A stretch of 64,000 bases of DNA from Bacteroidales bacterium (GTDB lineage Bacteria; Bacteroidota; Bacteroidia; Bacteroidales; JAADJA01): positions 1-64,000 of the forward strand of contig JAIOZL010000019.1 in NCBI GenBank assembly GCA_021740645.1, in the 5' to 3' direction. Every line of letters starts with the position of its first letter. Positions within the stretch are counted from its first letter, which is position 1. A program made the translations under genes and the position numbers. The notes beneath the pieces were generated by a model, which was not told the DNA's origin, searched no databases, and worked only from the letters and a program-made list of their open reading frames with translations. Below, in pieces: positions 1-64,000 of this stretch.

Positions 1-1
1 A

Positions 2-124
2 TATTTTAATGAATTTTGTTATCGGATTAACCGCTCACAAAACAAAGAAACTATCTTTAATAATTTGATCAGAAGAATGGTTGCTGCCGACAATATTACG
101 CATCAGCAATTAATAAGCAGCTAA
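2..124 (+). mobile_element. 3' end of an ISXO2/IS1595-type transposase gene (cut by window edge)
   Basis: The open frame runs in from the left edge and stops at 122-124. The 40 visible residues begin YFNEFCYRIN and continue with a NKETIFNNLIRRM stretch. This is the usual C-terminal pattern of the DDE transposase domain of the IS1595 group (ISXO2-like), where a Y-x-x-E-F-C-Y-R-x-N segment is followed by an F-x-x-L-I helix. The rest of the gene and any left inverted repeat lie outside the window, so intact versus relic cannot be decided. No terminal repeat was recognised in the following 200 bases. It lies about 235 bases upstream of the histidine kinase gene. Confidence 0.6.
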
Positions 125-359
125 ATGATGACCTCTAAATAATTATTGTGAAAATCAGACTTTAATTTTCATTCAAGATGATTTTATATATACAAATGTA
201 ATGCATGTAACTTATGTAGATACTTGCCGTTTAAAAAAACAAAATTAACCGAAAGGTTTAAGACATTTCAACTTTCATCACAGTATTTAACAATTCTATC
301 ATTTAAATTGTATTTCAAATTACCAATGGTTTTCATTTTAAAGGGTTAGAACCTATTTA
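125..359. other. AT-rich intergenic stretch without a recognised gene
   Basis: This stretch lies between the transposase stop and the sensor kinase start. It is AT-rich with short homopolymers. I see no open frame of note, no strong hairpin and no complete TTG-N19/21-TAnnTTTG promoter. It must contain the right end of the IS element and the kinase promoter, but neither can be placed precisely. Confidence 0.4.
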
Positions 360-3167
360 ATGGCAAGAAAATTACACATAAGCGATTTTACATCCCGGAA
401 AAAAATTGGTTTAGGTGATTTGGTGGTCCAGGAAAATAAATATATGGCCATTTTTGAAAATTCACCTGAAGCCATTGTAGTGCTGAATACCAAAGGGGAT
501 ATCATTGATTTAAATGCCCGGGTACTTGATTGGTTGGGATATTCTCCGGAATCAATAATAGGGAAAAACTTCAGATCACTTTCTTTCCTGACTTTCAAAA
601 GCAAAATAAAAATCGCAAAAAACCTTATTCAGCGATTGACTGGTAAATCAATCCCTTCCTACGAACTCGAATTCATTGATATTTATGGGAATATCAAAAT
701 AGGGTCAATTTCAGTCTCTCCTTTACGAAATGATAAAGGCCGTATTCACCAGATACTGGTAATCATTTCAGATATTACCGAAAGAAAAAAAACCGAAATT
801 GCGCTACAGGAACAAAAGAATAAATTTGAAACTATATTTTCAATTATTCCCGACCTGGTAATTTTACTGGATGAAAATTTTATCTACCAGGCCGTAAATC
901 CAGCCTTTTGTAAATATATGAAAATGAAAGAGGAGGAAGTGATTGGAAAAACCGATTATGATATTTTTCCAAAGGAAGAGGCAGATATTTACAGGGCATG
1001 TGACAAAGAATTTTTAAAAACGGGTAAAATCAAAACTATTGAAAGGAAAGTTGAGGGAAAGGATGGGAAAATACGCTGGTTGCAAATTGTAAAAGCCCCG
1101 GTTAAAGGCACCAGTAATAAGCCCATTGGTTTGCTTATTACCATTCGGGACATATCCAGCAAAAAATTGCAAGAGCTTAAGGTCCTGGATTCGAGCGAAG
1201 GTTACAGAGGACTGGCTAACGCAACTTTCGAAGCCGTATTTATTTCAGAAGAAGGTTTAATTCTGGAAGCAAACCAAACTGCCTCAAGAATGTTTGGGTA
1301 TCCGCACAATGAAATAATTGGGAAAAAAGCTATTGAATTGTTTGATAAAGAATCAAAAAAAATAGTCCATAATAATATTTTACACAATTTTGAAGAGCCA
1401 TACCTGGCCATAGGTCTGCATAAATTAAAAAGGAAATTTTATTGCGAGATCAGGGGAAGATCAACCGAATTTAAAAACCGAAAAGTTAGGATAACAGCAA
1501 TAAGAAATATCGATGGAGAACTTAAGGCCAAGAAAAACCTTGAAATAAGTGAAACCAGGTATAAAACACTTTATGAGTCATCAAGTGATGCCATAATGAT
1601 GCTCACCCCTGAAGATGGCTTTTTGGCGGGTAACAGTGCGACCATTTCCCTTTTCGGTTGTAAAAATGAGGAGGAATTTGCAACCCAGCATCCTTCGAGC
1701 CTTTCTCCTGAATTTCAGCCCGATGGAATGAACTCCGGGCTGAAAGCAAAAAAAATGATGGACATTGCGCTTATGGAAGGATCTCATTTTTTTGAATGGA
1801 AACACAAACGAATGAATGGTTCAGAATTTTTCGCAACTGTATTGCTTACTAAAGTTAAACTGAACAACAAAGAAGTGATGCAGGCAACCGTTAGGAATAT
1901 TACCCAGCAAAAACAGGAAAGAGAAGAATTGATGAACCACAGGAACCACCTGGAGGAATTAGTCAGCCAAAGAACAAAGGAACTGGAAGATATTAACCTT
2001 CAATTAGAAGACGCTAAAAATAAAGCAGAAAAATCCGATAAACTTAAATCCGCATTCCTGGCAAATATGTCGCATGAAATACGTACTCCTATGAATGCAA
2101 TAATAGGGTTTTCCGAATTATTAAAAGATACCGATAACTCCCCGGAAATACAAAATGAATATTTAGACATTATCGTAAACAAGGGGAATTTATTATTAAA
2201 CATTATTAATGACATCATTGATATTTCAAAAGTAGAAGCGGATGAACTGGAAATTAAAAACTGTGCCTGCGACATAGATGCCACCCTTGAAGATCTTTAT
2301 TTAACTTTCAAAAAAAACAGGGAATTAGTAAATAAACCTCATGTCCAATTCCAACTAATCAAGCCAGAAAGTACGCAGCGTCATATCATTAGTACAGATC
2401 CATACAGACTAAAACAGGTGTTGACAAACCTCATTCAAAATGCAATTAAATTTACCAGAATAGGTAAAATTACAATAAGTTATTTCGTCACTTCTGAAGG
2501 CTCACGAAAAGTAATTAAGTTTAGCGTTTCTGACACCGGCATTGGAATAGCTGAAGATAAATTAGATATGGTTTATAAACGCTTTCAGCAGGTTGACGAT
2601 TCCTCTACAAGAGAATATGGAGGGACAGGCCTGGGCCTTACGATTTCAAAACGACTGGTGGAGCTTTTGGGTGGAAAAATAGGGCTTGAATCAACCCTCG
2701 GTAAAGGAAGTACATTTTTCTTTACTATTCCATTCAATCAGGTTATAACCAAAGAAAATACAGTCGGGCTAACCCCACTACTATCCAAACCAAATTATAA
2801 CTGGAAAGATAAGGTAATTTTGATTGTAGAAGATGATGACGTTAGTTTCCAACTTCTGAAAAGCTATCTGCATTCGACAAAAGCAAATCTTATTCATTCT
2901 AAAAGCGGGAAAGAGGCAGTAAACCTGTGTCTAAATCGTCACGATATCAACATTGTACTTATGGACATTCAGCTCCCTGAATTGAATGGCTATAATGCCA
3001 CAAAAAAAATTAAGGAACATCGAAAGAGTCTGCCGATAATAGCTCAATCAGCTTATGCCCTGGAAGATGAACGTAAAAAGTGCTTGAACTCAGGCTGTGA
3101 TGGTTACATAGCAAAACCGGTCAATGGACAAATTTTATTGAACCAATTAGATCAATTCCTTTCATAA
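360..3167 (+). CDS. four-PAS hybrid histidine kinase with C-terminal receiver domain
   Basis: This is a 935-residue cytoplasmic sensor; no signal peptide or membrane segment is visible. Four PAS modules follow one another at about residues 25-140, 150-270, 280-395 and 400-520; the first and last end in the I-T-E/Q PAC-type signature. A short coiled coil leads to a HisKA domain with the phospho-acceptor in [11 protein letters not shown] (H572). The HATPase domain has its N-box ([10 protein letters not shown]), DTGIGI and GGTGLGL motifs. The receiver domain carries the phospho-acceptor in [11 protein letters not shown] (D869) and a late lysine in YIAKPV. All catalytic motifs are intact, so it should autophosphorylate and pass phosphate to its own receiver. 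No DNA-binding output domain and no cognate regulator lie next to it, so the target pathway is unknown. Confidence 0.9.
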
Positions 3168-3371
3168 AAACATTTATGGTTGGTTAAACGCAGCTGCAAA
3201 ACAGGCAGGCATTTTTCCTTTAGTTGGATATACTTTGCCTCAGGGAAAAAGCAAAAGTGCAACTGTTAAAAACAAAAAGTCCTTCTTTTCTTTGACGTAG
3301 ACATTTATTACTATTTTTATCTTCTTTAAATCTATTTTGGTATTTTTCCTTTTGAATATATTTTAAATCGT

Positions 3372-4736
3372 ATGAGCAAATATTTATTGATCTTCTGCTG
3401 TCTTTTACTGCTGGCAGGGTGCGCATCTAAAAGATTTACAAAAAAAGCCGGCAAGTTTGAGGAAGCAGGATTATATAAAGATGCCGCAGAATTTTATTAT
3501 GAAGCTGTAAAAAAGAAGGCCAGCAATGTGGATGCAAAACTTGGCCTGATGAAAAACGGACAACTTACCCTTGATAATAAAATTGAGACTTTTACAAACT
3601 ATTATCAGCAAGCTAACTATCAGGAAGCAGTGTATTCATTTCTTCAGGCTGAAAAATATTATAATAAAATCAGGGCAGTTGGTGTAGATCTTGAATTTCC
3701 TGCAGAAGCCAGGGTCTATTATGAAGAATCCAAATCAGATTACCTCGGAAATCAATATTTAAAAGGTTCTGAACTCCTCGACAGGGAAGAATTTTCTGAG
3801 GCTCTGCGTATTTTCAGTGAAATCAAAAAAGTAGACGAGAATTACAAGGATGTAAAGGACAAATATATCATAGCCCGGTTTGAACCCAAATATCGTGAAG
3901 CCATAAAACTATATGAAGATGAAAAATTCAGGAAAGCATATTATACATTCGAGTATATTTTAAATGAAACAGTGAATTATAAACAAGCTTTTGTACTTAA
4001 GGATGAATGTCAGAAAAAAGCCACCATTACAATAATAGTAAGTGATTTCAATTATTCGCATAAACAGCAAAGCAGCCTGGCCGAATTCCTGAGTAATAAC
4101 CTCCGCAAAGAGATCAACCAATTAGATAATCCGTTTCTGAAATTGGCTGATCCTCAATCCATAGAAGTGCCAATTTTTAGATACCGCGGGGAGGTAGATA
4201 TGAAAGCAGCAGAAATGGCGGGCATTTTTGCTGTAATTTTTGCTGAGGTAAACGATTTTAACAAATATGAAAGTAAACTCAGTAAAACCACCAAAAAAGG
4301 ATATTTAAAAGAGGTAGTTAAGATTAAAAACAGTGAAGGGGTTGAAACGGAGAAGGTCACCTATCACAAAACTGAGTACTCAGAATTTGGAGCAAACAGT
4401 GAGGCTAGCATAAACATTTCATATAAAATGGTAGCGACAAACAACGGTGAATTGTTAATATCAGATGCCTTCAGTCGCAAAAAGACTGATGAAGTGCATT
4501 ATGCCATTTATGAAGGTGAAAATAAAAATTTGGTCCCGGGGTATTGGAAATACAAAGAAAGAGGCTCGGCAGAAGATGTAGTGAAAGATGAAAAGAAAGA
4601 GGTAAGGCAACTTAAAAACCTTCTGGACGCAAGAAAAGAATTGAAATCTGGGACAGATATGTTAAATGAATTAATCGTCCAGGCAATTAGCAGCATTTCA
4701 ACCAAAGTCGATCATTTTAATCCTGAAAAAGAATGA
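3372..4736 (+). CDS. TPR-like lipoprotein
   Basis: This is a 454-residue predicted lipoprotein. The signal peptide ends in a lipobox (LLLAGC, Cys17). Residues about 25-220 contain repeated short helices with Y/A/F spacing typical of tetratricopeptide-like repeats (for example GLYKDAAEFYYEAV and EKFRKAYYTFEYIL). The C-terminal half is a mixed alpha/beta domain I do not recognise, rich in Lys and Glu. The stop overlaps the start of the next lipoprotein gene by four bases (ATGA), so the two are probably translationally coupled and act together at the outer membrane. No specific function can be assigned; a scaffold role for envelope assembly is only a guess. Confidence 0.75.
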   Translation: MSKYLLIFCCLLLLAGCASKRFTKKAGKFEEAGLYKDAAEFYYEAVKKKASNVDAKLGLMKNGQLTLDNKIETFTNYYQQANYQEAVYSFLQAEKYYNKIRAVGVDLEFPAEARVYYEESKSDYLGNQYLKGSELLDREEFSEALRIFSEIKKVDENYKDVKDKYIIARFEPKYREAIKLYEDEKFRKAYYTFEYILNETVNYKQAFVLKDECQKKATITIIVSDFNYSHKQQSSLAEFLSNNLRKEINQLDNPFLKLADPQSIEVPIFRYRGEVDMKAAEMAGIFAVIFAEVNDFNKYESKLSKTTKKGYLKEVVKIKNSEGVETEKVTYHKTEYSEFGANSEASINISYKMVATNNGELLISDAFSRKKTDEVHYAIYEGENKNLVPGYWKYKERGSAEDVVKDEKKEVRQLKNLLDARKELKSGTDMLNELIVQAISSISTKVDHFNPEKE

Positions 4737-6079
4737 AACGAATCTTCTTTTTTTTACTTCTGATCCTTTCAGCATGTGCTGCAAAAAAGCAGGCCGCTGA
4801 GTTGGAAGCTCAACCCTTATGGATGAAACAAAAACCTGAAATACCAGGATACTATGTGGGGGTAGGTTCTGCTAAAAAAGTCGGCACACCTTATCAGTAT
4901 CAGGAAGCCGCAAAAAAGGATGCTCTGGCGAACCTTGCTGAAAGCATTGCAGTAAATATTAGTTCAACCTCTGTGCTGCATACCATCGAAACCAAAAAAG
5001 GATTTACAGATCTGTTTGACCAAAAAATTAAAGTAACTTCGGACGATTACCTTGAAGGATTTGAACCCGTTGAGTTTTATGAAAACAATAGTGATTATTG
5101 GGTTTATTTCAGGATTAGCAAACAGGTTTATGCAGAAAATAAGGAAAAGAAGAAACAAGAAGCTTTATTCGTTGCCAAAGAAAAATATACCGCAGGCAAA
5201 AAAGCTGAAATCATTTTCCGGCCTCTTGAAGCTGTTTCATTTTACCTGGAGGGGCTTGAGGCAATAACGAATTATTTAGGAGAACAAAACCTGGTAGAAT
5301 TTAACGAGAATTCTGTGGACATTGGTAATGAATTGTATACTGCCGTGAGCGACATATTATCGGGCTTGCAAATAAAAAAAGAGACCCCTGACCTGAACAT
5401 ATCACCCTATGAAAATGAGCTTCAGCCTCTGGTTTTTACTACAAATTTTAACAACAGGTCAGTAAAAGGAATTCCTGTAAAATTGAGCTACTCAGGAGGG
5501 TATCTGACCCAGGATAAGGCTTACAGCGATGAAAACGGAGAAGTTAAGCTTAATCACAAATTCAGGGCAACCGGAAAAAATGTCGAGACCGTTTCTGCAG
5601 CAATCAATCAGGAGGAGATCGCTCAAAAAGCCGTAAAAGATCTTTTTATCAGAGCCTTATTGACGAAACAAAAAATTGATCCTGCAGAAATCCGCATTTA
5701 TATTAAAAATACTTCTGTTGCAATCGAACTCCCTGACCATTACTGCAACCTTGACCCATGCGAATTAATTAAAAACTCATTTAACGAACTCATGTTAAAA
5801 GAAGGGTTTGAAATTTCTGACTCAAAAAATGCCAACTATACTTTCAGTGTAAAGTTCTCATATTCAAAAGGTGAACGCGCCGGGAACCTTACTTCTCTTT
5901 ATCTTAACGGAGAACTGCAAATTATAAACCATGAAGGAATTGAAATATGGAGGAAAGATTTGACTGAGGTCAAAGGAATCGGATCTTCTGAGGATTCAGC
6001 CAGGCAAAAAGCTTTTTCTGATTTTTATGATTTGCTAAAGCGGGTATATTTTAAGCAGGGTATTTATCAAATAAAATAA
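4733..6079 (+). CDS. LPP20-type lipoprotein
   Basis: This is a 448-residue lipoprotein with signal peptide and lipobox (LILSAC, Cys15). After the anchor comes a P-x-W-M motif, then GYYVGVGSA and a Q-x-A-x-x-x-A-L-A-N-L-A helix. This is the pattern of the LPP20/FlgP-like domain, in which a beta-strand with G-x-G is followed by a helix of alternating Ala. The C-terminal part (about 330-448) has a second alpha/beta domain resembling the same family, ending DFYDLLKRVYF. The gene overlaps the upstream TPR lipoprotein by four bases. The family includes surface lipoproteins of unknown biochemical role in many Bacteroidota; the pair likely forms a complex, which is inference. Confidence 0.7.
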   Translation: MKRIFFFLLLILSACAAKKQAAELEAQPLWMKQKPEIPGYYVGVGSAKKVGTPYQYQEAAKKDALANLAESIAVNISSTSVLHTIETKKGFTDLFDQKIKVTSDDYLEGFEPVEFYENNSDYWVYFRISKQVYAENKEKKKQEALFVAKEKYTAGKKAEIIFRPLEAVSFYLEGLEAITNYLGEQNLVEFNENSVDIGNELYTAVSDILSGLQIKKETPDLNISPYENELQPLVFTTNFNNRSVKGIPVKLSYSGGYLTQDKAYSDENGEVKLNHKFRATGKNVETVSAAINQEEIAQKAVKDLFIRALLTKQKIDPAEIRIYIKNTSVAIELPDHYCNLDPCELIKNSFNELMLKEGFEISDSKNANYTFSVKFSYSKGERAGNLTSLYLNGELQIINHEGIEIWRKDLTEVKGIGSSEDSARQKAFSDFYDLLKRVYFKQGIYQIK

Positions 6080-6214
6080 AACAATACCCTTCCACAATGG
6101 ATGTCGAAAATGAAACCCACACTCATAAAAGATGTTAAAAGCCAATAAGATTCGTCAATATTTTGTAATCTTGCATTAAATTGAACATAGGTTTATTAAT
6201 TCAAAAATAACTGA

Positions 6215-7093
6215 ATGAAAATTGCAGTTTTCAGCAAATCCTTTTCCGATGAATATACGGTTTACATTCAGCAAATAGTTAAAAGGCTGGAAACTAAAAA
6301 AGCGAAGCTTATTTTTTACGAACCTTTTTATCAAAAAATTAATGAAGTTGTTGTTATAAAACAGGAGATTCGTCTATTTAGCACTTTTAAGGAATTAACT
6401 GAGCAGGCCGACATACTGTTCTCCATTGGAGGAGATGGGACTTTACTTGATACCATTACCCTGGTGCGCGATTCAGGAATACCCATTTTAGGAATAAATC
6501 TTGGGAGGATGGGTTTTTTATCCTCAATATCTAAGGATAGGATTGATATGGCGGTCGAATTACTTTTTAATAACAGGTTTAAATTAGATAAACGTACTTT
6601 GATACACCTTGACACCACCAACAATCTTTTTAGTGATCTTAACTTTGGATTAAATGAAGTTAGCATATATCGCAAAGCACCACAGTCGATGCTAAAGGTT
6701 CAGGCTTATGTCAACGGTGAATATCTTAACTCATACTGGGGTGATGGCCTGATTGTTTCCACCCCTACCGGGTCTACTGCATACTCTTTGAGTAATGGTG
6801 GCCCTATTGTATTGCCACAGTCTCAAAATTTCGTAATCACGGCTATTGCCACGCACAATTTAACCGTAAGGCCTGTCGTTATCCCTGACAGCTCGCAAAT
6901 CAGGTTAAAAGTGGTAGGAAGAGTAAAGGAATTTTTAATAAATCTGGATTCACGTTCCGTCAATGCAGATTCTAATACAGAACTGATCATAGAGAAGGAA
7001 AATTTTAGTGTGAATCTTATTCAATTGGAGGATGAAAGTTATTTTACTACCATCCGTGAAAAATTAATGTGGGGGCTTGATATCAGGAATTAA
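6215..7093 (+). CDS. nadK: NAD kinase
   Basis: This enzyme phosphorylates NAD to NADP with ATP in the cytosol. The 292-residue length is typical. The catalytic GGDGT motif is present with D74, followed by NLGRMGFLS and the conserved TPTGSTAYSLSNGGP segment that shapes the NAD site. It heads a block (nadK, DUF6089 protein, uppS, bamA, ompH, ompH) whose order is often kept in Bacteroidota. A weak promoter-like box, TAATCTTG at 6166-6173, lies 41 bases ahead of the start and matches the TAnnTTTG consensus at all but one position. Confidence 0.96.
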   Translation: MKIAVFSKSFSDEYTVYIQQIVKRLETKKAKLIFYEPFYQKINEVVVIKQEIRLFSTFKELTEQADILFSIGGDGTLLDTITLVRDSGIPILGINLGRMGFLSSISKDRIDMAVELLFNNRFKLDKRTLIHLDTTNNLFSDLNFGLNEVSIYRKAPQSMLKVQAYVNGEYLNSYWGDGLIVSTPTGSTAYSLSNGGPIVLPQSQNFVITAIATHNLTVRPVVIPDSSQIRLKVVGRVKEFLINLDSRSVNADSNTELIIEKENFSVNLIQLEDESYFTTIREKLMWGLDIRN

Positions 7094-7135
7094 AATGGAA
7101 ATGATATTTTGAATAGCGTATTAATGTAAAAGTTT

Positions 7136-7143
7136 TAATTTTG
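7136..7143 (+). promoter_or_regulatory. candidate -7 box (TAnnTTTG) for the DUF6089 gene
   Basis: TAATTTTG matches the Bacteroidota -7 consensus TAnnTTTG. It lies ten bases ahead of the ATG chosen at 7153, so the leader would be very short. A TTTG lies 24 bases further upstream (7108-7111), a little farther than the usual 19-21. Confidence 0.45.
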
Positions 7144-7152
7144 CGCCACTCT

Positions 7153-7968
7153 ATGAAGAACATTTTACTACTTACCGGCATCATTTTATTCGGGTTAAGC
7201 TGTCAGGCGCAGCTTGAAGCTGGAGTATTTGGTGGAGGCACTTTTTATATGGGTGATATAAATCCATCTACTCCATTTATGCAAACAAATGTTGCTTATG
7301 GTGTGCTTGCCAGATACAATATTAACCCAAGGTGGGCAGGAAGAGTTAATCTATACCAGGGTGTAATTACGGGAGATGATAAAATTGCCGGATTTCTGCC
7401 TGACCGATCCCTTGATTTTAAGTCGGGTATTACTGAATTAGCCGGAGTTATGGAATTTCATTTTCTACCTTATTACAATGGAAGCCTAAAGAACTACTGG
7501 ACTCCCTATATTTTTGCCGGTGCTGCATTGCTATATCAACGGCCTCAGCGTGATGAGAGGGATTTAAGGGACTTTGGTACAGAAGGCCAACAACTGGCCA
7601 CTTACATTAATGAGGTTCGGAAAGAATATTCCTATTTCGTTTTAAGCATTCCTTTCGGAGTGGGTGTAAAATACAGTTTTTCCGAAAAAATTGCAGCTAC
7701 TGTTGAGTGGGGAATGCGAAAAGCCTACTCCGATTATCTTGACGATATTAGCACAACCTATTATATTGATGCCCGCAATCTCGAACCAGGAGACCCTGAT
7801 TATAATACAATTGTTTATTCGGATCCAAACCTTGATCATGACGCATTAATGCAAAGAGGAAATTCTAAAACTAACGACTGGTATTCTTTTGCCGGAATCA
7901 CCCTGACATATTATATCGACATGACAAACAGAAATAAATGTTCATCTTTTCAGGAAAAATACCAGTAA
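7153..7968 (+). CDS. DUF6089 outer-membrane beta-barrel protein
   Basis: This is a 271-residue exported protein. The ATG at 7153 is chosen over the upstream in-frame TTG because it starts a clean signal peptide (MKNILLLTGI, cleavage after about CQAQ). The mature part begins with an E-A-G-V-F-G-G-G-T-F-Y-M-G-D segment and shows alternating strands with aromatic ends, as expected for a small beta-barrel of the DUF6089 family. Proteins of this family are regularly encoded between nadK and uppS/bamA in Bacteroidota, as here. The function is unknown; an auxiliary role in outer-membrane biogenesis is suggested only by the neighbours. It ends 23 bases before uppS. Confidence 0.8.
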   Translation: MKNILLLTGIILFGLSCQAQLEAGVFGGGTFYMGDINPSTPFMQTNVAYGVLARYNINPRWAGRVNLYQGVITGDDKIAGFLPDRSLDFKSGITELAGVMEFHFLPYYNGSLKNYWTPYIFAGAALLYQRPQRDERDLRDFGTEGQQLATYINEVRKEYSYFVLSIPFGVGVKYSFSEKIAATVEWGMRKAYSDYLDDISTTYYIDARNLEPGDPDYNTIVYSDPNLDHDALMQRGNSKTNDWYSFAGITLTYYIDMTNRNKCSSFQEKYQ

Positions 7969-7991
7969 CAATAATTATTTGAAAGCAATTA

Positions 7992-8735
7992 ATGAGCCTA
8001 AAGGATAAAATAGATAAGGATAAGTTACCTCAGCATATTGCTATCATAATGGATGGAAATGGCCGTTGGGCAAAACAAAAAGGAAAGCTCAGGATTTATG
8101 GACATAAGCATGGGGTAATTTCTGTGCGTGAAACTGCAGAAACTGCAGCTGAACTAGGAATTAAATACCTCACTTTATATGCTTTTTCTACTGAAAACTG
8201 GAGTCGACCCCGCGCGGAAGTGAATGCATTGATGAAACTTTTGGTGCAAACCATTCATAAGGAAACCAAAACTCTGCACGAAAACCAAATAAGGTTAAAT
8301 GCCATTGGAAACCTGGATGCCCTTCCCGGGGTAACCAGGCGTGAATTGGAAGAAGCGATTAAAGAAACAGCTAAATACGACAAGATGTCGATGACTCTCG
8401 CCCTAAGTTACTCGTCAAGGTGGGAAATCACTAACATGGTGAAGGAGATTGCTGACAAAGTTAATAAGGGCGAAATATTAGCGGAAAATATTGACCAGGA
8501 ATTGATTGCTCAAAACATGGTAACCCATTTAATGCCTGATCCTGAATTGTTGATCAGGACGAGTGGTGAATACCGAATAAGCAACTTTTTATTATGGCAA
8601 ATCGCTTATTCAGAGCTTTACTTTACGCCGGTACTCTGGCCCGACTTTAGAAAAGAAAATTTATACGAAGCCATCATCGACTTTCAACAGCGAGAAAGAA
8701 GATTCGGAAAAACTACTGAACAAATTAAAAAGTGA
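7992..8735 (+). CDS. uppS: isoprenyl (undecaprenyl) diphosphate synthase
   Basis: This cis-prenyltransferase condenses isopentenyl diphosphate onto farnesyl diphosphate to make undecaprenyl diphosphate, the lipid carrier for peptidoglycan. The 247 residues include the catalytic HIAIIMDGNGRWAK motif (D21), the FSTENWSRP segment, and the C-terminal RTSGEYRISNFLLWQ and SELYF blocks. One position differs from the common SGEQR form (Tyr in place of Gln), which should not affect activity. The stop is almost contiguous with bamA, so these two envelope genes are probably cotranscribed. Confidence 0.96.
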   Translation: MSLKDKIDKDKLPQHIAIIMDGNGRWAKQKGKLRIYGHKHGVISVRETAETAAELGIKYLTLYAFSTENWSRPRAEVNALMKLLVQTIHKETKTLHENQIRLNAIGNLDALPGVTRRELEEAIKETAKYDKMSMTLALSYSSRWEITNMVKEIADKVNKGEILAENIDQELIAQNMVTHLMPDPELLIRTSGEYRISNFLLWQIAYSELYFTPVLWPDFRKENLYEAIIDFQQRERRFGKTTEQIKK

Positions 8736-8746
8736 AGGAAAAGAGA

Positions 8747-11368
8747 ATGAGATATAGCGGACTGATATTATTTTTATTGCTGAACGTTTTTTCGGTGACG
8801 GGACAGGTTCAACTTGGTACAGGTCTGGAAGAAATTGACTATACCAATCCAAAGAAGTTTGAGATTGGAGGCATTACTATCACCGGGGTTAAATACCTAG
8901 ATAACAATGCACTTGTTATGTTATCAGGCCTCTCTGTTGGGGATATGATTACTGTACCCGGAGATGAAGTTTCAAGGGCCATTAAAAACCTTTGGGAACA
9001 AGGCCTGTTTGAAAACGTGATAATATCTGCCACAAGTGTGCAGGGAAACCTGATCTTCCTGAACATCGACCTGAAAGAACGGCCACGTATGTCCTCTTTT
9101 TCTTTCGGAGGAATTAAAAAAGCCGAAGCTGATAATATCCGGGATGAAATTAGCCTGACCAGCGGTGATGTGGTTACCGACAACCTGATTATACGAACTA
9201 AAAGTACCATTGAAAAATATTATGAAAACAAAGGATTCCTCGATGCTACTGCAAAGATCAGCCAGGTTCCTGATACATTAAGGAAGAACCACGTAAGATT
9301 ACAAATTGACATAACAAAAAACGAAAAAGTTAAAATCAAAAATATAAATGTTTACGGTAATAGCCGCTTTGATGATGCCCGCGTTAAAAAATTCATGAAA
9401 GAAACCAAAGAAATAGGTGCTTTTAAACCATTCGACAGATTGGAGGTACTTGTTTTCAACCTCGTAAAAAATGTGGTTACTTTCAGATTTTCTAATATGG
9501 TAGATGACACCCGGAAATATATGAATGAAAACCTGAAGATGCGGATATTTAAGTCTTCAAAGTTTATTAAAAGCAATTATAAAGATGACCTGCTCGGAAT
9601 AATTAATAAATACAATGAATATGGTTATCGCGATGCGATCATTACGAAGGATTCAGTCTATCGTAATCCAGATAAATCAGTTAGCATCGACCTGCATATC
9701 AGGGAAGGGAATCCATATTATTTCAGGAATATAAGCTGGGTGGGTAATACAAAATATACTGATGAATTCCTGAACAGGGTTTTAAGGGTAAACAAAGGCG
9801 ACATTTACAATTGGGACTTGTTGAATTCAAACCTCATGTTTAATGCCACCGAAGATGATGTAAGCTCAATGTATATGAACGATGGGTACTTATTCTTCCA
9901 GGCGAACCCGGTTGAGATTGCTGTAGAAAACGACTCCATTGATCTTGAAATAAGAATATATGAAGGCAAACAGGCAACCATAAAAAAGGTAGCTGTAAAA
10001 GGGAATACAAGAACACACGACCATGTTGTTATTCGGGAATTAAGAACAAGGCCCGGGCAGCTATTTTCCCGGTCTGATATTATCAGAACTACCCGTGAAT
10101 TGGCCCAGCTTAAATATTTTAATCCCGAAACAATCAATCCCGATGTTCAGCCAAATCCTTCAGAGGGAACAGTGGACATTAATTATGAAGTAGAAGAAAC
10201 ATCATCAGACCAGATTGAATTATCCGGTGGATGGGGATATGGACGTGTAATCGGAACCCTGGGGGTATCCTTCAATAATTTCTCTCTGGGAAATATGTTC
10301 AAACGTAAAGCATGGAGGCCAGTACCTACGGGTGATGGTCAGAAACTAAGCTTAAGGGTACAGTCGTACGGAGCCGGATACATCAGTTATAGTGCATCAT
10401 TTACTGAACCCTGGCTTGGAGGTAAAAAACCAAACGCCTTTAGTGTAAGTTTCTATCATTCCCTCTTTTCAAATGGCTTGCCCAAAAGCAGCGAAGACCG
10501 GCAGTCATTTGTTATCAATGGGGTAACCGTTGGACTCGGTAAAAGGTTAACCTGGCCCGACGACTATTTCAGCCTTTATCTGGCAGCCAACTTTCAACGA
10601 TACGACCTGAAAAATTATGTTTCCGTATTTTCATTTGGTACCGGAACGGGATATTATAATAACTTTAGTTGGAACCTGACTTTATCTAGAAATTCAGTTG
10701 ACCAGCCTATTTATCCAAGAAACGGTTCCATGCTTTCTGTATCATTGGATATTACACCTCCTTACTCCAGTTTTTCAGACAGGAACTTCTCAGAACTGGA
10801 AGACAGCGAAAAATACAAATGGATAGAATATCATAAATGGGGAATACAGACAGCATGGTATACTCCTGTTGTTGAAAACTTTGTGCTGATGGCCCGTGCA
10901 AAATTCGGATTCCTGGGTTACTTTGATCAAGAAATTGGAATGACCCCATTTGAACGCTATTATTTAGGCGGGGATGGACTTTCGGGATACAACAACCTGG
11001 ATGGCCGGGAAATAGTAGGTATGCGTGGGTATGGAAATGAAACACTCACTCCCGACTACTGGAAATCAAGCAATACAGGTGGAACAATATATACCAAATA
11101 CACGCTTGAAGCCAGGTATCCTCTGTCACTTAATCCTAATGCCACCATTTATGTGGCTGGATTTCTTGAAGCAGGAAATTCGTATCTAAAATTTGACGAA
11201 TTTAATCCTTTCAGCGCTTACCGTGCTGCTGGTTTCGGGGTAAGGGTATTCTTACCAATGTTCGGTATACTGGGCCTTGACTGGGGTTACGGCTTTGATC
11301 CGGTACCCGGGCTGCCTAACGCTAACCGCGGACAGTTCCATTTCTCAATAAACCAATCAATTGATTAA
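8747..11368 (+). CDS. bamA: BamA outer-membrane protein assembly factor
   Basis: This is the Omp85-family core of the machinery that folds and inserts beta-barrels into the outer membrane. The length is 873 residues from the ATG at 8747. An in-frame GTG at 8732 overlaps the uppS stop, but the ATG has an AGGA eight bases upstream and begins a clean signal peptide (MRYSGLILFLLLNVF...TGQ). The periplasmic half consists of POTRA repeats, with recurring Y-F/V-N-x-G-x-x-x-A patterns at about residues 35-450. The C-terminal half is the surface-antigen barrel, including FERYYLGGDGLSGYNN and the VGMRGYGN motif of the barrel lid. The OmpH/Skp-like chaperones it would receive substrates from follow directly. 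Confidence 0.95.
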   Translation: MRYSGLILFLLLNVFSVTGQVQLGTGLEEIDYTNPKKFEIGGITITGVKYLDNNALVMLSGLSVGDMITVPGDEVSRAIKNLWEQGLFENVIISATSVQGNLIFLNIDLKERPRMSSFSFGGIKKAEADNIRDEISLTSGDVVTDNLIIRTKSTIEKYYENKGFLDATAKISQVPDTLRKNHVRLQIDITKNEKVKIKNINVYGNSRFDDARVKKFMKETKEIGAFKPFDRLEVLVFNLVKNVVTFRFSNMVDDTRKYMNENLKMRIFKSSKFIKSNYKDDLLGIINKYNEYGYRDAIITKDSVYRNPDKSVSIDLHIREGNPYYFRNISWVGNTKYTDEFLNRVLRVNKGDIYNWDLLNSNLMFNATEDDVSSMYMNDGYLFFQANPVEIAVENDSIDLEIRIYEGKQATIKKVAVKGNTRTHDHVVIRELRTRPGQLFSRSDIIRTTRELAQLKYFNPETINPDVQPNPSEGTVDINYEVEETSSDQIELSGGWGYGRVIGTLGVSFNNFSLGNMFKRKAWRPVPTGDGQKLSLRVQSYGAGYISYSASFTEPWLGGKKPNAFSVSFYHSLFSNGLPKSSEDRQSFVINGVTVGLGKRLTWPDDYFSLYLAANFQRYDLKNYVSVFSFGTGTGYYNNFSWNLTLSRNSVDQPIYPRNGSMLSVSLDITPPYSSFSDRNFSELEDSEKYKWIEYHKWGIQTAWYTPVVENFVLMARAKFGFLGYFDQEIGMTPFERYYLGGDGLSGYNNLDGREIVGMRGYGNETLTPDYWKSSNTGGTIYTKYTLEARYPLSLNPNATIYVAGFLEAGNSYLKFDEFNPFSAYRAAGFGVRVFLPMFGILGLDWGYGFDPVPGLPNANRGQFHFSINQSID

Positions 11369-11439
11369 ACCTAAACAGTTTGAAAGAAAATTCATTTTTT
11401 TTCGTTATAAAATTTGATAATCAAATAAATACTGGCATT

Positions 11440-12132
11440 ATGAAAAAAATGATATTGAGTTTTACTTTTCTGATTTTTTTCTCAACGATTTTAAGTGCTC
11501 AAAAGTATGCTTATGTGGATACCGAGTATATCCTCGACAATATCCCGGAATATAAAGAGGCCCAGGTTCAGCTCGACGACCTGGCAAAAAAATACCAGGA
11601 AGAAATAGAAAAATCTTATGCCAACCTTAAAGGACTGTATAAGAATTATGAGGCTGAGGCTATTTTAATGCCGGAAGATGTGAAGCAAAGAAAGCAAGAG
11701 GACCTGAAGAAAAAGGAAATGGAAGTGAAAGACCTTCAGAATAAATATTTCGGAGTAGAAGGTGAGCTTTTTGATAAAAGAGAAGAATTGGTAAAACCCA
11801 TACAGGAAAAAATATTCAACTCTATCGAAGAAATTGCAGAAGAAAAAAATTATGCTTTCGTTTTTGACAAAGCTGGCAGCCTCACTATTTTATATGTCAA
11901 CGCCAAGTTTGATATTAGTGATGATGTTTTGGACGCAGTGGGCGCAGAACTAGGAACTGTTCGCAGAGAAGACCGGGTTAGAAAAGAATACCAGCAAAGC
12001 CCCTCTACCAGTACCAGCAAGCCTCCTGACAGTAAAGAAACAAACAGAAGCATATCCAGCCCGCCATCCGGTCCGGGAGCTGTTCGTCCGGGAGGCTCAG
12101 TGAAAGGTGGCGCAAAAACCGAAAGGAAATAA
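11440..12132 (+). CDS. OmpH/Skp-family periplasmic chaperone, long form
   Basis: This is a 230-residue exported protein. The ATG at 11440 is preferred to the in-frame TTG at 11380 because it directly begins a signal peptide (MKKMILSFTFLIFF...LSAQ). The mature part starts with KYAYVDTEYILDNIPEY, the standard opening of the OmpH/Skp domain, followed by a long charged coiled coil (about 50-140) that forms the gripping arms of the trimer in this family. A Ser/Pro/Gly-rich C-terminal tail (about 185-230) is an addition to the usual fold. It probably escorts unfolded outer-membrane proteins to BamA, encoded just upstream. Confidence 0.88.
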   Translation: MKKMILSFTFLIFFSTILSAQKYAYVDTEYILDNIPEYKEAQVQLDDLAKKYQEEIEKSYANLKGLYKNYEAEAILMPEDVKQRKQEDLKKKEMEVKDLQNKYFGVEGELFDKREELVKPIQEKIFNSIEEIAEEKNYAFVFDKAGSLTILYVNAKFDISDDVLDAVGAELGTVRREDRVRKEYQQSPSTSTSKPPDSKETNRSISSPPSGPGAVRPGGSVKGGAKTERK

Positions 12133-12160
12133 AATTTAATTACGCTTAAATAAATTTATA

Positions 12161-12168
12161 TACATTTG
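12161..12168 (+). promoter_or_regulatory. candidate -7 box for the second ompH gene
   Basis: TACATTTG matches TAnnTTTG exactly and lies 39 bases before the ATG at 12208. It suggests the second ompH gene has its own promoter besides read-through from bamA. No TTG is found at the expected upstream spacing. Confidence 0.5.
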
Positions 12169-12207
12169 CACCTCAATTTTAAAATCAATCAAATAGAAAA
12201 TAGCAAA

Positions 12208-12756
12208 ATGAAGAAATTAACAACATTAATTAGCCTCTCCATCGTTTTATTTCTGGCTTCGAATTCGTTTGCCCAAAACAAAATCAAATTAGGACATATT
12301 GACTTTGCCACTTTATATAGCATGATGCCCGGTTTAGACTCGGTGAAAGCTGAATTTGAAACCTACAATAAAAGTGTACAGGAACAATTTGCTGCCATGC
12401 AAACTGAATTGGAGAACAAATTCATGGACTACCAATCCAAAGTAGACGGGATGTCAGAAATTATCCGGTCAACAAAAGAGGCAGAAATCAATGACTTGAA
12501 AGAAAGAATGGATGCTTTTGAAGTTACTGCTACACAGGACCTGCAAAACAAAGAATTACAACTTACTGCCCCCATTATTGAGAAAGCTAAAAAAGCAGTA
12601 GAAGAAGTAGCCAAAGAAAATGGCTATACCTATATTTTTAACAGTACTGAAGGCTTATTACTATACTCTGATCCAACGGATAATTTGATGGATAAAGTAA
12701 AAGCAAAATTGGGTATTACTATGGCCACCCCTGCAAAGAAGAAAAGGCAACAATAA
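12208..12756 (+). CDS. OmpH/Skp-family periplasmic chaperone
   Basis: This is a 182-residue exported protein starting at the ATG at 12208 (the frame opens earlier at a TTG inside the promoter box). The signal peptide is followed by NKIKLGHIDFATLYSMMPG, matching the OmpH/Skp N-terminal strand and turn. A coiled coil with many Glu, Lys and Gln residues fills the middle, and the end is Lys-rich. Its placement after bamA and the longer paralogue is the normal Bacteroidota arrangement. It should bind unfolded outer-membrane proteins in the periplasm. A strong terminator follows. Confidence 0.9.
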   Translation: MKKLTTLISLSIVLFLASNSFAQNKIKLGHIDFATLYSMMPGLDSVKAEFETYNKSVQEQFAAMQTELENKFMDYQSKVDGMSEIIRSTKEAEINDLKERMDAFEVTATQDLQNKELQLTAPIIEKAKKAVEEVAKENGYTYIFNSTEGLLLYSDPTDNLMDKVKAKLGITMATPAKKKRQQ

Positions 12757-12777
12757 CGGGAATTTAAAATAGCATAT

Positions 12778-12804
12778 AAAGCCTGCCGGATGGTGGGCTT
12801 TTTT
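12778..12804 (+). terminator. intrinsic terminator after the bamA-ompH block
   Basis: A ten-pair stem (AAAGCC plus two G-U pairs plus CC) with a GGAT loop is followed by a run of T. It closes the rightward nadK-ompH block. Its last bases touch the stop of the converging T9SS cargo gene. Confidence 0.8.
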
Positions 12805-13975
12805 ATTTTACCAAAGTTACCATTCCGGTATTGGTAACCTTTCCATTTTCATCATCAAGGGCTATGGCCCAAACATAAACGCCCTGAGAACAGGGTTTAC
12901 CGTCCAGGGTTCCATCCCAGCCTACAGTGATGTCATTACTGGTAAAAACTTCCTGCCCCCAGCGATTATAAATGATCAGTAAATAATTACTAACCTTTTC
13001 AGGTGGATTGGCAAATACTTTAAAAATACGGTTCTCCTCTATTTCACTGTTCGGCTGAAATGCAGTGGGAACAGGAATACTGGTAATGCTAATATCATCC
13101 ACATATTTTAACCCGCTACATAAAGTAATTTCACAAAAATAGGTTGTGGTTTCTGTCGGGTTTACCAGAACATTTTTCTCATCACTTATCCTTTCTCCCC
13201 CAGGGTAGCTATCTTTAAACCACGCCCATTCTATTTTTCCCTGCGGTACAATTACTTCAGGTAAAAAATCAATCTGGTCTACAGAGTAACTACCCGCACC
13301 GTTGGGAGTAAAAAGCCATGATTCCCCAAAAGCCGTCCAGGAAGTATTATTTCTGCCAGGGACCACCACCCCCAATGCATCATCATAGTTTAATCCATGG
13401 GTGGCGCGATTGCCGAGACTGGCTTCACAGGCAGGTTTATTTACCAGGTGGTTCTCTATTTGATAACCATCTTCATAAAGAACAATTTGTGCAGTAACGT
13501 GGAGATCAAGGCATTTAAACATGGGTGCTTCACACCAGCCAACAATCAATCTCCGTTCCGGCTCCTGCCCCACCGTGCGGTAAAAGATGAACTCGCTGTG
13601 AGGCAGAGCTGGCCTGGTAAACAAATCCTGATATGGGCCCATAATGGTCTTTTTAAAAATGTTGTTTGGGATTGGGGCCTCTTCCCATTCCACCAGGTCA
13701 AGTATATCAGGTAGGTCGAAGCTAACCAGTCCATTTGGAGAAACAGCAAACTGGGAACAAGTCTCTCCAAAATATTCAAATTCAAATCCAATATCAAACG
13801 GGCCGACAAAATAATCATCACCGCCAGTTACGGGTATTCCTGTAATTCCGGTATAATTTCCGGACAAAAGGTAAGGAAGGCCCTGGGTAAGTGAAATATC
13901 TCCACCCGCATCTACCTGAGCCTGCAGATTAAATAAACTCAGTAGAATGGCCAGCAGAAGAAGAAGTTTTTTCAC
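12803..13975 (-). CDS. secreted protein with T9SS type-B (CHU_C) sorting domain
   Basis: This is a 390-residue exported protein. It has a signal peptide (MKKLLLLLAILLSL, cleavage near LQAQ). The N-terminal 230 residues form a beta-rich domain with an FDIGFEFEYFGE segment, seen in many gliding-associated surface proteins. The last 85 residues are the type-B C-terminal sorting domain: VPTAFQPN, then YNRWGQEVFTS, W-D-G-T-x-x-G and V-Y-V-W-A, ending VTLVK. This domain directs export through the type IX secretion system and surface attachment. The substrate is unknown; Cys pairs (GWCEAPMFKC, EITLCSG) suggest disulfides. It converges on the ompH terminator. Confidence 0.88.
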   Translation of the reverse strand: MKKLLLLLAILLSLFNLQAQVDAGGDISLTQGLPYLLSGNYTGITGIPVTGGDDYFVGPFDIGFEFEYFGETCSQFAVSPNGLVSFDLPDILDLVEWEEAPIPNNIFKKTIMGPYQDLFTRPALPHSEFIFYRTVGQEPERRLIVGWCEAPMFKCLDLHVTAQIVLYEDGYQIENHLVNKPACEASLGNRATHGLNYDDALGVVVPGRNNTSWTAFGESWLFTPNGAGSYSVDQIDFLPEVIVPQGKIEWAWFKDSYPGGERISDEKNVLVNPTETTTYFCEITLCSGLKYVDDISITSIPVPTAFQPNSEIEENRIFKVFANPPEKVSNYLLIIYNRWGQEVFTSNDITVGWDGTLDGKPCSQGVYVWAIALDDENGKVTNTGMVTLVK

Positions 13976-14006
13976 TTTATAGAATTTAAATAATGGATAA
14001 TATTTT

Positions 14007-15293
14007 TTACTTGCCTACAGTTAGTTCTGCCAAAGAATCCAAAGTTAAATGTTTACAGGCTAAATCCCTTAGATCATTGGATGTAATCGACTGTAAGGCA
14101 GTAATGAATTGTTCATGATAACTATAATCCAAACCATATTCAACCAGGCTCTTAAAAGTTTCTGATTGGGCAAAAGCACCATCCATGCTCCTTAATATCG
14201 AACCCATCATATAGTTCTTCACCAGATCTAGTTCACGGGCCGGAACTAGCTCGTTCTGCAAAATTTGAATTTCCTTATAGATTTCTTTTAGTGCTTTCTT
14301 TTTTACATCCGCACCTACTTCAGAAGTAATAAAAAAATAGCCGGAGTTTCTCAGGGATACTATCGCTGAACCAATTCCATAGGTGTATCCCTTATCTTCC
14401 CTGATATTGGTCATCAACCGTGATCCGAAATAACCTCCCAGTACCGTATTTAATATTTTCATCGGGATATAATCAGGATGTTTTTTATTGAACATTACCT
14501 TACCTATCCTTAAGGCAGCTTGCACAGCATCCTGCTTTTGAATGTGTACTTTCGAACTGTGACTTAAGTCCGGGACTGCCGTCATATGGCTGTGACCATT
14601 CATGGGTGATTTACTTCTAAATCGTCCAAGATAGCTGTTCAATAAACTCACAAAACCACCTGGTATTTTCCCGGAAGCTATGATCATACAGTTGGCTGAA
14701 GTATAATATTGCTGATGAAAATCACTCAAATCATCCTTCTGAACATTTTCAAAATCATTTTCATTAAAGACTTTACCATAAGGATGGGCCTCCCCAAAAA
14801 TAAGCTCATTGAATTTCCGTTTCGCCACATACTTTACCTTTTCATTATTTATGACAAATTGCTGTTGCTTATTCTGTTTCAGGGTTTCCAATTCATTTTC
14901 AGGAAAAACAGGCTGAAGGATCACATCCGCCAGAACCGGCAGGGTAGATTCAAGATGTTTATTTAGTGAATACAAAGAAACATAGGCCATATCCTTGTCG
15001 GAGGAAGTTTCAAGATGTGCACCATAAAAGTCAATCTTTTCAGCTATTTCGTGAGCACTATCAGAAACGGTCCCTTCCTTTATCATTTTATTGGTAAAAT
15101 TGGCCACCAGGGTTTTCAATTCATAGTACCTTCCGGCTTCAAATAGCAGGTCTATTTTAACCACATTTTGTTCAGCTGCATTTATCAAATATACCGGAAT
15201 CCCATTATCCAGATGGATAAGTTGAGGATTTTCCCACTTCAAATCCACTATTTGTTTTGTCCCCGGTATCAATATTCTGTCTATTCCCGCCAT
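14007..15293 (-). CDS. M16-family peptidase, non-catalytic subunit
   Basis: The ATG at 15293, four bases after the stop of the catalytic partner, is chosen over a longer frame that would overlap it (428 residues). It has the two-lobed M16B architecture, but the zinc motif HxxEH is absent: the corresponding helix reads ANFTNKM. The C-terminal lobe keeps the substrate-positioning R/Y pair context (YFGSRLMTNIREDKGYTYG). In M16 pairs such a subunit supplies substrate binding while the HxxEH subunit cleaves. No signal peptide is seen, so location is uncertain (cytosol or periplasm by another route). Confidence 0.88.
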   Translation of the reverse strand: MAGIDRILIPGTKQIVDLKWENPQLIHLDNGIPVYLINAAEQNVVKIDLLFEAGRYYELKTLVANFTNKMIKEGTVSDSAHEIAEKIDFYGAHLETSSDKDMAYVSLYSLNKHLESTLPVLADVILQPVFPENELETLKQNKQQQFVINNEKVKYVAKRKFNELIFGEAHPYGKVFNENDFENVQKDDLSDFHQQYYTSANCMIIASGKIPGGFVSLLNSYLGRFRSKSPMNGHSHMTAVPDLSHSSKVHIQKQDAVQAALRIGKVMFNKKHPDYIPMKILNTVLGGYFGSRLMTNIREDKGYTYGIGSAIVSLRNSGYFFITSEVGADVKKKALKEIYKEIQILQNELVPARELDLVKNYMMGSILRSMDGAFAQSETFKSLVEYGLDYSYHEQFITALQSITSNDLRDLACKHLTLDSLAELTVGK

Positions 15294-15297
15294 TTCG

Positions 15298-16533
15298 TTA
15301 ATTTGAAAAATAATGTATCGTTGATGAATTGCCTTCTCTGAATATTTTCTCCGCTGCATGTTTCACACTATCTACGGTAACTGCAGCATACTTCTCCTTT
15401 TCCTGATTGATCATTCCTGCGTCGCCAAGCAATTCGGAGTAAGCCAGGTTCATGGCTTTATTCAGGACGCTCATTTCAGAAAACTCAAGCGTAGATTCTA
15501 TTTTATTTTTAACTTTATCAAGTTCTTTTGAAGAGATATTTTCTTCCCTTATATTCTCAATTTCCTTTAATAAAGCTGATTCGGCATCAGTCATGGCTAC
15601 CCCTTTCACCACTTTACCCGTAAAAATAAATAAACCTTCATCTATATCCCCGGTAATATAGGCCTGAATATCACTGAAAAGCTTCTGATCTTTTACCAAC
15701 CTGTTGAATAAACGTGACGAGTCCCCATTGGAAAGAATGTCGGAGATCAGATCAGCAGAATGATATTCATCATCCCTGCGGCTATGCATATGAAATGCTT
15801 TGTACAGGGCATCATAAGGCACATTTCGCTTTACTTCCAAAAGGCGGTCTTCAGTTTGTTCAGGTTCAGCAGTCAAAATCCTTTTAAAATTGCTTTTCTT
15901 TTGGATAGGCCCGAACCACTTTTCAGCCAGCTTTTTGATCTCATTTAATTCTACATCCCCTGCCACTACCAATATGGCGTTGTCGGGATTATAGTATTTG
16001 TCGTAAAATTTCTTTACATCCTTCATTTTGGCATTTTCGATGTGCGAAATTTCTTTCCCAATTGTAGCCCATTGATAGGGATGTACTTTATATGCCAAAG
16101 GGCGAAGCATTAACCATACATCGCCATAGGGTTGATTAAGGTATGATTGCCGGAATTCTTCAATCACAACATTTCTCTGCACCTCCAGGCTCTTCTCAGA
16201 AAAGGCCAGGTTGAGCATACGATCCGATTCAAGCCAAAAGGCAAGTTCAAGGTTTTGTTTCGGGATGGTAAGGTAATAATTGGTTATATCGTTATTAGTA
16301 AATGCATTGTTTTCGCCCCCGGCATTTTCCAGCGGGGTATCGTATTTTGGGATATTTACTGAACCTCCGAACATCAAGTGCTCAAACAAATGGGCAAAGC
16401 CTGTCTTGTCAGGTTCCTCATCCCGTGCTCCCACATCATAAAGAATATCTACCGCCACAAGCGGTGTAGTAGTATCTTTGTGCACGATTACCCTCAGCCC
16501 ATTATCCAACTTAAATTTTTCAAAATTTACCAT
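15298..16533 (-). CDS. M16-family zinc metallopeptidase, catalytic subunit
   Basis: This 411-residue protein has the inverted zincin motif H48-L-F-E51-H52 in GFAHLFEHLMFGG, followed by ENNAFTNNDITNYY, which lies at the active site in this family, and an E-E-F segment about 75 residues later that supplies the third zinc ligand. It is the cleaving partner of the non-catalytic subunit encoded four bases downstream; the two likely form a heterodimer that degrades peptides. No clear signal peptide is present. A good promoter (TTG, 19 bases, TATTTTTG) lies just upstream at 16581-16610. Confidence 0.92.
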   Translation of the reverse strand: MVNFEKFKLDNGLRVIVHKDTTTPLVAVDILYDVGARDEEPDKTGFAHLFEHLMFGGSVNIPKYDTPLENAGGENNAFTNNDITNYYLTIPKQNLELAFWLESDRMLNLAFSEKSLEVQRNVVIEEFRQSYLNQPYGDVWLMLRPLAYKVHPYQWATIGKEISHIENAKMKDVKKFYDKYYNPDNAILVVAGDVELNEIKKLAEKWFGPIQKKSNFKRILTAEPEQTEDRLLEVKRNVPYDALYKAFHMHSRRDDEYHSADLISDILSNGDSSRLFNRLVKDQKLFSDIQAYITGDIDEGLFIFTGKVVKGVAMTDAESALLKEIENIREENISSKELDKVKNKIESTLEFSEMSVLNKAMNLAYSELLGDAGMINQEKEKYAAVTVDSVKHAAEKIFREGNSSTIHYFSN

Positions 16534-16580
16534 TTAGCTTTGTATATAAAAATCTGCATGTTTCTAAAACAAGAATTTTG

Positions 16581-16610
16581 CAAAAATATTTCATTCTGCA
16601 ATCCATACAA
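16581..16610 (-). promoter_or_regulatory. promoter of the M16 peptidase pair
   Basis: On the minus strand TTG (16608-16610) is followed after 19 bases by TATTTTTG (16581-16588). This fits the Bacteroidota -33/-7 consensus (TTG, 19-21 bases, TAnnTTTG). It lies about 48 bases before the ATG at 16533. Confidence 0.7.
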
Positions 16611-16622
16611 CGCTAAAATTCA

Positions 16623-16630
16623 TAATTTTG
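16623..16630 (+). promoter_or_regulatory. candidate -7 box for glyA
   Basis: TAATTTTG matches TAnnTTTG exactly and lies 57 bases ahead of the glyA start. With the divergent M16 promoter it makes a compact bidirectional promoter region. No TTG occurs at the ideal spacing upstream. Confidence 0.5.
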
Positions 16631-16687
16631 TCCTCAATGCATAAATTCACGTCACCTTGTAATAATTAAGGAAAAATAGCTTTAAGA

Positions 16688-17968
16688 ATGAAACGAGATA
16701 AATTAGTATTTGAGATTTTACAGAAAGAAGCCGACCGTCAGAAATTCGGCATTGAGTTAATTGCATCCGAAAACTTTGTAAGCCAGCAAGTGCTTGAATC
16801 CATGGGTTCAGTAATGACCAACAAATATGCAGAGGGATACCCGGGCAAACGTTATTATGGCGGTTGCCAGCATGTAGATAAAACCGAACAACTGGCGATC
16901 GACCGCCTGAAAGAACTATTTGGGGCAGAATGGGCCAATGTGCAACCGCATTCAGGCGCCCAGGCCAATATGGCTGTATTCCTCGCTTTATTAAAGCCTG
17001 GCGATACCTTTATGGGTCTTGACCTGTCGCATGGTGGACATTTATCCCATGGTTCAGCTGTGAATTCCTCAGGTATTTTGTACAATCCAATCGCTTATAA
17101 AGTTAATGAAGAGACTGGGGTTATTGATTATATTGAGATGGAAGAAATTGCGCTACGTGAAAAACCCAAACTTATACTGGCTGGCGCTTCCGCTTATTCC
17201 CGCGACTGGGACTTTAAACGCATGCGTGAGATAGCCGATAAAATAGGGGCTTTCCTTATGGCCGATATTGCCCATCCGGCTGGACTTATCGCCACTGGCC
17301 TTTTAAATGATCCATTAAAACATTGTCACGTTGTAACCTCAACCACACACAAAACTTTACGTGGCCCAAGGGGTGGGATCATTATGATGGGGCAGGATTT
17401 TGAGAACCCATTTGGAAAAACAACCCCCAAAGGGGTGATCCGTAAAATGTCCTCTTTGTTCGATTCAGCTGTATTCCCTGGTATACAAGGTGGGCCACTG
17501 GAACATGTGATTGCCGCCAAAGCAGTTGCTTTTGGTGAAGCCTTGAGCAAAGAATATAAAACCTATATGAAACAGGTGAAAAAGAATGCCGAGGTAATGG
17601 CTGATGCTTTTACGGATAAAGGCTACAACATAATTTCAGGAGGCACCGATAACCATTTGATGCTGATCGATCTTCGGAATAAATTCCCGGAAATTACCGG
17701 ACGTAAAGTTGAAGACACCCTGGTTCAGGCAGATATTACTGTAAATAAAAACATGGTTCCTTTCGACAGCCGTTCCCCATTCCAGACCTCAGGACTGCGC
17801 ATTGGAACTCCGGCTATCACTACCCGGGGGATGAAAGAAGAACACATGCCGCTTATTGTTGATTTGATCGATCAGGTGATCTCCGACATTGATAATGAAG
17901 AACTTTTACCAAAAGTTAAAAAACAGGTAAACGATATGATGGGCGAGTTTGAGATGTTTGCTGAATAA
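16688..17968 (+). CDS. glyA: serine hydroxymethyltransferase
   Basis: This PLP enzyme interconverts serine and glycine with tetrahydrofolate and feeds the one-carbon pool. The 426 residues are typical. Visible motifs include [11 protein letters not shown], the [16 protein letters not shown] substrate loop, [10 protein letters not shown], and the PLP lysine in [12 protein letters not shown] (K222). The [17 protein letters not shown] segment and the [15 protein letters not shown] block near the end are intact. It is monocistronic, flanked by a divergent promoter region and a strong terminator. Confidence 0.97.
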
Positions 17969-17990
17969 GATATTGTGCTATTAGAAAGAA

Positions 17991-18022
17991 AAGAGGCTGG
18001 TTCGAAAGCCTCTTTTTTTTTT
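17991..18022. terminator. bidirectional intrinsic terminator between glyA and the AAA ATPase gene
   Basis: The seven-pair stem AGAGGCT/AGCCTCT is followed by a long T run on the plus strand, and the minus strand also ends in a short T-rich stretch. It can therefore stop glyA transcription and the converging ATPase gene. Confidence 0.85.
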
Positions 18023-18051
18023 CAAACTCCATTAACAATTATTTATTGGCT

Positions 18052-19248
18052 TTAATACAAAAAACCAAAAATCCACAATGGCAATACATTTAGCATTCCT
18101 TTTTCGATGTTATCCTTAACAATATAGGCTTGCTTCAACCCGGAAATTTGAAATTGCTGTTTATTCCTACCACCAATTTCAAAATAAAGCTTCGCATTCA
18201 CTATAAAGTCAGTATTGTTAGAATAATTAACTTCATTGAATGCTGAAGCCTGGTTCAGGAAAAACGTTTCGCGGATATTACCCACCTCAAAATTTTGCTT
18301 TGAAAGCACATACAATAAATTCGTATTATGGAGGTAAATCTTTTCTGGCTTCGACATACTACTCAATCCTAAACTATCCGTTTTAAGCTGGTAAATGATT
18401 TCTGCCTTTTCAAGATAATCAAGCAACAATAATAATGTGGGACGGGAAACCCCGATGCGTTCGCTTAATTTACTAACATTGGGTTTGAATGGGACCGAGG
18501 TAGCAATTGCAAAAAGCAGTCTTTTTATCTTGAAAACCATCGAAAAATCAAGTTTATAAATGGAAGGCAAGTCATTTTCAATAACCAGGTTTAGTGTATT
18601 TATCAGTTTTTGGTGGTACTCTTTTTCCCCCTCATTAAAATATGGGTAAGCCCCAAGCTTGATGTATTGGTTGAACTCAAATACCGGGTTAACCCGGCTT
18701 AATATTTCATGGTAAACATCGGGATTGTTTTTCAGGATATCTTCAAGGTTTAATACTGGCAATTCAATTCCTGTTATTATTGCAAGATATTCGCGCAAGG
18801 ATAATTCATTTAAATGGTATTCGACCGCCCTGCGGCTCAAATCATATTTTGCTTTTTGAATTTCAAGTAAAGACGAGGATGTGAAAACAATCTGAAGCTG
18901 ATTATACGTATCATAAATTAATTTTATCTCCCGGGCCCAATCGGGGTATTTATGCACTTCATCCAAAAACAGGTACTTGCCGCCATTCAAAACAAATTCC
19001 TCAGCCAGGGAAAGCAAGGTGTTATCATAAAAATACAGGTCTTCCAAACTAATATAAAGTACCGTATTATCCGCAGGTAAATTAGTTGCAATGTATTGCA
19101 ATATCAAGGTCGTTTTTCCACTACCCCTGGCACCTTTAATAGCGATCAACCTATTCTCCCAATTTATATTTTTCATCAGATAACGTACAAATTTCTGGTC
19201 TGCCCGATCAATAATTTGCCTTGAATGTAAAAGTAAATCCTGTATCAT
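18052..19248 (-). CDS. AAA_14/DUF4143-type ATPase
   Basis: This 398-residue protein has an N-terminal P-loop ATPase domain with Walker A GARGSGKTT and Walker B KYLFLDEVHK, and a T-S-S-S-L-L segment like the sensor of the AAA_14 family. The middle includes a winged-helix-like stretch (SERIGVSRPTLLLLLDYL), and the end carries the conserved DUF4143 pattern with F-E-I-G-G-R-N-K-x-Q and LPLWIFGFLY. Such ATPases are common, often mobile accessory genes in Bacteroidota; their cellular role is unknown. The gene stands alone, with a matching promoter whose -7 box is overlapped by an inverted repeat. Confidence 0.88.
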   Translation of the reverse strand: MIQDLLLHSRQIIDRADQKFVRYLMKNINWENRLIAIKGARGSGKTTLILQYIATNLPADNTVLYISLEDLYFYDNTLLSLAEEFVLNGGKYLFLDEVHKYPDWAREIKLIYDTYNQLQIVFTSSSLLEIQKAKYDLSRRAVEYHLNELSLREYLAIITGIELPVLNLEDILKNNPDVYHEILSRVNPVFEFNQYIKLGAYPYFNEGEKEYHQKLINTLNLVIENDLPSIYKLDFSMVFKIKRLLFAIATSVPFKPNVSKLSERIGVSRPTLLLLLDYLEKAEIIYQLKTDSLGLSSMSKPEKIYLHNTNLLYVLSKQNFEVGNIRETFFLNQASAFNEVNYSNNTDFIVNAKLYFEIGGRNKQQFQISGLKQAYIVKDNIEKGMLNVLPLWIFGFLY

Positions 19249-19278
19249 TGCTAAATAACTTTAACAGTAATTGCATAT

Positions 19279-19300
19279 TTTGTTAATTTGCTTTAACAAA
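19279..19300. promoter_or_regulatory. inverted repeat overlapping the ATPase promoter (candidate operator)
   Basis: TTTGTTAA (19279-19286) and TTAACAAA (19293-19300) form a perfect eight-base inverted repeat with a six-base gap. The right arm overlaps the -7 box of the ATPase promoter, so a protein bound here would block transcription. A further TTTGTTAAT copy lies at about 19312-19320. Confidence 0.45.
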
Positions 19301-19326
19301 TTTACATCTTTTTTGTTAATGACCAA
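19297..19326 (-). promoter_or_regulatory. promoter of the AAA ATPase gene
   Basis: On the minus strand TTG (19324-19326), 19 bases and TAAATTTG (19297-19304) fit the Bacteroidota consensus. The box lies about 50 bases before the ATG. Confidence 0.65.
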
Positions 19327-19413
19327 AAACATTTTTTAGTTTTTTTAAATCCAATACCAAAGAGAAAGGCTGGTTTGAAGTGATTGGGGATAAAGATTGA
19401 TTCATCTTATTTT

Positions 19414-19446
19414 AAAAAAAGGGACCCTTAGGGGTTCCTTTTTTTG
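19414..19446 (+). terminator. orphan intrinsic terminator
   Basis: AAGGGACCC, a four-base loop and GGGTTCCTT (one G-U pair) form a stem flanked by A and T runs. No plus-strand gene ends here. It may close a short untranslated transcript or be left from a lost gene; it also insulates the response regulator gene downstream. Confidence 0.65.
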
Positions 19447-19561
19447 TTTTCATCGGATATTAGTAAAGAAGAAACCCAAAAGAATCGATACATTTTATTT
19501 ATGTATTGAATAAATCTAATATCTAAAACTAAGTTTTTATGAAAGCGTGTAATCCCATATT

Positions 19562-19605
<44 letters not shown>

Positions 19606-19655
19606 ACAAACCAGGTTTTAATTCAATTGCAATTAATCAATTAAAACCTGAAAAA

Positions 19656-20276
19656 ATGAAGGAAAAGATAAACCTAATGATTGCCGACAACCACCCATTG
19701 ATGGTAGATGGGATAATTGCAGCATTAAAAGATGAAACCAATATCAATATTGTGGGTTCAGCAATTAACGGGCAACAGCTATTAAATGAAATTCCCACAT
19801 TAAATCCCGAAATTGTTCTGTTGGATATTAAGATGCCCATATTGGACGGGCTTGAAACGGCGAAACAGTTAAAAACCTTATACCCACATATTAAGTGCAT
19901 TATTATTTCCAGCTTTAACAACAGTGGATTTGTAAGGAAAGCAATTCAATGTGGATGCGCGGGCTATTTGCTTAAAGACTGCGAAAAACCGGAATTGGTA
20001 AAGGCCATTAAAACAGTTTATGACGGGGGTTTGTATTTTAACCCTAAAAACGGCAGGGGATTGGTCCACGATATGGAACCGGCCACTTTATCGGGCAGGG
20101 AGCTGGAAATTTTAAAACTCATTGCAACCGAAAACTGCAGCCGCACCATTGCCCAAAAACTAAACATAACCCCCAACACGGTAAAAACCCACCGCGAACG
20201 TTTAATGATAAAAGCAGGGGTAAAAAACACACCAGGCTTGGTTTACTGGGCCATGAAAAACAACCATATTGATTGA
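19656..20276 (+). CDS. orphan NarL/LuxR-type response regulator
   Basis: This 206-residue transcription factor starts at ATG 19656. The frame stays open upstream to an ATG at 19539 through an AG repeat that would encode an Arg-Glu run; the family normally begins at the receiver, so the later start is favoured. The receiver has its acidic residue (D11) and phospho-acceptor D57 in VLLDIKMP, plus a LLKDC lysine. The C-terminal LuxR helix-turn-helix reads LSGRELEILKLIA, then RTIAQKLNITPNTVKTHRERL. No histidine kinase is adjacent. Tandem hairpins follow immediately and two T9SS cargo genes lie downstream; whether it controls them is unknown. Confidence 0.85.
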   Translation: MKEKINLMIADNHPLMVDGIIAALKDETNINIVGSAINGQQLLNEIPTLNPEIVLLDIKMPILDGLETAKQLKTLYPHIKCIIISSFNNSGFVRKAIQCGCAGYLLKDCEKPELVKAIKTVYDGGLYFNPKNGRGLVHDMEPATLSGRELEILKLIATENCSRTIAQKLNITPNTVKTHRERLMIKAGVKNTPGLVYWAMKNNHID

Positions 20277-20278
20277 GG

Positions 20279-20334
20279 TGTGGTGAAAAAGTACCACAAA
20301 ATAAATATGGGCCTGTGGTGAAAAAGTACCACAA
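20279..20334 (+). repeat. two tandem hairpin repeats after the response regulator gene
   Basis: Two identical 21-base units (20279-20299 and 20314-20334), 35 bases apart, each contain TGTGGT, an eight-base spacer and ACCACA. Each is a six-pair palindrome that could be a protein-binding site or RNA hairpin. Confidence 0.75.
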
Positions 20335-20355
20335 GGAAATGAAAACCATGCACTA

Positions 20356-20381
20356 TTTTGCGGCAACATAAAGCCGCAAAA
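20356..20381. repeat. perfect nine-base inverted repeat
   Basis: TTTTGCGGC (20356-20364) and GCCGCAAAA (20373-20381) are separated by eight bases. The structure has no following T run on either strand, so it is not a standard terminator. Confidence 0.7.
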
Positions 20382-20484
20382 AAATGTGCTGCAAAATAAA
20401 ATCAGTTTGTTTGAAACCGCCTTAAAAGGAAAAATAGTTTAACTTTACCTATACCTTTTACCTGTCAAAGAAATATATAATATT

Positions 20485-21744
20485 ATGAAATATAAATATT
20501 TGCTTTTTAGTTGGGTTTTCATTTTATCATTTTCAACAAATGCACAGGATTACTGGGAAGATGTTTTAACAGGAATTGATTCAACATTTGCCAGGAGCAT
20601 GTATATCAGTTCAAATGGGGATATTTATCTTGGAATGAACGGTTTTAGTTACCCGGGCGGAATATACCGATCAAGTGACAATGCCGCTACGTGGCAATAC
20701 CTCGGGTTAGGTGATTTTCCTGTTTATGCAGTGGAGGTTTGTCCGAATGGTGACATCATTGCCGGGGTTTATCATGGTATGTATAAATCAACAGATAATG
20801 GTGAAACCTGGTATGAGGTATATTTTGAGATATTAAATGTATCAGTTATCAAATCATTGGCGAATGGTTATGTTTTTGCAGGCGGCGGAGGGAATTTGCA
20901 TGGGATATTAAGGTCAACCGATTTTGGTGAAACCTGGGACACTTGTCATGTTTTTACCAATTATGGGCAGGAAAACCTTATGGCACTTGCAGTTTCTGCT
21001 GAAGGGCATATTTGGGCAGGCACCCATAATTTTTTTGGAGTGGGCAGTATATGGTATACTACCGATATGGGCGATACATGGACCATGATGGACACACCCT
21101 GTATTTACAATGATGCTTTTGCGCTTGCATTTCACCCACAGGGCGACCTGTTTGTTGGTTTTTTTGGAGAGGGGTTATATAGGTATAATTTTAGCACCCT
21201 GGAGTGGACAGCGATGTATTATCCAGTTGTTTCACCTAATACAATATTATTTGTTGGCAATAATAAAATTTTTGCAGGATTAGACGATTACCCGAATTAT
21301 TTCCCGGGAATTATATATTCAGATGATGGTGGACAAAATTTTGAGATGCTAAATAGCGGGATAAATAATGGCAATGGAGTTACAATTTATAACCTTTTTC
21401 ATCATCCGGACAATTTGGTATATACCCAAGGTTTGGGAGTTTACCGGAGTATACAACCTGTATTTACCGGAACAAAAGAGCAGTCATTGCCTCAAATTGT
21501 TCAATCTTTCAACTACCCTAACCCATTTAAAGATAAAACATCCCTTACATGGGATAATTCAACAGATGATGAGTTTGTAAAAATTTCTCTTATTGATGAA
21601 ATGGGAAAAATCCTTTTTCAAAAAAATGTAAAAAACTCAGGCAGGTATAGTATTGATCTCACTTCCATTGACAGGGGTGTATATTTTTATTCAATAAGTG
21701 AAAAAAGCCAAATTCACACAGGGAAAATGGTATTGGTAAAGTAA
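20485..21744 (+). CDS. secreted Asp-box (BNR) repeat protein with T9SS type-A sorting domain
   Basis: This 419-residue exported protein has a signal peptide ending near TNAQ. The central part is a beta-propeller built from sialidase-type Asp-box repeats: SSDNAATW, STDNGETW, STDFGETW, TTDMGDTW and SDDGGQNF. The final 85 residues are a type-A C-terminal sorting domain, with YPNPFKDKT, then I-S-L-I-D-E-M-G-K and RGVYFYSI, ending KMVLVK. It should be exported through the type IX system and displayed or released at the cell surface. No enzymatic residues of sialidases are evident, so binding rather than catalysis is more likely. Confidence 0.85.
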   Translation: MKYKYLLFSWVFILSFSTNAQDYWEDVLTGIDSTFARSMYISSNGDIYLGMNGFSYPGGIYRSSDNAATWQYLGLGDFPVYAVEVCPNGDIIAGVYHGMYKSTDNGETWYEVYFEILNVSVIKSLANGYVFAGGGGNLHGILRSTDFGETWDTCHVFTNYGQENLMALAVSAEGHIWAGTHNFFGVGSIWYTTDMGDTWTMMDTPCIYNDAFALAFHPQGDLFVGFFGEGLYRYNFSTLEWTAMYYPVVSPNTILFVGNNKIFAGLDDYPNYFPGIIYSDDGGQNFEMLNSGINNGNGVTIYNLFHHPDNLVYTQGLGVYRSIQPVFTGTKEQSLPQIVQSFNYPNPFKDKTSLTWDNSTDDEFVKISLIDEMGKILFQKNVKNSGRYSIDLTSIDRGVYFYSISEKSQIHTGKMVLVK

Positions 21745-21867
21745 TTATTCTGCTGCTTAAAGTAGTCCAATTCTTTTTGTTATTCTTCCAGCTTCATAAA
21801 ATAGGGGCATTCTATAAATTTCTTAACCAATTTCCATAACATTTAAAATACCTAAAATTTAACTATC

Positions 21868-24800
21868 ATGAAACAAATAAAATTAATATGTTTTAGTATT
21901 GCATTTTTAATAAACGTTATTTGCAGTCTATCAGTTTCAGGGCAATCAACCGGCCCGGACAATGAAACCGGGTATATTGATGATGATCCCGCATTTTGGG
22001 CAGGGATGGCGGATTTAGTGCTATCACCTGAATCAGGAGCTTTGCTGTTACCCCTTGAGGTAGATAACTCGCAATTGATGTATTTTATACAGCGAATTAA
22101 TCCGCAAACAGGAGAACCTCAAAGGGAACTCTATATCCAAAATGGTAATGGGGCATGTGCTGCTGTATCAACAGTCCATTATAATTTAACCTATGAACTA
22201 AACAGGGCCAGGGAGGTGTCCGGTTTACTTGATGAAAATAAATACCCTGCAAATTTTACATGGAATTTCCTGAACGGTGGTAATTATGCAGCAGGTTCCA
22301 CTTTTAGTGACAACCTTGAGATACTTGAAAGGAATGGTTGCCCCAATGGAATTGAATGGGGTGTCTGGGACCCGGCGGAATATACCATGTGGATGCATGG
22401 TTATGATAAATATTTCTCGGCTTATAACAACAGGATTGAAGGTTATTCAAAGATTTCCCCAATGCATAACCCAGAAAAGCTTGAATTGATGAAGCACTGG
22501 CTTGCAGACCACAATGAAGGGGCAGAAACCGGGGGGTTAATCTCTTTTGCAACAGGTGGGGCATGTACAAGTACAGAGTTTCTTTTATCCCCAAGTAATC
22601 ATGCCGGAGAAGAAGTTGTTGTTGATTGGGGTTCGGCCTGCAACCATGGGATGGCTATCGTTGGATATTGTCAGGATATTGTATGGGATTTTAATGGTGA
22701 TGGACAATACACCAATACAATTGATCTGAATGCTGATAATATAATAGATGTTAGGGATTGGGAAATTGGGGCTTTTAATGTAGTTCATTTGGCAAGCAAC
22801 TATAATGTTGCACAGGAAGGTTTTGTCTGGGTAATGTTTAAAACCATGGCAGAATGTACGAACCAGAATGCATATGTATTGCATGTAGAGCCGGATTACG
22901 GGCCGGAAATAGAAATAAAAGGTAAGCTGACCCATAACAAAAGAAACAATATCAAGGTAAGATTAGCCTATGGGGAAAATGCGAACAGTTTGCCACCTGT
23001 TAGTGGTTGGGAAAATACTTTGTTCAAAAACAGAGGGGGGGCAAATCCCATGCAGGGTATTGGTTATGATCCCTGGCTGGAGTTTTCCTTAAATTACGGG
23101 GAATATTTTAGTCAGGAAGAATTTGGTAAAATATTTCTAAGAATAAATAGCAACAGCTCAGAAGCAGGCACCCTTAACTCCTGGAAATTGGTTGACAGGA
23201 GATGGGGTGAAGTATTTGAAATTGATTTTCCAATCACAAATATTAACCTGCCCGTAAATTCTGACCTGGTATTTGAAATCCCTTATGACCTAATCCATCA
23301 CGAAAGCAACATAGAAGGCAACCTGACTTTCGACAGTGACATGGTCTCGAGGTTTAACCCTACTGTAAGCAATGGTGCTACACTCACTGTCGATGATGGC
23401 GTAAATATAGATATGTATGAAAGCGAACTGGAGATTTCCCAGAACAGCTCTCTGGTAATTGATGACAATGCAGCCTTTATAGCTAAAAAAGGGATTTGTA
23501 AAATTACTGTTGATGGTTCCATTAGCATTGGCAGCGGTGTTAGTTTTATTGCCGAAGAAGGGGCTCAATTGCAACTTCGTCTTAATAATAGCAATGCCGC
23601 GGTAAATATAGCAGGAGCAACATTTGATGGGGCAGCCATTATTTCTTACATTGATGAACTTACCATTAGTAATACTGATTTTGATGAGGGAGGAATTCAC
23701 GCATATAAGGGAGATCTTATAGTGAACACTTGTAGCTTCACCCAATCCTTTGCATATTTTTCAAATGCTGCCTACTCCAACAGTAAAGTTGTTATAGATA
23801 ACTCTGATTTTATAAATTCAAATGGGTCCTTTGCTGTCAAAATAAATGACTATCCTGACTTTACAATTGAAAACAGCACTTTTGAAGAAGGGGTTTATGG
23901 TTTATACTTATACAATTCTGGTTATGGAAGATATGGTGGAGAAGTAAATAATTGCCAGATTACGAGCAATAGCCAAACGGCCATTCATATTTATAATTCT
24001 GACGTTGATATTTTACACAACACCATTTCAGGAAACTTGATGGGTGTAAAATGTTTTAACAATAGTAATGTTAAAATCCAGGGCAACAACCACGACCTTT
24101 CTCAAGAGATCAAGGATAATACATATTATGAAGTTTATGCTTCGGAAGGTGCTTTTCCATATTATTTTCATTACAATGGAATAATTGATGAAGATAATAC
24201 TGAAGCAATGGTTTATTATAGCGGCCCGACTGGTGGGGAACTCAACCTGGATGTAACTAATAACTATTGGGGTAATAGTTTTTCTGCAAGTACTGACCTG
24301 TATCCCTCGTCAAGTTACACATGGCTCCCATTTTGGACACCCGCAGGTAGCAAATCTGGGGATGTTATCGAGTCATTATATAATATTGCCAAAAATAAGA
24401 TTGAGGTCGAAGACTATACAGGGGCTAAGTTAGATTTTCAAAATATAGTTGAACAATATCCATTATCTCAATATGCTAAAGCTTCCCTACGGGAAATTTT
24501 TGCAATAGAAGAATTTGGGGCTAATAGTTTCAGCGAGTTACAAACATATTTTAATTCTGTTACTCAGGACTCTGATGTGCCTGAATTGATTAAAGTCGCA
24601 GAATACCTTTCAAATTTTTGTAATATCAAAACCCATAACTGGGCCCCTGCTATTGATTGGTTTGAAAATATTATCGCAAATCCAATGAATATGGAGGATT
24701 CAATTTTTGCAGTAATTGACCTTGGATATACTTATTTGCAAATGGAAAATGCCGGTCAAAAATCAACATACATTGGCTCAATGCCAAACCACGTTCCTGA

Positions 24801-25164
24801 GTCAATCGAAACCTATAACTCAGATAGGGATTATCTACTCAGTCTTCTACCTGGTGAATTAATGAGTGAGGAAATGCAGCAAAACCTGTTACAATTAAAG
24901 GATGGTGAGCTATTATATAATGTGCCTAACCCTTTTAACGGTAACACACAGTTTTGGTATAAAACGGAAAGCACCTGCAAAATCCGGATATCGATATTTG
25001 ATTATATGGGAAGGCAAATATCTACCTTGGATATAGGAGAGAAAGAAAAGGGGAGCCATGCTGTCCAGTTTAATGCGGAAGGACTTGCACCAGGTATTTA
25101 CTTTTACAAATTGGAAATAAGTGGTCAAATGGCAGATAGCAAAAAGATGACAATAATTAAATAA
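21868..25164 (+). CDS. secreted papain-like (C1) peptidase fused to beta-helix, T9SS type-A
   Basis: This is a 1098-residue exported protein. After the signal peptide, residues about 60-340 resemble a C1 cysteine peptidase: nucleophile context NGNGACAAVST (C97), histidine in NHGMAIVGY (H260), then two EF-hand-like loops (DFNGDGQ and DLNADNIIDVRDWE) before a strand ending EGFVWVMF. The usual Asn-Ser-Trp motif is altered here (LASNYN), so activity is uncertain. Residues about 490-800 form a right-handed beta-helix with N/D/S-rich turns, followed by helical repeats (about 830-1000). The last 80 residues are a type-A sorting domain (NVPNPFNGNT, then PGIYFYKLEISG, ending MTIIK). It may degrade proteins at the surface. 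Confidence 0.8.
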   Translation: MKQIKLICFSIAFLINVICSLSVSGQSTGPDNETGYIDDDPAFWAGMADLVLSPESGALLLPLEVDNSQLMYFIQRINPQTGEPQRELYIQNGNGACAAVSTVHYNLTYELNRAREVSGLLDENKYPANFTWNFLNGGNYAAGSTFSDNLEILERNGCPNGIEWGVWDPAEYTMWMHGYDKYFSAYNNRIEGYSKISPMHNPEKLELMKHWLADHNEGAETGGLISFATGGACTSTEFLLSPSNHAGEEVVVDWGSACNHGMAIVGYCQDIVWDFNGDGQYTNTIDLNADNIIDVRDWEIGAFNVVHLASNYNVAQEGFVWVMFKTMAECTNQNAYVLHVEPDYGPEIEIKGKLTHNKRNNIKVRLAYGENANSLPPVSGWENTLFKNRGGANPMQGIGYDPWLEFSLNYGEYFSQEEFGKIFLRINSNSSEAGTLNSWKLVDRRWGEVFEIDFPITNINLPVNSDLVFEIPYDLIHHESNIEGNLTFDSDMVSRFNPTVSNGATLTVDDGVNIDMYESELEISQNSSLVIDDNAAFIAKKGICKITVDGSISIGSGVSFIAEEGAQLQLRLNNSNAAVNIAGATFDGAAIISYIDELTISNTDFDEGGIHAYKGDLIVNTCSFTQSFAYFSNAAYSNSKVVIDNSDFINSNGSFAVKINDYPDFTIENSTFEEGVYGLYLYNSGYGRYGGEVNNCQITSNSQTAIHIYNSDVDILHNTISGNLMGVKCFNNSNVKIQGNNHDLSQEIKDNTYYEVYASEGAFPYYFHYNGIIDEDNTEAMVYYSGPTGGELNLDVTNNYWGNSFSASTDLYPSSSYTWLPFWTPAGSKSGDVIESLYNIAKNKIEVEDYTGAKLDFQNIVEQYPLSQYAKASLREIFAIEEFGANSFSELQTYFNSVTQDSDVPELIKVAEYLSNFCNIKTHNWAPAIDWFENIIANPMNMEDSIFAVIDLGYTYLQMENAGQKSTYIGSMPNHVPESIETYNSDRDYLLSLLPGELMSEEMQQNLLQLKDGELLYNVPNPFNGNTQFWYKTESTCKIRISIFDYMGRQISTLDIGEKEKGSHAVQFNAEGLAPGIYFYKLEISGQMADSKKMTIIK

Positions 25165-25202
25165 CGATCTGGAATGAATTGAAAAATATTATTAATAACA
25201 TG

Positions 25203-25238
25203 AAAAAATGGGAACCCGAATTGGGTTCCCTATTTTTT
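25203..25238 (+). terminator. intrinsic terminator after the C1 peptidase gene
   Basis: The eight-pair stem GGGAACCC/GGGTTCCC has a five-base loop and is followed by TATTTTTT. Flanking A and T runs make it potentially bidirectional. Confidence 0.85.
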
Positions 25239-25350
25239 ACATAAAACATCTTACATAATTTATAATGCATGTTTTATATTGCATAAATTATGCAATGGAA
25301 TTTCAGGTCGATTAGTTTCAAACTTCGTAATCTTACTTCTTATCTTTCTC

Positions 25351-25358
25351 TATATTTG
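25351..25358 (+). promoter_or_regulatory. candidate -7 box for the ModE-like gene
   Basis: TATATTTG matches TAnnTTTG and lies 14 bases before the ATG at 25373, giving a very short leader. Confidence 0.5.
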
Positions 25359-25372
25359 TAAAAACTCTATTT

Positions 25373-25750
25373 ATGTCGAAAAGTTCCGCATTAGATCAAA
25401 TACAATTCAACCACAAAATCTGGCTATCCAGTAAAAATGGCAAGGGCATTATGGGCGATGGCAAATGGAAAATCCTGAAAGCCATCGAAGAACATGGCTC
25501 ACTCAAAGCTGCCACCGAAGCACTTGGGATAACCTACCGCCGGACCTGGGGCGATTTGAAAGAAATTGAAAATGACCTGGGTTTTCCTTTGTTGGATAAA
25601 AGCCGCGGTGGTAAGGACGGCGGACAAACCCAACTCACCCCTCAGGGGAAAAAACTGGTGGAAGCTTTTAATGCCTTTCATCAAAAAGTAGACAAAGTGG
25701 TGGAAGAGGCTTTTGAAAAGTTTAGGGAAGATCTGAATTTAGAACTGTAG
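25373..25750 (+). CDS. ModE N-terminal-like winged-helix regulator
   Basis: This 125-residue protein consists of a winged helix-turn-helix of the ModE/LysR type: GDGKWKILKAIEEHGSL, then AATEALGITYRRTWGDLKEIE and a wing with GG-x-T-x-LTPQGKKL. A C-terminal helix follows. The molybdate-binding Mop domain of full ModE is missing and no molybdate transport or cofactor genes lie nearby, so the effector is open. It is two bases ahead of the YdcF-like membrane protein gene, so the two form an operon. Confidence 0.85.
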   Translation: MSKSSALDQIQFNHKIWLSSKNGKGIMGDGKWKILKAIEEHGSLKAATEALGITYRRTWGDLKEIENDLGFPLLDKSRGGKDGGQTQLTPQGKKLVEAFNAFHQKVDKVVEEAFEKFREDLNLEL

Positions 25751-25752
25751 CT

Positions 25753-26748
25753 ATGAAATTAAAGTGGTGGATTTTTATCCCATCTTCCATGATGGTATTT
25801 GTTACCCTAACTTTTTGGCTACATCATTTTTTATCCTTTAACCAACCCGTTCACAGCAACAACTTCCTGATTGAATCCTGGATAAGCCCCTATGAGTTGG
25901 AGGAAGTTGCCTCAACCTTCGGGAACGATCCGCTTGCCCGGTATTATGTGGTGGGACCAAATTTTCAGGATGACAAAGACATGCATAGCCGTCGTTTCCA
26001 TGAACTTAAAAGACGGCCCCTGCGCCTATACTCCAACGTATCAATCGTTTTCGACCTGAAGGAAATTCACCATAAAACGGACACAATAACCCTTAAAATT
26101 CAAGCAGGAGGCTCAACTGTAAGAGAGGTATCCGCGCACCTAGTCATTGCCATTGACGGAAAATTAGTAAGCTCATTTTTTACTAGAAATGAGCTCAATG
26201 AATATGAGTTCCAGGTTCCTGTTAACTCAAAACCAGAATGGCTGACCTTATCATTCAGAAATGATCTTTTAACCAAAAATGAGGACAGGAACCTTAGGAT
26301 CGAAGCCCTGGATTTAAATGGGTACGACGTGTTTAACTTTCCTTTCACGTACAGCAAAGAGGAATCCTTGCTTTTTACCGGCTTTACATCGCGGAGCGGA
26401 CAAACTGCCAACTATCTTATAGATCTTGGAATTGATGAAAGCCGCATTATTTGTGTGAATTTTGACAAACCTCACAATAATCAAACCCTGGCAGAAGCAG
26501 ATGCATTTTTACAAAGTACGAATAGCCATCAGATCTCTTCCATCAATATTATTTCGTCTGATATCCATTGTCGAAGGTCGTTTACCACCTACCATTATTT
26601 ATTGGGAGAAAATGTAGATGTTGGGGTCATCTATTGGAAACCTATAGATTTCAAAAGAGCCAACTGGTATAAAAATCCTAAGGAATACCTGAAAGTTTGG
26701 GAAGAATTAATTTCACACATGATAAATTACCTGCAAATCAGGTTCTGA
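25753..26748 (+). CDS. membrane-anchored YdcF/DUF218-like protein
   Basis: This 331-residue protein has an N-terminal signal anchor (residues about 5-27). A beta-sandwich-like region follows (about 90-200; D-T-I-T-L-K-I-Q-A-G-G and L-R-I-E-A-L-D-L-N-G-Y), reminiscent of carbohydrate-binding modules. The C-terminal part resembles the DUF218/YdcF fold: TLAEADAFLQ, then INIISSDIHCRRSFTTYHYL, where members usually carry S-D-x-H-x-x-R. YdcF-like proteins (SanA, ElyC) act in envelope integrity by unknown chemistry. The combination is uncommon and the assignment rests on the C-terminal motif. Confidence 0.6.
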   Translation: MKLKWWIFIPSSMMVFVTLTFWLHHFLSFNQPVHSNNFLIESWISPYELEEVASTFGNDPLARYYVVGPNFQDDKDMHSRRFHELKRRPLRLYSNVSIVFDLKEIHHKTDTITLKIQAGGSTVREVSAHLVIAIDGKLVSSFFTRNELNEYEFQVPVNSKPEWLTLSFRNDLLTKNEDRNLRIEALDLNGYDVFNFPFTYSKEESLLFTGFTSRSGQTANYLIDLGIDESRIICVNFDKPHNNQTLAEADAFLQSTNSHQISSINIISSDIHCRRSFTTYHYLLGENVDVGVIYWKPIDFKRANWYKNPKEYLKVWEELISHMINYLQIRF

Positions 26749-26849
26749 TTCATCTTTTAAATTATCCCTTGTACCTGATAAACATTCTGAATATTATCGT
26801 GTTTGGTATGTATAAATAAGAGTGTTAATTTTTTACTTTAAAATTCGAG

Positions 26850-28412
26850 ATGAATAAATCAAATAACTTTGGCATTGCAGAAATGCTTGCTACTTTAGGA
26901 ATTCAAGAGATCAATAATGGGGCATCTACCGGTGCTGAATGGCTTGAGACAGAGGGTGAATACCTTGAATCTTACTCCCCCGCTGACGGCAAACTAATTG
27001 CAAAAGTTAAACAAGCCAGTTGGGACGATTATGAAAAGATCATAGAAAAAGCACAGGAAGCCTTTAAATACTGGCGTATGGTGCCAGCCCCCAAAAGAGG
27101 TGAGATTGTAAGGCAAATGGGTGATGAACTCCGAAAATACAAAGAGCCCCTGGGAAAACTGGTTTCATATGAAATGGGGAAAGTTTACCAGGAAGGCCTG
27201 GGTGAAGTTCAGGAGATGATCGACATTGCAGACTTTGCTGTGGGGCAGTCTCGGCAGCTTTATGGCTATACCATGCATTCGGAAAGAGAAAAGCACCGGA
27301 TGTATGAACAATATCATCCTTTAGGGATTGTCGGAGTGATCACGTCCTTTAATTTCCCGGTGGCCGTATGGGCATGGAATACCATGCTGGCTTTGATTGC
27401 TGGTGATGTGGTATTGTGGAAGCCTTCTTCGAAAACGCCACTGGGCGCAATTGCTGTTCATAACATTATGAAAGATGTATTGATCAGAAATAATGTTCCC
27501 GAAGGGGTAATCAACTTAACCGTGGCAAGCTCAAAATATATCGGTGATGATTTTCTTAAAGACAAGCGGGTTCCACTAATCTCTGTAACCGGATCGGTAG
27601 CAGTAGGCAGAAGGGTTGCCCGCCTGGTGGGAGAACGTTTGGGAAAAACCATCCTGGAACTGGGTGGAAATAATGCCATCATTGTATCACAATATGGAAA
27701 TAAAAACCTGGCTTTAAGGGCAAGTCTGTTTGGTGCCGTGGCTACAGCAGGCCAAAGATGTACATCTACACGCCGCTTGTTTATCCACGATTGTATGTAT
27801 GATATTTTTAGAGACAAATTAATAAAATCGTACAAGCAAATAAAAATTGGACATCCTTTGGATGAAAGTATATTTGTGGGGCCCCTGGCCGATAAATCGG
27901 CCGTTGAGGCATTTAAACATGCCCAGGAGCAAGTGGTTAAAGAAGGCGGAAAAATTCTTTATGGCGGACAGGTTCTGGAAGGTGAAGCTTATGAGGCCGG
28001 CACCTATGTTGTGCCTTGTATTGCTGAAGCGGAGAATCATTTTGAGATTGTTCAGGAAGAAACCTTTGCCCCAATCCTTTACCTGATGCGCTACAAAACC
28101 ATCGAAGAAGCAATTGAATTGCACAATGGCGTTCCTCAGGGTTTATCCTCTGCTATCTTTTCTAAAAACATTCATGAAACAGAACGTTTCCTTTCACATG
28201 AAGGTAGCGACTGCGGAATTGCCAATGTTAACATTGCAACCAATGGGGCAGAAATAGGTGGAGCATTTGGCGGTGAAAAGGATACCGGTGGGGGCCGTGA
28301 GTCGGGTTCAGATGCATGGAAAGCCTATATGCGCAGGCAAACCAATACGATTAACTTCAGCACAGAATTGCCTTTAGCACAAGGAATCAGATTTGATGCT
28401 TTTGATGAATAA
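26850..28412 (+). CDS. ALDH7-type aldehyde dehydrogenase (aminoadipate semialdehyde / piperideine-6-carboxylate)
   Basis: This NAD(P)-dependent dehydrogenase of 520 residues has the general base in LELGGNNAIIVS and the catalytic cysteine in TAGQRCTSTRRLFIH. The cofactor-site motif ITSFNFPVAVWAWN, the turn SVTGSVAVGRRVA and the late QEETFAPILYLM block are present. The N-terminal GEYLESYSPADGKLI and the Cys context point to the ALDH7A1/AmaB subgroup, which oxidises alpha-aminoadipate semialdehyde in lysine breakdown. No other lysine-degradation genes are nearby, so the substrate is inferred from the subgroup only. The cytosolic protein appears complete and singly transcribed. Confidence 0.88.
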   Translation: MNKSNNFGIAEMLATLGIQEINNGASTGAEWLETEGEYLESYSPADGKLIAKVKQASWDDYEKIIEKAQEAFKYWRMVPAPKRGEIVRQMGDELRKYKEPLGKLVSYEMGKVYQEGLGEVQEMIDIADFAVGQSRQLYGYTMHSEREKHRMYEQYHPLGIVGVITSFNFPVAVWAWNTMLALIAGDVVLWKPSSKTPLGAIAVHNIMKDVLIRNNVPEGVINLTVASSKYIGDDFLKDKRVPLISVTGSVAVGRRVARLVGERLGKTILELGGNNAIIVSQYGNKNLALRASLFGAVATAGQRCTSTRRLFIHDCMYDIFRDKLIKSYKQIKIGHPLDESIFVGPLADKSAVEAFKHAQEQVVKEGGKILYGGQVLEGEAYEAGTYVVPCIAEAENHFEIVQEETFAPILYLMRYKTIEEAIELHNGVPQGLSSAIFSKNIHETERFLSHEGSDCGIANVNIATNGAEIGGAFGGEKDTGGGRESGSDAWKAYMRRQTNTINFSTELPLAQGIRFDAFDE

Positions 28413-28421
28413 TTTATTTTT

Positions 28422-28793
28422 CTAAAAAGTACTTAACCAGGTTAGTGCAGCATCCTCAGTGGAAAAAACTTTGAATCTGTATTTTGGTATGCTGATCTTC
28501 TTCTCATACATGAAAGCAAGAGCTGTTTCGTATGGACTCGATTCAATTATAGCCTCTATAAACAAGTCAAAATGTTCGAGCACCTCTGCAACAGATTCTG
28601 ATATTTTTACAAAGTCACTATCATCAAACTGGTACTTTGCATCTACTGAATTGAGGATTACTTTTAATTTTGAAGGCAGGGCTTTATTATAGATAAGGGA
28701 AGAATAATACCTTTTAATCTCAGGAATAGTGATCAATCCGGTGAGAGTTGTTTCAAGAATTTTGGTGCCGCTGTTTAATTCAGATCTGATCAT
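28422..28793 (-). CDS. STAS/SpoIIAA-like small protein
   Basis: This 123-residue cytosolic protein has alternating strands and helices and a C-terminal YRFKVFSTEDAALTWLSTF helix. That pattern, an F-x-x-E-x-A-x-x-W-L end, is typical of STAS/SpoIIAA-like proteins common in Bacteroidota. It has no predicted enzymatic residues; the function is unknown. It converges on the ALDH gene, only nine bases away, and has its own good promoter at 28819-28848. Confidence 0.65.
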   Translation of the reverse strand: MIRSELNSGTKILETTLTGLITIPEIKRYYSSLIYNKALPSKLKVILNSVDAKYQFDDSDFVKISESVAEVLEHFDLFIEAIIESSPYETALAFMYEKKISIPKYRFKVFSTEDAALTWLSTF

Positions 28794-28818
28794 AATAAAC
28801 CTGTAAAGTCTTCCTGAT

Positions 28819-28848
28819 CAAAAATAATAAAAATTAGAATATTCCAAT
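28819..28848 (-). promoter_or_regulatory. promoter of the STAS-like gene
   Basis: On the minus strand TTG (28846-28848), 19 bases, then TATTTTTG (28819-28826). It is a full match to the Bacteroidota promoter pattern, about 26 bases before the ATG. Confidence 0.7.
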
Positions 28849-28871
28849 CCGTTAAATTGGGGATAGAAGAA

Positions 28872-29744
28872 TTATTTCTTTAGGTAAACACCAATACTAA
28901 GCAAAGGCGCATGGGCTACAAGATAACCGGAAAAAGCTCCTGAAAGTAGGGCAATGAATCCCATTTTTTTGTCGTTTTTCAACTGTATTTCATAAATGGC
29001 CTTTAATCCAAAGGAAGAATATTCCTGATGATTGGAATAAAGTCCATATTGTTTTTCTGCCGGCGGAGGTTGGGCGTTTCCATCTGTAAAACTTTTATAT
29101 AAACTAACATACGTAATTAACCACATTGGTGCAGAGGGTTTAAACCCTCCTTCAATCCCCAGGTCGAGGTGGTCACTAATGTTATTTGTCCGGAGGATAT
29201 AGGATGCCCAGCTATAAAAATATGTTTTATTCCATCCTCGTCCAAGGCTGATCACAGGGCTAATGGCCCATGCATTATACCCCGAATATAAGCCAGATTC
29301 TTCAGCTTTTGAACTTTGAGCAGGGAGGTCAAATTTGAGTTGTGCCGCCGACACCCATTTTTCTGCAGCGATTTTATATTTAATTCCTAGCTGCGTATTT
29401 CCAAGACTATAAACATTGGCAGCATTGGGAATATCCCGGTCAGGCTTATCAAAATTAGGGTTCAATTTGCCTGTTGATAGCATTTTATAAGGAATGGATA
29501 CAGATAATGCCAGGGAATTTGAAATTCCATATTCACTATAAAATTGCAGGGTGTAGTCTGTTGCTGATCTGGCGGTAGGTATGAGATCTCCGCCCGTATT
29601 GAACAATTCGTTATACTCAGGTATATAGGTGAACGATAAATGTGTGTAGTAATTATTCTGACCAGGTAACCAGGGGCTTTGACTAAGTGAAGAAAAAGAA
29701 AATAGCAAAAAAGACAGGAAGAATAATGATTGAAATTTTTTCAT
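28872..29744 (-). CDS. outer-membrane beta-barrel (transporter-like), last gene of the RiPP cluster
   Basis: This 290-residue exported protein has a signal peptide (MKKFQSLFFLSFLLFSFSSLSQ). The mature part is almost entirely amphipathic strands with aromatic girdles (YYTHLSFTYIP, TLQFYSEYGISNSLALSVSIPYKM, GNTQLGIKYKI) and ends in a strand with SIGVYLKK. It resembles the 12-strand phenol-degradation MetA-like or transporter-like barrels. The gene lies 97 bases after the BufC-type gene on the same strand, with its own -7 box at 29793-29800. A role in passing the metal-binding peptide or metal across the outer membrane is inference from position. Confidence 0.7.
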   Translation of the reverse strand: MKKFQSLFFLSFLLFSFSSLSQSPWLPGQNNYYTHLSFTYIPEYNELFNTGGDLIPTARSATDYTLQFYSEYGISNSLALSVSIPYKMLSTGKLNPNFDKPDRDIPNAANVYSLGNTQLGIKYKIAAEKWVSAAQLKFDLPAQSSKAEESGLYSGYNAWAISPVISLGRGWNKTYFYSWASYILRTNNISDHLDLGIEGGFKPSAPMWLITYVSLYKSFTDGNAQPPPAEKQYGLYSNHQEYSSFGLKAIYEIQLKNDKKMGFIALLSGAFSGYLVAHAPLLSIGVYLKK

Positions 29745-29792
29745 TTGAACCTCTTTGAAAATTACATTTGTTGATTAATGTGGTATATAACT

Positions 29793-29800
29793 CAAATATA
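29793..29800 (-). promoter_or_regulatory. candidate -7 box for the outer-membrane barrel gene
   Basis: TATATTTG on the minus strand matches TAnnTTTG; a TTG lies 24 bases upstream, slightly beyond the usual distance. The barrel gene may therefore be transcribed separately from the RiPP genes as well. Confidence 0.4.
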
Positions 29801-29841
29801 AAGAAGTAAACGTAAATTTTAGCACAAAATTTTAATTCTAT

Positions 29842-30600
29842 TTAGTTGTTGCCGGAGAAGCCCAGAATAAAACCCTTTTCCCTCAGCTTTTTGATAAATT
29901 GAAAAGTATTGGCCATAAGATTTTGATAAGAATCCAGCTCATATTCTTCAACCAGGCTTAAAATGATTTGCCCGATAGTATTTTTTGCGTGAATATTTTC
30001 AAGAAGCAAAGCAAAAAAAAGTGACAGGTCAACAAATTGTACTTTGCCTCCTGGCCTTTCCCTGTATAAAAGCACAAAATAATCAGCTTTATCCTTTTCA
30101 TTTATCATATTCCCATTTTTTAAATGAACGGGATAATTAAGGTGCAAAATTTTATGTTCAGGATTTAATTTCAAAACATCATGTTCTAAATCCCCACTTT
30201 CCAATACATCTGGATACTTAATATCTTCCATCATAAACACCTCTATTTCGGTCCACTCAAAATATAATAAATCCACCAGATATGGATACGTTGATTTTAA
30301 TGGGTGTTCAGATGTTTTATAAAACAAATAGAATTCCTTTGGCATTTGCCAAATCTGACTGGATTTGGATTTATGAGTGCTAAAATAGTAACTCACCAGG
30401 GCTTCCCACTCCTCATCCAGAAGCAGGTCAAAAGTTAATGGAAAAGCAGTTTGCAAACTATCATCAATAACATTGTAAACCAGCCTTCGGTAATGGTGTA
30501 CACGGTCTTTCCTCACCAATAAATTTTCTGACAACTCATTCGTCCGGCAATATTCAGCAAAACTAGATTGTTGCTGGTATGTATCCTGGTTTAGTTTCAT
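29842..30600 (-). CDS. HvfC/BufC-type RiPP maturation partner (DUF2063)
   Basis: This protein is 252 residues from the ATG at 30600; the frame could start at 30636. The N-terminal half matches the DUF2063 domain: FAEYCR, then R-V-H-H-Y-R-R-L-V-Y-N-V-I-D-D-S-L and AFPLTFDLL, followed by W-E-A-L-V-S-Y-Y. The C-terminal half is the companion domain that recognises precursor peptide. In the HvfABC and bufferin pathways this protein forms a complex with the MNIO enzyme and presents the precursor. The start overlaps the end of the maturase gene by 38 bases, consistent with equal synthesis of the two partners. Confidence 0.85.
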   Translation of the reverse strand: MKLNQDTYQQQSSFAEYCRTNELSENLLVRKDRVHHYRRLVYNVIDDSLQTAFPLTFDLLLDEEWEALVSYYFSTHKSKSSQIWQMPKEFYLFYKTSEHPLKSTYPYLVDLLYFEWTEIEVFMMEDIKYPDVLESGDLEHDVLKLNPEHKILHLNYPVHLKNGNMINEKDKADYFVLLYRERPGGKVQFVDLSLFFALLLENIHAKNTIGQIILSLVEEYELDSYQNLMANTFQFIKKLREKGFILGFSGNN

Positions 30601-31420
30601 GTGATAATTTCCAATTTTTTGAAACGATGTGGTCAAGGGTTTCCATCTCTGTTTGAAGATGGGCTAATTCTGGTATGTTAAAATCCCTTTCAAGTAAAAC
30701 TGGCACGGCATTAACCTGTTTGGTAGTGTAATCAAATAGCCTGTAAACTTTATCAATAATATCCTGCCCATGGGTATCAATAATCAGATCCGGCTCAACT
30801 TGTTCATGTCCAGCCATATGGATATAGGAAACCTTATTTAAAGGTAGTCCATCAATAAACTCCTCCGCATCATATTGATGATTAAAAGAATTTACGTATA
30901 CATTGTTTACATCAAGAAGGAGCTTGCAATCAGCTTGTTCTACTATTGCATTAATGAATTCTAACTCTGTCATTTCAGCAGCAACTTCGGTATAATATGA
31001 AACATTTTCGATGGCGATTTTCATTTCAAGAAAATCCTGCACCTGTCTTATTCTTTCGGAAATGTGCTTTACGGCATCCCAACGAAAAGGGATGGGGAGT
31101 AAATCATAGAGGTGTGCATTATCACACTTGCTGTAACTCAGGTGTTCGGAATAAATTTTTATATCATATTCCCGGATAAAACTTTTCACCTTTCTCAAAA
31201 AACCCATATCCATTTCTTCAGGGCTACCTATAGATAAGGAAAGTCCGTGCGAGGTTATGGGATACTTTTCAGCAACTTGTTGAAGCACCTTTTTCCAATA
31301 TCCACCAATATTCATCCAGTTTTCCGGAGCAAGCTCCACAAAAGCCGGCTGAAGTACCTCTGAACTTAAAAATTCATCGGAGAAATCTTTTCTAAAACCT
31401 ATTCCTATCTGGTTTTTCAT
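30563..31420 (-). CDS. MNIO-family (DUF692) RiPP maturase, HvfB/BufB-type
   Basis: This protein is 285 residues from the ATG at 31420 (opening IGIGFR); the frame extends to 31456 without a better start. It is a TIM-barrel multinuclear iron oxygenase with metal-binding positions visible: H58 (SHGLSLS), E92-H93 (SEHLSY), E138-N139 (IENVSY), D170 with N172 (LLDVNN), H201 and H205 (IHMAGHE) and D215 with H217 (IDTHG). Enzymes of this family convert Cys in EGKCG motifs to oxazolone/thioamide or related groups that bind copper. The precursor carrying such motifs is encoded 57 bases upstream and the partner protein overlaps its 3' end. Confidence 0.92.
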   Translation of the reverse strand: MKNQIGIGFRKDFSDEFLSSEVLQPAFVELAPENWMNIGGYWKKVLQQVAEKYPITSHGLSLSIGSPEEMDMGFLRKVKSFIREYDIKIYSEHLSYSKCDNAHLYDLLPIPFRWDAVKHISERIRQVQDFLEMKIAIENVSYYTEVAAEMTELEFINAIVEQADCKLLLDVNNVYVNSFNHQYDAEEFIDGLPLNKVSYIHMAGHEQVEPDLIIDTHGQDIIDKVYRLFDYTTKQVNAVPVLLERDFNIPELAHLQTEMETLDHIVSKNWKLSHETKPGYIPATI

Positions 31421-31435
31421 GAGGTAATAAAATAT

Positions 31436-31463
31436 GCACCGGACAACCTTAGCCACCCGGTGC
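31436..31463 (-). promoter_or_regulatory. hairpin between precursor and maturase genes
   Basis: GCACCGG and CCGGTGC form a perfect seven-pair GC-rich stem around a 14-base loop, in the 57-base gap after the precursor stop. The transcript continues AUAUUUUAUU, only weakly U-rich, so partial termination or mRNA end protection is plausible. Both would make more precursor than enzyme. Confidence 0.6.
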
Positions 31464-31477
31464 TGACAATCATGGAA

Positions 31478-31987
31478 TTAATTGACATTTATTCCGTCGC
31501 CGTCTTTATCTTTTTTCTTTTTGGCGTCTTCTTTCATTTTGTCTCCACATTTACCTTCGCCACATTTGTGCTCGGTTGACTTGCTATCCATTTTTGCATC
31601 TGTTTTAACATCTGATTTTGCATCTGCTTTTACGTCTGCTTTTTTTTCTTCACCACATTTGCCTTCACCGCATTTTTGGTCTTTCGTTTTCATGTCAGCT
31701 GCTTTCATATCTCCAGACTTAGCATCTGCTTTTTTAGCGTCAACAGCTTTAGCATCTTTTGTTTTGGCATCTTTGGCATTTTCACCGCAGCTTATTTCAA
31801 TTGCCCTGATGTCAGTTGAAGCATTATGAAGTAATTCAGCCCTGAGCTCTCCTCCTGATCCAAGTTCAGAATATTTGAAAGTTTCGGTGGCACTTGCATT
31901 CAAAGAGCCAAGTCCAAATACTGATCCGGCAATTATGGTTCCGGATAAAATAATTTTTTTTACTGAGTTTTTTTGTTTATCATTCAT
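31478..31987 (-). CDS. HvfA/bufferin-like metal-binding RiPP precursor
   Basis: This 169-residue exported peptide has a signal peptide of about 33 residues (hydrophobic core IILSGTIIAGSVFGLG, cleavage near ASA). The mature part has five cysteines: C67, C106, C111, C142 and C147. The last four form two KCGEGKCG units, each with one EGKCG motif (108-112 and 144-148), the modification site used by HvfB/HvfC-type enzymes. The rest is low-complexity Lys/Asp/Ala (KDAK, ADAK and similar). The tail has a D-K-D-G-D-G calcium-loop-like stretch. A matching maturase and partner follow. Predicted role: periplasmic sequestration of copper or a related metal. Confidence 0.85.
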   Translation of the reverse strand: MNDKQKNSVKKIILSGTIIAGSVFGLGSLNASATETFKYSELGSGGELRAELLHNASTDIRAIEISCGENAKDAKTKDAKAVDAKKADAKSGDMKAADMKTKDQKCGEGKCGEEKKADVKADAKSDVKTDAKMDSKSTEHKCGEGKCGDKMKEDAKKKKDKDGDGINVN

Positions 31988-32107
31988 GGTATAAAGTTTT
32001 ATTTATGTTTTCATGGGCTTAGTCGAGAGGCAATTTTTTACCTTACAAAAAATACCCTGCTATTTAGTATAATTATAAACAAGCTGGATGAGATTAAGTT
32101 TGATAAA

Positions 32108-32134
32108 TAAAAAAAGCCGCGATAAATCGCGGCT
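32108..32134 (-). terminator. intrinsic terminator after the sigma/anti-sigma genes
   Basis: On the minus strand AGCCGCGAT, two bases, ATCGCGGCT form a nine-pair stem followed by a T run. It ends the regulatory transcript, so the precursor gene needs its own promoter in 31988-32107, plausibly the target of the sigma factor. Confidence 0.85.
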
Positions 32135-32158
32135 CCATAAAGGGCAATATCTTATATT

Positions 32159-32404
32159 TTATTTAGAGATTTCTTCCACGATTCTCATTTTTGACTCCGT
32201 TGGTAGTTTAGTGTGCGTGTGTTGATCTATATGCGTTACTTTTTCATCGATAAACGCATTTTGCTTGGCAAACAGGGCACAAAACTTACACATCGCAAGG
32301 TGCATTTTCAACCTGAATTTATCGTACCACGAAAATTTTTCAAATTTCGCTTTAACCACCATTTGCGTGGCTTCCTCACAACTTATCATCATACCTTTCT
32401 TCAT
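32159..32404 (-). CDS. zf-HC2-like anti-sigma factor (small, soluble)
   Basis: This 81-residue protein carries the zinc-finger signature of anti-sigma factors: ISCEEATQMVVKA, then MHLAMCKFCALF with H-x3-C-x2-C. It lacks a membrane segment, so it is probably a cytosolic metal- or redox-sensing inhibitor. It starts three bases after the stop of the ECF sigma gene, the usual place for its cognate anti-sigma. Loss of zinc or oxidation of the Cys pair could release the sigma factor; that is known for related proteins and inferred here. Confidence 0.8.
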   Translation of the reverse strand: MKKGMMISCEEATQMVVKAKFEKFSWYDKFRLKMHLAMCKFCALFAKQNAFIDEKVTHIDQHTHTKLPTESKMRIVEEISK

Positions 32405-32407
32405 GAT

Positions 32408-32977
32408 TTATACATTTATCCAATTTATTTCCAAACACTTTCTGAGCTGCAATTTTGCCCTGTGAATAATAACCCAATAGTTCGACGCAGTGATTTGAAG
32501 TTCCTTACATATCTCGGTTGTATCCACATCTTCAAGGTGTTTTAGCACAAACGCCATCCGTTGTAAATCATTCAACCCGGTTAAACATTTCTGTAAAACC
32601 ACATAAAATTCCTCCTGATTGAGGGATTGGTCGGCACTAAAATCTACAGCCTGAGGTCTTTGTTCTTTTCTCCAATGACCCTTAGTGTTAAAAAAATCTT
32701 CCGTTGATGCCAATTGGTCAATGCTCTCTTTTTTGTATTCCCTGACTTTTTTACGATAATGGTCAATGATTTTATTCTTCAAAATAGCAATGAGCCAGGT
32801 GCTTGCCTTACTTTTACCTTCAAAGGAAGCATAGTTTCTCAATGCCGAGATAAAGGTTTCCTGAACAAGGTCCTCGGCAATATGCTCATCGTTTACCCTT
32901 GTAATGGCAAAATTGAAAAGGTAATCAGCATGTTGGTTAAAAAGCGACGCTATTTCAGATTTGATGTCTAAAGCCAT
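32408..32977 (-). CDS. ECF RNA polymerase sigma factor
   Basis: This protein is 189 residues from the ATG at 32977; the frame continues upstream only to a TTG. Region 2 is visible as FNFAITRVNDEHIAEDLVQETF and ASTWLIAILKNKIIDHYRKK, split here by other residues, and region 4 as LNDLQRMAFVLKHLE followed by ICKELQITASNYWVIIHRAKL. The NYWVxxHRA form of region 4 is typical of ECF groups paired with zf-HC2 anti-sigma factors. A -7 box (32983-32990) sits so near the ATG that the transcript would be almost leaderless. It likely drives the RiPP genes downstream. Confidence 0.88.
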   Translation of the reverse strand: MALDIKSEIASLFNQHADYLFNFAITRVNDEHIAEDLVQETFISALRNYASFEGKSKASTWLIAILKNKIIDHYRKKVREYKKESIDQLASTEDFFNTKGHWRKEQRPQAVDFSADQSLNQEEFYVVLQKCLTGLNDLQRMAFVLKHLEDVDTTEICKELQITASNYWVIIHRAKLQLRKCLEINWINV

Positions 32978-32982
32978 AGGCC

Positions 32983-32990
32983 CAAAGTTA
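32983..32990 (-). promoter_or_regulatory. candidate -7 box for the ECF sigma gene
   Basis: TAACTTTG on the minus strand ends six bases before the ATG at 32977. If used, it gives an almost leaderless mRNA. No TTG is present at the normal upstream distance, so activity is uncertain. Confidence 0.4.
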
Positions 32991-33139
32991 GAAATAAATA
33001 TTGGCAATACGGCAGCAAAGAAGAATAATTCTAACAAATTTAAAAAGTGGGAGAAAAGGGTTGTTAGATAATAAATTTATTAAAATTCTCTTGTTATCAA
33101 CAAAATAATTTAGCCGACCAAATTCTTAAGGGAAATCCT

Positions 33140-33147
33140 TATTTTTG
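33140..33147 (+). promoter_or_regulatory. candidate -7 box for pyrH
   Basis: TATTTTTG fits TAnnTTTG and lies 26 bases before the pyrH start. No TTG at the consensus distance. Confidence 0.45.
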
Positions 33148-33172
33148 AAATCAATAATGTAATCAAGAAAGT

Positions 33173-33880
33173 ATGAAATATAAACGCATCTTACTAAAAC
33201 TTAGTGGTGAAGCTTTGATGGGAGACAAACAATATGGGATTGATCCCACCCGACTGAATAACTATGCCAAAGAAATTAAAGAGGTGGTTGACTTGGGAAC
33301 ACAAGTTGGAATTGTCATTGGCGGGGGGAATATATTCCGCGGACTTCAGGGAAGTGCAGAAGGGATGGACCGGGTGCAGGGTGATTATATGGGCATGATG
33401 GCTACCATAATTAATAGCATGGCCATTCAATCTGAGCTTGAAAAAGTAGGCGTTGGAGCGGTGTTGTTAACTGGATTTCAAATTGGGCCTGTGTCTGAAT
33501 TGATGAGCCGAAGAAGGGCCATCACCTGTCTGAATGAAGGGAAAGTGGTCATTATAGGAGGAGGGACAGGTAATCCCTACTTTACTACGGATACAGCATC
33601 GGCACTTCGGGGAATAGAAATTGAAGCCGATGTGTATTTAAAAGGTACCCGCGTGGATGGAGTATATACTGCAGACCCAGAAAAGGATTCTTCGGCTACC
33701 AAATACAAAAGCCTGACTTTCGCCGAAGCCTATGAAAAGAAATTGAAGATAATGGATTTAACTGCCTTTACGATGTGCCAGGAAAACAATTTATCCATTT
33801 TAGTGTTTGACATGAATCAAAAGGGAAACCTGAAAAAAGTGGTTGAAGGGGAAGAAATCGGAACATTGATTAAGAACTAA
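33173..33880 (+). CDS. pyrH: UMP kinase
   Basis: This hexameric bacterial kinase converts UMP to UDP with ATP. The 235 residues show the amino-acid-kinase fold: KRILLKLSGEALMG, then IGGGNIFRG, GDYMGMMATIINSMAI, and the GGGTGNPYFTTDTASALR block that binds phosphates. KGTRVDGVYTADP near the end is standard. It precedes frr, as in many bacteria, but with a 130-base gap and a separate promoter-like box before frr. Confidence 0.97.
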   Translation: MKYKRILLKLSGEALMGDKQYGIDPTRLNNYAKEIKEVVDLGTQVGIVIGGGNIFRGLQGSAEGMDRVQGDYMGMMATIINSMAIQSELEKVGVGAVLLTGFQIGPVSELMSRRRAITCLNEGKVVIIGGGTGNPYFTTDTASALRGIEIEADVYLKGTRVDGVYTADPEKDSSATKYKSLTFAEAYEKKLKIMDLTAFTMCQENNLSILVFDMNQKGNLKKVVEGEEIGTLIKN

Positions 33881-33977
33881 ATGCTAAAAGCAATAAAAAG
33901 CGGGAATATTATCAGGGGAAGAAAATGCACTTACTTTAATTTATCAATCAACTATAGAGGTCTTAAATTAAGTTTTT

Positions 33978-33985
33978 TATCTTTG
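33978..33985 (+). promoter_or_regulatory. candidate -7 box for frr
   Basis: TATCTTTG matches TAnnTTTG and lies 25 bases before the frr start, suggesting transcription independent of pyrH. Confidence 0.5.
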
Positions 33986-34010
33986 CATCAGAATTAAAAA
34001 CACAACAGTC

Positions 34011-34574
34011 ATGTTAGAGGAATGCCAGCTTGTTTATGATGACGTAATGGAAAATATGGAGAAATCCATCCATCATCTGCAACGTGAATTTCAATCGATA
34101 AGGGCAGGAAAAGCCAGCCCTAGTATGTTGGATGGAGTTATGGTTGATTTTTATGGGGTATCCACTCCCATTAACCAAACTTCAAATGTAACCTCTCCTG
34201 ATCCCAGGCAGATTATTGTTCAACCGTGGGATAAGAGCCAGATAAGTAATATAGAGAAAGCAATCATGGCGGCAAATCTTGGATTTAATCCAAAAAATGA
34301 AGGGGAAGTCCTCCGGATAATTGTACCGGCCGTTACCGAAGAACGAAGAAAAGACCTGGTAAAACAAGCGAAGTCTGAAGCCGAAGATGCAAAAATTGCA
34401 ATACGTAATTCGCGCAGAAGCGGAAACGACGAAGCCAAACAATTAGAGAAGGAAGGTGTTGCAGAAGACGATGTTAAAAAATTGCAGGATGATATTCAAA
34501 AGTTAACTGATGATTTTGTTTCAAAAGTGGACAAATTGTTTGATGCCAAGGAAAAAGATATAATGACGATATAA
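34011..34574 (+). CDS. frr: ribosome recycling factor
   Basis: This factor splits post-termination ribosomes together with EF-G. The 187 residues match the family: an N-terminal helix with REFQSIRAGKASPSMLD, the YYG-like turn DFYGVSTPINQ, VTSPDPRQIIVQPWD, AIMAANLGFNP and the C-terminal helix with RNSRRSGNDEAK. The ATG is seven bases after a short purine stretch. A strong terminator overlapping the next, converging gene ends the unit. Confidence 0.97.
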   Translation: MLEECQLVYDDVMENMEKSIHHLQREFQSIRAGKASPSMLDGVMVDFYGVSTPINQTSNVTSPDPRQIIVQPWDKSQISNIEKAIMAANLGFNPKNEGEVLRIIVPAVTEERRKDLVKQAKSEAEDAKIAIRNSRRSGNDEAKQLEKEGVAEDDVKKLQDDIQKLTDDFVSKVDKLFDAKEKDIMTI

Positions 34575-34594
34575 GTATTATTTGAAAGAAACTT

Positions 34595-35335
34595 TTAGCC
34601 TCCGGTTGTTTGGAGGCTTTTTTTATTTCTCCAGGCAAAATGACCAATTCCTGAAAGGATTATTGCTTCCCCCAAAATAAAAATCCACCATGAAAAATTA
34701 ACCGGAACATATGAAGAGGCCATTTCCATGACTCTAGAAGTATTGGATGGCGAAAGGAGTTCCCAGAAACTAAATGGGGGATTCATAAAAGTTACATAAT
34801 CTTTGGTATAAGACACAATCACGATAATTGAGCCAAACACCAGCAAAACCCACTCCCGCAATAAAAGCTTTATATCTTTACTTTTATCAGTAAAGTAGCT
34901 GATAAGCAAAGCCAGGCCCATCATTGTAAGGGAGTTAATAAGGGGACCCAAAACCGGGCCAACCCAGGTAACTGGGATCAGGAATAATATATCCCATGTA
35001 AACAGCGTGGAGGGCCAGCCAAGTGCAAAATAGAGTAAAACATAATAGCATATATCCCAAACCCCGAAGCTAAAAATAAAAAAACCAAAGCGCTCAGTTT
35101 TCGTCCTGCCACTTAACATTCCAATTGCAATCAACATAATTATGGTAGCTGCTTCGCGAATGATTTCAGTAATTGCAATATGGCCTTCAATAGGAGCTAA
35201 TGGGAAAACGAATCCATCGGGATAATAAATTTTTCGCAGGTAAACCACTACAACTCCCTCCAATACTCCCATAGCAATCGAAAATACGCTAACAATGGCA
35301 ATGGTTTTTTTCAAAGAAAATAATGTTTCATTCAT
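34595..35335 (-). CDS. polytopic membrane protein of unknown function
   Basis: This 246-residue protein has about seven hydrophobic segments (near residues 12-33, 55-73, 80-104, 110-130, 133-150, 160-180 and 215-232). I do not recognise the family. The second loop has a conserved-looking E-I-I-R-E-A-A-T pair of charged residues next to a membrane segment. The last codons lie within the frr terminator hairpin. No neighbouring gene suggests a function. Confidence 0.6.
   Translation of the reverse strand: MNETLFSLKKTIAIVSVFSIAMGVLEGVVVVYLRKIYYPDGFVFPLAPIEGHIAITEIIREAATIIMLIAIGMLSGRTKTERFGFFIFSFGVWDICYYVLLYFALGWPSTLFTWDILFLIPVTWVGPVLGPLINSLTMMGLALLISYFTDKSKDIKLLLREWVLLVFGSIIVIVSYTKDYVTFMNPPFSFWELLSPSNTSRVMEMASSYVPVNFSWWIFILGEAIILSGIGHFAWRNKKSLQTTGG
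34597..34624 (+). terminator. intrinsic terminator after frr
   Basis: The seven-pair stem AGCCTCC/GGAGGCT with an eight-base loop is followed by seven T. It overlaps the end of the converging membrane-protein gene. Confidence 0.88.
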
Positions 35336-35416
35336 AACGTAAACCCTTTATATTTGCGCGCTCTAAGCCACTTTTGTGAATTATTAAAAATATAAAGAAA
35401 TTCTTATTTACAAAAC

Positions 35417-35447
35417 TTGGTTAATAAAAAAATTAATTCTACTTTTG
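35417..35447 (+). promoter_or_regulatory. promoter of the rplM-rpsI genes
   Basis: TTG (35417-35419), 20 bases, TACTTTTG (35440-35447) is a full match to the Bacteroidota promoter pattern. It lies about 50 bases before rplM, leaving a short leader. Confidence 0.75.
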
Positions 35448-35497
35448 CAGCCCAATTTTCGCGCGTAGAAATTTAGAATAATTAATATCATTTTCAG

Positions 35498-35953
35498 ATG
35501 GATACTTTAAGTTACAAAACGGTTAGTGCCAATAAAGAAACGGTTAATAAGGAGTGGATTGTAATTGATGCAAACGACCTCATACTTGGCAGGATGGCTA
35601 CCATAGCTGCTAAATTCCTGAGAGGAAAGTACAAGACCAATTTCACCCCGCATGTGGATTGTGGCGATAACGTGATCATTATTAATGCCGAGAAAGTTAA
35701 GCTAACCGGTAACAAAATGAGTGATAAGCAATACATTCGCCATACAGGATATCCTGGTGGGCAAAGAACGCAGACTGCCGCAGAATTGATGGCAAAAAAA
35801 CCTACTGCAGTGGTTGAAAAAGCGATTAAAGGTATGCTTCCAAAAAACAGGTTAGGCAGTGATTTATTTCGCAACCTTTTTGTTTATGAAGGACCGGAGC
35901 ATCCTCATGAAGCTCAGAAACCTAAGGCGATTGATATAAATAAGATTAAATAA
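35498..35953 (+). CDS. rplM: 50S ribosomal protein L13
   Basis: This 151-residue large-subunit protein has the family blocks W-I-V-I-D-A, LGRMAT-x-A-A-K-F-L-R-G-K-Y, HVDCGDNVIIINAEKVKLTGNK (split here), TGYPGG and AIKGMLPKNRLG, ending with the Y-E-G-P-E-H-P-H-E-A-Q-K-P sequence. It is the first gene of the canonical rplM-rpsI pair, five bases ahead of rpsI, and has a good promoter. Confidence 0.97.
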   Translation: MDTLSYKTVSANKETVNKEWIVIDANDLILGRMATIAAKFLRGKYKTNFTPHVDCGDNVIIINAEKVKLTGNKMSDKQYIRHTGYPGGQRTQTAAELMAKKPTAVVEKAIKGMLPKNRLGSDLFRNLFVYEGPEHPHEAQKPKAIDINKIK

Positions 35954-35958
35954 TTATT

Positions 35959-36345
35959 ATGGACGTAATTAACACAATTGGAAGACGTAAAACTGCCATT
36001 GCCAGAATTTACCTCAAAGAAGGAAATGGTACCATTACTGTAAATAAATCAGATTATAAAGAATACTTTCCTTTAGCTACTCTGCAGTATGTGGTAACCC
36101 AGGCGTTGGCTATTACCGAAACTTCGGGCAAATATGACATTACTGTCAACCTTACTGGTGGAGGAATTGCAGGGCAGGCAGAAGCATTGCGTTTGGCTAT
36201 TGCCAGGGCACTTGTAAAGATTGATCCGGAATACCGTCCGGCTCTTAAAGTGAAAGGCCTGTTACGCAGGGATCCCCGTATGGTTGAAAGAAAGAAATTT
36301 GGCCAGAAGAAAGCTCGTAAGAAATTCCAGTTTAGTAAACGATAA
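35959..36345 (+). CDS. rpsI: 30S ribosomal protein S9
   Basis: This 128-residue small-subunit protein starts with IGRRKTAIARIYLKEG and ends with the strongly basic tail RRDPRMVERKKFGQKKARKK and FQFSKR, whose last residues contact P-site tRNA. GGGIAGQAEALRLAIARAL is intact. It is coupled to rplM and is followed by a 148-base leader ahead of rpsB. Confidence 0.97.
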   Translation: MDVINTIGRRKTAIARIYLKEGNGTITVNKSDYKEYFPLATLQYVVTQALAITETSGKYDITVNLTGGGIAGQAEALRLAIARALVKIDPEYRPALKVKGLLRRDPRMVERKKFGQKKARKKFQFSKR

Positions 36346-36493
36346 GATATTTAACCGATGTTTAGTATCTAAATTGCCAAGACTACTGACATTGATGATT
36401 TTTGACTGAATACTGTTAGATGTTTAAGCAAAAGTTATTGATAGAATGTGCTACTTGGCAATTGATTTATTAAGAATGTAAACACACAAAATT
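36346..36493 (+). promoter_or_regulatory. structured leader ahead of rpsB (candidate S2 autoregulation)
   Basis: AATTGCCAAG (36372-36381) and CTTGGCAATT (36454-36463) are perfectly complementary and enclose 72 bases, so the rpsB leader can fold into a long-range stem 30 bases ahead of the start codon. In other bacteria S2 represses its own operon through an mRNA leader; here such a role is inferred. Confidence 0.55.
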
Positions 36494-37411
36494 ATGGCAA
36501 GAACAAATTTTAATGAATTATTAGATGCAGGTGTACATTTTGGTCACCTGAAAAGAAAATGGAATCCGAACATGGCCCCATATATTTTTATGGAGAAGAA
36601 TGGAATCCACATTATTGACCTTTACAAAACTTCAGCTAAAATAGAAGAAGCTGCCTCCGCAATAAAACAAATTGCAAAATCAGGAAAGAAAATTCTATTT
36701 ATTGCAACCAAAAAACAAGCTAAGGAAATTGTAGCAAGTAATGTAAAAAGAGTAGGAATGCCTTACGTAACTGAACGTTGGCCGGGTGGTATGTTAACCA
36801 ACTTTGCGACAATCAGGAAAGCAGTTAGGAAAATGGCATCTATTGATAAAATGATGACCACGAACACCTACATGGTTCTTTCGAAAAGAGAAAGATTACA
36901 AATTCAGCGTGAACGGGCAAAACTCGAAAAACAATTAGGTAGTATTGCTGATTTGAACAGGTTACCTTCCGCATTATTCGTTGTGGATATTCTGAAAGAA
37001 CATATCGCAATTGCTGAAGCTAAAAAACTCAACATTCCTACTTTTGCTATTGTTGACACTAACTCTGACCCTTTAAAAGTGGACTTCCCTATTCCTGCAA
37101 ATGATGATGCTTCTAAATCAATCGACCTTATTGTTAAAATAATGGTAAAGGCAGTGGAAGAAGGCCTGGTAGAGCGCAAACTCGACAGGGATAAAAAAGC
37201 TGCTCAGGAGAAAGAAGATGAAGAGAACGAAATCAGAGTAAAATCAGAAGCCCTCGAATTAGCTGAAGAGGAAGAAGATGAAAAGGTGATGAAGCCCAAG
37301 AAAGCGAAAGAAATCAAAGCTGTTAAGGTAAATATTGATGACGAAACTGATGAGAAAGATGAGAAAAAACCAAAGAAGGTTATTTCCAAATCAGCAAAAA
37401 AACGGATATAA
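36494..37411 (+). CDS. rpsB: 30S ribosomal protein S2 with charged C-terminal extension
   Basis: This 305-residue protein has the standard S2 core in its first 235 residues: LLDAGVHFGH, KRKWNPNMAPYIF, ATKKQAKEIV, RWPGGMLTNFATI and IVDTNSDP. The remaining about 70 residues form a highly charged tail of alternating Glu/Asp and Lys, ending KSAKKRI, longer than the E. coli protein. It is followed 44 bases later by tsf, the conserved rpsB-tsf arrangement. Confidence 0.96.
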   Translation: MARTNFNELLDAGVHFGHLKRKWNPNMAPYIFMEKNGIHIIDLYKTSAKIEEAASAIKQIAKSGKKILFIATKKQAKEIVASNVKRVGMPYVTERWPGGMLTNFATIRKAVRKMASIDKMMTTNTYMVLSKRERLQIQRERAKLEKQLGSIADLNRLPSALFVVDILKEHIAIAEAKKLNIPTFAIVDTNSDPLKVDFPIPANDDASKSIDLIVKIMVKAVEEGLVERKLDRDKKAAQEKEDEENEIRVKSEALELAEEEEDEKVMKPKKAKEIKAVKVNIDDETDEKDEKKPKKVISKSAKKRI

Positions 37412-37455
37412 TCAAAACACCTAACAATTTTATCAATTTAAATAAATAAAAAATA

Positions 37456-38283
37456 ATGGCAAATATTACTGCAGCAGAAGTTAATAAATTAAGAAAAATG
37501 ACAGGTGCAGGCATGATGGACTGCAAAAATGCATTGGTTGAATCGGAAGGCGATTTTGACAAAGCAATTGATATTCTGCGTAAAAAAGGACAGAAAGTAG
37601 CAAATAAACGTGCGGATAAAGAAGCCAACGAAGGCATCGTATTAGCCCGTACTTCTTCAGATAATACTTTTGGTGGTGTATTTAAATTAAGTTGTGAAAC
37701 CGACTTCGTGGCTAAAAATGATGAGTTTGTAGGTTTTGCAAATTCACTTATGGATCTCATTCTTGATGTTCAACCCGAATCTCTGGATGCACTTAAAGCC
37801 CTTAAAATTAATGGCCGCACTGTGGAAGAGAATGTGACCGATATGGTTGGCAAAACTGGTGAAAAAATGGAACTTGCCAGCTACGAATTTATTAAAGCCG
37901 AAAGTGTTGCTGCCTATAATCATATGGGAAACAAATTAGCTACAGTACTTGGCTTAAGCCAAAATACAGGTTCAGATGAAGGCCATCAGTTGGCTATGCA
38001 GGTTGCTGCCATGAACCCTGTTGCTGTTGACAAGGACGATGTGGCACAGGAAATTATTGACAAAGAGATTGAAATTGGCATGGATCAGGCAAGACAGGAA
38101 GGTAAACCGGAAGATATGCTTGAAAAAATAGCCCGTGGAAAACTTAATAAATTCTTTAAAGAAAATACACTGATGAACCAGGATTTTGTAAGGGATTCAA
38201 AAATTACTGTTGCCCAGTTTTTAAAGAATGCTGACAAAGATCTGAAAGTTACAGCTTTCAAACGCCTGATGCTTGGATCCTAA
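37456..38283 (+). CDS. tsf: elongation factor Ts
   Basis: This guanine-nucleotide exchange factor for EF-Tu is 275 residues long. Its N-terminus carries the UBA-like VNKLRKMTGAGMMDCKNAL segment, followed by the SCETDFVAKNDEFVGFA block that inserts into EF-Tu and the dimerisation region. The last 51 codons including the stop (38131-38283) have a second copy at 47517-47669 with 15 differences over 153 bases. The intact gene may therefore have acquired its 3' end from inserted DNA. A terminator follows. Confidence 0.96.
   Translation: MANITAAEVNKLRKMTGAGMMDCKNALVESEGDFDKAIDILRKKGQKVANKRADKEANEGIVLARTSSDNTFGGVFKLSCETDFVAKNDEFVGFANSLMDLILDVQPESLDALKALKINGRTVEENVTDMVGKTGEKMELASYEFIKAESVAAYNHMGNKLATVLGLSQNTGSDEGHQLAMQVAAMNPVAVDKDDVAQEIIDKEIEIGMDQARQEGKPEDMLEKIARGKLNKFFKENTLMNQDFVRDSKITVAQFLKNADKDLKVTAFKRLMLGS
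38131..38283 (+). repeat. direct repeat, copy 1 (3' end of tsf)
   Basis: This is the 153-base 3' end of the intact tsf gene, repeated in the same orientation at 47517-47669 without gaps. The repeats bound the secreted-protein island. Confidence 0.9.
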
Positions 38284-38328
38284 AAGTAACACCACTAAAT
38301 ATAAAAAAGTTACTTTTTTAGAAATTTA

Positions 38329-38362
38329 AAAATAGCCCTGGATTTTTCCGGGGCTATTTTTT
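38329..38362 (+). terminator. intrinsic terminator after intact tsf
   Basis: AATAGCCC plus GG pairs with CC plus GGGCTATT (one G-U), with a six-base loop and six T. A different terminator follows the tsf 3' copy at 47.7 kb. Confidence 0.82.
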
Positions 38363-39137
38363 GTACCCTGAAGCAAATTCCTCTATATTTTCCAAAATAT
38401 ATCTTAAGATTAGTGCCTTAAATATAACAGGCATTAGACCTTAGCCAACAGCCAAATGACATCAAAATGAAAAAAGACTGAATCAAGGGTAAATAACTGC
38501 AACTTTTAGTTGAAAAAAATGAATAAGTATTAAATCAATCTTTTTAAAATGCCTATAGTGAAACATAGCTAAATATTGGATACCTAAAGAAATAATTTGA
38601 ATTTGACGAATTCTCCAATGTTTTTTATATTATTTTATAATTGCTCAATCAATTTCTGCCCTTAAAAACTTTACAGACAATTGGGAATCTTATATGCTTA
38701 GAACATACCCCTGTACAGCATAGCTTTTTCCCATGGGCTGCTATTAATTCAATATGTTAGTTAAACACATTTTTTTCAATAAGTATTGAGCTCGATTTAA
38801 ATTGTCAGAAAAAATAAATAGTTCCCATCTAAACCGTTTTCTTTTCAAAACAGTAAGTAAGTTCTGTTTCTTCCATAATAATTGTCAGATTTCATCATTG
38901 AAATATTTAGTCTGAGTCAAAATTATTACTTAAAGTTTTATATCTGCCAGAATATGGAATTTCAACTACCAGATTATCTGTATCGTAAAGATCTTTCTGG
39001 TAGAATTATGGGATGAATTATGTGTTCTGAGTTTGTAATCTTGTTGATAAATTTTTGTTCTTTTCAATCTTTATTGTTAATTTAGAAACCAATATATAAT
39101 AATCTATTTTTTTTATTCACAGGTAATTATTTTCAAA
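38363..39137. other. AT-rich spacer at the left side of the island, no gene recognised
   Basis: This stretch of about 775 bases has very low GC and no credible open frame on either strand. It contains one interrupted inverted repeat: CTACCAGA at 38966-38973 and TCTGGTAG at 38996-39003, with inner ATCT/AGAT. No integrase remnant, tRNA or promoter of clear quality was seen. It may hold decayed genes. Confidence 0.5.
38966..39003. repeat. interrupted inverted repeat in the island spacer
   Basis: CTACCAGA and TCTGGTAG are complementary arms (eight pairs) around 22 bases that include a further ATCT/AGAT pair. It could be a DNA-binding site or RNA hairpin about 135 bases before the first island gene. 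Confidence 0.45.
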
Positions 39138-39692
39138 ATGAAACATGTAATTTATTTATTATCTATGGCCATATTAATGGCCATAGGATCATCATGTTAT
39201 GCCGACGTTTACTATGTACAAAATGTTGACACTACGATTAACAATCCGCAACCGGTAGAGGGAATAAATTACTTTCTTCTTGATATCAATGATGACGATA
39301 TAATCGATTATAAAATAGGAGCAAGATATTTTTTAAGTCACGAAGGTATTCATTCCCCATACGATGCTTTTGAAGTATTTGTTTGGGGGGAAAGTAATAA
39401 TACTGTAAGTGCAGGTCCTTACCAATTAGATGATTCAATTGATAGCACACTTTATTATGAACGGAGTGATGTTTTAGTCGGCCGTTTGCCTGAATATGGA
39501 ATCATTGGTGCTTGGGCTGTTAGTCAGGATTTCATAGATAGTTATTTGTTTGTCGGTTTAAGAGTAGAAATTAATAGTCAATTCCATTATGGTTGGTTAG
39601 AAATTAAGACCGATGGACTTTCGTTTACATTAATGAGCTATGCTTTTAATGACCAGGCTGACCAACCCATCATTATCACTCAATCTTATTAA
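39138..39692 (+). CDS. small secreted protein of unknown function
   Basis: This 184-residue exported protein has a signal peptide ending near SSCYA. An acidic loop LDINDDDIIDYKI resembles calcium-binding FG-GAP/dockerin-like turns. The C-terminal part (HYGWLEIKTDG, then LMSYAFNDQADQPIII) resembles a beta-sandwich frequently seen in secreted bacterial proteins that end in sorting tails, but no T9SS tail is present here. It is the first gene of the island, 20 bases before the GH5-like gene, and probably in one transcript with it. Confidence 0.6.
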   Translation: MKHVIYLLSMAILMAIGSSCYADVYYVQNVDTTINNPQPVEGINYFLLDINDDDIIDYKIGARYFLSHEGIHSPYDAFEVFVWGESNNTVSAGPYQLDDSIDSTLYYERSDVLVGRLPEYGIIGAWAVSQDFIDSYLFVGLRVEINSQFHYGWLEIKTDGLSFTLMSYAFNDQADQPIIITQSY

Positions 39693-39712
39693 AAACTTTC
39701 AAGTCTTAAGCC

Positions 39713-42700
39713 ATGAAAACTATAGCTGCCTTACAACAAAACTTTATTATAACATTATGCACTTCAACAATAATCAGTTTAACTGCTTTAGGTCAAACTG
39801 AACAATATATATACATGGATAACGGCAAATTCTATGAAGGATGTGAACAATACTATCCCAAAACCTCGAATTATGCAGTAATTATGATTGAAGATTTAAC
39901 TAACACCTTCCATGTCTCTCCATATAATCAGTACTGTTATAGCAGTAATTATTGTTCAGCCAATGCTTGGGATTATTCATGTGGGACGGATGTAAATGCC
40001 TGGCAAGATCAATTAATAACACACCTTCAAAAAATCGACTCTCTGGGGTTTAATAGTGTAAGGATAATGGGATTGCCGGTAATGGTTGATGAAGATGAAA
40101 ATGCCCGAACTGTCCGATATTATGTTCAGGAGCAGGTTCAATGTTTGGTTAGACAAGACGTAGGGCTGGAATTAAATCCAGATTCATACGAAATTATGGG
40201 TGCTATGATGCAGGAAATTATTGATGTTATCAGAAATAATAATATTAACTTGAAACTTGTAATTTGTTTAGGGCAACACGGTATTGAACATCAAACCCAA
40301 GCTTATTCAGACTACCTTGAGTACATTGGAAATCGGTTTAAAGAAGAACCAATTATCTTTGCCTGGGATTTATACAATGAGCCACGTTACAGCAAATTCC
40401 CCTCCCCAGGTAGTTTTGAAACGGATAAAGTAGAAATTGCAGACATGGTCTATAATTGGTATTGGTCATTAAAAGATAATGATCCCAACCATTTAATTAC
40501 ATTTGGTTCTGTGTTTGCTGATGTTCAAGACTGGGATCCAAATTTATTAACGGTTGATTTTCTATCTTACCATGTCTATTCGAATCGATGGGAAGCAACA
40601 AACTGGGAATTGACACCGGCTTTATATAAATACAACGGATGTTTAAAATATATTAATGAAACTATTGTCAATAACTGGATACTGGGTGAAACCGGATTAC
40701 CCGGAAGCGATAATCCTGGTATCCATCCAATTGTAGGATCTGAAGCTGATCAAGCTATTTTTGCCATAGAAACATTTAAATATTCAAATTGGTATGGATC
40801 ACAAGGATATTCATGGTGGACTTATAAAGAATACAATTGGGCTCCAGATGATACACCAGGGGCAAAAGAAGATTATTTTGGTATCGTATACCGATTAAAC
40901 GACTTACAGGAACATAAACTGATTGGAGATGAAATCGTGTCATTAATACCTCAAGGAGACTGTCCGGAATGCGTAGATCCTCCCGGCAACATTTATTATG
41001 ACCCCTATCAATACGGATTTTATGAACACTCGGGGTATGTTTATGATATTAATAGCAATCCATTGAAAAACGCATTAATTTTTGGAGCCAAACAAGTTAT
41101 TTATGATGATTTTAAATATAAGGTGGCTTATCCATTTTATACTTTCACAGATGAAAATGGTTATTTTAAGGTTTATGCCAGCGCTGCAGTAGGAAACGAA
41201 ATAGATTATTATTGGTGGGTAAGCTATTCTGGGATGAAGACCTCCAATATAGTTTGGGATCCTCAAGTTTACACACATGAGTACTACCTTGAATCTATTC
41301 CTACAAGCTCATTACCACCTCCTTTAGTTTATAACAACGAACTAATAATAAATGAGGGTCAGTCAGTAACATGGGATCATGCTATGGTGCCTTATGAAAC
41401 TTCAATTATTATTAAAGGAGGTGCAAAACTTTCAATTAAAGACATGGTATATTTAAAACCCGGTGCTAAAATTACAGTTGAGAATGGGGGTGAACTTGAA
41501 GTAGATGGTGGGGTCTTATCTGGACACTGTTTATGGGAAGGAGTTGAAGTTTGGGGCAATTCAAATTCACCATTATCTGAGGATCAAGGATTAGTTGTAC
41601 TTAAAAATGGAGCAGTTATCGAGAACTCTTTGAATGGCATTTATGCAGCTAGACCAGGTCCATTTCCTTGGTATGCAAATTATTATGGAGGAATAATCAA
41701 GGCTTTCGATGCAGAATTCATAAACAATAGAGTTTCCTTGAAAATTCCCGAATACAAATATGAGAATAGATCCGTATTTAAAAACTGTCTTTTTGAAATA
41801 AATGAAAATAATCTGTTTCAGGGTGAGTTCGAAAATATGGTATTATTGAGTTCGGTTAAGGGAGTGGACTTTGTGAGTTGTGATTTTTTAAATAGTCTGT
41901 CGAATTATTGTGGGATTGGTATAAAGGTAGTCAATAGCAGTTTCAGTGTGTTAGGAGAATGTTATGAACAGGACCCATCTGGCGATTGTCTGTCCTGGGA
42001 TGGAGGAGAGGGTGAATTCCATAATTTGCATTATGGAATCTATACAACTGGGATTGGATTTTTGGATCCGGTTCAAATCAAGCATACAAAATTTATGAAT
42101 AACCTTAACGGGTGCTATATCAGCGCTATGGACAATGTTACGATACAATATAATAAATTTGAAACCCATAATAGTATAATTGGAGGGTATGGATTATATT
42201 TGGATGAATGTACAGCGTTTACGGTTGATTCAAATGATTTTTACCAGGGGACAGCCAGTGGGATAGGTATGGTTATAAATAACTCAGGCCCGGAATCAAA
42301 CAGAATTTACCTAAATTATTTTGAGGAAATGAATTATGCCATCATAGCCCAGAATGAAAATCGGGCACTCGACGGTACCGGCCTGGTACTGAAGTGCAAC
42401 GAATATATCGGCAACACCTTCGACCAGGTGGTGACCTGGAAAGAACCCTTTTTAACCGGCTATGCCGGCATCGCCGCCGCCCAGGGCGCCAACCTCGCCA
42501 CCCCCGACGCCCCCGCAGGAAACCACTTCAGCCAAACCGGCTCCACCGCTTTTTCCGACTTTTACAATGAGGCCAATGATGTGACTTACTATTATCATGA
42601 TGGTTATCCTTTTGAACCATTAATACCACAATATCGTTCGGAAAGTGTAACAATTGAACCAGTTTTTGCTCAATGGAATGACGATAGTTGCCCACCTTCC

Positions 42701-43882
42701 GACCAGGGTAGCGGAGGAGGTTTAGGCGACACCGAAGAGATGAAATCGCTGATCACCCTTTCGGGACAAAAAGCCGATTCGGTGATTGCCATCATACAAA
42801 TCCTGAAAGACGGGGGCAGTACCGAAGCGCTCAAATGGGAGGTGGACATGAGCACCCCGCCCGAAACCTACACGGTTTACAACGAACTGATGAACCATTC
42901 GCCCTACATCTCCGATACCGTGATGGGGTCGGCCATCGAAAAGGAGGAGGTGCTGCCCAATGTGATGATCCGCGATGTGATGGTGGCCAATCCGCACAAT
43001 GCAAAGGATGAGAGCCTGCTGGAGAAGATCGGTGAGCGCAGCGATCCCATGCCCGAATACATGATCGCACAGATATTGCAGGGGCAGAGCCTCGTATCGG
43101 CCTTCGAAAGCCTGCAATCCCAAAAGGCTTATTACAAACAGCAGCGTTCCCTCGCCCTGAATGCCCTGATCAAACTGTACCTGTCCGACACCCTCGATCC
43201 CGCGGCTTCAAAGGACAGTTTGAAGGTGTTGCTGGAAAATGAGAACAGCAAAGGGGCCAAATACAGACTGGCGTTTTTGAGCATGGAGCAGGGTGCATGG
43301 AGCATGGGGCAGCAGGTATTGAATGAGATTCCCCAGCAATTCAACCTTTCGGAGGAGGAACTGGCAATCCATCAGCAATATACCGCTTTTTACAACCTGT
43401 TGTCAGGGCTGTTGCAGCAGGGAAAATCAGTGAGTGAGGTTGACAGCACGCAAATTGAGTTGCTGCTCAACATTGAGGCGATGCAGGCCGGGAAACCTTC
43501 GGTGTATGCCCGGAATGTATTGCTGGCCCTGGAACAGATCGAATACGAGGAGCCGATCCTGCTGCCCGACCTGTTTAAATCAACGGCCGTTCAGGAAGAG
43601 CGCCAACGGATCATGCAATCGTTGGATGAACACCATTATGTAAGCCTGTTCCCCAACCCGGCCGGTGCTTACCTGATCATTGAACACAAGCTGGAAATGG
43701 AATCACAAAAAGTCGTGGTCAAAATTAACAATATGAAAGGTGAATGTATCAAACAGGTTGAACTGACCGGCAAACAAAACCAGCAGACAGTGGATATTCA
43801 TTCCTTAAAACCGGGAATATACACGGCTACGATTGTTGCAGATCAACAAGAGCTGGAAACCGTTAAGTTTACGAAAAAATAG
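39713..43882 (+). CDS. GH5-like glycoside hydrolase fused to beta-helix, T9SS type-A
   Basis: This 1389-residue exported protein has an N-terminal TIM-barrel (about 80-420) that resembles GH5 cellulase/mannanase-type hydrolases: acid/base in WDLYNEP (E223) and nucleophile in WILGETGLP (E326), plus aromatic residues in YSWWTYKEYNW. A carboxypeptidase-regulatory-like domain follows (about 435-525), then a right-handed beta-helix (about 540-880), a long helical region (about 990-1300) and a type-A sorting domain (LFPNPAGAYLII, then PGIYTATIVA). The part from about 42.36 to 43.7 kb alternates between markedly GC-rich and AT-rich DNA, suggesting recombination with related genes. Confidence 0.8.
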   Translation: MKTIAALQQNFIITLCTSTIISLTALGQTEQYIYMDNGKFYEGCEQYYPKTSNYAVIMIEDLTNTFHVSPYNQYCYSSNYCSANAWDYSCGTDVNAWQDQLITHLQKIDSLGFNSVRIMGLPVMVDEDENARTVRYYVQEQVQCLVRQDVGLELNPDSYEIMGAMMQEIIDVIRNNNINLKLVICLGQHGIEHQTQAYSDYLEYIGNRFKEEPIIFAWDLYNEPRYSKFPSPGSFETDKVEIADMVYNWYWSLKDNDPNHLITFGSVFADVQDWDPNLLTVDFLSYHVYSNRWEATNWELTPALYKYNGCLKYINETIVNNWILGETGLPGSDNPGIHPIVGSEADQAIFAIETFKYSNWYGSQGYSWWTYKEYNWAPDDTPGAKEDYFGIVYRLNDLQEHKLIGDEIVSLIPQGDCPECVDPPGNIYYDPYQYGFYEHSGYVYDINSNPLKNALIFGAKQVIYDDFKYKVAYPFYTFTDENGYFKVYASAAVGNEIDYYWWVSYSGMKTSNIVWDPQVYTHEYYLESIPTSSLPPPLVYNNELIINEGQSVTWDHAMVPYETSIIIKGGAKLSIKDMVYLKPGAKITVENGGELEVDGGVLSGHCLWEGVEVWGNSNSPLSEDQGLVVLKNGAVIENSLNGIYAARPGPFPWYANYYGGIIKAFDAEFINNRVSLKIPEYKYENRSVFKNCLFEINENNLFQGEFENMVLLSSVKGVDFVSCDFLNSLSNYCGIGIKVVNSSFSVLGECYEQDPSGDCLSWDGGEGEFHNLHYGIYTTGIGFLDPVQIKHTKFMNNLNGCYISAMDNVTIQYNKFETHNSIIGGYGLYLDECTAFTVDSNDFYQGTASGIGMVINNSGPESNRIYLNYFEEMNYAIIAQNENRALDGTGLVLKCNEYIGNTFDQVVTWKEPFLTGYAGIAAAQGANLATPDAPAGNHFSQTGSTAFSDFYNEANDVTYYYHDGYPFEPLIPQYRSESVTIEPVFAQWNDDSCPPSDQGSGGGLGDTEEMKSLITLSGQKADSVIAIIQILKDGGSTEALKWEVDMSTPPETYTVYNELMNHSPYISDTVMGSAIEKEEVLPNVMIRDVMVANPHNAKDESLLEKIGERSDPMPEYMIAQILQGQSLVSAFESLQSQKAYYKQQRSLALNALIKLYLSDTLDPAASKDSLKVLLENENSKGAKYRLAFLSMEQGAWSMGQQVLNEIPQQFNLSEEELAIHQQYTAFYNLLSGLLQQGKSVSEVDSTQIELLLNIEAMQAGKPSVYARNVLLALEQIEYEEPILLPDLFKSTAVQEERQRIMQSLDEHHYVSLFPNPAGAYLIIEHKLEMESQKVVVKINNMKGECIKQVELTGKQNQQTVDIHSLKPGIYTATIVADQQELETVKFTKK

Positions 43883-43907
43883 AAAAATCAAGGTTAATTG
43901 AATACGA

Positions 43908-45521
43908 ATGAGAACGAAAAATATCATATTGGCCCTGTTGATTGTAGTGATTTATCAATGTTTATATGCACAAGTTTGGCCAAAATATTATAATAAAACA
44001 AATTACGATACTTATTCCGACGATGTATTAGAGGCTTATGATAAAAGTTATTTTATTTGTGGAAATTTCAATACTTATAACGGAAGTGAGGCAAAACAAT
44101 GGACATGGCTAATAAAGACAGATGTAAATGGAGAAGTACTGTGGGATAAGGTCATTGAAGGTGGAGATGAATACATGCGGACGGCCGCAATTGAATCCAC
44201 AATGGATGGAGGGATATTGCTTTGTGGACTTATTTGGACCGAAATTGGAAATTTTGATCCATATGCAATGAAGTTGAATGCTTGTGGTGAAAAGGAGTGG
44301 TGCACCATATTTGCAAGTAGTACACAAATCAATCCATGGGCACAAGATATAAAGGAAACTCAGTCGGGAGATATTATAATGCTTGTAAATCAATATGGTG
44401 AGGATAATATTGAAGATATGGATTTGTTTAAATTAAATTCTATTGGTGAATTACAATGGAAGGGAACTTATTGTAGTGGAAATGTATATCCTGAATCCCT
44501 AGCTCCAATTGGCAGAAATTTAATAGTTACACAAGCAAATAATTATTTAATAGCAGGGGAGGTTTATTGGGCAGATCCCTGGAATCCTGGAGGACCCAAA
44601 GGTATAAGATCAGTTTTTGTTGAAGTTGATGAAGATGGTAATGAAAATTGGGTTTTGCCCTTTGGATTGCAAGATTCAATATATGGACAAGGGAAAAATG
44701 TCCTTGAGATAGATAGTAATAGATTTATCGGTGTTTCAAATAAGTGGCCTGTTGAAACTTTGGAAACAGTATTGATTGAATTTAATTCACAAGGAATAAT
44801 GACACAATATATCATCCTTGATAACCAACTAATTAGTACTGAAATTTCAAAAGGAACACCTCTTAATATTGAGATAACAGACACATTGTATATCATTGGT
44901 GGGTTGTATGGTGTACCCAACGCAGGTTATTCATCAGAAATAGTATTGGATACTAACATCTTCACAAATCCAATCGTATTCAATTTTTATCAACATTACG
45001 AAGAAAAAGAGCCATATTCAATGCTAAAAACAACAAACAATAAAATACTTTCTAATTCAACATTTGATGGATCCGATAAATGGGAAATCGCTCTCTCCAA
45101 GCTCAACCTCAACCTGGAGTACGATACCCTCGATCCCGGCAACTACACCTACGACAGCCTGTGCACTACCCCCGGCCTGCCGCAAAGCGGGTTTATCTTC
45201 CTGGATGATTGCGACATCATCACCGGGGTGGATATTCCTTCGCCGGAGGAGTATTATGCAAGTCTGGAGAAAATACCTATCACTGCTTTTCCCAACCCGG
45301 CAAAGGATAAAGTTACTTTTGAGTTTCAAAACACAGAGCATCATCAAGACATGGAACTCAAGTGTTTTAATATTTTCGGAAAGTTGGTGCATGAGGAAAA
45401 GGTTTATCAATATCAGGGAAAAAGCATACTTAATATTAGGTATTGGCAAAGCGGAATTTATATAGCCATGATTTATTCCGATGGGGTGGTAGTTGGGAAA
45501 GCGAAATTTGTTGTACAATAG
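43908..45521 (+). CDS. secreted repeat protein with T9SS type-A sorting domain
   Basis: This 537-residue exported protein has a signal peptide ending near LYAQ. The middle contains repeated K-T/L-D/N-x-x-G-E-x-x-W segments (for example IKTDVNGEVLWDK, FKLNSIGELQWKG) typical of beta-propeller-like repeats. The last 80 residues form a type-A sorting domain (AFPNPAKDK, then F-N-I-F-G-K and SGIYIAMIYSDG). The stretch 45085-45260 is clearly richer in GC than its flanks, as in the upstream gene. It starts 25 bases after the GH5-like gene and may share its transcript. Confidence 0.75.
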   Translation: MRTKNIILALLIVVIYQCLYAQVWPKYYNKTNYDTYSDDVLEAYDKSYFICGNFNTYNGSEAKQWTWLIKTDVNGEVLWDKVIEGGDEYMRTAAIESTMDGGILLCGLIWTEIGNFDPYAMKLNACGEKEWCTIFASSTQINPWAQDIKETQSGDIIMLVNQYGEDNIEDMDLFKLNSIGELQWKGTYCSGNVYPESLAPIGRNLIVTQANNYLIAGEVYWADPWNPGGPKGIRSVFVEVDEDGNENWVLPFGLQDSIYGQGKNVLEIDSNRFIGVSNKWPVETLETVLIEFNSQGIMTQYIILDNQLISTEISKGTPLNIEITDTLYIIGGLYGVPNAGYSSEIVLDTNIFTNPIVFNFYQHYEEKEPYSMLKTTNNKILSNSTFDGSDKWEIALSKLNLNLEYDTLDPGNYTYDSLCTTPGLPQSGFIFLDDCDIITGVDIPSPEEYYASLEKIPITAFPNPAKDKVTFEFQNTEHHQDMELKCFNIFGKLVHEEKVYQYQGKSILNIRYWQSGIYIAMIYSDGVVVGKAKFVVQ

Positions 45522-45613
45522 GAAACATCCTCAATCATTGTAATAATCCTGATCCTAATTGATAATGAATTTGAAAACTGCAATCAATTTAGACTTTTAA
45601 TTCGATTAATCGT

Positions 45614-45621
45614 TATATTTG
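45614..45621 (+). promoter_or_regulatory. candidate -7 box for the last island gene
   Basis: TATATTTG matches TAnnTTTG and lies six bases before the ATG at 45628, so this mRNA would be almost leaderless. Confidence 0.45.
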
Positions 45622-45627
45622 TCTGTC

Positions 45628-47139
45628 ATGAAAAAACCAATTTCAATTTTATTTCTTTTGTGTATTAGCGTTGCTTTTTCCCAGCAACCGATGTATTTCA
45701 ACAAAACCTATAGTAATATAAATTATTATGCATATGGGCGTTCAATCCTTGAAAAAGAAGGAAGTTACATTGGCTACGGTTATACAAATGAGCCCGAAAA
45801 CGAAGATAAAATATTGTTCTTTGAAATCGATTCCCTCGGAGAAATTGTAAAATGGGAGCCCTTTCCTGAACAAGAGGCCTACATTTTAATTGTTGGCGGT
45901 GTTATGAAGCAGTCCGTAAATGGTCAATATTGTCTTGCCTACTCTAAATGGTATGGTGGAAATATAAAAACCGCACTTCGAGGGATGGATCCGGAACTAA
46001 ATTCCCTTTGGGCTCAAGTTTATGGATTAGGATTACAGACTATTGGTAAAAATTATTGTCAGACCTCCGATCTGGGATATGCAATATGTGGTAGTTATTA
46101 TAATGACTGGAATTATTCTGCACAAATCTTACTGATTAAAACAGATAGCCTGGGGAATCAACAATGGTATAAAGCTTTTGGTACCCCTTCATATTTCGAA
46201 CACGGATCTATTATTATTCAAACTCCTGATGGTGGGTACCTTATTGGTGGATATATTTATGATGTGGGTGTTGGGTCTTTCCACGATGCTTTGGTAATGA
46301 GAATTGACAGTTCAGGTAACCTTCAATGGACAAAGCAGTATGGTAGTCCAAATGTGGATGATGACATTGCTTTGGTTGCAATGGCTACAGATGGTAATTA
46401 TCTGTTGGCAACCGTTTATGGGGAATGGACCATCAATTCTGACTCAAGGGCTGGAAAAATTTATTTAGCCAAAATCGATAAAGACAATGGTGAGATAATA
46501 TGGGAACAAAAGATCGGTGAGGCAAGGAAAGACAGGTACATTAAATCGTTAAAGAGAATAAAGGATAACCATTACATGGCTGCAGGATGGTCGCTTAAGG
46601 TCGATACATCGGCGCCCAACCAGGAAGTATATGCTGGATGGGTCCTGAAAGTGGATGGTGATGCTGAAACCGTTTGGTACAGGGATTATTATTACTATAC
46701 TGAGCAGAATGATGTCAATAATTTATATGACGTAACACCAACCCGCGATAATGGCTACATTGCAATAGGTACAGCCCATTCTGAATCCGATACCCCTCAA
46801 TTATGGATCATCAAACTGGACAGCATGCTCTGCGATACACCGGGATGTACAACAGTAGTTCATAATAATGAACTTCAGTTTGACAATAGAAAAGAGATAA
46901 AAGTCTGGCCTAATCCTTTTTCAGAAAGCTTTAATGTCCAGGTTAGGAGAAAAGAAACAAAAGGCGATGGAATACTTAGGGTTTTCAACTCTCAGGGCAC
47001 AAAGATGGAAGAACAGATACTGCCTGAGTCAAATGAGATAATAAACATAAATTCTTCATATTGGCCCAGGGGTTTGTATTATATTCAATTTGAAAATTCG
47101 GGAACATTCATTGGAGCATCCAAAATACTAAAGCAATAG
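45628..47139 (+). CDS. secreted repeat protein with T9SS type-A sorting domain, paralogue of upstream gene
   Basis: This 503-residue exported protein starts at the ATG at 45628 (the frame opens at a TTG nine bases earlier). The signal peptide ends near AFSQ. It has the same repeat type as the upstream protein: IKTDSLGNQQWYKAFG, then MRIDSSGNLQWTKQYG and AKIDKDNGEIIWEQK, each followed by TPDGGYLIGGY-like strands. A type-A sorting domain closes it (VWPNPFSESF, then RGLYYIQFENSG, ending SKILKQ). It is the last gene before the palindromic repeats and the tsf fragment. Confidence 0.78.
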   Translation: MKKPISILFLLCISVAFSQQPMYFNKTYSNINYYAYGRSILEKEGSYIGYGYTNEPENEDKILFFEIDSLGEIVKWEPFPEQEAYILIVGGVMKQSVNGQYCLAYSKWYGGNIKTALRGMDPELNSLWAQVYGLGLQTIGKNYCQTSDLGYAICGSYYNDWNYSAQILLIKTDSLGNQQWYKAFGTPSYFEHGSIIIQTPDGGYLIGGYIYDVGVGSFHDALVMRIDSSGNLQWTKQYGSPNVDDDIALVAMATDGNYLLATVYGEWTINSDSRAGKIYLAKIDKDNGEIIWEQKIGEARKDRYIKSLKRIKDNHYMAAGWSLKVDTSAPNQEVYAGWVLKVDGDAETVWYRDYYYYTEQNDVNNLYDVTPTRDNGYIAIGTAHSESDTPQLWIIKLDSMLCDTPGCTTVVHNNELQFDNRKEIKVWPNPFSESFNVQVRRKETKGDGILRVFNSQGTKMEEQILPESNEIININSSYWPRGLYYIQFENSGTFIGASKILKQ

Positions 47140-47516
47140 AGTTGATATTAGTCCCCCCTAACGTCCTCCCACTGAAATGTCAGGATAGGCACTGGATCGG
47201 ATGGACTAGCCTGCGCACTCCTCCTAACCTCCCCTGAAGGGGAGGGACTGGCCTTCGAATAATGTGGGAAATGGAATCCATTTAGAAATTTACTTAATTT
47301 TAATCCCGGATGCAGCTTCTCCCCTTCAGGGGAGACGGGAGAGGGGCAAAAGGTGATAACCCGCTACGCACTTCCAAAGTGCTTAGCGGGCGAAACTACC
47401 CGACTCATCCTCCCTTCCCGTTTCAGGTGTACAGGCCCGAAGTAAAATTTATGTCTATGAAAAACTTTGAGCCTCTCCCCTCAAAGTAGTAGTAGAATTT
47501 AGCTTTGGCAAGAAGC
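47140..47516. repeat. REP-like palindrome cluster at the right side of the island
   Basis: Two 16-base palindromic cores, CTCCCCTGAAGGGGAG (within 47228-47245) and its reverse complement (within 47318-47335), lie about 90 bases apart in opposite orientation. A third structure at 47360-47390 has stems CCCGCTA/TAGCGGG and GCACTT/AAGTGC around a three-base loop. No open frame is credible here. The arrangement resembles REP/BIME units that are spread by RAYT transposases in other bacteria. Confidence 0.7.
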
Positions 47517-47669
47517 GCCCGTGGAAAACTCAATAAATTTTTCAAAGAAAGTACATTGATGAACCAGGAATTTGTAAGGGTTTCAAAAATTACGGTTGCT
47601 CAATTTTTAAAGAATACTGACAAGGACCTGAAAGTTACAGGTTTCAAACGCCTGATGCTTGGATCATAA
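47517..47669 (+). pseudogene. tsf 3'-end fragment (direct repeat, copy 2)
   Basis: This is an ungapped match to the last 51 codons including the stop of tsf, with 15 base differences and five amino-acid differences. It begins abruptly after unrelated sequence, has no start codon or ribosome site, and is followed by a terminator like an operon end. It is probably the displaced original 3' end of tsf or an attachment-site-like duplication. Confidence 0.9.
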
Positions 47670-47688
47670 AAGAGGTACAATTAAATAT

Positions 47689-47717
47689 AAAAAAGGCTGC
47701 AAATGCAGCCCTTTTTT
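47689..47717. terminator. bidirectional terminator after the tsf fragment and the yqeY-like gene
   Basis: GGCTGC and GCAGCC form a six-pair stem around AAAT, flanked by A6 and T6 runs, so it works on both strands. It ends the minus-strand dcw/yqeY unit and was probably the original tsf terminator before the island inserted. Confidence 0.85.
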
Positions 47718-47741
47718 GTTTATTATGAAAATTTAATTGAA

Positions 47742-48194
47742 CTAATTGCCCAAGCTCTCCCTGACAATAAGTGAGATCATTTTATTGTCAGCCTTACCGG
47801 ATAATTGTTTTGTGGCAATCCCCATCACCTTTCCCATGTCTTTCATCGACGAGGCCCCACTTTCTTCTATAATTCTCTTTATAATACCTCTGACCTCAGA
47901 TTCATTTAATTGCTCAGGCAAATATTTTTCGATAACCGCTAACTGAAAAAGTTCTTCTTCAGCCAGGTCGGTTCTGTTTTGTGTTTGGTATAATTCTGCT
48001 GCATCCCTCCTCTGCTTGACAAGCTTTTTTAAAATGCTCATTTCAACTTCTTCAGAAACTGCCCCCTCTGAGCCTTTATCAGTTTTAGCTAATAAAATGG
48101 CCGCTTTCACTGCCCGAAGAGCTACAAGCTTCTCTTTCTCTTTTTCGAGCATGGCTTTTTTGATGTCGCTGTTTATCTCTTGCTCAAGACTCAT
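47742..48194 (-). CDS. GatB/YqeY-domain protein
   Basis: This 150-residue cytosolic protein has the YqeY fold: SLEQEINSDIKKAMLEKEKEKL at the start (split by others), R-A-V-K-A-A-I-L-L-A, LVKQRRDAAELY and KYLPEQLNESEV, ending with the small domain MGKVMGIATKQL-SGKADNKMIS. It is homologous to the tail domain of GatB, which binds tRNA in the amidotransferase; the role of the free-standing protein is unknown. In Bacteroidota it often follows ftsZ, as here. Confidence 0.9.
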   Translation of the reverse strand: MSLEQEINSDIKKAMLEKEKEKLVALRAVKAAILLAKTDKGSEGAVSEEVEMSILKKLVKQRRDAAELYQTQNRTDLAEEELFQLAVIEKYLPEQLNESEVRGIIKRIIEESGASSMKDMGKVMGIATKQLSGKADNKMISLIVRESLGN

Positions 48195-48242
48195 TTTTAC
48201 GCTGTTCCAATTTATTAATTGATGAGTGAATGTATCCTTTAC

Positions 48243-49811
48243 TTAATCCACATTATCGTGCAAAAAAGTATTATTGGTTTTTAATCCATTAAATTCATCA
48301 TTCTCTCCGAGAGTGAACCTGGAAACCTCAGATTCATCAGATGGTTTTACATTTTCCAACTCTACATTCCTGCGAATATAGGCGGGTGTTTTTTCCATTT
48401 GGTCAATTTCCTGAGGAGTACGCAACTTTATACTTAGGTCTTTTAATTTTTTAATCCTCTCCTGAGATTTTTTTTCAATTTCTTCCTGCTCAAAGTTCAG
48501 GGAGTAGTCCTTCCTTCTTTGCTCAAAAGGAATCAATTCTGGTTGTTCAGTTACTGCTTCTTCCTTCACTCCTTTTTTCAAAATAATTTCATCAGAAATA
48601 ACCGGCGACTCACTTTTTTTAATCAATTCAATCGTTTCAATTGGTTTAGTTTCTGAAACTGTAGCTACGGCTTCGGGCACTTCATCAGCCTTTTGTTCGT
48701 GCTCTTCCTTTCTATCCGAATCAAAAGTCAATAAGGTTATTTCATTAATGGGCTCTTTAATTCTGGGTTCGGGCTTTACTTGCACCTCTCTTGGCCCTAC
48801 AGTGAGTTCATGAACTTTCCTGCTGAAGGGCCGTTTTTCTGAAACATATTCATCCCCATTAAAACCAGTAGCCACAAGGGTAATGCTTATACATTTTCCA
48901 AGTGAATTGTCAATGCCATTCCCCCATATAATCTCTGCATTTTGACCAGCTTCATTTTGAATATAATCGGTAATTTCAGTTACCTCATCCATTGTTAATT
49001 CTTCTTCACCGGAAGCGAGATACAATAAAATATTATTTGTTCCTTTTATCTGATTGTCATTTAATAAAGGTGAGGATAAAGCTTCTTCAATAGCTTTAAT
49101 GGCACGATCCTCGCCTTCGGCAATAGCTGATCCCATGATGGCTGTTCCACTATTCTCCATTACAGTTTTCACATCTTCAAAGTCCACATTTATATAACCG
49201 GTAACCGTGATTATTTCAGCGATACCTTTTGCTGCAATGGATAAAATACTATCCGCTTTCTGGAAAGCTTCCGACAATTTAAGGTCACCGTGAACTTCAC
49301 GCAATTTATCATTGCAAATGATCAGGAGCGAATCCACAGTTTTGCGTAGTTCCTCTATCCCGGCATCCGCCTGCATTTTTCTTTTTCTTCCTTCAAATGA
49401 AAACGGAATAGTGACAATACCTACTGTAAGTATTCCAAGGTCCCTGGCAGTTTTTGCAATGATAGGAGCTGCTCCCGTACCTGTTCCACCTCCCATACCT
49501 GCTGTCACAAAAAGCATTTTTGTGTTCTTTTCTAAAAGCTGCTTTATCTCCTCTATATTCTCAATGGCTGCTTCACGTCCCACATCAGGTATGGAACCTG
49601 CACCAAGCCCTTTCGAACCTAATTGTATTTTAGTTGGGATCGGGCTTGCTTCCAAGGCCTGGTTATCGGTATTGCAAATAATGAAGTCAACTCCCTCAAT
49701 ACCCTGCTGGTACATGTAAGATACTGCGTTACTGCCGCCGCCTCCAACACCAAGTACTTTAATAATAGATGATTGATTTTTAGGTAGATCGAACTTAAGC
49801 ATATTCTCCAT
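48243..49811 (-). CDS. ftsZ: cell division protein FtsZ
   Basis: This tubulin-like GTPase forms the division ring. The 522 residues begin with a short tail, then VLGVGGGGSNAVSYM and the tubulin signature AGMGGGTGTGAAPIIA. NVDFEDVKTVMENSG is the T7-loop region for GTP hydrolysis. After the core (about residue 330) there is a long Glu/Lys-rich linker, followed by TPAYIRRNVELEN near residue 470, the usual C-terminal peptide that binds FtsA, and a short extra end. It is the last division gene of the cluster, following ftsA. Confidence 0.97.
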   Translation of the reverse strand: MENMLKFDLPKNQSSIIKVLGVGGGGSNAVSYMYQQGIEGVDFIICNTDNQALEASPIPTKIQLGSKGLGAGSIPDVGREAAIENIEEIKQLLEKNTKMLFVTAGMGGGTGTGAAPIIAKTARDLGILTVGIVTIPFSFEGRKRKMQADAGIEELRKTVDSLLIICNDKLREVHGDLKLSEAFQKADSILSIAAKGIAEIITVTGYINVDFEDVKTVMENSGTAIMGSAIAEGEDRAIKAIEEALSSPLLNDNQIKGTNNILLYLASGEEELTMDEVTEITDYIQNEAGQNAEIIWGNGIDNSLGKCISITLVATGFNGDEYVSEKRPFSRKVHELTVGPREVQVKPEPRIKEPINEITLLTFDSDRKEEHEQKADEVPEAVATVSETKPIETIELIKKSESPVISDEIILKKGVKEEAVTEQPELIPFEQRRKDYSLNFEQEEIEKKSQERIKKLKDLSIKLRTPQEIDQMEKTPAYIRRNVELENVKPSDESEVSRFTLGENDEFNGLKTNNTFLHDNVD

Positions 49812-49992
49812 TTTTTTTATTTTAAAATTAAAGTTTAATAAAAATCATTAGTAATAAGAATCCTTTTTTTATTAACAGGTTGAATGTTAATTGTCCTTAA
49901 TAAAAATTAACCTCCGCAAGCTGCTGATAAACCCCTAATAATTCTCAGGATTAAACTAATGTCAGATTTTCTTTTGGGTTAATTGTTCATTA

Positions 49993-51297
49993 CTATACTT
50001 CGTCCTTTTCAAAAAAGTCCTGTATTTTCTTCAGAAAGCTCATAGGTTTTTCCTCTGAGTTATCAGGTTGAGCCATTTCTTCTACTTCCTCAACTTTCTT
50101 CTGGCTGTTCGACTTAATTTCATGCGTTTTTTCCAGGTCAGAATAATATCTCTTCATTCCCTCAATAACCAGCCCGATCCCGGTGGAATACATTGGGCTG
50201 GCCAGCTCTTCAGAAACTTCACTGGCAAGGTGCTCATTGGGATAACCAATACGGGTATCCATCCCGGTTAAAAATTCGGTAAGCTGGGGCAAGTGCTTTA
50301 ACAGCGCCCCTCCTCCTGTTAGCACAATACCGGCTATAAGTTTTTTCTCGTACCCGGAGTTTTTGATTTCATAGTATACATGTTCCACAATCTCTTCCAT
50401 CCGGGCTTGAATAATACTGGCCAGGTTTTTAAGGCTTATCTCTTTTGGCGGCCTTCCTCGAAGCCCGGGAATAGCCACGATTTCATCATCCCGGTTTTCA
50501 CTTGCTAAAGATGAACCGAATTTGATTTTGAGTTCCTCGGCATGTTTCCTGATGATGGTACAGCCTTCTTTCACATCTTCAGTAATTACATCACCACCAA
50601 AGGGGATAACCGCAGTATGGCGGATAATTCCATCCTGGAAAATAGCGATATCGGTAGTTCCTCCTCCAATGTCCACCAGTACCACTCCGGCTTCCTTCTC
50701 CTCTTCACTCAGCACAGCCTCAGCAGAAGCGATAGGCTCAAGAATGAGATCCACCACCTCAAGTCCTGTTTTGGTCACACATTTATAGATGTTTTTTGCA
50801 GCTGTAGTTTGGCCAATAATGATATGAAAGTTGGCTTCAAGACTGTTCCCAAGCATACCCACAGGTTCTTTCACACCTTGTTCATTATCTACGATATAGT
50901 CCTGTGCTATCACATCAATTATTTCCTCTCCCGGACTCATGTTCAGATTGTACATATTATTGAGCAATTTGTCCACATCCCCTTTGCTGATTTCATCTTC
51001 GTAATTTTCGCGGATGATACCTCCACGGTGTTGTACACTTTTGATGTGCTGGCCTGCAATACCCACATTCACATACCTTATGTTTACGCCGGCTTTTTGA
51101 GCCGCCTCCCCAATGGCAATATTGATGGAATTTACCGTGTTTTCGATATTGGAGACAACGCCCCTTTTTACTCCAATTGATTCCGTTTTCCCATGGCCCA
51201 GAATATCAATTTTCCCATGTTCATTTTTACGACCCACAATAGCCGCTATTTTCGTTGTTCCGATGTCAAGTCCGACAATAATTTCAGATGGTTTCAT
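49993..51297 (-). CDS. ftsA: cell division protein FtsA
   Basis: This actin-like ATPase tethers FtsZ to the membrane. The length is 434 residues from the ATG at 51297; the frame could open at a TTG 24 bases earlier, which would overlap the ftsQ end. IIVGLDIGTTKIAAIVG is the first nucleotide-binding motif, VLVDIGGGTTDIAIF the second, and GIVLTGGGALLKHL the third. The conserved C-terminal amphipathic helix is present (SFLKKIQDFFEK) after an acidic linker. It starts ten bases after ftsQ. Confidence 0.96.
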   Translation of the reverse strand: MKPSEIIVGLDIGTTKIAAIVGRKNEHGKIDILGHGKTESIGVKRGVVSNIENTVNSINIAIGEAAQKAGVNIRYVNVGIAGQHIKSVQHRGGIIRENYEDEISKGDVDKLLNNMYNLNMSPGEEIIDVIAQDYIVDNEQGVKEPVGMLGNSLEANFHIIIGQTTAAKNIYKCVTKTGLEVVDLILEPIASAEAVLSEEEKEAGVVLVDIGGGTTDIAIFQDGIIRHTAVIPFGGDVITEDVKEGCTIIRKHAEELKIKFGSSLASENRDDEIVAIPGLRGRPPKEISLKNLASIIQARMEEIVEHVYYEIKNSGYEKKLIAGIVLTGGGALLKHLPQLTEFLTGMDTRIGYPNEHLASEVSEELASPMYSTGIGLVIEGMKRYYSDLEKTHEIKSNSQKKVEEVEEMAQPDNSEEKPMSFLKKIQDFFEKDEV

Positions 51298-51307
51298 ATC
51301 GTATAAT

Positions 51308-52075
51308 TTATTTTTTTGCACACACTACCTGGTTTCTATATTTAAGATTAATCGTCTTATATTTATCCCAGCCCACTTTATTCAATCCTTCATTGTAAAA
51401 AGTGACCAGATTTGAAAATTTTTCTTCCATATTGGAGATATCTCCAAAAATGATAAGATGTCTGCCCACCTTTGGCACCAATTCATATTCCTGCTCCCGG
51501 GTCACATAAATTTGTTCGATCTGGGCAGAAAGAAATTCATCTTTTTTTATGAAGCCCGCCAAAACAAATAAGTCGTTAAGGCAGGTTCCTGTTTCATTTG
51601 CCACACTAGTTGAATCGTTATACCATGCATCAATCTGACCATTTGCCACAAGTTTCCTCGATGAAAACCCCAGGTTTACCGGCATCATATATCCCTTTTC
51701 GTCAATATAAAAATTTTGATTGTGAGAATTCATCACACGGATAAGTGGATTCCGCTGCAGAACTTTCACTTTTAATCTTCCGGTAAGGGTGGAATACACT
51801 TCAGCACGTTCTACAAAATCAATGTCATTTACCATGCGTTCCATTTCCACCGTATTAATATCGCCAAGCTTTTTATTTTGAAGTGAATCAAAATGGCTGA
51901 AAATTTCTTTATTAATTTCCTCCACGCTTATCAATGGGGTACCCTCCCGATAATCTATGGCTATATCAAGTCCCCGGCAGCTTGTTTTCTGGTGTTCCGA
52001 ACTTATAAACCCAACCAACACAGAGATTGCCGCAAAAAATAGTATCCAAACGCTTATTTTAATAGCTCTTTTCAT
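51308..52075 (-). CDS. ftsQ: cell division protein FtsQ
   Basis: This 255-residue bitopic membrane protein of the divisome has an N-terminal membrane helix (residues about 5-24). A POTRA-like region follows (about 45-110; GTPLISVEEINKEIFSHF, then DFVERAEVYSTLTGRLKVKV), then a beta domain. It is shorter than many FtsQ proteins, as usual in Bacteroidota. Its start overlaps the murC stop by four bases. Confidence 0.88.
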   Translation of the reverse strand: MKRAIKISVWILFFAAISVLVGFISSEHQKTSCRGLDIAIDYREGTPLISVEEINKEIFSHFDSLQNKKLGDINTVEMERMVNDIDFVERAEVYSTLTGRLKVKVLQRNPLIRVMNSHNQNFYIDEKGYMMPVNLGFSSRKLVANGQIDAWYNDSTSVANETGTCLNDLFVLAGFIKKDEFLSAQIEQIYVTREQEYELVPKVGRHLIIFGDISNMEEKFSNLVTFYNEGLNKVGWDKYKTINLKYRNQVVCAKK

Positions 52076-53454
52076 TGGGTTGTAGTTTGATAGTTAAGTA
52101 AATGTTCCTTTATCGGTCCAACAAATTTATCTATATCCCCTGCGCCTATGGTTAAGATTACATCAAAAGGAATATTTTCGATACTTTCCAAAAGGGCCGA
52201 AGGATCGATATTGATAACTTTTTTATGTTCCATTTCCTGAGATATCAGATTTGAACTAACCCCGGGAATAGGTAATTCGCGTGCTGGATAAATTGGTAAT
52301 AAAATCAGATTATCCAATAGATTCAGGCTTTGTGCAAAAGATGAAGCAAAATCCCTGGTCCGTGAATACAAATGGGGTTGAAAAATTCCAAGGATTTTTT
52401 TCGAGGGATACAGGTCACGAACAGAACCAATAAACCTGCTGATCTCCTCAGGATGATGGGCATAATCATCGATATAAACCAGCTTGTCCGTATTAATTTG
52501 ATAATCAAATCTGCGTTTAATTCCACTGAAAGTTTTAAGTGATTTCCTTATCTCTTCGTCGTCCAGTCCAACAATTTTGGATATAGCCACTGCGGCTACT
52601 GCATTTTCAACATTCACCAGGCCGGGCATCCCAAGTTGCAGATTGGTAATATCACCAAAAGGAGACGCTATACTAAAACAATACGACCCACTTTCCAGAT
52701 CTAATTTCCTGACATAAAAATCTGAATGCTCATCTTTCAAAGAATAGGTATAAGATGAAATATTTTCCTTATCAACAATAATTCTTTTTTCAAGAGATTT
52801 ATTTAAAAGCACACTACCACTCTGTTTAGTTTGGGAAACAAACTCCTGGAAGGTTTTAGACAGCTGATCGAAATTTCCGTAAATGTCCAGGTGATCGGCA
52901 TCCATAGCGGTTACGATGGAATAATAAGGGTTAAGTTGCAAGAACGATTTATCATATTCATCAGCCTCAGCAACCATATATTCTGAATTCTCTGAGAGAA
53001 TCAGGTTAGAATTATAATTTTTTGCGATGCCCCCAAGAAATGCATTGCAACCTTTTTTTGAATTGTTGAAGAGGTGAGCAATAAGGGTGGAGACAGTGGT
53101 TTTCCCATGTGTTCCGGCAACAGCAATGGTTTTATGGTTGGCTGTAAGTAAACCGAGCACTTCAGAACGTTTCTTCAGTGGAATATTTCTTTTCCTGATT
53201 TCAGCTAACAGCGTGAGTGTTGAAGGTATTGCAGGCGTATATACCACAAGGTCGACAGGGCTAGGAATCTTATTAATATCATCGTCAAAATGAATACTAA
53301 TGCCTTCTTCTATCAATTGCTCCGTTAGTTTAGTAGGGGTTTTGTCGTAGCCATAAACCTGTTTACCTTGTTTGTTAAAATACCTGGCCAATGCACTCAT
53401 ACCTATCCCTCCAACGCCCAAAAAATATAAAATATGTGAATTATTCAGGTTCAA
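52072..53454 (-). CDS. murC: UDP-N-acetylmuramate-L-alanine ligase
   Basis: This cytosolic ATP-dependent ligase adds L-Ala to UDP-MurNAc. The 460 residues have the N-terminal YFLGVGGIGMSALARYF Rossmann motif and the Mur-ligase P-loop VAGTHGKTTVSTL. EADEYDKSFLQL, DADHLDIY and the VYIDDYAHHPEEI stretch with its His-His are all intact. It overlaps ftsQ and follows murG by three bases. Confidence 0.97.
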   Translation of the reverse strand: MNLNNSHILYFLGVGGIGMSALARYFNKQGKQVYGYDKTPTKLTEQLIEEGISIHFDDDINKIPSPVDLVVYTPAIPSTLTLLAEIRKRNIPLKKRSEVLGLLTANHKTIAVAGTHGKTTVSTLIAHLFNNSKKGCNAFLGGIAKNYNSNLILSENSEYMVAEADEYDKSFLQLNPYYSIVTAMDADHLDIYGNFDQLSKTFQEFVSQTKQSGSVLLNKSLEKRIIVDKENISSYTYSLKDEHSDFYVRKLDLESGSYCFSIASPFGDITNLQLGMPGLVNVENAVAAVAISKIVGLDDEEIRKSLKTFSGIKRRFDYQINTDKLVYIDDYAHHPEEISRFIGSVRDLYPSKKILGIFQPHLYSRTRDFASSFAQSLNLLDNLILLPIYPARELPIPGVSSNLISQEMEHKKVINIDPSALLESIENIPFDVILTIGAGDIDKFVGPIKEHLLNYQTTTQ

Positions 53455-53457
53455 ACT

Positions 53458-54606
53458 TTACGATTTAGGGTTGACATTTGTTTTTGACTCGTTTCTCAAT
53501 TTTATTATTTCATCAGCGATTTTATCAGCTGAGTTAATTACGGCCAGCTTATTTAAGTTTCCGGCTAATTCTTTTTGTCTCTTTTCATCATGTATCAATT
53601 CAAAAAGTACCTGACCAAGTTTTTCATCTGCTTCATTTTGATGCAAAAGGATGGCGGCATTTTTAGCCTCAAGCGACTCGGCATTTTTTGTTTGATGATC
53701 CTCTGCCGCTGAAGGCAGTGGAATAAAAATCGGTGGTTTAGCAACCGCACATATTTCAGAAATCGCAATTGCCCCTGCTCTCGACACAATAACATCTGCC
53801 AATGCATATGCCAGGTCCATCCTATCAATAAACTTTACAACCTTAATCAGACCTGAATTACTATCCGAAATAAGGCTGTCAGCTTCATCAAAAAAGTAGA
53901 TGCCGGTTTGCCAAACCAATTGTACATTGTCTTCTTTGAACCGATCAAGGCTCAATTGAATACTTTTGTTTATCGCAAGTGAACCCTGGCTTCCCCCAAC
54001 TACCAAAACTGTTTTTTTTGCCGGATCAAGTCCAAAAAACGCTGCGGCAGTTTTCCTTTTCCCTTCAATTTGAATCACCTCTTTACGAATAGGGTTTCCG
54101 GTAATGACAATTTTATTCGCAGGAAAATATTTCTCCAAACCTTCCCAGGCCACACATATTTTATTCACTGATTTAGCGAGCAATTTATTGGTAATCCCCG
54201 GAAATGAATTCTGTTCTTGTATTAATGTCGGGATACCTTTCCGCTGGGCGGCTTTAAGTGTCGGGCCGCTGGCAAATCCACCAACCCCAATAACAACCTC
54301 AGGTTTAAAGGCTTTAATGATCTTTTTTGCCCGGTTTAAACTGGATATCACTTTCAAAGGAAAAGAAAGGTTTTTAAGGGATAACTTTCGCTGCAGCCCA
54401 CTGATCCAAAGCCCTTCAATTTTATACCCTGCAGCCGGAACCTTTTCCATCTCCATCTTTCCTTTTGCCCCAATGAACAGAATTTCAGCATCTACTTTAG
54501 CGCTTATGGCATTGGCAATAGCTATGGCAGGGAAAATATGGCCACCGGTACCACCTCCGCTAATGATATATCTATGCTGTTGCTGGCTGGAATTCTTCAT
54601 TCTCAT
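53458..54606 (-). CDS. murG: UDP-GlcNAc:lipid I N-acetylglucosaminyltransferase
   Basis: This peripheral membrane GT28 enzyme makes lipid II from lipid I. The 382 residues have SGGGTGGHIFPAIAIAN at the N-terminus, VGVGGFASGPTLKAAQ, EQNSFPGITNKLLA, VVGGSQGSLAIN and the UDP-GlcNAc site ADVIVSRAGAIAISEI. The start at 54606 overlaps the end of ftsW by 35 bases; an alternative Met lies two codons later. Confidence 0.96.
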   Translation of the reverse strand: MRMKNSSQQQHRYIISGGGTGGHIFPAIAIANAISAKVDAEILFIGAKGKMEMEKVPAAGYKIEGLWISGLQRKLSLKNLSFPLKVISSLNRAKKIIKAFKPEVVIGVGGFASGPTLKAAQRKGIPTLIQEQNSFPGITNKLLAKSVNKICVAWEGLEKYFPANKIVITGNPIRKEVIQIEGKRKTAAAFFGLDPAKKTVLVVGGSQGSLAINKSIQLSLDRFKEDNVQLVWQTGIYFFDEADSLISDSNSGLIKVVKFIDRMDLAYALADVIVSRAGAIAISEICAVAKPPIFIPLPSAAEDHQTKNAESLEAKNAAILLHQNEADEKLGQVLFELIHDEKRQKELAGNLNKLAVINSADKIADEIIKLRNESKTNVNPKS

Positions 54607-55732
54607 CCGGATTTATTTCAATTTCTTTACTTACACTTAGGATAATTCCAATGGAAATACTGGTAAACCATATGGATGTGCCTCCCATACTGATAAAGGG
54701 TAAGGTTTGTCCGGTTACTGGAAGCAAGTTAACCGCCACACCCATATTTATCATGGCCTGGAAAACCAGGCTGAAGGCTACGCCGATGGTAAGAAAGGCT
54801 CCAAAATTCCTTGGTGTTTTTGTTACAATCTTTACAGCCCTGAATAAAAGAATCATGTATAAGAAAACTACGACCATCCCTCCTATTAAACCATATTCTT
54901 CAATAATAATGGCAAAAATGAAATCTGAATAAGGATGGGGCAGAAAGTTTCTTTGCTCACTGTTCCCCGGCATTTTACCGAATATCCCTCCTTTGGCTAT
55001 GGCAATTTTTGCCTGTTCCACCTGATAATTGTCCTCACCCCCCGGCTCCCTGAAACTTTCCACCCGGCTGATCCATGTATCTACACGGGGCAAAAGGTTG
55101 GGATATGATTTGGCAACGAAAAATAATATAAACAGGATGACCACACCTATTCCTATCATTGAAAAAATATGCTTCAGGCTTACCCTCCCAATAAACATTA
55201 AAACCAAACTTGTAGTAAATAAAATTGCCGCTGTAGAAAAGTTTGCAGGTAAAATTAAAAAGCAAACTATCAACACAGGAATCACAATAGGGAGAAAAGC
55301 CGACTTAAAGTCTTTGATCACATCCTGTCTTTTGGTTAACATACGTGCCATGTACATGATCAGTGTTAGTTTTGCGAGGTCTGAAGTTTGAAAAGTTAAT
55401 CCAAACGGCAAGGGTAAGACCCTTTTTGCTTCATTCAGGTTCAGGCCAACAAATAGCGTGAGTAACAGCAAGGGTATAGCCACCCAAAGCGCTATTTGAA
55501 ATATTCTTGAAAAATAGGAGTACTTTACAAGGTGCGCCATGTACATCAGGAAAAAGCCGAACAAAAGGATGATAAAATGTTTGAACATATAATATTCGGT
55601 ATTCCCTCCCTGGTATTTATAGGCCAATGTTCCTGTAGAACTGTATACAGCCAGTAATGAAAATACCGACAGGAAAATGACTACCAGCCAAATAATCTTA
55701 TCGCCTTTTATTTTATTTAACAAAAAGTGCAT
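54572..55732 (-). CDS. ftsW: lipid II polymerase FtsW (SEDS family)
   Basis: This 386-residue integral membrane protein has ten predicted helices. It is the SEDS-type glycosyltransferase that polymerises septal peptidoglycan with its partner FtsI. Conserved segments include LPLPFGLTFQTSDLAKL, P-H-P-Y-S-D-F-I-F-A-I-I-x-E-E-Y-G-L-I-G-G, and the last-helix region PVTGQTLPFISMGGTSIW. The partner class-B PBP is encoded in the same cluster. Confidence 0.95.
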   Translation of the reverse strand: MHFLLNKIKGDKIIWLVVIFLSVFSLLAVYSSTGTLAYKYQGGNTEYYMFKHFIILLFGFFLMYMAHLVKYSYFSRIFQIALWVAIPLLLLTLFVGLNLNEAKRVLPLPFGLTFQTSDLAKLTLIMYMARMLTKRQDVIKDFKSAFLPIVIPVLIVCFLILPANFSTAAILFTTSLVLMFIGRVSLKHIFSMIGIGVVILFILFFVAKSYPNLLPRVDTWISRVESFREPGGEDNYQVEQAKIAIAKGGIFGKMPGNSEQRNFLPHPYSDFIFAIIIEEYGLIGGMVVVFLYMILLFRAVKIVTKTPRNFGAFLTIGVAFSLVFQAMINMGVAVNLLPVTGQTLPFISMGGTSIWFTSISIGIILSVSKEIEINPDENEEFQPATA

Positions 55733-55746
55733 ATTGTTTTTGCGCT

Positions 55747-57084
55747 TTAGAGGTTATTTACCGCTTCTTTAAATTTATTTCCCCTTTCTTCAAAATTCTC
55801 AAACAGGTCAAAACTGGCGCAGGCAGGAGATAGCAAAACAGTATCTTCTTTTTGTCCCATGTGGCTGCCTATTTCGACAGCCTCAGCCATCGAATCCGTT
55901 TCAATAATTGTATCTACTTTATCTTTGAAGGCATTGATAATGTTATTGTTTTTAACCCCTAAACAAATAATCGCTTTTACTTTATCTTTTACCAATTTCA
56001 TGAGTAAGGTATAATCATTCCCTTTGTCAATCCCACCGGCAATCCAGATAATTGGTTTCTGAACACTTTCAAGAGCATACCATGCTGAATTTACGTTGGT
56101 TGCTTTTGAGTCGTTTATAAAGTCTACCCCATGAATTCGTGCAACAAATTCGAGGCGGTGCTCCACATTCTGAAAATCAGAAAGACTTTCCTTAATGATA
56201 TCTTTACGGATGTCAAGAAGCCGGCTGGCCACACTCGCCGCCATGGAGTTGTAAATGTTGTGTTTACCCTGAAGTGCTAATTTTTCTATGGTCATTTTAA
56301 ATAAATTTGGTTGTATGTTTATGTTAATTTCTTTATTATGAAGAAATGCCCCTTCACCAATTATTTTCTTTTGAATTGAAAAGGGGTATTGTTTTCCCTC
56401 GACTTTCGAATCAATCCTTTTGATGATTTCAGGATCATCACCACAATAAATAAAGGCATCGTCCTTTTGCTGATTCCTGGTTATCCTGATCTTTGAATCG
56501 GCATATTGGTTAAAATCATAATTATACCGATCGAGATGATCGGGAGTAATATTCATTAGTACAGCAATGTCAGCTTTAAAATCAAACATACCATCCAACT
56601 GAAAACTACTTATCTCCAATACATAATAATCGAAGTTATCCTTAGCCACCGACCATGCAAAGCTCTGTCCTATATTTCCCGCAAGGCCGACATTTAAACC
56701 AGCTTTATTTAAAATATGCCAGGTGAGCAGGCTGGTGGTTGTTTTGCCATTACTTCCTGTAATGCATATTTTTTTTGCACTTGTGTACCTTCCTGCGAAT
56801 TCAATTTCAGAAATTACAGGAATTCCTCTTTCCCTTATTTTAGTAAGGAGAGGTACAGAATCTGGAATGCCGGGGCTTTTGATTACTTCGGAGGCCGTTA
56901 ATATTACCTCATTGGAATGTTTCCCTTCTTCAAATTCAATTTCAAAATGTGAAAGAACGTTTTTATATTTATTTTTAATTTTCCCGAAATCTGAGAGAAA
57001 TACTTCAAATCCTTTTTGTTTGGCGAGTATTGCTGCTCCTGTTCCGCTTTCGCCACCTCCCAATATGATGATCCTCTTTTTCAA
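55747..57084 (-). CDS. murD: UDP-N-acetylmuramoyl-L-alanine-D-glutamate ligase
   Basis: This cytosolic ligase adds D-Glu. The 445 residues open with ILGGGESGTGAAILAKQKG and contain the P-loop ITGSNGKTTTSLL, ISSFQLDG, ITPDHLDRY and INDSKATNVNSAWYAL. SPACASFDLFENFEERG near the end is the family signature. It lies six bases after mraY and 14 before ftsW. Confidence 0.97.
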   Translation of the reverse strand: MKKRIIILGGGESGTGAAILAKQKGFEVFLSDFGKIKNKYKNVLSHFEIEFEEGKHSNEVILTASEVIKSPGIPDSVPLLTKIRERGIPVISEIEFAGRYTSAKKICITGSNGKTTTSLLTWHILNKAGLNVGLAGNIGQSFAWSVAKDNFDYYVLEISSFQLDGMFDFKADIAVLMNITPDHLDRYNYDFNQYADSKIRITRNQQKDDAFIYCGDDPEIIKRIDSKVEGKQYPFSIQKKIIGEGAFLHNKEININIQPNLFKMTIEKLALQGKHNIYNSMAASVASRLLDIRKDIIKESLSDFQNVEHRLEFVARIHGVDFINDSKATNVNSAWYALESVQKPIIWIAGGIDKGNDYTLLMKLVKDKVKAIICLGVKNNNIINAFKDKVDTIIETDSMAEAVEIGSHMGQKEDTVLLSPACASFDLFENFEERGNKFKEAVNNL

Positions 57085-57090
57085 AATGCA

Positions 57091-58344
57091 TTATCTTAGT
57101 TTTAAAGTGATGATGGTAACTACTGCCAGAATAATCCCTACAATAAAAAAGCGCTGAACAATTTTGGGTTCAGGATAACCCAAAACCTGGTAATGATGAT
57201 GTAATGGTGACATCCTGAATATTCGTTTCCCTGCTCCGGTTTTCCTCTTTGTATATTTAAAGTAGCTTACCTGCATAATCACTGACAGGCTTTCAATAAG
57301 GAATATTCCGCACAGAATCGGAATAAGGAATTCCTTTCGGATGATGATCGCGAAAACAGCAATAATTCCACCTATAGCCAGGCTTCCGGTATCACCCATA
57401 AAAACCTGTGCGGGATATGAATTGTACCATAAAAAACCAATACATGCACCCACAAAAGCACTTATAAATATCGTAAGCTCACCCGTATTGGGGATATACA
57501 TGATATTGAGGTAATCAGCAAAAACAATGTTACCCGACACCCATGCAAGTATGGCAAGTGTAGCCCCGATAATTGCTGACACGCCAGTGGCCAGCCCATC
57601 AATACCATCGGTTAGATTTGCTCCATTGGAAACGCCAACAATGATCAGAATGACAATGGGAATAAAGATCAGGAAGGCCCATTTTGCATACCCTGCTCCA
57701 AAAACCGAAAGTATTTTAGAATAATCCATCTCATTGTTTTTAAAGAATGGGATGGTAGTTTTTGTAGAATTTTTAGCTTCTTCAGAAAATCTTTTGGAAG
57801 GCACAGTTAGAATATCTGTATCACCAGCTTCATAAGTTTGAAGAATTTCTTCCTGACTAAGCTTTTCCCTGATCGTGATTTCATCACTGAAATACATGGT
57901 AAGTCCCACCACCAAACCAAGGATAACCTGACCATATACTTTGAATTTACCGGCAAGTCCCTTTTTGTTTTTTTGAAATACTTTGATGTAATCGTCCAGG
58001 AAACCAATCATTCCCAACCAAACGGTAGTAAAGATCATCAGGATGATATAAATGTTATCAAGTTTGGCAAAAAATAAAGTGGGAATAAGGATAGCCCCTA
58101 AAATGATCAGGCCTCCCATGGTAGGGGTCCCTTTTTTTTGCATTTGCCCGTCAAGCCCAAGATCCCGAATGGATTCACCTACCTGTTTTTTAACTAGCAG
58201 GCGGATCAGGCTTTTGCCAAATAGAAGTGAAATCACCAGTGACGTGATGACAGCGGCAGCCGCACGAAAGGTGATGTATTGAAACACCCCTGCACCTGGT
58301 ATATTAAAGGCCTCGTCGAGATATGTGAATAAATAGTAAAACAT
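57091..58344 (-). CDS. mraY: phospho-MurNAc-pentapeptide transferase
   Basis: This integral membrane enzyme transfers phospho-MurNAc-pentapeptide to undecaprenyl phosphate, making lipid I. The 417 residues have about ten helices. Motifs include [15 protein letters not shown], the FLDDYIKV aspartates, [14 protein letters not shown] and the cytoplasmic MSPLHHHYQ loop. A stretch of about 60 extra residues between helices (around 135-205, acidic) is normal for Bacteroidota MraY. Confidence 0.96.
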
Positions 58345-58348
58345 TCAC

Positions 58349-59815
58349 TTAATTATTTGTTGGTTTAATCATTAAAAACTCCTTCAAAATTTTCTTGTCA
58401 TCAAAGGGATATTTTACGCCCTTGATTTCCTGGTATTTTTCGTGGCCTTTGCCAGCAAGGAGAATAATATCATTGGGTTGAGCCAACATACATCCTGTTT
58501 TAATGGCTTCTTTCCGATTGGTAATCGAAAGAACTTTGGCAGAATTTTGAGGCTCAATACCCTCTTTTATCTGATCTATGATCATTTCGGGGTCTTCGGA
58601 TCTTGGATTATCGGAAGTAATAATTATTTTATCACTTAACTCAGCGGCCACTTTACCCATTTTATGACGCTTCTCAGGGTCCCTGTCGCCGCCTGCGCCA
58701 AATATGGTTATCAGGGTTTCATTTCGGGTACGGATTGCATTGATCGTCTCAAGTACATTTTTCAAAGCATCCGGTGTATGAGCATAATCAACAATACCGA
58801 TATTCGTAAGTGAGCGGATATAGTCGAAGCGTCCATTCACAATTTCCAAAGCACTTATTTCTCTCAGGACCTCCTCTTCATTTTCACCGGAAAGTATTGC
58901 TGCCCCAAACACAGCAAGTATATTATAGGCATTAAACTCTCCTACCAGCTTACTCCATACATCTGTATTATTGATGTTGAGCTGAAGGCCCTCAAACTGA
59001 TTTTCAATGATCCTTCCTTTAAAGTCTGCGGGTTTGCGCAAGGCGTAGGTATATTTTGAAGCCTTAGAATTTTGTAAAACAACATTCCCATTTTTATCAT
59101 CACTATTTGATAGGGCAAAGGCTTCTTTAGGCAGGTTATCAAAAAATTTCTTTTTTGCGGTGATATAAGCATCAAAAGTCTTGTGGTAATCAAGATGGTC
59201 ATGAGTAAGGTTGGTAAAAATACCTCCGCTAAAATGCAAACCTGCAATACGGTCCTGATCAGCGGCATGGGAACTTACTTCCATAAGGCAATACGTGCAC
59301 CCTTCCTCCACCATTTTGCTCATCAGGTTATTGATCTGCACAGGATCGGGTGTAGTATGGGTTGATCCAATAACACTATCTTCAATTTTATTCTCAATGG
59401 TCGATAGCATTCCTGCCTTGTATCCCAATTGGCGCACCAGGCTAAAAAGCAAGCTTACTATAGTGGTTTTCCCGTTGGTGCCGGTTACCCCTATCAATTT
59501 AAGTTTTTGGCTGGGATTATCGAAAAAATAAGAACTAAGTATGCCAAGAGTTTTACTGGTATTTGCAACCTGTAAGTATGTAATATCTTTATGGATCGTT
59601 CCTGGAAAGTTCTCACAAACAATCACCGTTGCCCCCATTTCAATGGATTTGGGAATAAAAAGATGCCCGTCAACTTGCGTACCCTTCACCGCAACAAATA
59701 AAGTTTTAGGGGCACATTTTCTGGAATCAAATTCAATAGCTGCTACTTTTACATCCATCGAACCGAGAGAATTAATTACCTCAACTTCAGCTAATATGTC
59801 TTTGAGTTTTTTCAA
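58349..59815 (-). CDS. murE: UDP-MurNAc-tripeptide synthetase (likely meso-diaminopimelate)
   Basis: This cytosolic ligase adds the third residue of the stem peptide. The 488 residues have the P-loop GVTGTNGKTTIVSLLF, EVSSHA, NLTHDHLDYH and YAHTPDALKNVL. The specificity motif reads DNPRSEDP: DNPR is the form found in enzymes that use meso-diaminopimelate, so the peptidoglycan is probably of that type. It follows the PBP gene by one base. Confidence 0.96.
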   Translation of the reverse strand: MKKLKDILAEVEVINSLGSMDVKVAAIEFDSRKCAPKTLFVAVKGTQVDGHLFIPKSIEMGATVIVCENFPGTIHKDITYLQVANTSKTLGILSSYFFDNPSQKLKLIGVTGTNGKTTIVSLLFSLVRQLGYKAGMLSTIENKIEDSVIGSTHTTPDPVQINNLMSKMVEEGCTYCLMEVSSHAADQDRIAGLHFSGGIFTNLTHDHLDYHKTFDAYITAKKKFFDNLPKEAFALSNSDDKNGNVVLQNSKASKYTYALRKPADFKGRIIENQFEGLQLNINNTDVWSKLVGEFNAYNILAVFGAAILSGENEEEVLREISALEIVNGRFDYIRSLTNIGIVDYAHTPDALKNVLETINAIRTRNETLITIFGAGGDRDPEKRHKMGKVAAELSDKIIITSDNPRSEDPEMIIDQIKEGIEPQNSAKVLSITNRKEAIKTGCMLAQPNDIILLAGKGHEKYQEIKGVKYPFDDKKILKEFLMIKPTNN

Positions 59816-59816
59816 A

Positions 59817-61919
59817 TTATACAGATAACTTTAATATTATTGTTGTTCCTTTTACTGCGCGTGTTCCCGGCAAAATAGATTGTTCACTGACAAATCCGCG
59901 CCCGCTGACTTTCACCTTTAATCCCATATTTTCAAGCACGTAAACCGCGTCTCTTGCACCCATTCCTTTCAGATTTGGGATCTCCCCCTCTTTTATAATC
60001 CTTGACTTAAGTACGATTGAACTATCCTGCTCCAAAGCAATTACCCAATCGGAATTAGAACTGAGTGAATCCAATGGAATTTCGAATGTTTCGTATATCT
60101 GCTTTATCTCCTGCTGAAAACCTTTGGCATAGAGGGGATAAACTTTATGTAATTCAAGGCTATCGTTATTTTGTATCTCGAGGTTTGTAGCGTATACTTT
60201 ATCCGCTATGTCTTTAAAAACCGGTACAGCAACAGAGCTCGCATAATACCTTCCTGTAGAAGGTTTGCTTACTACTACAATGCAGGAATATTTTGGATTA
60301 TCTGCCGGGAAATAACCAACGAAGGAGGCATTATAATTGCGTTTATCATATCCGGTGCTGGAGGCAATTTGAGCAGTTCCGGTTTTACCCGCAATTTTAT
60401 ATGGCGATTTGTTTAAACTGGTAGCTGTACCGCGGATAACGACCCCTTCAAGTAATTCTTTAGCCTTGATAATAGAAGATTCCGAACAAATGGACTTATT
60501 TATAACCTCTGTTTCAAATGTCTTCATCTTTTTTCCGGCATCCCTGATCTCTCTTACAAACATTGGTTTAACCATTTTACCATCGTTGGCTACAGCATTA
60601 TAAAATGTTAAGGTTTGTAAAGGAGTAAGTTGAAGTTCATAACCAATCGACATAAAAGGCAAAGAAACTTTCGACCATGAACTCATTTTTGTGTTTTTAA
60701 TAAATGGCTTTCCTTCTCCGGGGATTTCTATCCCTAAAGGCTCATTTAACGACATATCATACAAATGGTCGATATATTTTTGGGGTTGGGCAGAATATTT
60801 ATCGTAAACCAACATGGACACACCGGCATTGGATGACAATTCAAATATTTCCCTTATTGAAACCCTGCCATCACGTATTCCGTGCACATCCTGAATGGTT
60901 AAGCCAGAGTACACTTTATAGCCTTTTCCTATATCTACAGTATCGTCGAGATTTTCAAGGCCGTCTTCAAACAAGGAAATCATACTGGCCAGCTTAAAAG
61001 TGGAACCGGGTTCTACACTTGCTCCTATCGCATGATTATAAGATTCATGATATTTCCCTGTATTTTTATCCCTGGTAAGATTGGCAATGGCCAGGATATG
61101 GCCGGTATTTACCTCCATTAAAACTGCACAGCCCCATTCAGCATTGTGTTCGATTAAGTGATTATGCAGCGAAGATTCCGCCACATCCTGAATGTTTACA
61201 TCGATGGTTGTGATAATATCTTTACCATCTTCAGGCTCGATCTCATTTTCATCAAATAGTGGGACCCAGTCGCCATTATTTATTCGCCGGCGAATCTGCT
61301 GACCGTTTTTCCCGGCTAAATATTCAGAATATGCGCCTTCCAGTCCAACTCGTAAATTTTCTGTTTGGTTTTCATAACCGATCGTACGCAGGGCAAGATT
61401 GCCAAAAGGTTTCTGGCGTTTTGTTTTTGGCAGAATGATCAATCCTCCTTTATATTTGCCTAATTCAAAAATGGGGAATTTCCTTAATGACTTCAATTCC
61501 TCGTAAGTCACATTTTTTTTGATCAGGAAATAGCGATTTCCTTTTTTGCGCTGTTTTGTGAGACTGGATTTATACTCCCATGCTGACTTATCTTTGAAGA
61601 GTGAAGCAAGCTGACTTGCCAGATCGCCCACGTGCTGATTAAAATATTCATTAGAAATCAAGGGTGAAGCCACATCCATTCTGACATCAAAAATGGGAAC
61701 AGAAGTAGCAAGCAGACTTTCGTCATTGGCACAGATATTTCCCCTGGAAGCTTCTACCATAAAATACTTCACGGTAAGAGAATCAGCCTTTGCCATGAGT
61801 TCATCCCCTTCTACTATCTGAATATAAGCCACCTTTGCAATGATGGCCAGCCCAAATAGAAACATCGCAATGTAAACCAGGAATACCCTCCATAATATGT
61901 CTGCCTTAATGTTTTTCAC
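59817..61919 (-). CDS. ftsI: class-B penicillin-binding protein with PASTA domain (FtsI)
   Basis: This 700-residue septal transpeptidase has one N-terminal membrane helix (about 10-30) followed by the pedestal domain. The active site is SxxK at S306 (PGSTFK), then SSN (ELSSNAGVS) and KTGT (AGKTGTAQIA). A C-terminal PASTA domain covers about 640-700 (IPNLKGMGARDAVYVLENMG). It works with FtsW encoded downstream. The gene starts five bases after the FtsL-like gene. Confidence 0.96.
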   Translation of the reverse strand: MKNIKADILWRVFLVYIAMFLFGLAIIAKVAYIQIVEGDELMAKADSLTVKYFMVEASRGNICANDESLLATSVPIFDVRMDVASPLISNEYFNQHVGDLASQLASLFKDKSAWEYKSSLTKQRKKGNRYFLIKKNVTYEELKSLRKFPIFELGKYKGGLIILPKTKRQKPFGNLALRTIGYENQTENLRVGLEGAYSEYLAGKNGQQIRRRINNGDWVPLFDENEIEPEDGKDIITTIDVNIQDVAESSLHNHLIEHNAEWGCAVLMEVNTGHILAIANLTRDKNTGKYHESYNHAIGASVEPGSTFKLASMISLFEDGLENLDDTVDIGKGYKVYSGLTIQDVHGIRDGRVSIREIFELSSNAGVSMLVYDKYSAQPQKYIDHLYDMSLNEPLGIEIPGEGKPFIKNTKMSSWSKVSLPFMSIGYELQLTPLQTLTFYNAVANDGKMVKPMFVREIRDAGKKMKTFETEVINKSICSESSIIKAKELLEGVVIRGTATSLNKSPYKIAGKTGTAQIASSTGYDKRNYNASFVGYFPADNPKYSCIVVVSKPSTGRYYASSVAVPVFKDIADKVYATNLEIQNNDSLELHKVYPLYAKGFQQEIKQIYETFEIPLDSLSSNSDWVIALEQDSSIVLKSRIIKEGEIPNLKGMGARDAVYVLENMGLKVKVSGRGFVSEQSILPGTRAVKGTTIILKLSV

Positions 61920-61923
61920 GCCA

Positions 61924-62274
61924 TTAATTATCTTTTTCGATTTTAATTTTTTTAGGAGGAACCATCGATTCTTTTATACCCCTATCGGAAAGACTTTCAG
62001 CCACTTCGGACTGCCTGCTTTTCGACATAAGTTTTGACTTGGTATAAATATGCTCATAACGGAGTTCCTTGATTTCTTTTTGCAGCCGTTCAATTTTGCG
62101 GATATTTTTTTCAGCGTAATAGGAGTTCCCAATATATAGGATGGCGATAAAGGCTAAAAACATTATGAATGGTAAATTCCTTGCTGTTTTATCTCTCGTC
62201 AGAAATCCACCACCCAAAATACTTTGCAGCGATTTTGCAGTTTTGTTAGCCTTACTTTTATTTGAATTGCTCAT
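61924..62274 (-). CDS. ftsL: FtsL-like divisome protein
   Basis: This 116-residue protein has a Lys/Ser-rich cytosolic N-terminus, one membrane helix (about 36-53; LPFIMFLAFIAILYIGNSYY) and a coiled coil (about 55-95). Position between rsmH and ftsI, size and topology identify it as the Bacteroidota FtsL analogue, which links FtsI/FtsW to the FtsQ complex. It starts on the rsmH stop (TAATG). Confidence 0.85.
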   Translation of the reverse strand: MSNSNKSKANKTAKSLQSILGGGFLTRDKTARNLPFIMFLAFIAILYIGNSYYAEKNIRKIERLQKEIKELRYEHIYTKSKLMSKSRQSEVAESLSDRGIKESMVPPKKIKIEKDN

Positions 62275-63167
62275 TACTTCTTTTCCGCTATTCTCAGTTT
62301 TGCACTTCTTGCCCGGTTATTTTCAATTATTTCTTTTTCAGAAGGTACAATTGGTTTTCGGCTCACCAATTGAAAATGTGTTTGTATATTTCCATAGAAA
62401 TCTTTTTCTGCTTTTCCTTCAAAATTCCCCGACTTAATAAAGTTCTTCACCAACCTGTCTTCCAGAGAGTGGTAAGAGATCACAACCAATCGTCCTCCAC
62501 TTTTCAGCATTTCAGGTGTTTGTTTCAAAAAATCCTCAAGCGCCCCCAATTCATCGTTAACCTCTATCCTAAGCGCCTGAAACACTTTGGCAAAAAATTT
62601 ATTCTCCTGGTTTCTGGGAGCACAGGATTGAATTATTTCCTTTAACTGGCCGGTGGTTTTGATTTCATTACCCGAACGCGCCTTTTCGATTAAAAAACTA
62701 ATTTTCCCTGCATTCTTCAGATCGCCGTACCGATAAAATATATCCCTCAGCTTATTTACCTGATAGGTGTTTACAATCCTTGAAGCCGTGAGGTCACCAC
62801 GCTGATTCATCCTTAAATCCAGATCACCATCAAATCGAACAGAGAATCCACGTTCAGCCACATCAAACTGGTGGGAAGAAACACCCAGGTCAGCCAAAAT
62901 ACCATCTACCGGAAAGGCTTTGTACAACTTCAGAAAATTGCGCATATAGCGAAAATTCTGATTGATCAAAATCAACCTTTCGTCGTCCAGCTTATTTTCC
63001 AGAGCATCCTGATCCTGGTCAAAAGCTATCAAAGAACCATTTTTGAAATTTTTAAGGATTTGATTTGAATGGCCACCTCCGCCGTATGTTGCATCCACGT
63101 AAATACCATTTTCCCGTATGTTTAAACCTTCAATACTTTCCTTAAGTAAAACCGGGTTATGGTACAT
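62274..63167 (-). CDS. rsmH: 16S rRNA (cytosine-1402 N4) methyltransferase
   Basis: This SAM-dependent enzyme methylates C1402 of 16S rRNA. The 297 residues start MYHNPVLLKESIEGL and have YVDATYGGGGHSNQIL (SAM site), GILADLGVSSHQFD, RGFSVRFDGDLDLRMN and GGRLVVISYHSLEDRLVKNF. Start and stop overlap neighbours by one base each (TAATG), so translation is coupled to mraZ and ftsL. Confidence 0.97.
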   Translation of the reverse strand: MYHNPVLLKESIEGLNIRENGIYVDATYGGGGHSNQILKNFKNGSLIAFDQDQDALENKLDDERLILINQNFRYMRNFLKLYKAFPVDGILADLGVSSHQFDVAERGFSVRFDGDLDLRMNQRGDLTASRIVNTYQVNKLRDIFYRYGDLKNAGKISFLIEKARSGNEIKTTGQLKEIIQSCAPRNQENKFFAKVFQALRIEVNDELGALEDFLKQTPEMLKSGGRLVVISYHSLEDRLVKNFIKSGNFEGKAEKDFYGNIQTHFQLVSRKPIVPSEKEIIENNRARSAKLRIAEKK

Positions 63168-63631
63168 TAGCCGCTGGTGTTTTGCATGTCTCCCATTACA
63201 TCTTCTGCAAGTGTGCCGAAGTCAACGGAATTATCACCCAAAACAGATTCATAACTTTGTTTGTCCCAGATTTCTATTTTATTGATCTGGGAAGTCATTA
63301 CAATATCTTTTGAGATTTTTGCAAAGACCAAAAGGTCCTTTGGGATGAGAAAACGTCCGTTGTTGTCGAGTTCGACAGGCTTTACTCCTGCCATAAACTT
63401 TCTGATAAAATCCACATTTTTTTTAACAAAACGGTTCAGTTTATCTACCCCGGTCATTTCTTCGTTCCATTCGGAGCGGGGATAAAGTTCAAGGCAATTG
63501 TAGAACACACTTTTTTTGATCACAAAACCCTCATTCAATACGGGGCTTAATTCCTTCTTCAAACCGCCGGGAAGCATTACCCTGCCTTTGGAATCAGCTT
63601 TGCATTCGTATGTGTATGTGAGTAGTGTCAT
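63167..63631 (-). CDS. mraZ: transcriptional regulator MraZ
   Basis: This is a 154-residue AbrB-fold protein with two tandem MraZ domains: YECKADSKGRVMLPGGLKKEL, with its D-x-K-G-R motif, and the second half VELDNNGRFLIPKDL. MraZ forms rings that bind repeated TGGGA boxes in front of its own operon and represses the dcw genes. Such boxes are visible at 63669-63713, 40-80 bases upstream. Confidence 0.96.
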   Translation of the reverse strand: MTLLTYTYECKADSKGRVMLPGGLKKELSPVLNEGFVIKKSVFYNCLELYPRSEWNEEMTGVDKLNRFVKKNVDFIRKFMAGVKPVELDNNGRFLIPKDLLVFAKISKDIVMTSQINKIEIWDKQSYESVLGDNSVDFGTLAEDVMGDMQNTSG

Positions 63632-63668
63632 TCCATCAAAATTTCAAGGTGTAAATATATATCAATTT

Positions 63669-63713
63669 TCCCACAATTTACCATCTGTTAACAACTTTTC
63701 CCATTTTTTCCCA
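63669..63713 (-). promoter_or_regulatory. MraZ operator: 10-bp-periodic TGGGA array
   Basis: On the minus strand TGGGA occurs at 63713-63709, 63703-63699 and 63673-63669; degenerate copies TGTTA and TGGTA fill the two phases between. All five are ten bases apart, separated by five-base spacers. MraZ of other bacteria binds direct TGGG(A/G) repeats with this spacing, so the array fits an autoregulatory operator. Confidence 0.7.
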
Positions 63714-63891
63714 CCAAAGAAAAATAAAACTCTCTTTTTTCAGAAATGTTGCGTGAAAGGGGCATTTTGTTTTATTAACAATAGAAAGCTTTAGTTATAG
63801 GATCACCGGAAACTGAATTTCTATTACCGATAACTGATTAATAATAGGAACTGTTATTAATTTTTGTAAATTGCAGCCACCAACCGCAACA

Positions 63892-64000
63892 ATGATCAAA
63901 ATGAGAGGAATAATTAAAATCAGTACAGTCCTGGCGCTTGTATTATTTAGTTCGTCGCTATTTTGCCAAAACAGCCCACCAGTTGCTACCGGAGAAGAAG
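63892..64000 (+). CDS. exported protein, N-terminus only (cut by window edge)
   Basis: The frame begins at the ATG at 63892 (a second in-frame ATG is at 63901) and runs off the window. The 36 visible residues form a signal peptide (IIKISTVLALVLFSSSLFCQ) followed by NSPPVATGEE. The Cys before the Gln could be a lipobox, though Ser-Leu-Phe-Cys is atypical. The divergent position from mraZ is the only context; function is unknown. Confidence 0.6.
   Translation, partial: MIKMRGIIKISTVLALVLFSSSLFCQNSPPVATGEE

Follow-up and report, generated by a model that had tools for sequence, protein, structure and literature searches.

The 3' end of tsf, the essential translation gene for EF-Ts, occurs twice in the window (the whole 64,000-nucleotide stretch of DNA, from an uncultured Bacteroidales bacterium, that we analyzed), once at the end of the complete gene and once as a displaced fragment beside yqeY, and a 9-kb island of four genes lies between the two copies. 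We consider it moderately probable that this arrangement arose by one-sided recombination, in which DNA of a relative was anchored on the tsf 3' end and left a duplicated gene end behind. This reading draws on three direct observations, namely the repeat, the synteny of relatives, and the allele-like divergence of the two copies.

The repeated tsf end and the island

The features of the region are as follows.

37456..38283, + strand: tsf (EF-Ts), complete, its 3' end being copy 1 (open reading frame; protein match in 58 of 60 genomes)
38131..38309, + strand: direct repeat copy 1, the last 50 tsf codons, the stop codon and 26 nt of 3' flank (repeat search, BLAST)
38328..38361, + strand: terminator hairpin after copy 1, 15 bp stem, loop of 4 (folding; absent from the pattern scan)
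38310..39137, no strand: AT-rich non-coding spacer (composition)
39138..39692, + strand: isl1, 184 aa, probably secreted (judged by eye), no Pfam match (Pfam; homolog comparison)
39713..43882, + strand: isl2, 1389-aa type IX secreted protein with C-terminal sorting domain (Pfam)
43908..45521, + strand: isl3, 537-aa type IX secreted protein (Pfam)
45619..47139, + strand: isl4, 506-aa type IX secreted protein, beta-propeller-like repeats below cut-off (Pfam)
47140..47516, no strand: GC-richer intergenic stretch (49.1%) with palindromes, the right-hand junction at its end (composition, repeat listing)
47361..47389, no strand: hairpin CCGCTACGCACTT-CC-AAAGTGCTTAGCGG (sequence search)
47517..47695, + strand: direct repeat copy 2, the displaced, 5'-truncated tsf 3' end and 26 nt of 3' flank (repeat search, BLAST)
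47688..47718, no strand: terminator common to copy 2 and the convergent yqeY (pattern scan and folding)
47742..48194, - strand: yqeY, probable native convergent neighbor of tsf (Pfam YqeY, E 5e-44; synteny)

By BLAST, positions 38131-38309 and 47517-47695 are 88.3% identical over 179 nt (E 1e-59 to 1e-61), and the repeat listing of the window gives the pair as repeat D1 (38124-38309 and 47510-47695, 87% of 186 nt). The last 50 tsf codons differ at 15 of 150 bases between the copies and both end in a TAA stop. An earlier note, made from the sequence alone, had described an ungapped repeat of 153 bases with 15 differences and a second copy without the rest of tsf; both are confirmed, copy 2 lacking approximately the first 222 codons, and the homology runs 26 nt past the stop codon, farther than had been claimed. 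The copies share no exact match longer than 24 nt, a short stretch for a crossover if the homology was not originally more extensive or closer. With copy 2 as query, the 5.06-Mb genome returns the two copies and no third, and the tsf repeat is the sole direct repeat in the 82-kb contig that passes a filter of 30-800 nt in length, 0.3-20 kb in spacing and E 1e-5; therefore, chance is ruled out as its origin. The same search finds no distant locus in this genome that copy 2 resembles; a closer match of that kind would, according to the earlier note, have refuted its reading. That each copy is followed by a different terminator also holds, since both fold (-22.9 kcal/mol, z -6.4, after copy 1; -13.8 kcal/mol, z -4.3, after copy 2) and differ from each other. 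A terminator pattern scan lists the copy 2 terminator and not that of copy 1, with a total of 6 versus a shuffle mean of 8.6, and Rfam at gathering scores has no match in the window.

Three of the four island proteins, all but isl1, carry a type IX sorting domain, and Pfam finds no recombinase domain among the four. The N-terminus of isl1 is signal-like as judged by eye, and a homolog that is 36% identical stands first in a module of genome G008 (contig C32). The N-terminal part of isl2 is weakly glycosidase-like (Apiosidase) and the protein has a beta-helix match, both below the Pfam cut-off; no solved structure matches it at E 0.01. Matches to isl2 at E 1e-70 or better occur in 13 of the 17 genus genomes, and matches to isl4 at E 1e-50 or better in 12 of 17, with this genome (G000) included in both counts; isl3 has paralogs that are 50% and 62% identical on contig C77 of G000. 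The cargo is a member of a type IX secreted-protein module that is found elsewhere in the genus. On plasmids it has four weak matches only, all under 30% identity, and in viral contigs no close relative.

The spacer, at 27.2% GC versus 38.3% for the window, is AT-rich as the earlier note had stated, and the palindromes stand as well: CTCCCCTGAAGGGGAG at 47229 has an inverted copy at 47319, and the hairpin at 47361..47389 is also found directly 3' of two isl3-like genes on C77. Four secreted proteins had been claimed; the sorting domain bears this out for three, whereas the secretion of isl1 is judged by eye only. That the island is foreign in composition is not supported: its genes have 39.0% GC, matching the window, and related secreted-protein modules stand at other sites across the genus.

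The tsf-yqeY site in relatives and the probable native copy

Relatives that lack the insert had been predicted to run from tsf straight into the terminator and yqeY, and such empty sites exist. The two genes converge with 0.1-0.2 kb between them, a single tsf end adjoining yqeY, in G002, G009, G011, and G013 (4 of the 11 other genus genomes having both genes), and outside the genus the same tight arrangement, with 0.1-0.2 kb, is found in G021 and G029. This convergent order with a short gap is, judging from gene order, the ancestral one. In G004 and G005, 1.3 and 4.6 kb separate the genes, and in five genomes they lie on separate contigs: G012, G014, G015, and G016 show 5.3 kb or more of other sequence (by distance or rearrangement), and G006 shows 0.9 kb or more. 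Among 80 named loci, 8 are tight (49-488 nt; one is G013 again), 3 have 2.0-6.6 kb between the genes, and 69 are without yqeY inside the stretch examined. The gap is a variable spot whose gene content differs among related genomes, as at a hotspot. The view that tsf would be an unusual insertion site is not borne out: in at least 6 of the 11 relatives, tsf and yqeY are either separated by other DNA or located apart.

None of the tsf loci seen has the island with a single tsf end, the contigs of G001, G006, and G007 stopping inside tsf or at most 0.5 kb from it. At the other occupied tsf-yqeY stretches examined, that is, beside yqeY in G004, G005, G006 (0.5 kb only), G012, G014, G015, G016, and G056, there is no second tsf end; the target is not seen duplicated at other inserts of this site, which counts against a tsf-anchored reading.

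Because relatives show the convergent pair with a short gap, copy 2, its terminator, and yqeY are most likely native and displaced by 9.4 kb, and synteny thus supports the earlier identification of copy 2 as the old tsf end. The 3' flank of copy 2 outscores that of copy 1 in the tsf flanks of 14 of 17 relatives (1 equal; 2 lower, G004 and G015), and the flank of copy 2 reaches a z of 3 or more in 8 of 17 relatives, that of copy 1 in 1 of 17. The copies are identical to each other at 135 of 150 bases and to any of 14 relatives at no more than 111 of 150. Third positions account for 10 of the 15 differences, dS is 0.40 and dN 0.044, and 5 non-synonymous changes are observed versus 18.4 expected for a neutral local duplicate (P 2e-4). 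On this comparison the copies differ like alleles of two lineages, unlike a decaying local duplicate, and for this reason one tsf end was probably imported along with the cargo, as had been proposed. Our searches found no donor. That the source was a sister lineage we infer from the divergence over 50 codons alone, because the closest tsf protein among 60 genomes is only approximately 80% identical (76% in another comparison).

Possible routes of arrival

We infer the donor, the circularization, and the order of events as follows. The donor would have been a related bacterium in which tsf is followed by a secreted-protein module. Once inside the cell, its DNA would have recombined by way of the tsf 3' end only, and the far end would have been joined with no corresponding crossover in yqeY; a single crossover with an end-joined (circularized) fragment would be the simplest route. 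In the product, a complete hybrid tsf would precede the cargo, and a truncated tsf end would follow it, next to the untouched terminator and yqeY. The cargo of type IX surface proteins would be a passenger, and the tsf-end duplication a scar without a functional role. The repeat and the empty site in relatives support insertion, as the earlier note had read it: the insert, which has no dedicated recombinase, lies between long direct repeats (179 nt) of a target that is single at the empty site.

Contained within this reading as a variant, and not separate from it, is linear one-ended integration by homology-facilitated illegitimate recombination (HFIR), with a crossover in tsf and the far end joined illegitimately inside the recipient tsf. 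It would give the same end product at tsf, and it has been put forward to explain additive T6SS modules of Vibrio cholerae whose old 3' ends were displaced (PMC5361080). We consider this variant unlikely, since the products of HFIR generally carry a deletion and not a duplication (excerpts of PMC3240628) and no deletion is visible at tsf. In place of the insertion plus deletion of classical HFIR, tsf and yqeY are intact, a terminator stands between copy 2 and yqeY, and there is a duplication.

Site-specific integration is improbable in our view. A tyrosine recombinase would have inserted an element that carried the tsf 3' end as its attP, restoring tsf, and the integrase would later have been lost. 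A restored 3' end with the old end displaced is indeed the architecture of islands in protein-gene 3' ends, and a truncated Phage_integrase protein (tyrosine recombinase) is encoded approximately 0.3 kb from yqeY in G015. However, the integrase domain PF00589 has no match on C34, C33, or C77, its five matches in the genome lying on C50, C2, C44, C15, and C61. No integrase gene thus lies in or next to the island, and its lack of a recombinase domain on a contig (C34) without PF00589 favors homologous recombination, one of two routes named in the earlier note, over an integrase. Moreover, when 393 genomes of this order (5 from the genus) were searched, 373 gave a match to the tsf end and only two, G000 and G224, a second one; the second match of G224, a genome listed as 6% contaminated, was not located. 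In viral contigs the tsf end has no relative; two unannotated phage-collection records match it weakly (42-45% identical). Other displaced ends in the genus concern different genes, and the duplicate on contig C33 of G000 covers the 5' end of a gene together with sequence upstream of it, unlike an attachment site in a gene 3' end.

We regard a local event, in which tandem duplication of the tsf 3' end at its own site preceded the insertion of other genes between the copies, as very improbable. The copies are each other's closest relatives, and in G003 (contig C82) an isl2-like gene end recurs (77%, 441 nt) between two isl4-like genes, as tandem duplication would give; yet the deficit of non-synonymous differences, which gene conversion could weaken, and the different terminators in the two 3' flanks argue against it. 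Just as improbable is a chimeric metagenome contig that misjoins two co-occurring relatives at tsf: the genome is in 83 contigs and listed as 5.95% contaminated, and a misjoin would put the tsf ends of two lineages on one contig, but the window contains no ambiguous base (N), the last approximately 115 bases ahead of the right junction have no other match in the genome and so reveal no shared misjoin sequence, and G012 and G013, which are separate assemblies, have similar displaced ends.

Gene ends displaced in a similar way at other loci speak for the one-sided reading. In G012 the displaced gene end lies at an insert between TlpA and LutB genes, which form a tight pair in G006, G009, and G000; the right junction of this insert is absent from the contigs of the sister genome G016. 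In G013 it lies beside lysS, and the coding part of the remnant is 82% identical over 60 nt to the end of a second secreted gene at 298977 versus 79% over 67 nt to the gene flanking the insert, while its terminator piece is common only to the gene beside the insert. The duplicated segment on C33 belongs to an S41 locus, whose S41/NmrA gene order was not confirmed in relatives, and an isl3-like remnant at position 89347 of C77 may be a relic of a lost module.

Among a first batch of 20 module stretches, picked for strong module matches, 15 had both flanks and 2 of these a flank-to-flank repeat (the TlpA case and L190); L190 was rejected as an intergenic repeat without a gene end, and L183 repeats an isl2-like gene end within the module. 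No convincing case came from a second batch of 20, in which the repeats fell in paralogs or inside genes (L199 holds a 69-nt piece of an isl4-like gene). Across the window and these 40 stretches, a displaced end of the preceding gene is found only in the window and G012, which counts against the single-crossover reading. One-sided repeats also appear in L066, L094, and L040 in a scan of 130 loci (1.83 Mb). Because the orientations of flanking genes are mixed, we gave up the notion of modules inserting exclusively between convergent genes.

A second scan took in 859 kb of G000, whose genome measures 5.06 Mb, and 400 kb each of G013 and G316; the last, a member of another family in the same order, served as control. 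The 3'-end test kept three loci on reading among 592 crude genes of G000 (tsf, S41, and isl3-like; one paralog and one 30-nt repeat were set aside), gave two candidates, one of them read, among 282 genes of G013, and found no displaced 3' end among 261 genes of G316. The control does have a displaced 5' end (20812-20913 versus 31722-31823) and further one-sided repeats, and displaced ends are therefore not demonstrably special to the genus.

Only tentatively do we extend one-sided recombination to the type IX modules of the genus (isl2 plus isl3/isl4-type genes), which would spread as cassettes without an integrase, the donor DNA being anchored on whichever conserved gene lies ahead of the module. 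If so, a module would settle downstream of the corresponding gene of its new host, where a displaced gene end would remain, and surface-protein repertoires would change by one-sided homologous recombination at the ends of housekeeping genes. The type of event is already known, and similar scars in related genomes are few. Clean double crossovers leave no trace, which makes cargo gain at hotspots free of mobile elements hard to see, and a displaced, allele-like gene end is a readable scar that shows the anchor gene, the direction, and the native side. The handful of scars seen in this uncultured genus suggests that ordinary recombination, and not dedicated elements, can carry secreted-protein genes from place to place there.

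Comparison with known systems

Genomic islands and prophages occupy the 3' ends of protein genes such as icd. Like these, the island restores a gene 3' end and displaces the old one; unlike them, it has no integrase, and other occupied sites examined have no second tsf end.

The remaining comparisons draw on excerpts of the cited sources. Hotspots of gene transfer without mobile elements have been explained by recombination at flanking core genes under a double-crossover model (PMC5635113). The tsf-yqeY gap is similar in its variable content, its core genes on both sides, and an island without integrase, but a double crossover should leave no repeat, whereas one side here left a scar. In the excerpted account of how T6SS effector-immunity modules of V. 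cholerae undergo homology-facilitated displacement (PMC5361080), the module is likewise anchored upstream and the old 3' sequence is moved downstream and retained; the anchor there is a region of the T6SS cluster and an immunity gene is kept, whereas here a housekeeping gene end without evident function remains. In E. coli conjugation with one-ended homology, 56 of 60 selected clones duplicated part of the gene end, and the 14 duplications sequenced (109-950 bp) were ascribed to a single crossover with a shortened circle (PMC3240628). The tsf region has the same order of gene, insert, and truncated gene end, and its 179 nt fall inside that range, although the E. coli case involved a laboratory plasmid and selection while the tsf case is natural and its copies have diverged. 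Finally, "insertion with long target duplication" in Helicobacter pylori (Nobusato et al. 2000, as described in PMC1643837 and PMC3154945), frequently linked to restriction-modification genes, resembles the tsf case as an insert with a long target duplication revealed by comparison of related genomes; it differs in that the cargo here consists of type IX secreted proteins and the target copy is a tsf 3' end that is 12% diverged.

The repeated end of tsf and its native neighbours

The 3' end of tsf is present twice in the same orientation, with 88% identity across 179 nt and 15 differences at coding bases:

38131–38309: copy 1 of the tsf 3' end
47361–47389: near-perfect hairpin of 29 nt, downstream of the island gene isl4
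47517–47695: copy 2 of the tsf 3' end, same orientation as copy 1

The homology extends 26 nt past the stop codon, beyond the limit given in the earlier note, to the foot of two dissimilar terminators, and between the copies lie an AT-rich spacer, four genes (isl1–isl4) and a GC-richer palindromic stretch. When copy 2 was used as a query against the 5.06-Mb genome (83 contigs, the one carrying the window being 82,332 bases long), it matched copies 1 and 2 only, and thus the better match at a distant locus that would have spoken against the note was not found. The note's observation is thus upheld, and its main inference, insertion at the end of tsf, is probably right. A chimeric contig is a possible alternative source of the repeat; the genome is listed with a completeness of 95.8% and a contamination of 5.95%.

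In four genomes of the genus (G002, G009, G011 and G013), tsf and yqeY are convergent and about 0.1–0.2 kb apart, so that these insert-free genomes do run from tsf straight to yqeY, as had been predicted. The same tight arrangement is found outside the genus in G021 and G029; the gap is 1.6 kb in G056, and no yqeY follows tsf in the stretches of G028, G047 and G055. Among 80 named loci, the pair is tight in 8 (49–488 nt), 2.0–6.6 kb apart in 3 and without yqeY within the fetched stretch in 69; the best named loci matched by tsf belong to uncultured Bacteroidetes and Bacteroidales. Past copy 2 the window carries yqeY, ftsZ, ftsA, ftsQ and murC in the same order as relatives. Based on the tight pairing in relatives and this shared order, sequence comparison indicates that copy 2 and its terminator occupy the native position of the tsf end. 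Compared with the tsf flanks of 17 relatives, the 3' flank of copy 2 scores above that of copy 1 in 14, with one tie and two lower scores, and z reaches at least 3 in 8 of the 17 for copy 2 versus 1 for copy 1. The names tsf, ftsZ, murC, TlpA, LutB, lysS, guaB and surA were assigned by eye; yqeY, NmrA-like, S41 and M1 are based on Pfam.

The tsf–yqeY gap across the genus

The comparison set comprised the source genome and 16 others of the same genus. Tight tsf–yqeY pairs occur in 4 of the 11 other genomes with both genes. The gap holds other DNA in G004 (1.3 kb) and G005 (4.6 kb); in G006, where the pair is split over two contigs, any gap would be at least 0.9 kb. In G012, G014, G015 and G016 the two genes also lie on separate contigs; the other DNA available beside them amounts to at least 5.3 kb, and therefore they are distant or rearranged. 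Thus, the earlier suggestion that tsf would be an unusual insertion site is not borne out. The contents of the gap vary between genomes: sorting-domain proteins are encoded within it in G005 and adjoining yqeY in G012, G014 and G015, and G016 has the start of the same gene as that of G012 near yqeY. No second tsf end adjoins yqeY in the 8 genomes tested, and an order-wide search of 393 genomes (373 with a match, 5 of this genus) gave a double tsf-end match only in the source genome and G224. The fetched stretch of G224 has one tsf, tight with yqeY. Given the varied contents and these two double matches, the site is repeatedly occupied, yet the tsf-end scar is rare.

Insertion by an integrase since lost is a less likely alternative; in its favor is a truncated tyrosine recombinase about 0.3 kb from yqeY in G015, another species of the genus (L147:6854–7306, contig C191; Phage_integrase E 6.5e-40, N-terminal part missing). 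Separately, the window encodes an AAA_14-type ATPase (18052–19248; Pfam) that proteins in the gaps of G004 (L045:5465–6487) and G056 (oriented L048 4083–4463) resemble by eye. A response-regulator-like ORF at 19539–20276 has a listed start that passes through Arg-Glu repeats, probably a simple-sequence repeat.

The cargo and the origin of the two ends

The type IX sorting domain is present in isl2, isl3 and isl4. Counting the source genome, 13 of the 17 genomes of the genus have matches to isl2 (E 1e-70 or better) and 12 have matches to isl4 (E 1e-50 or better); when weaker hits are included, some of which cover just the sorting domain, the counts rise to 15 and 17. Of 20 fetched stretches picked by isl2 or isl4 matches, 15 contain an isl2-like gene or fragment with an isl3- or isl4-like gene after it, in differing neighbourhoods, and the order isl1-isl2-isl3 recurs in G008:C32. 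The hairpin recurs in the source genome directly after two isl3-like genes (C77 97932–97960 and 100146–100174) and at about 114.1 kb of C33; with up to 3 substitutions allowed, it was absent from the other genomes' stretches searched. Because the module is matched genus-wide, its GC equals that of the window and the hairpin recurs in the same genome, the cargo belongs to a family of genes established in this genus, not to an alien element, and its composition does not mark it as the foreign DNA that had been proposed. Elsewhere, in L183 (G003:C82), an isl2-like gene end at 9255–9694 has a second copy at 11405–11840 (77%, 441 nt) that lies between two isl4-like genes, probably through tandem duplication within the module, and an intergenic repeat (TGTCATTCCGAA...GAGTGAGGAATC; L190:6991–7040 and 9262–9311, G010) flanks an isl4-like gene.

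Copies 1 and 2 share 135 of 150 positions, and neither shares more than 111 of 150 with any of 14 relatives; this closeness indicates that both ends stem from one lineage or close sister lineages. Third codon positions hold 10 of the 15 differences (binomial P 0.0085; dS 0.40, dN 0.044). A freely evolving local duplicate would be expected to carry about 18 non-synonymous changes versus the 5 observed (P 2e-4), in a test of only 50 codons that gene conversion would weaken. Copy 2 has Val in place of an Asp conserved in 14 of 14 relatives, as expected if that end fell out of use. We read the copies as two alleles that would have diverged in separate lineages and later been brought together.

Other displaced gene ends and known systems

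A search for module homologs, not a blind scan, yielded a similar case in G012:C165, where a TlpA-like gene, a truncated isl2-like gene, an isl4-like gene, a second TlpA end and a convergent LutB-like gene follow one another. The remnant, which abuts the LutB-like gene, spans the final 14 codons plus the stop codon (51 nt, 86%, with an indel); the TlpA–LutB pair is tight in G006, G009 and the source genome, and the left junction is common to the sister genome G016. In G013:C10, a secreted-protein gene is followed by 7 kb of cargo and then, adjoining lysS, a 3' end and terminator that resemble those of this gene; the coding part of this remnant also matches a different secreted gene end.

The displaced-end scan covered 859 kb of the source genome. 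On C33, an NmrA–S41 pair is followed by five more genes, the last encoding a secreted M1-type peptidase, and by a fused remnant, in which 223 nt from the 5' end of NmrA and the region upstream of it (87%) run into 40 nt from the 3' end of S41. In this right-hand copy the body of S41 seems to have been lost, and therefore the duplicated segment would once have been kilobases long, decaying by deletion. Such a segment, which includes a gene 5' end, is no 3'-end attachment site. On C77, an isl3-like 3' end remnant without a gene (89347–89413; 80%, 65 nt) faces a + strand gene, and a TetR/ABC-type operon (by eye) separates it from the intact gene. The out-of-family control G316 has no displaced 3' ends in 261 genes. 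In G316:C1, however, the 5' end of the gene at 31702–33414 has a second copy 11 kb upstream, on the far side of several other genes (20812–20913 and 31722–31823), the mirror image of the tsf case, and we therefore do not claim a genus-specific process.

We think it reasonably probable that DNA from a relative was inserted by a single crossover anchored on tsf, an assessment that includes an unlikely variant by a linear route. The end product would be a whole gene, the insert, a truncated gene end and an intact neighbour. Deletion outcomes between tsf and yqeY–ftsZ would presumably face counter-selection. In a narrow search on tsf insertion sites in Bacteroidetes, 'elongation factor Ts' was absent from the titles and abstract openings among the matches listed. 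The phenomenon is of an already-known kind; the setting is new. According to the available text of one study, Escherichia coli given DNA with one-ended homology duplicated part of the gene end in 56 of 60 clones; 14 sequenced duplications of 109–950 bp were ascribed to a single crossover with a shortened circle, and the remaining four clones to homology-facilitated illegitimate recombination with deletions (PMC3240628). The tsf locus has the same gene-insert-truncated end product as those clones. As far as the accessible parts of the sources describe them, it also fits the 'insertion with long target duplication' of Helicobacter pylori (PMC1643837, PMC3154945), and copy 2 resembles the displaced 3' ends of Vibrio cholerae T6SS modules (PMC5361080). 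Hotspots without mobile elements are described, in the portion available, as recombining via flanking core genes, and the tsf–yqeY setting fits these hotspots (PMC5635113).
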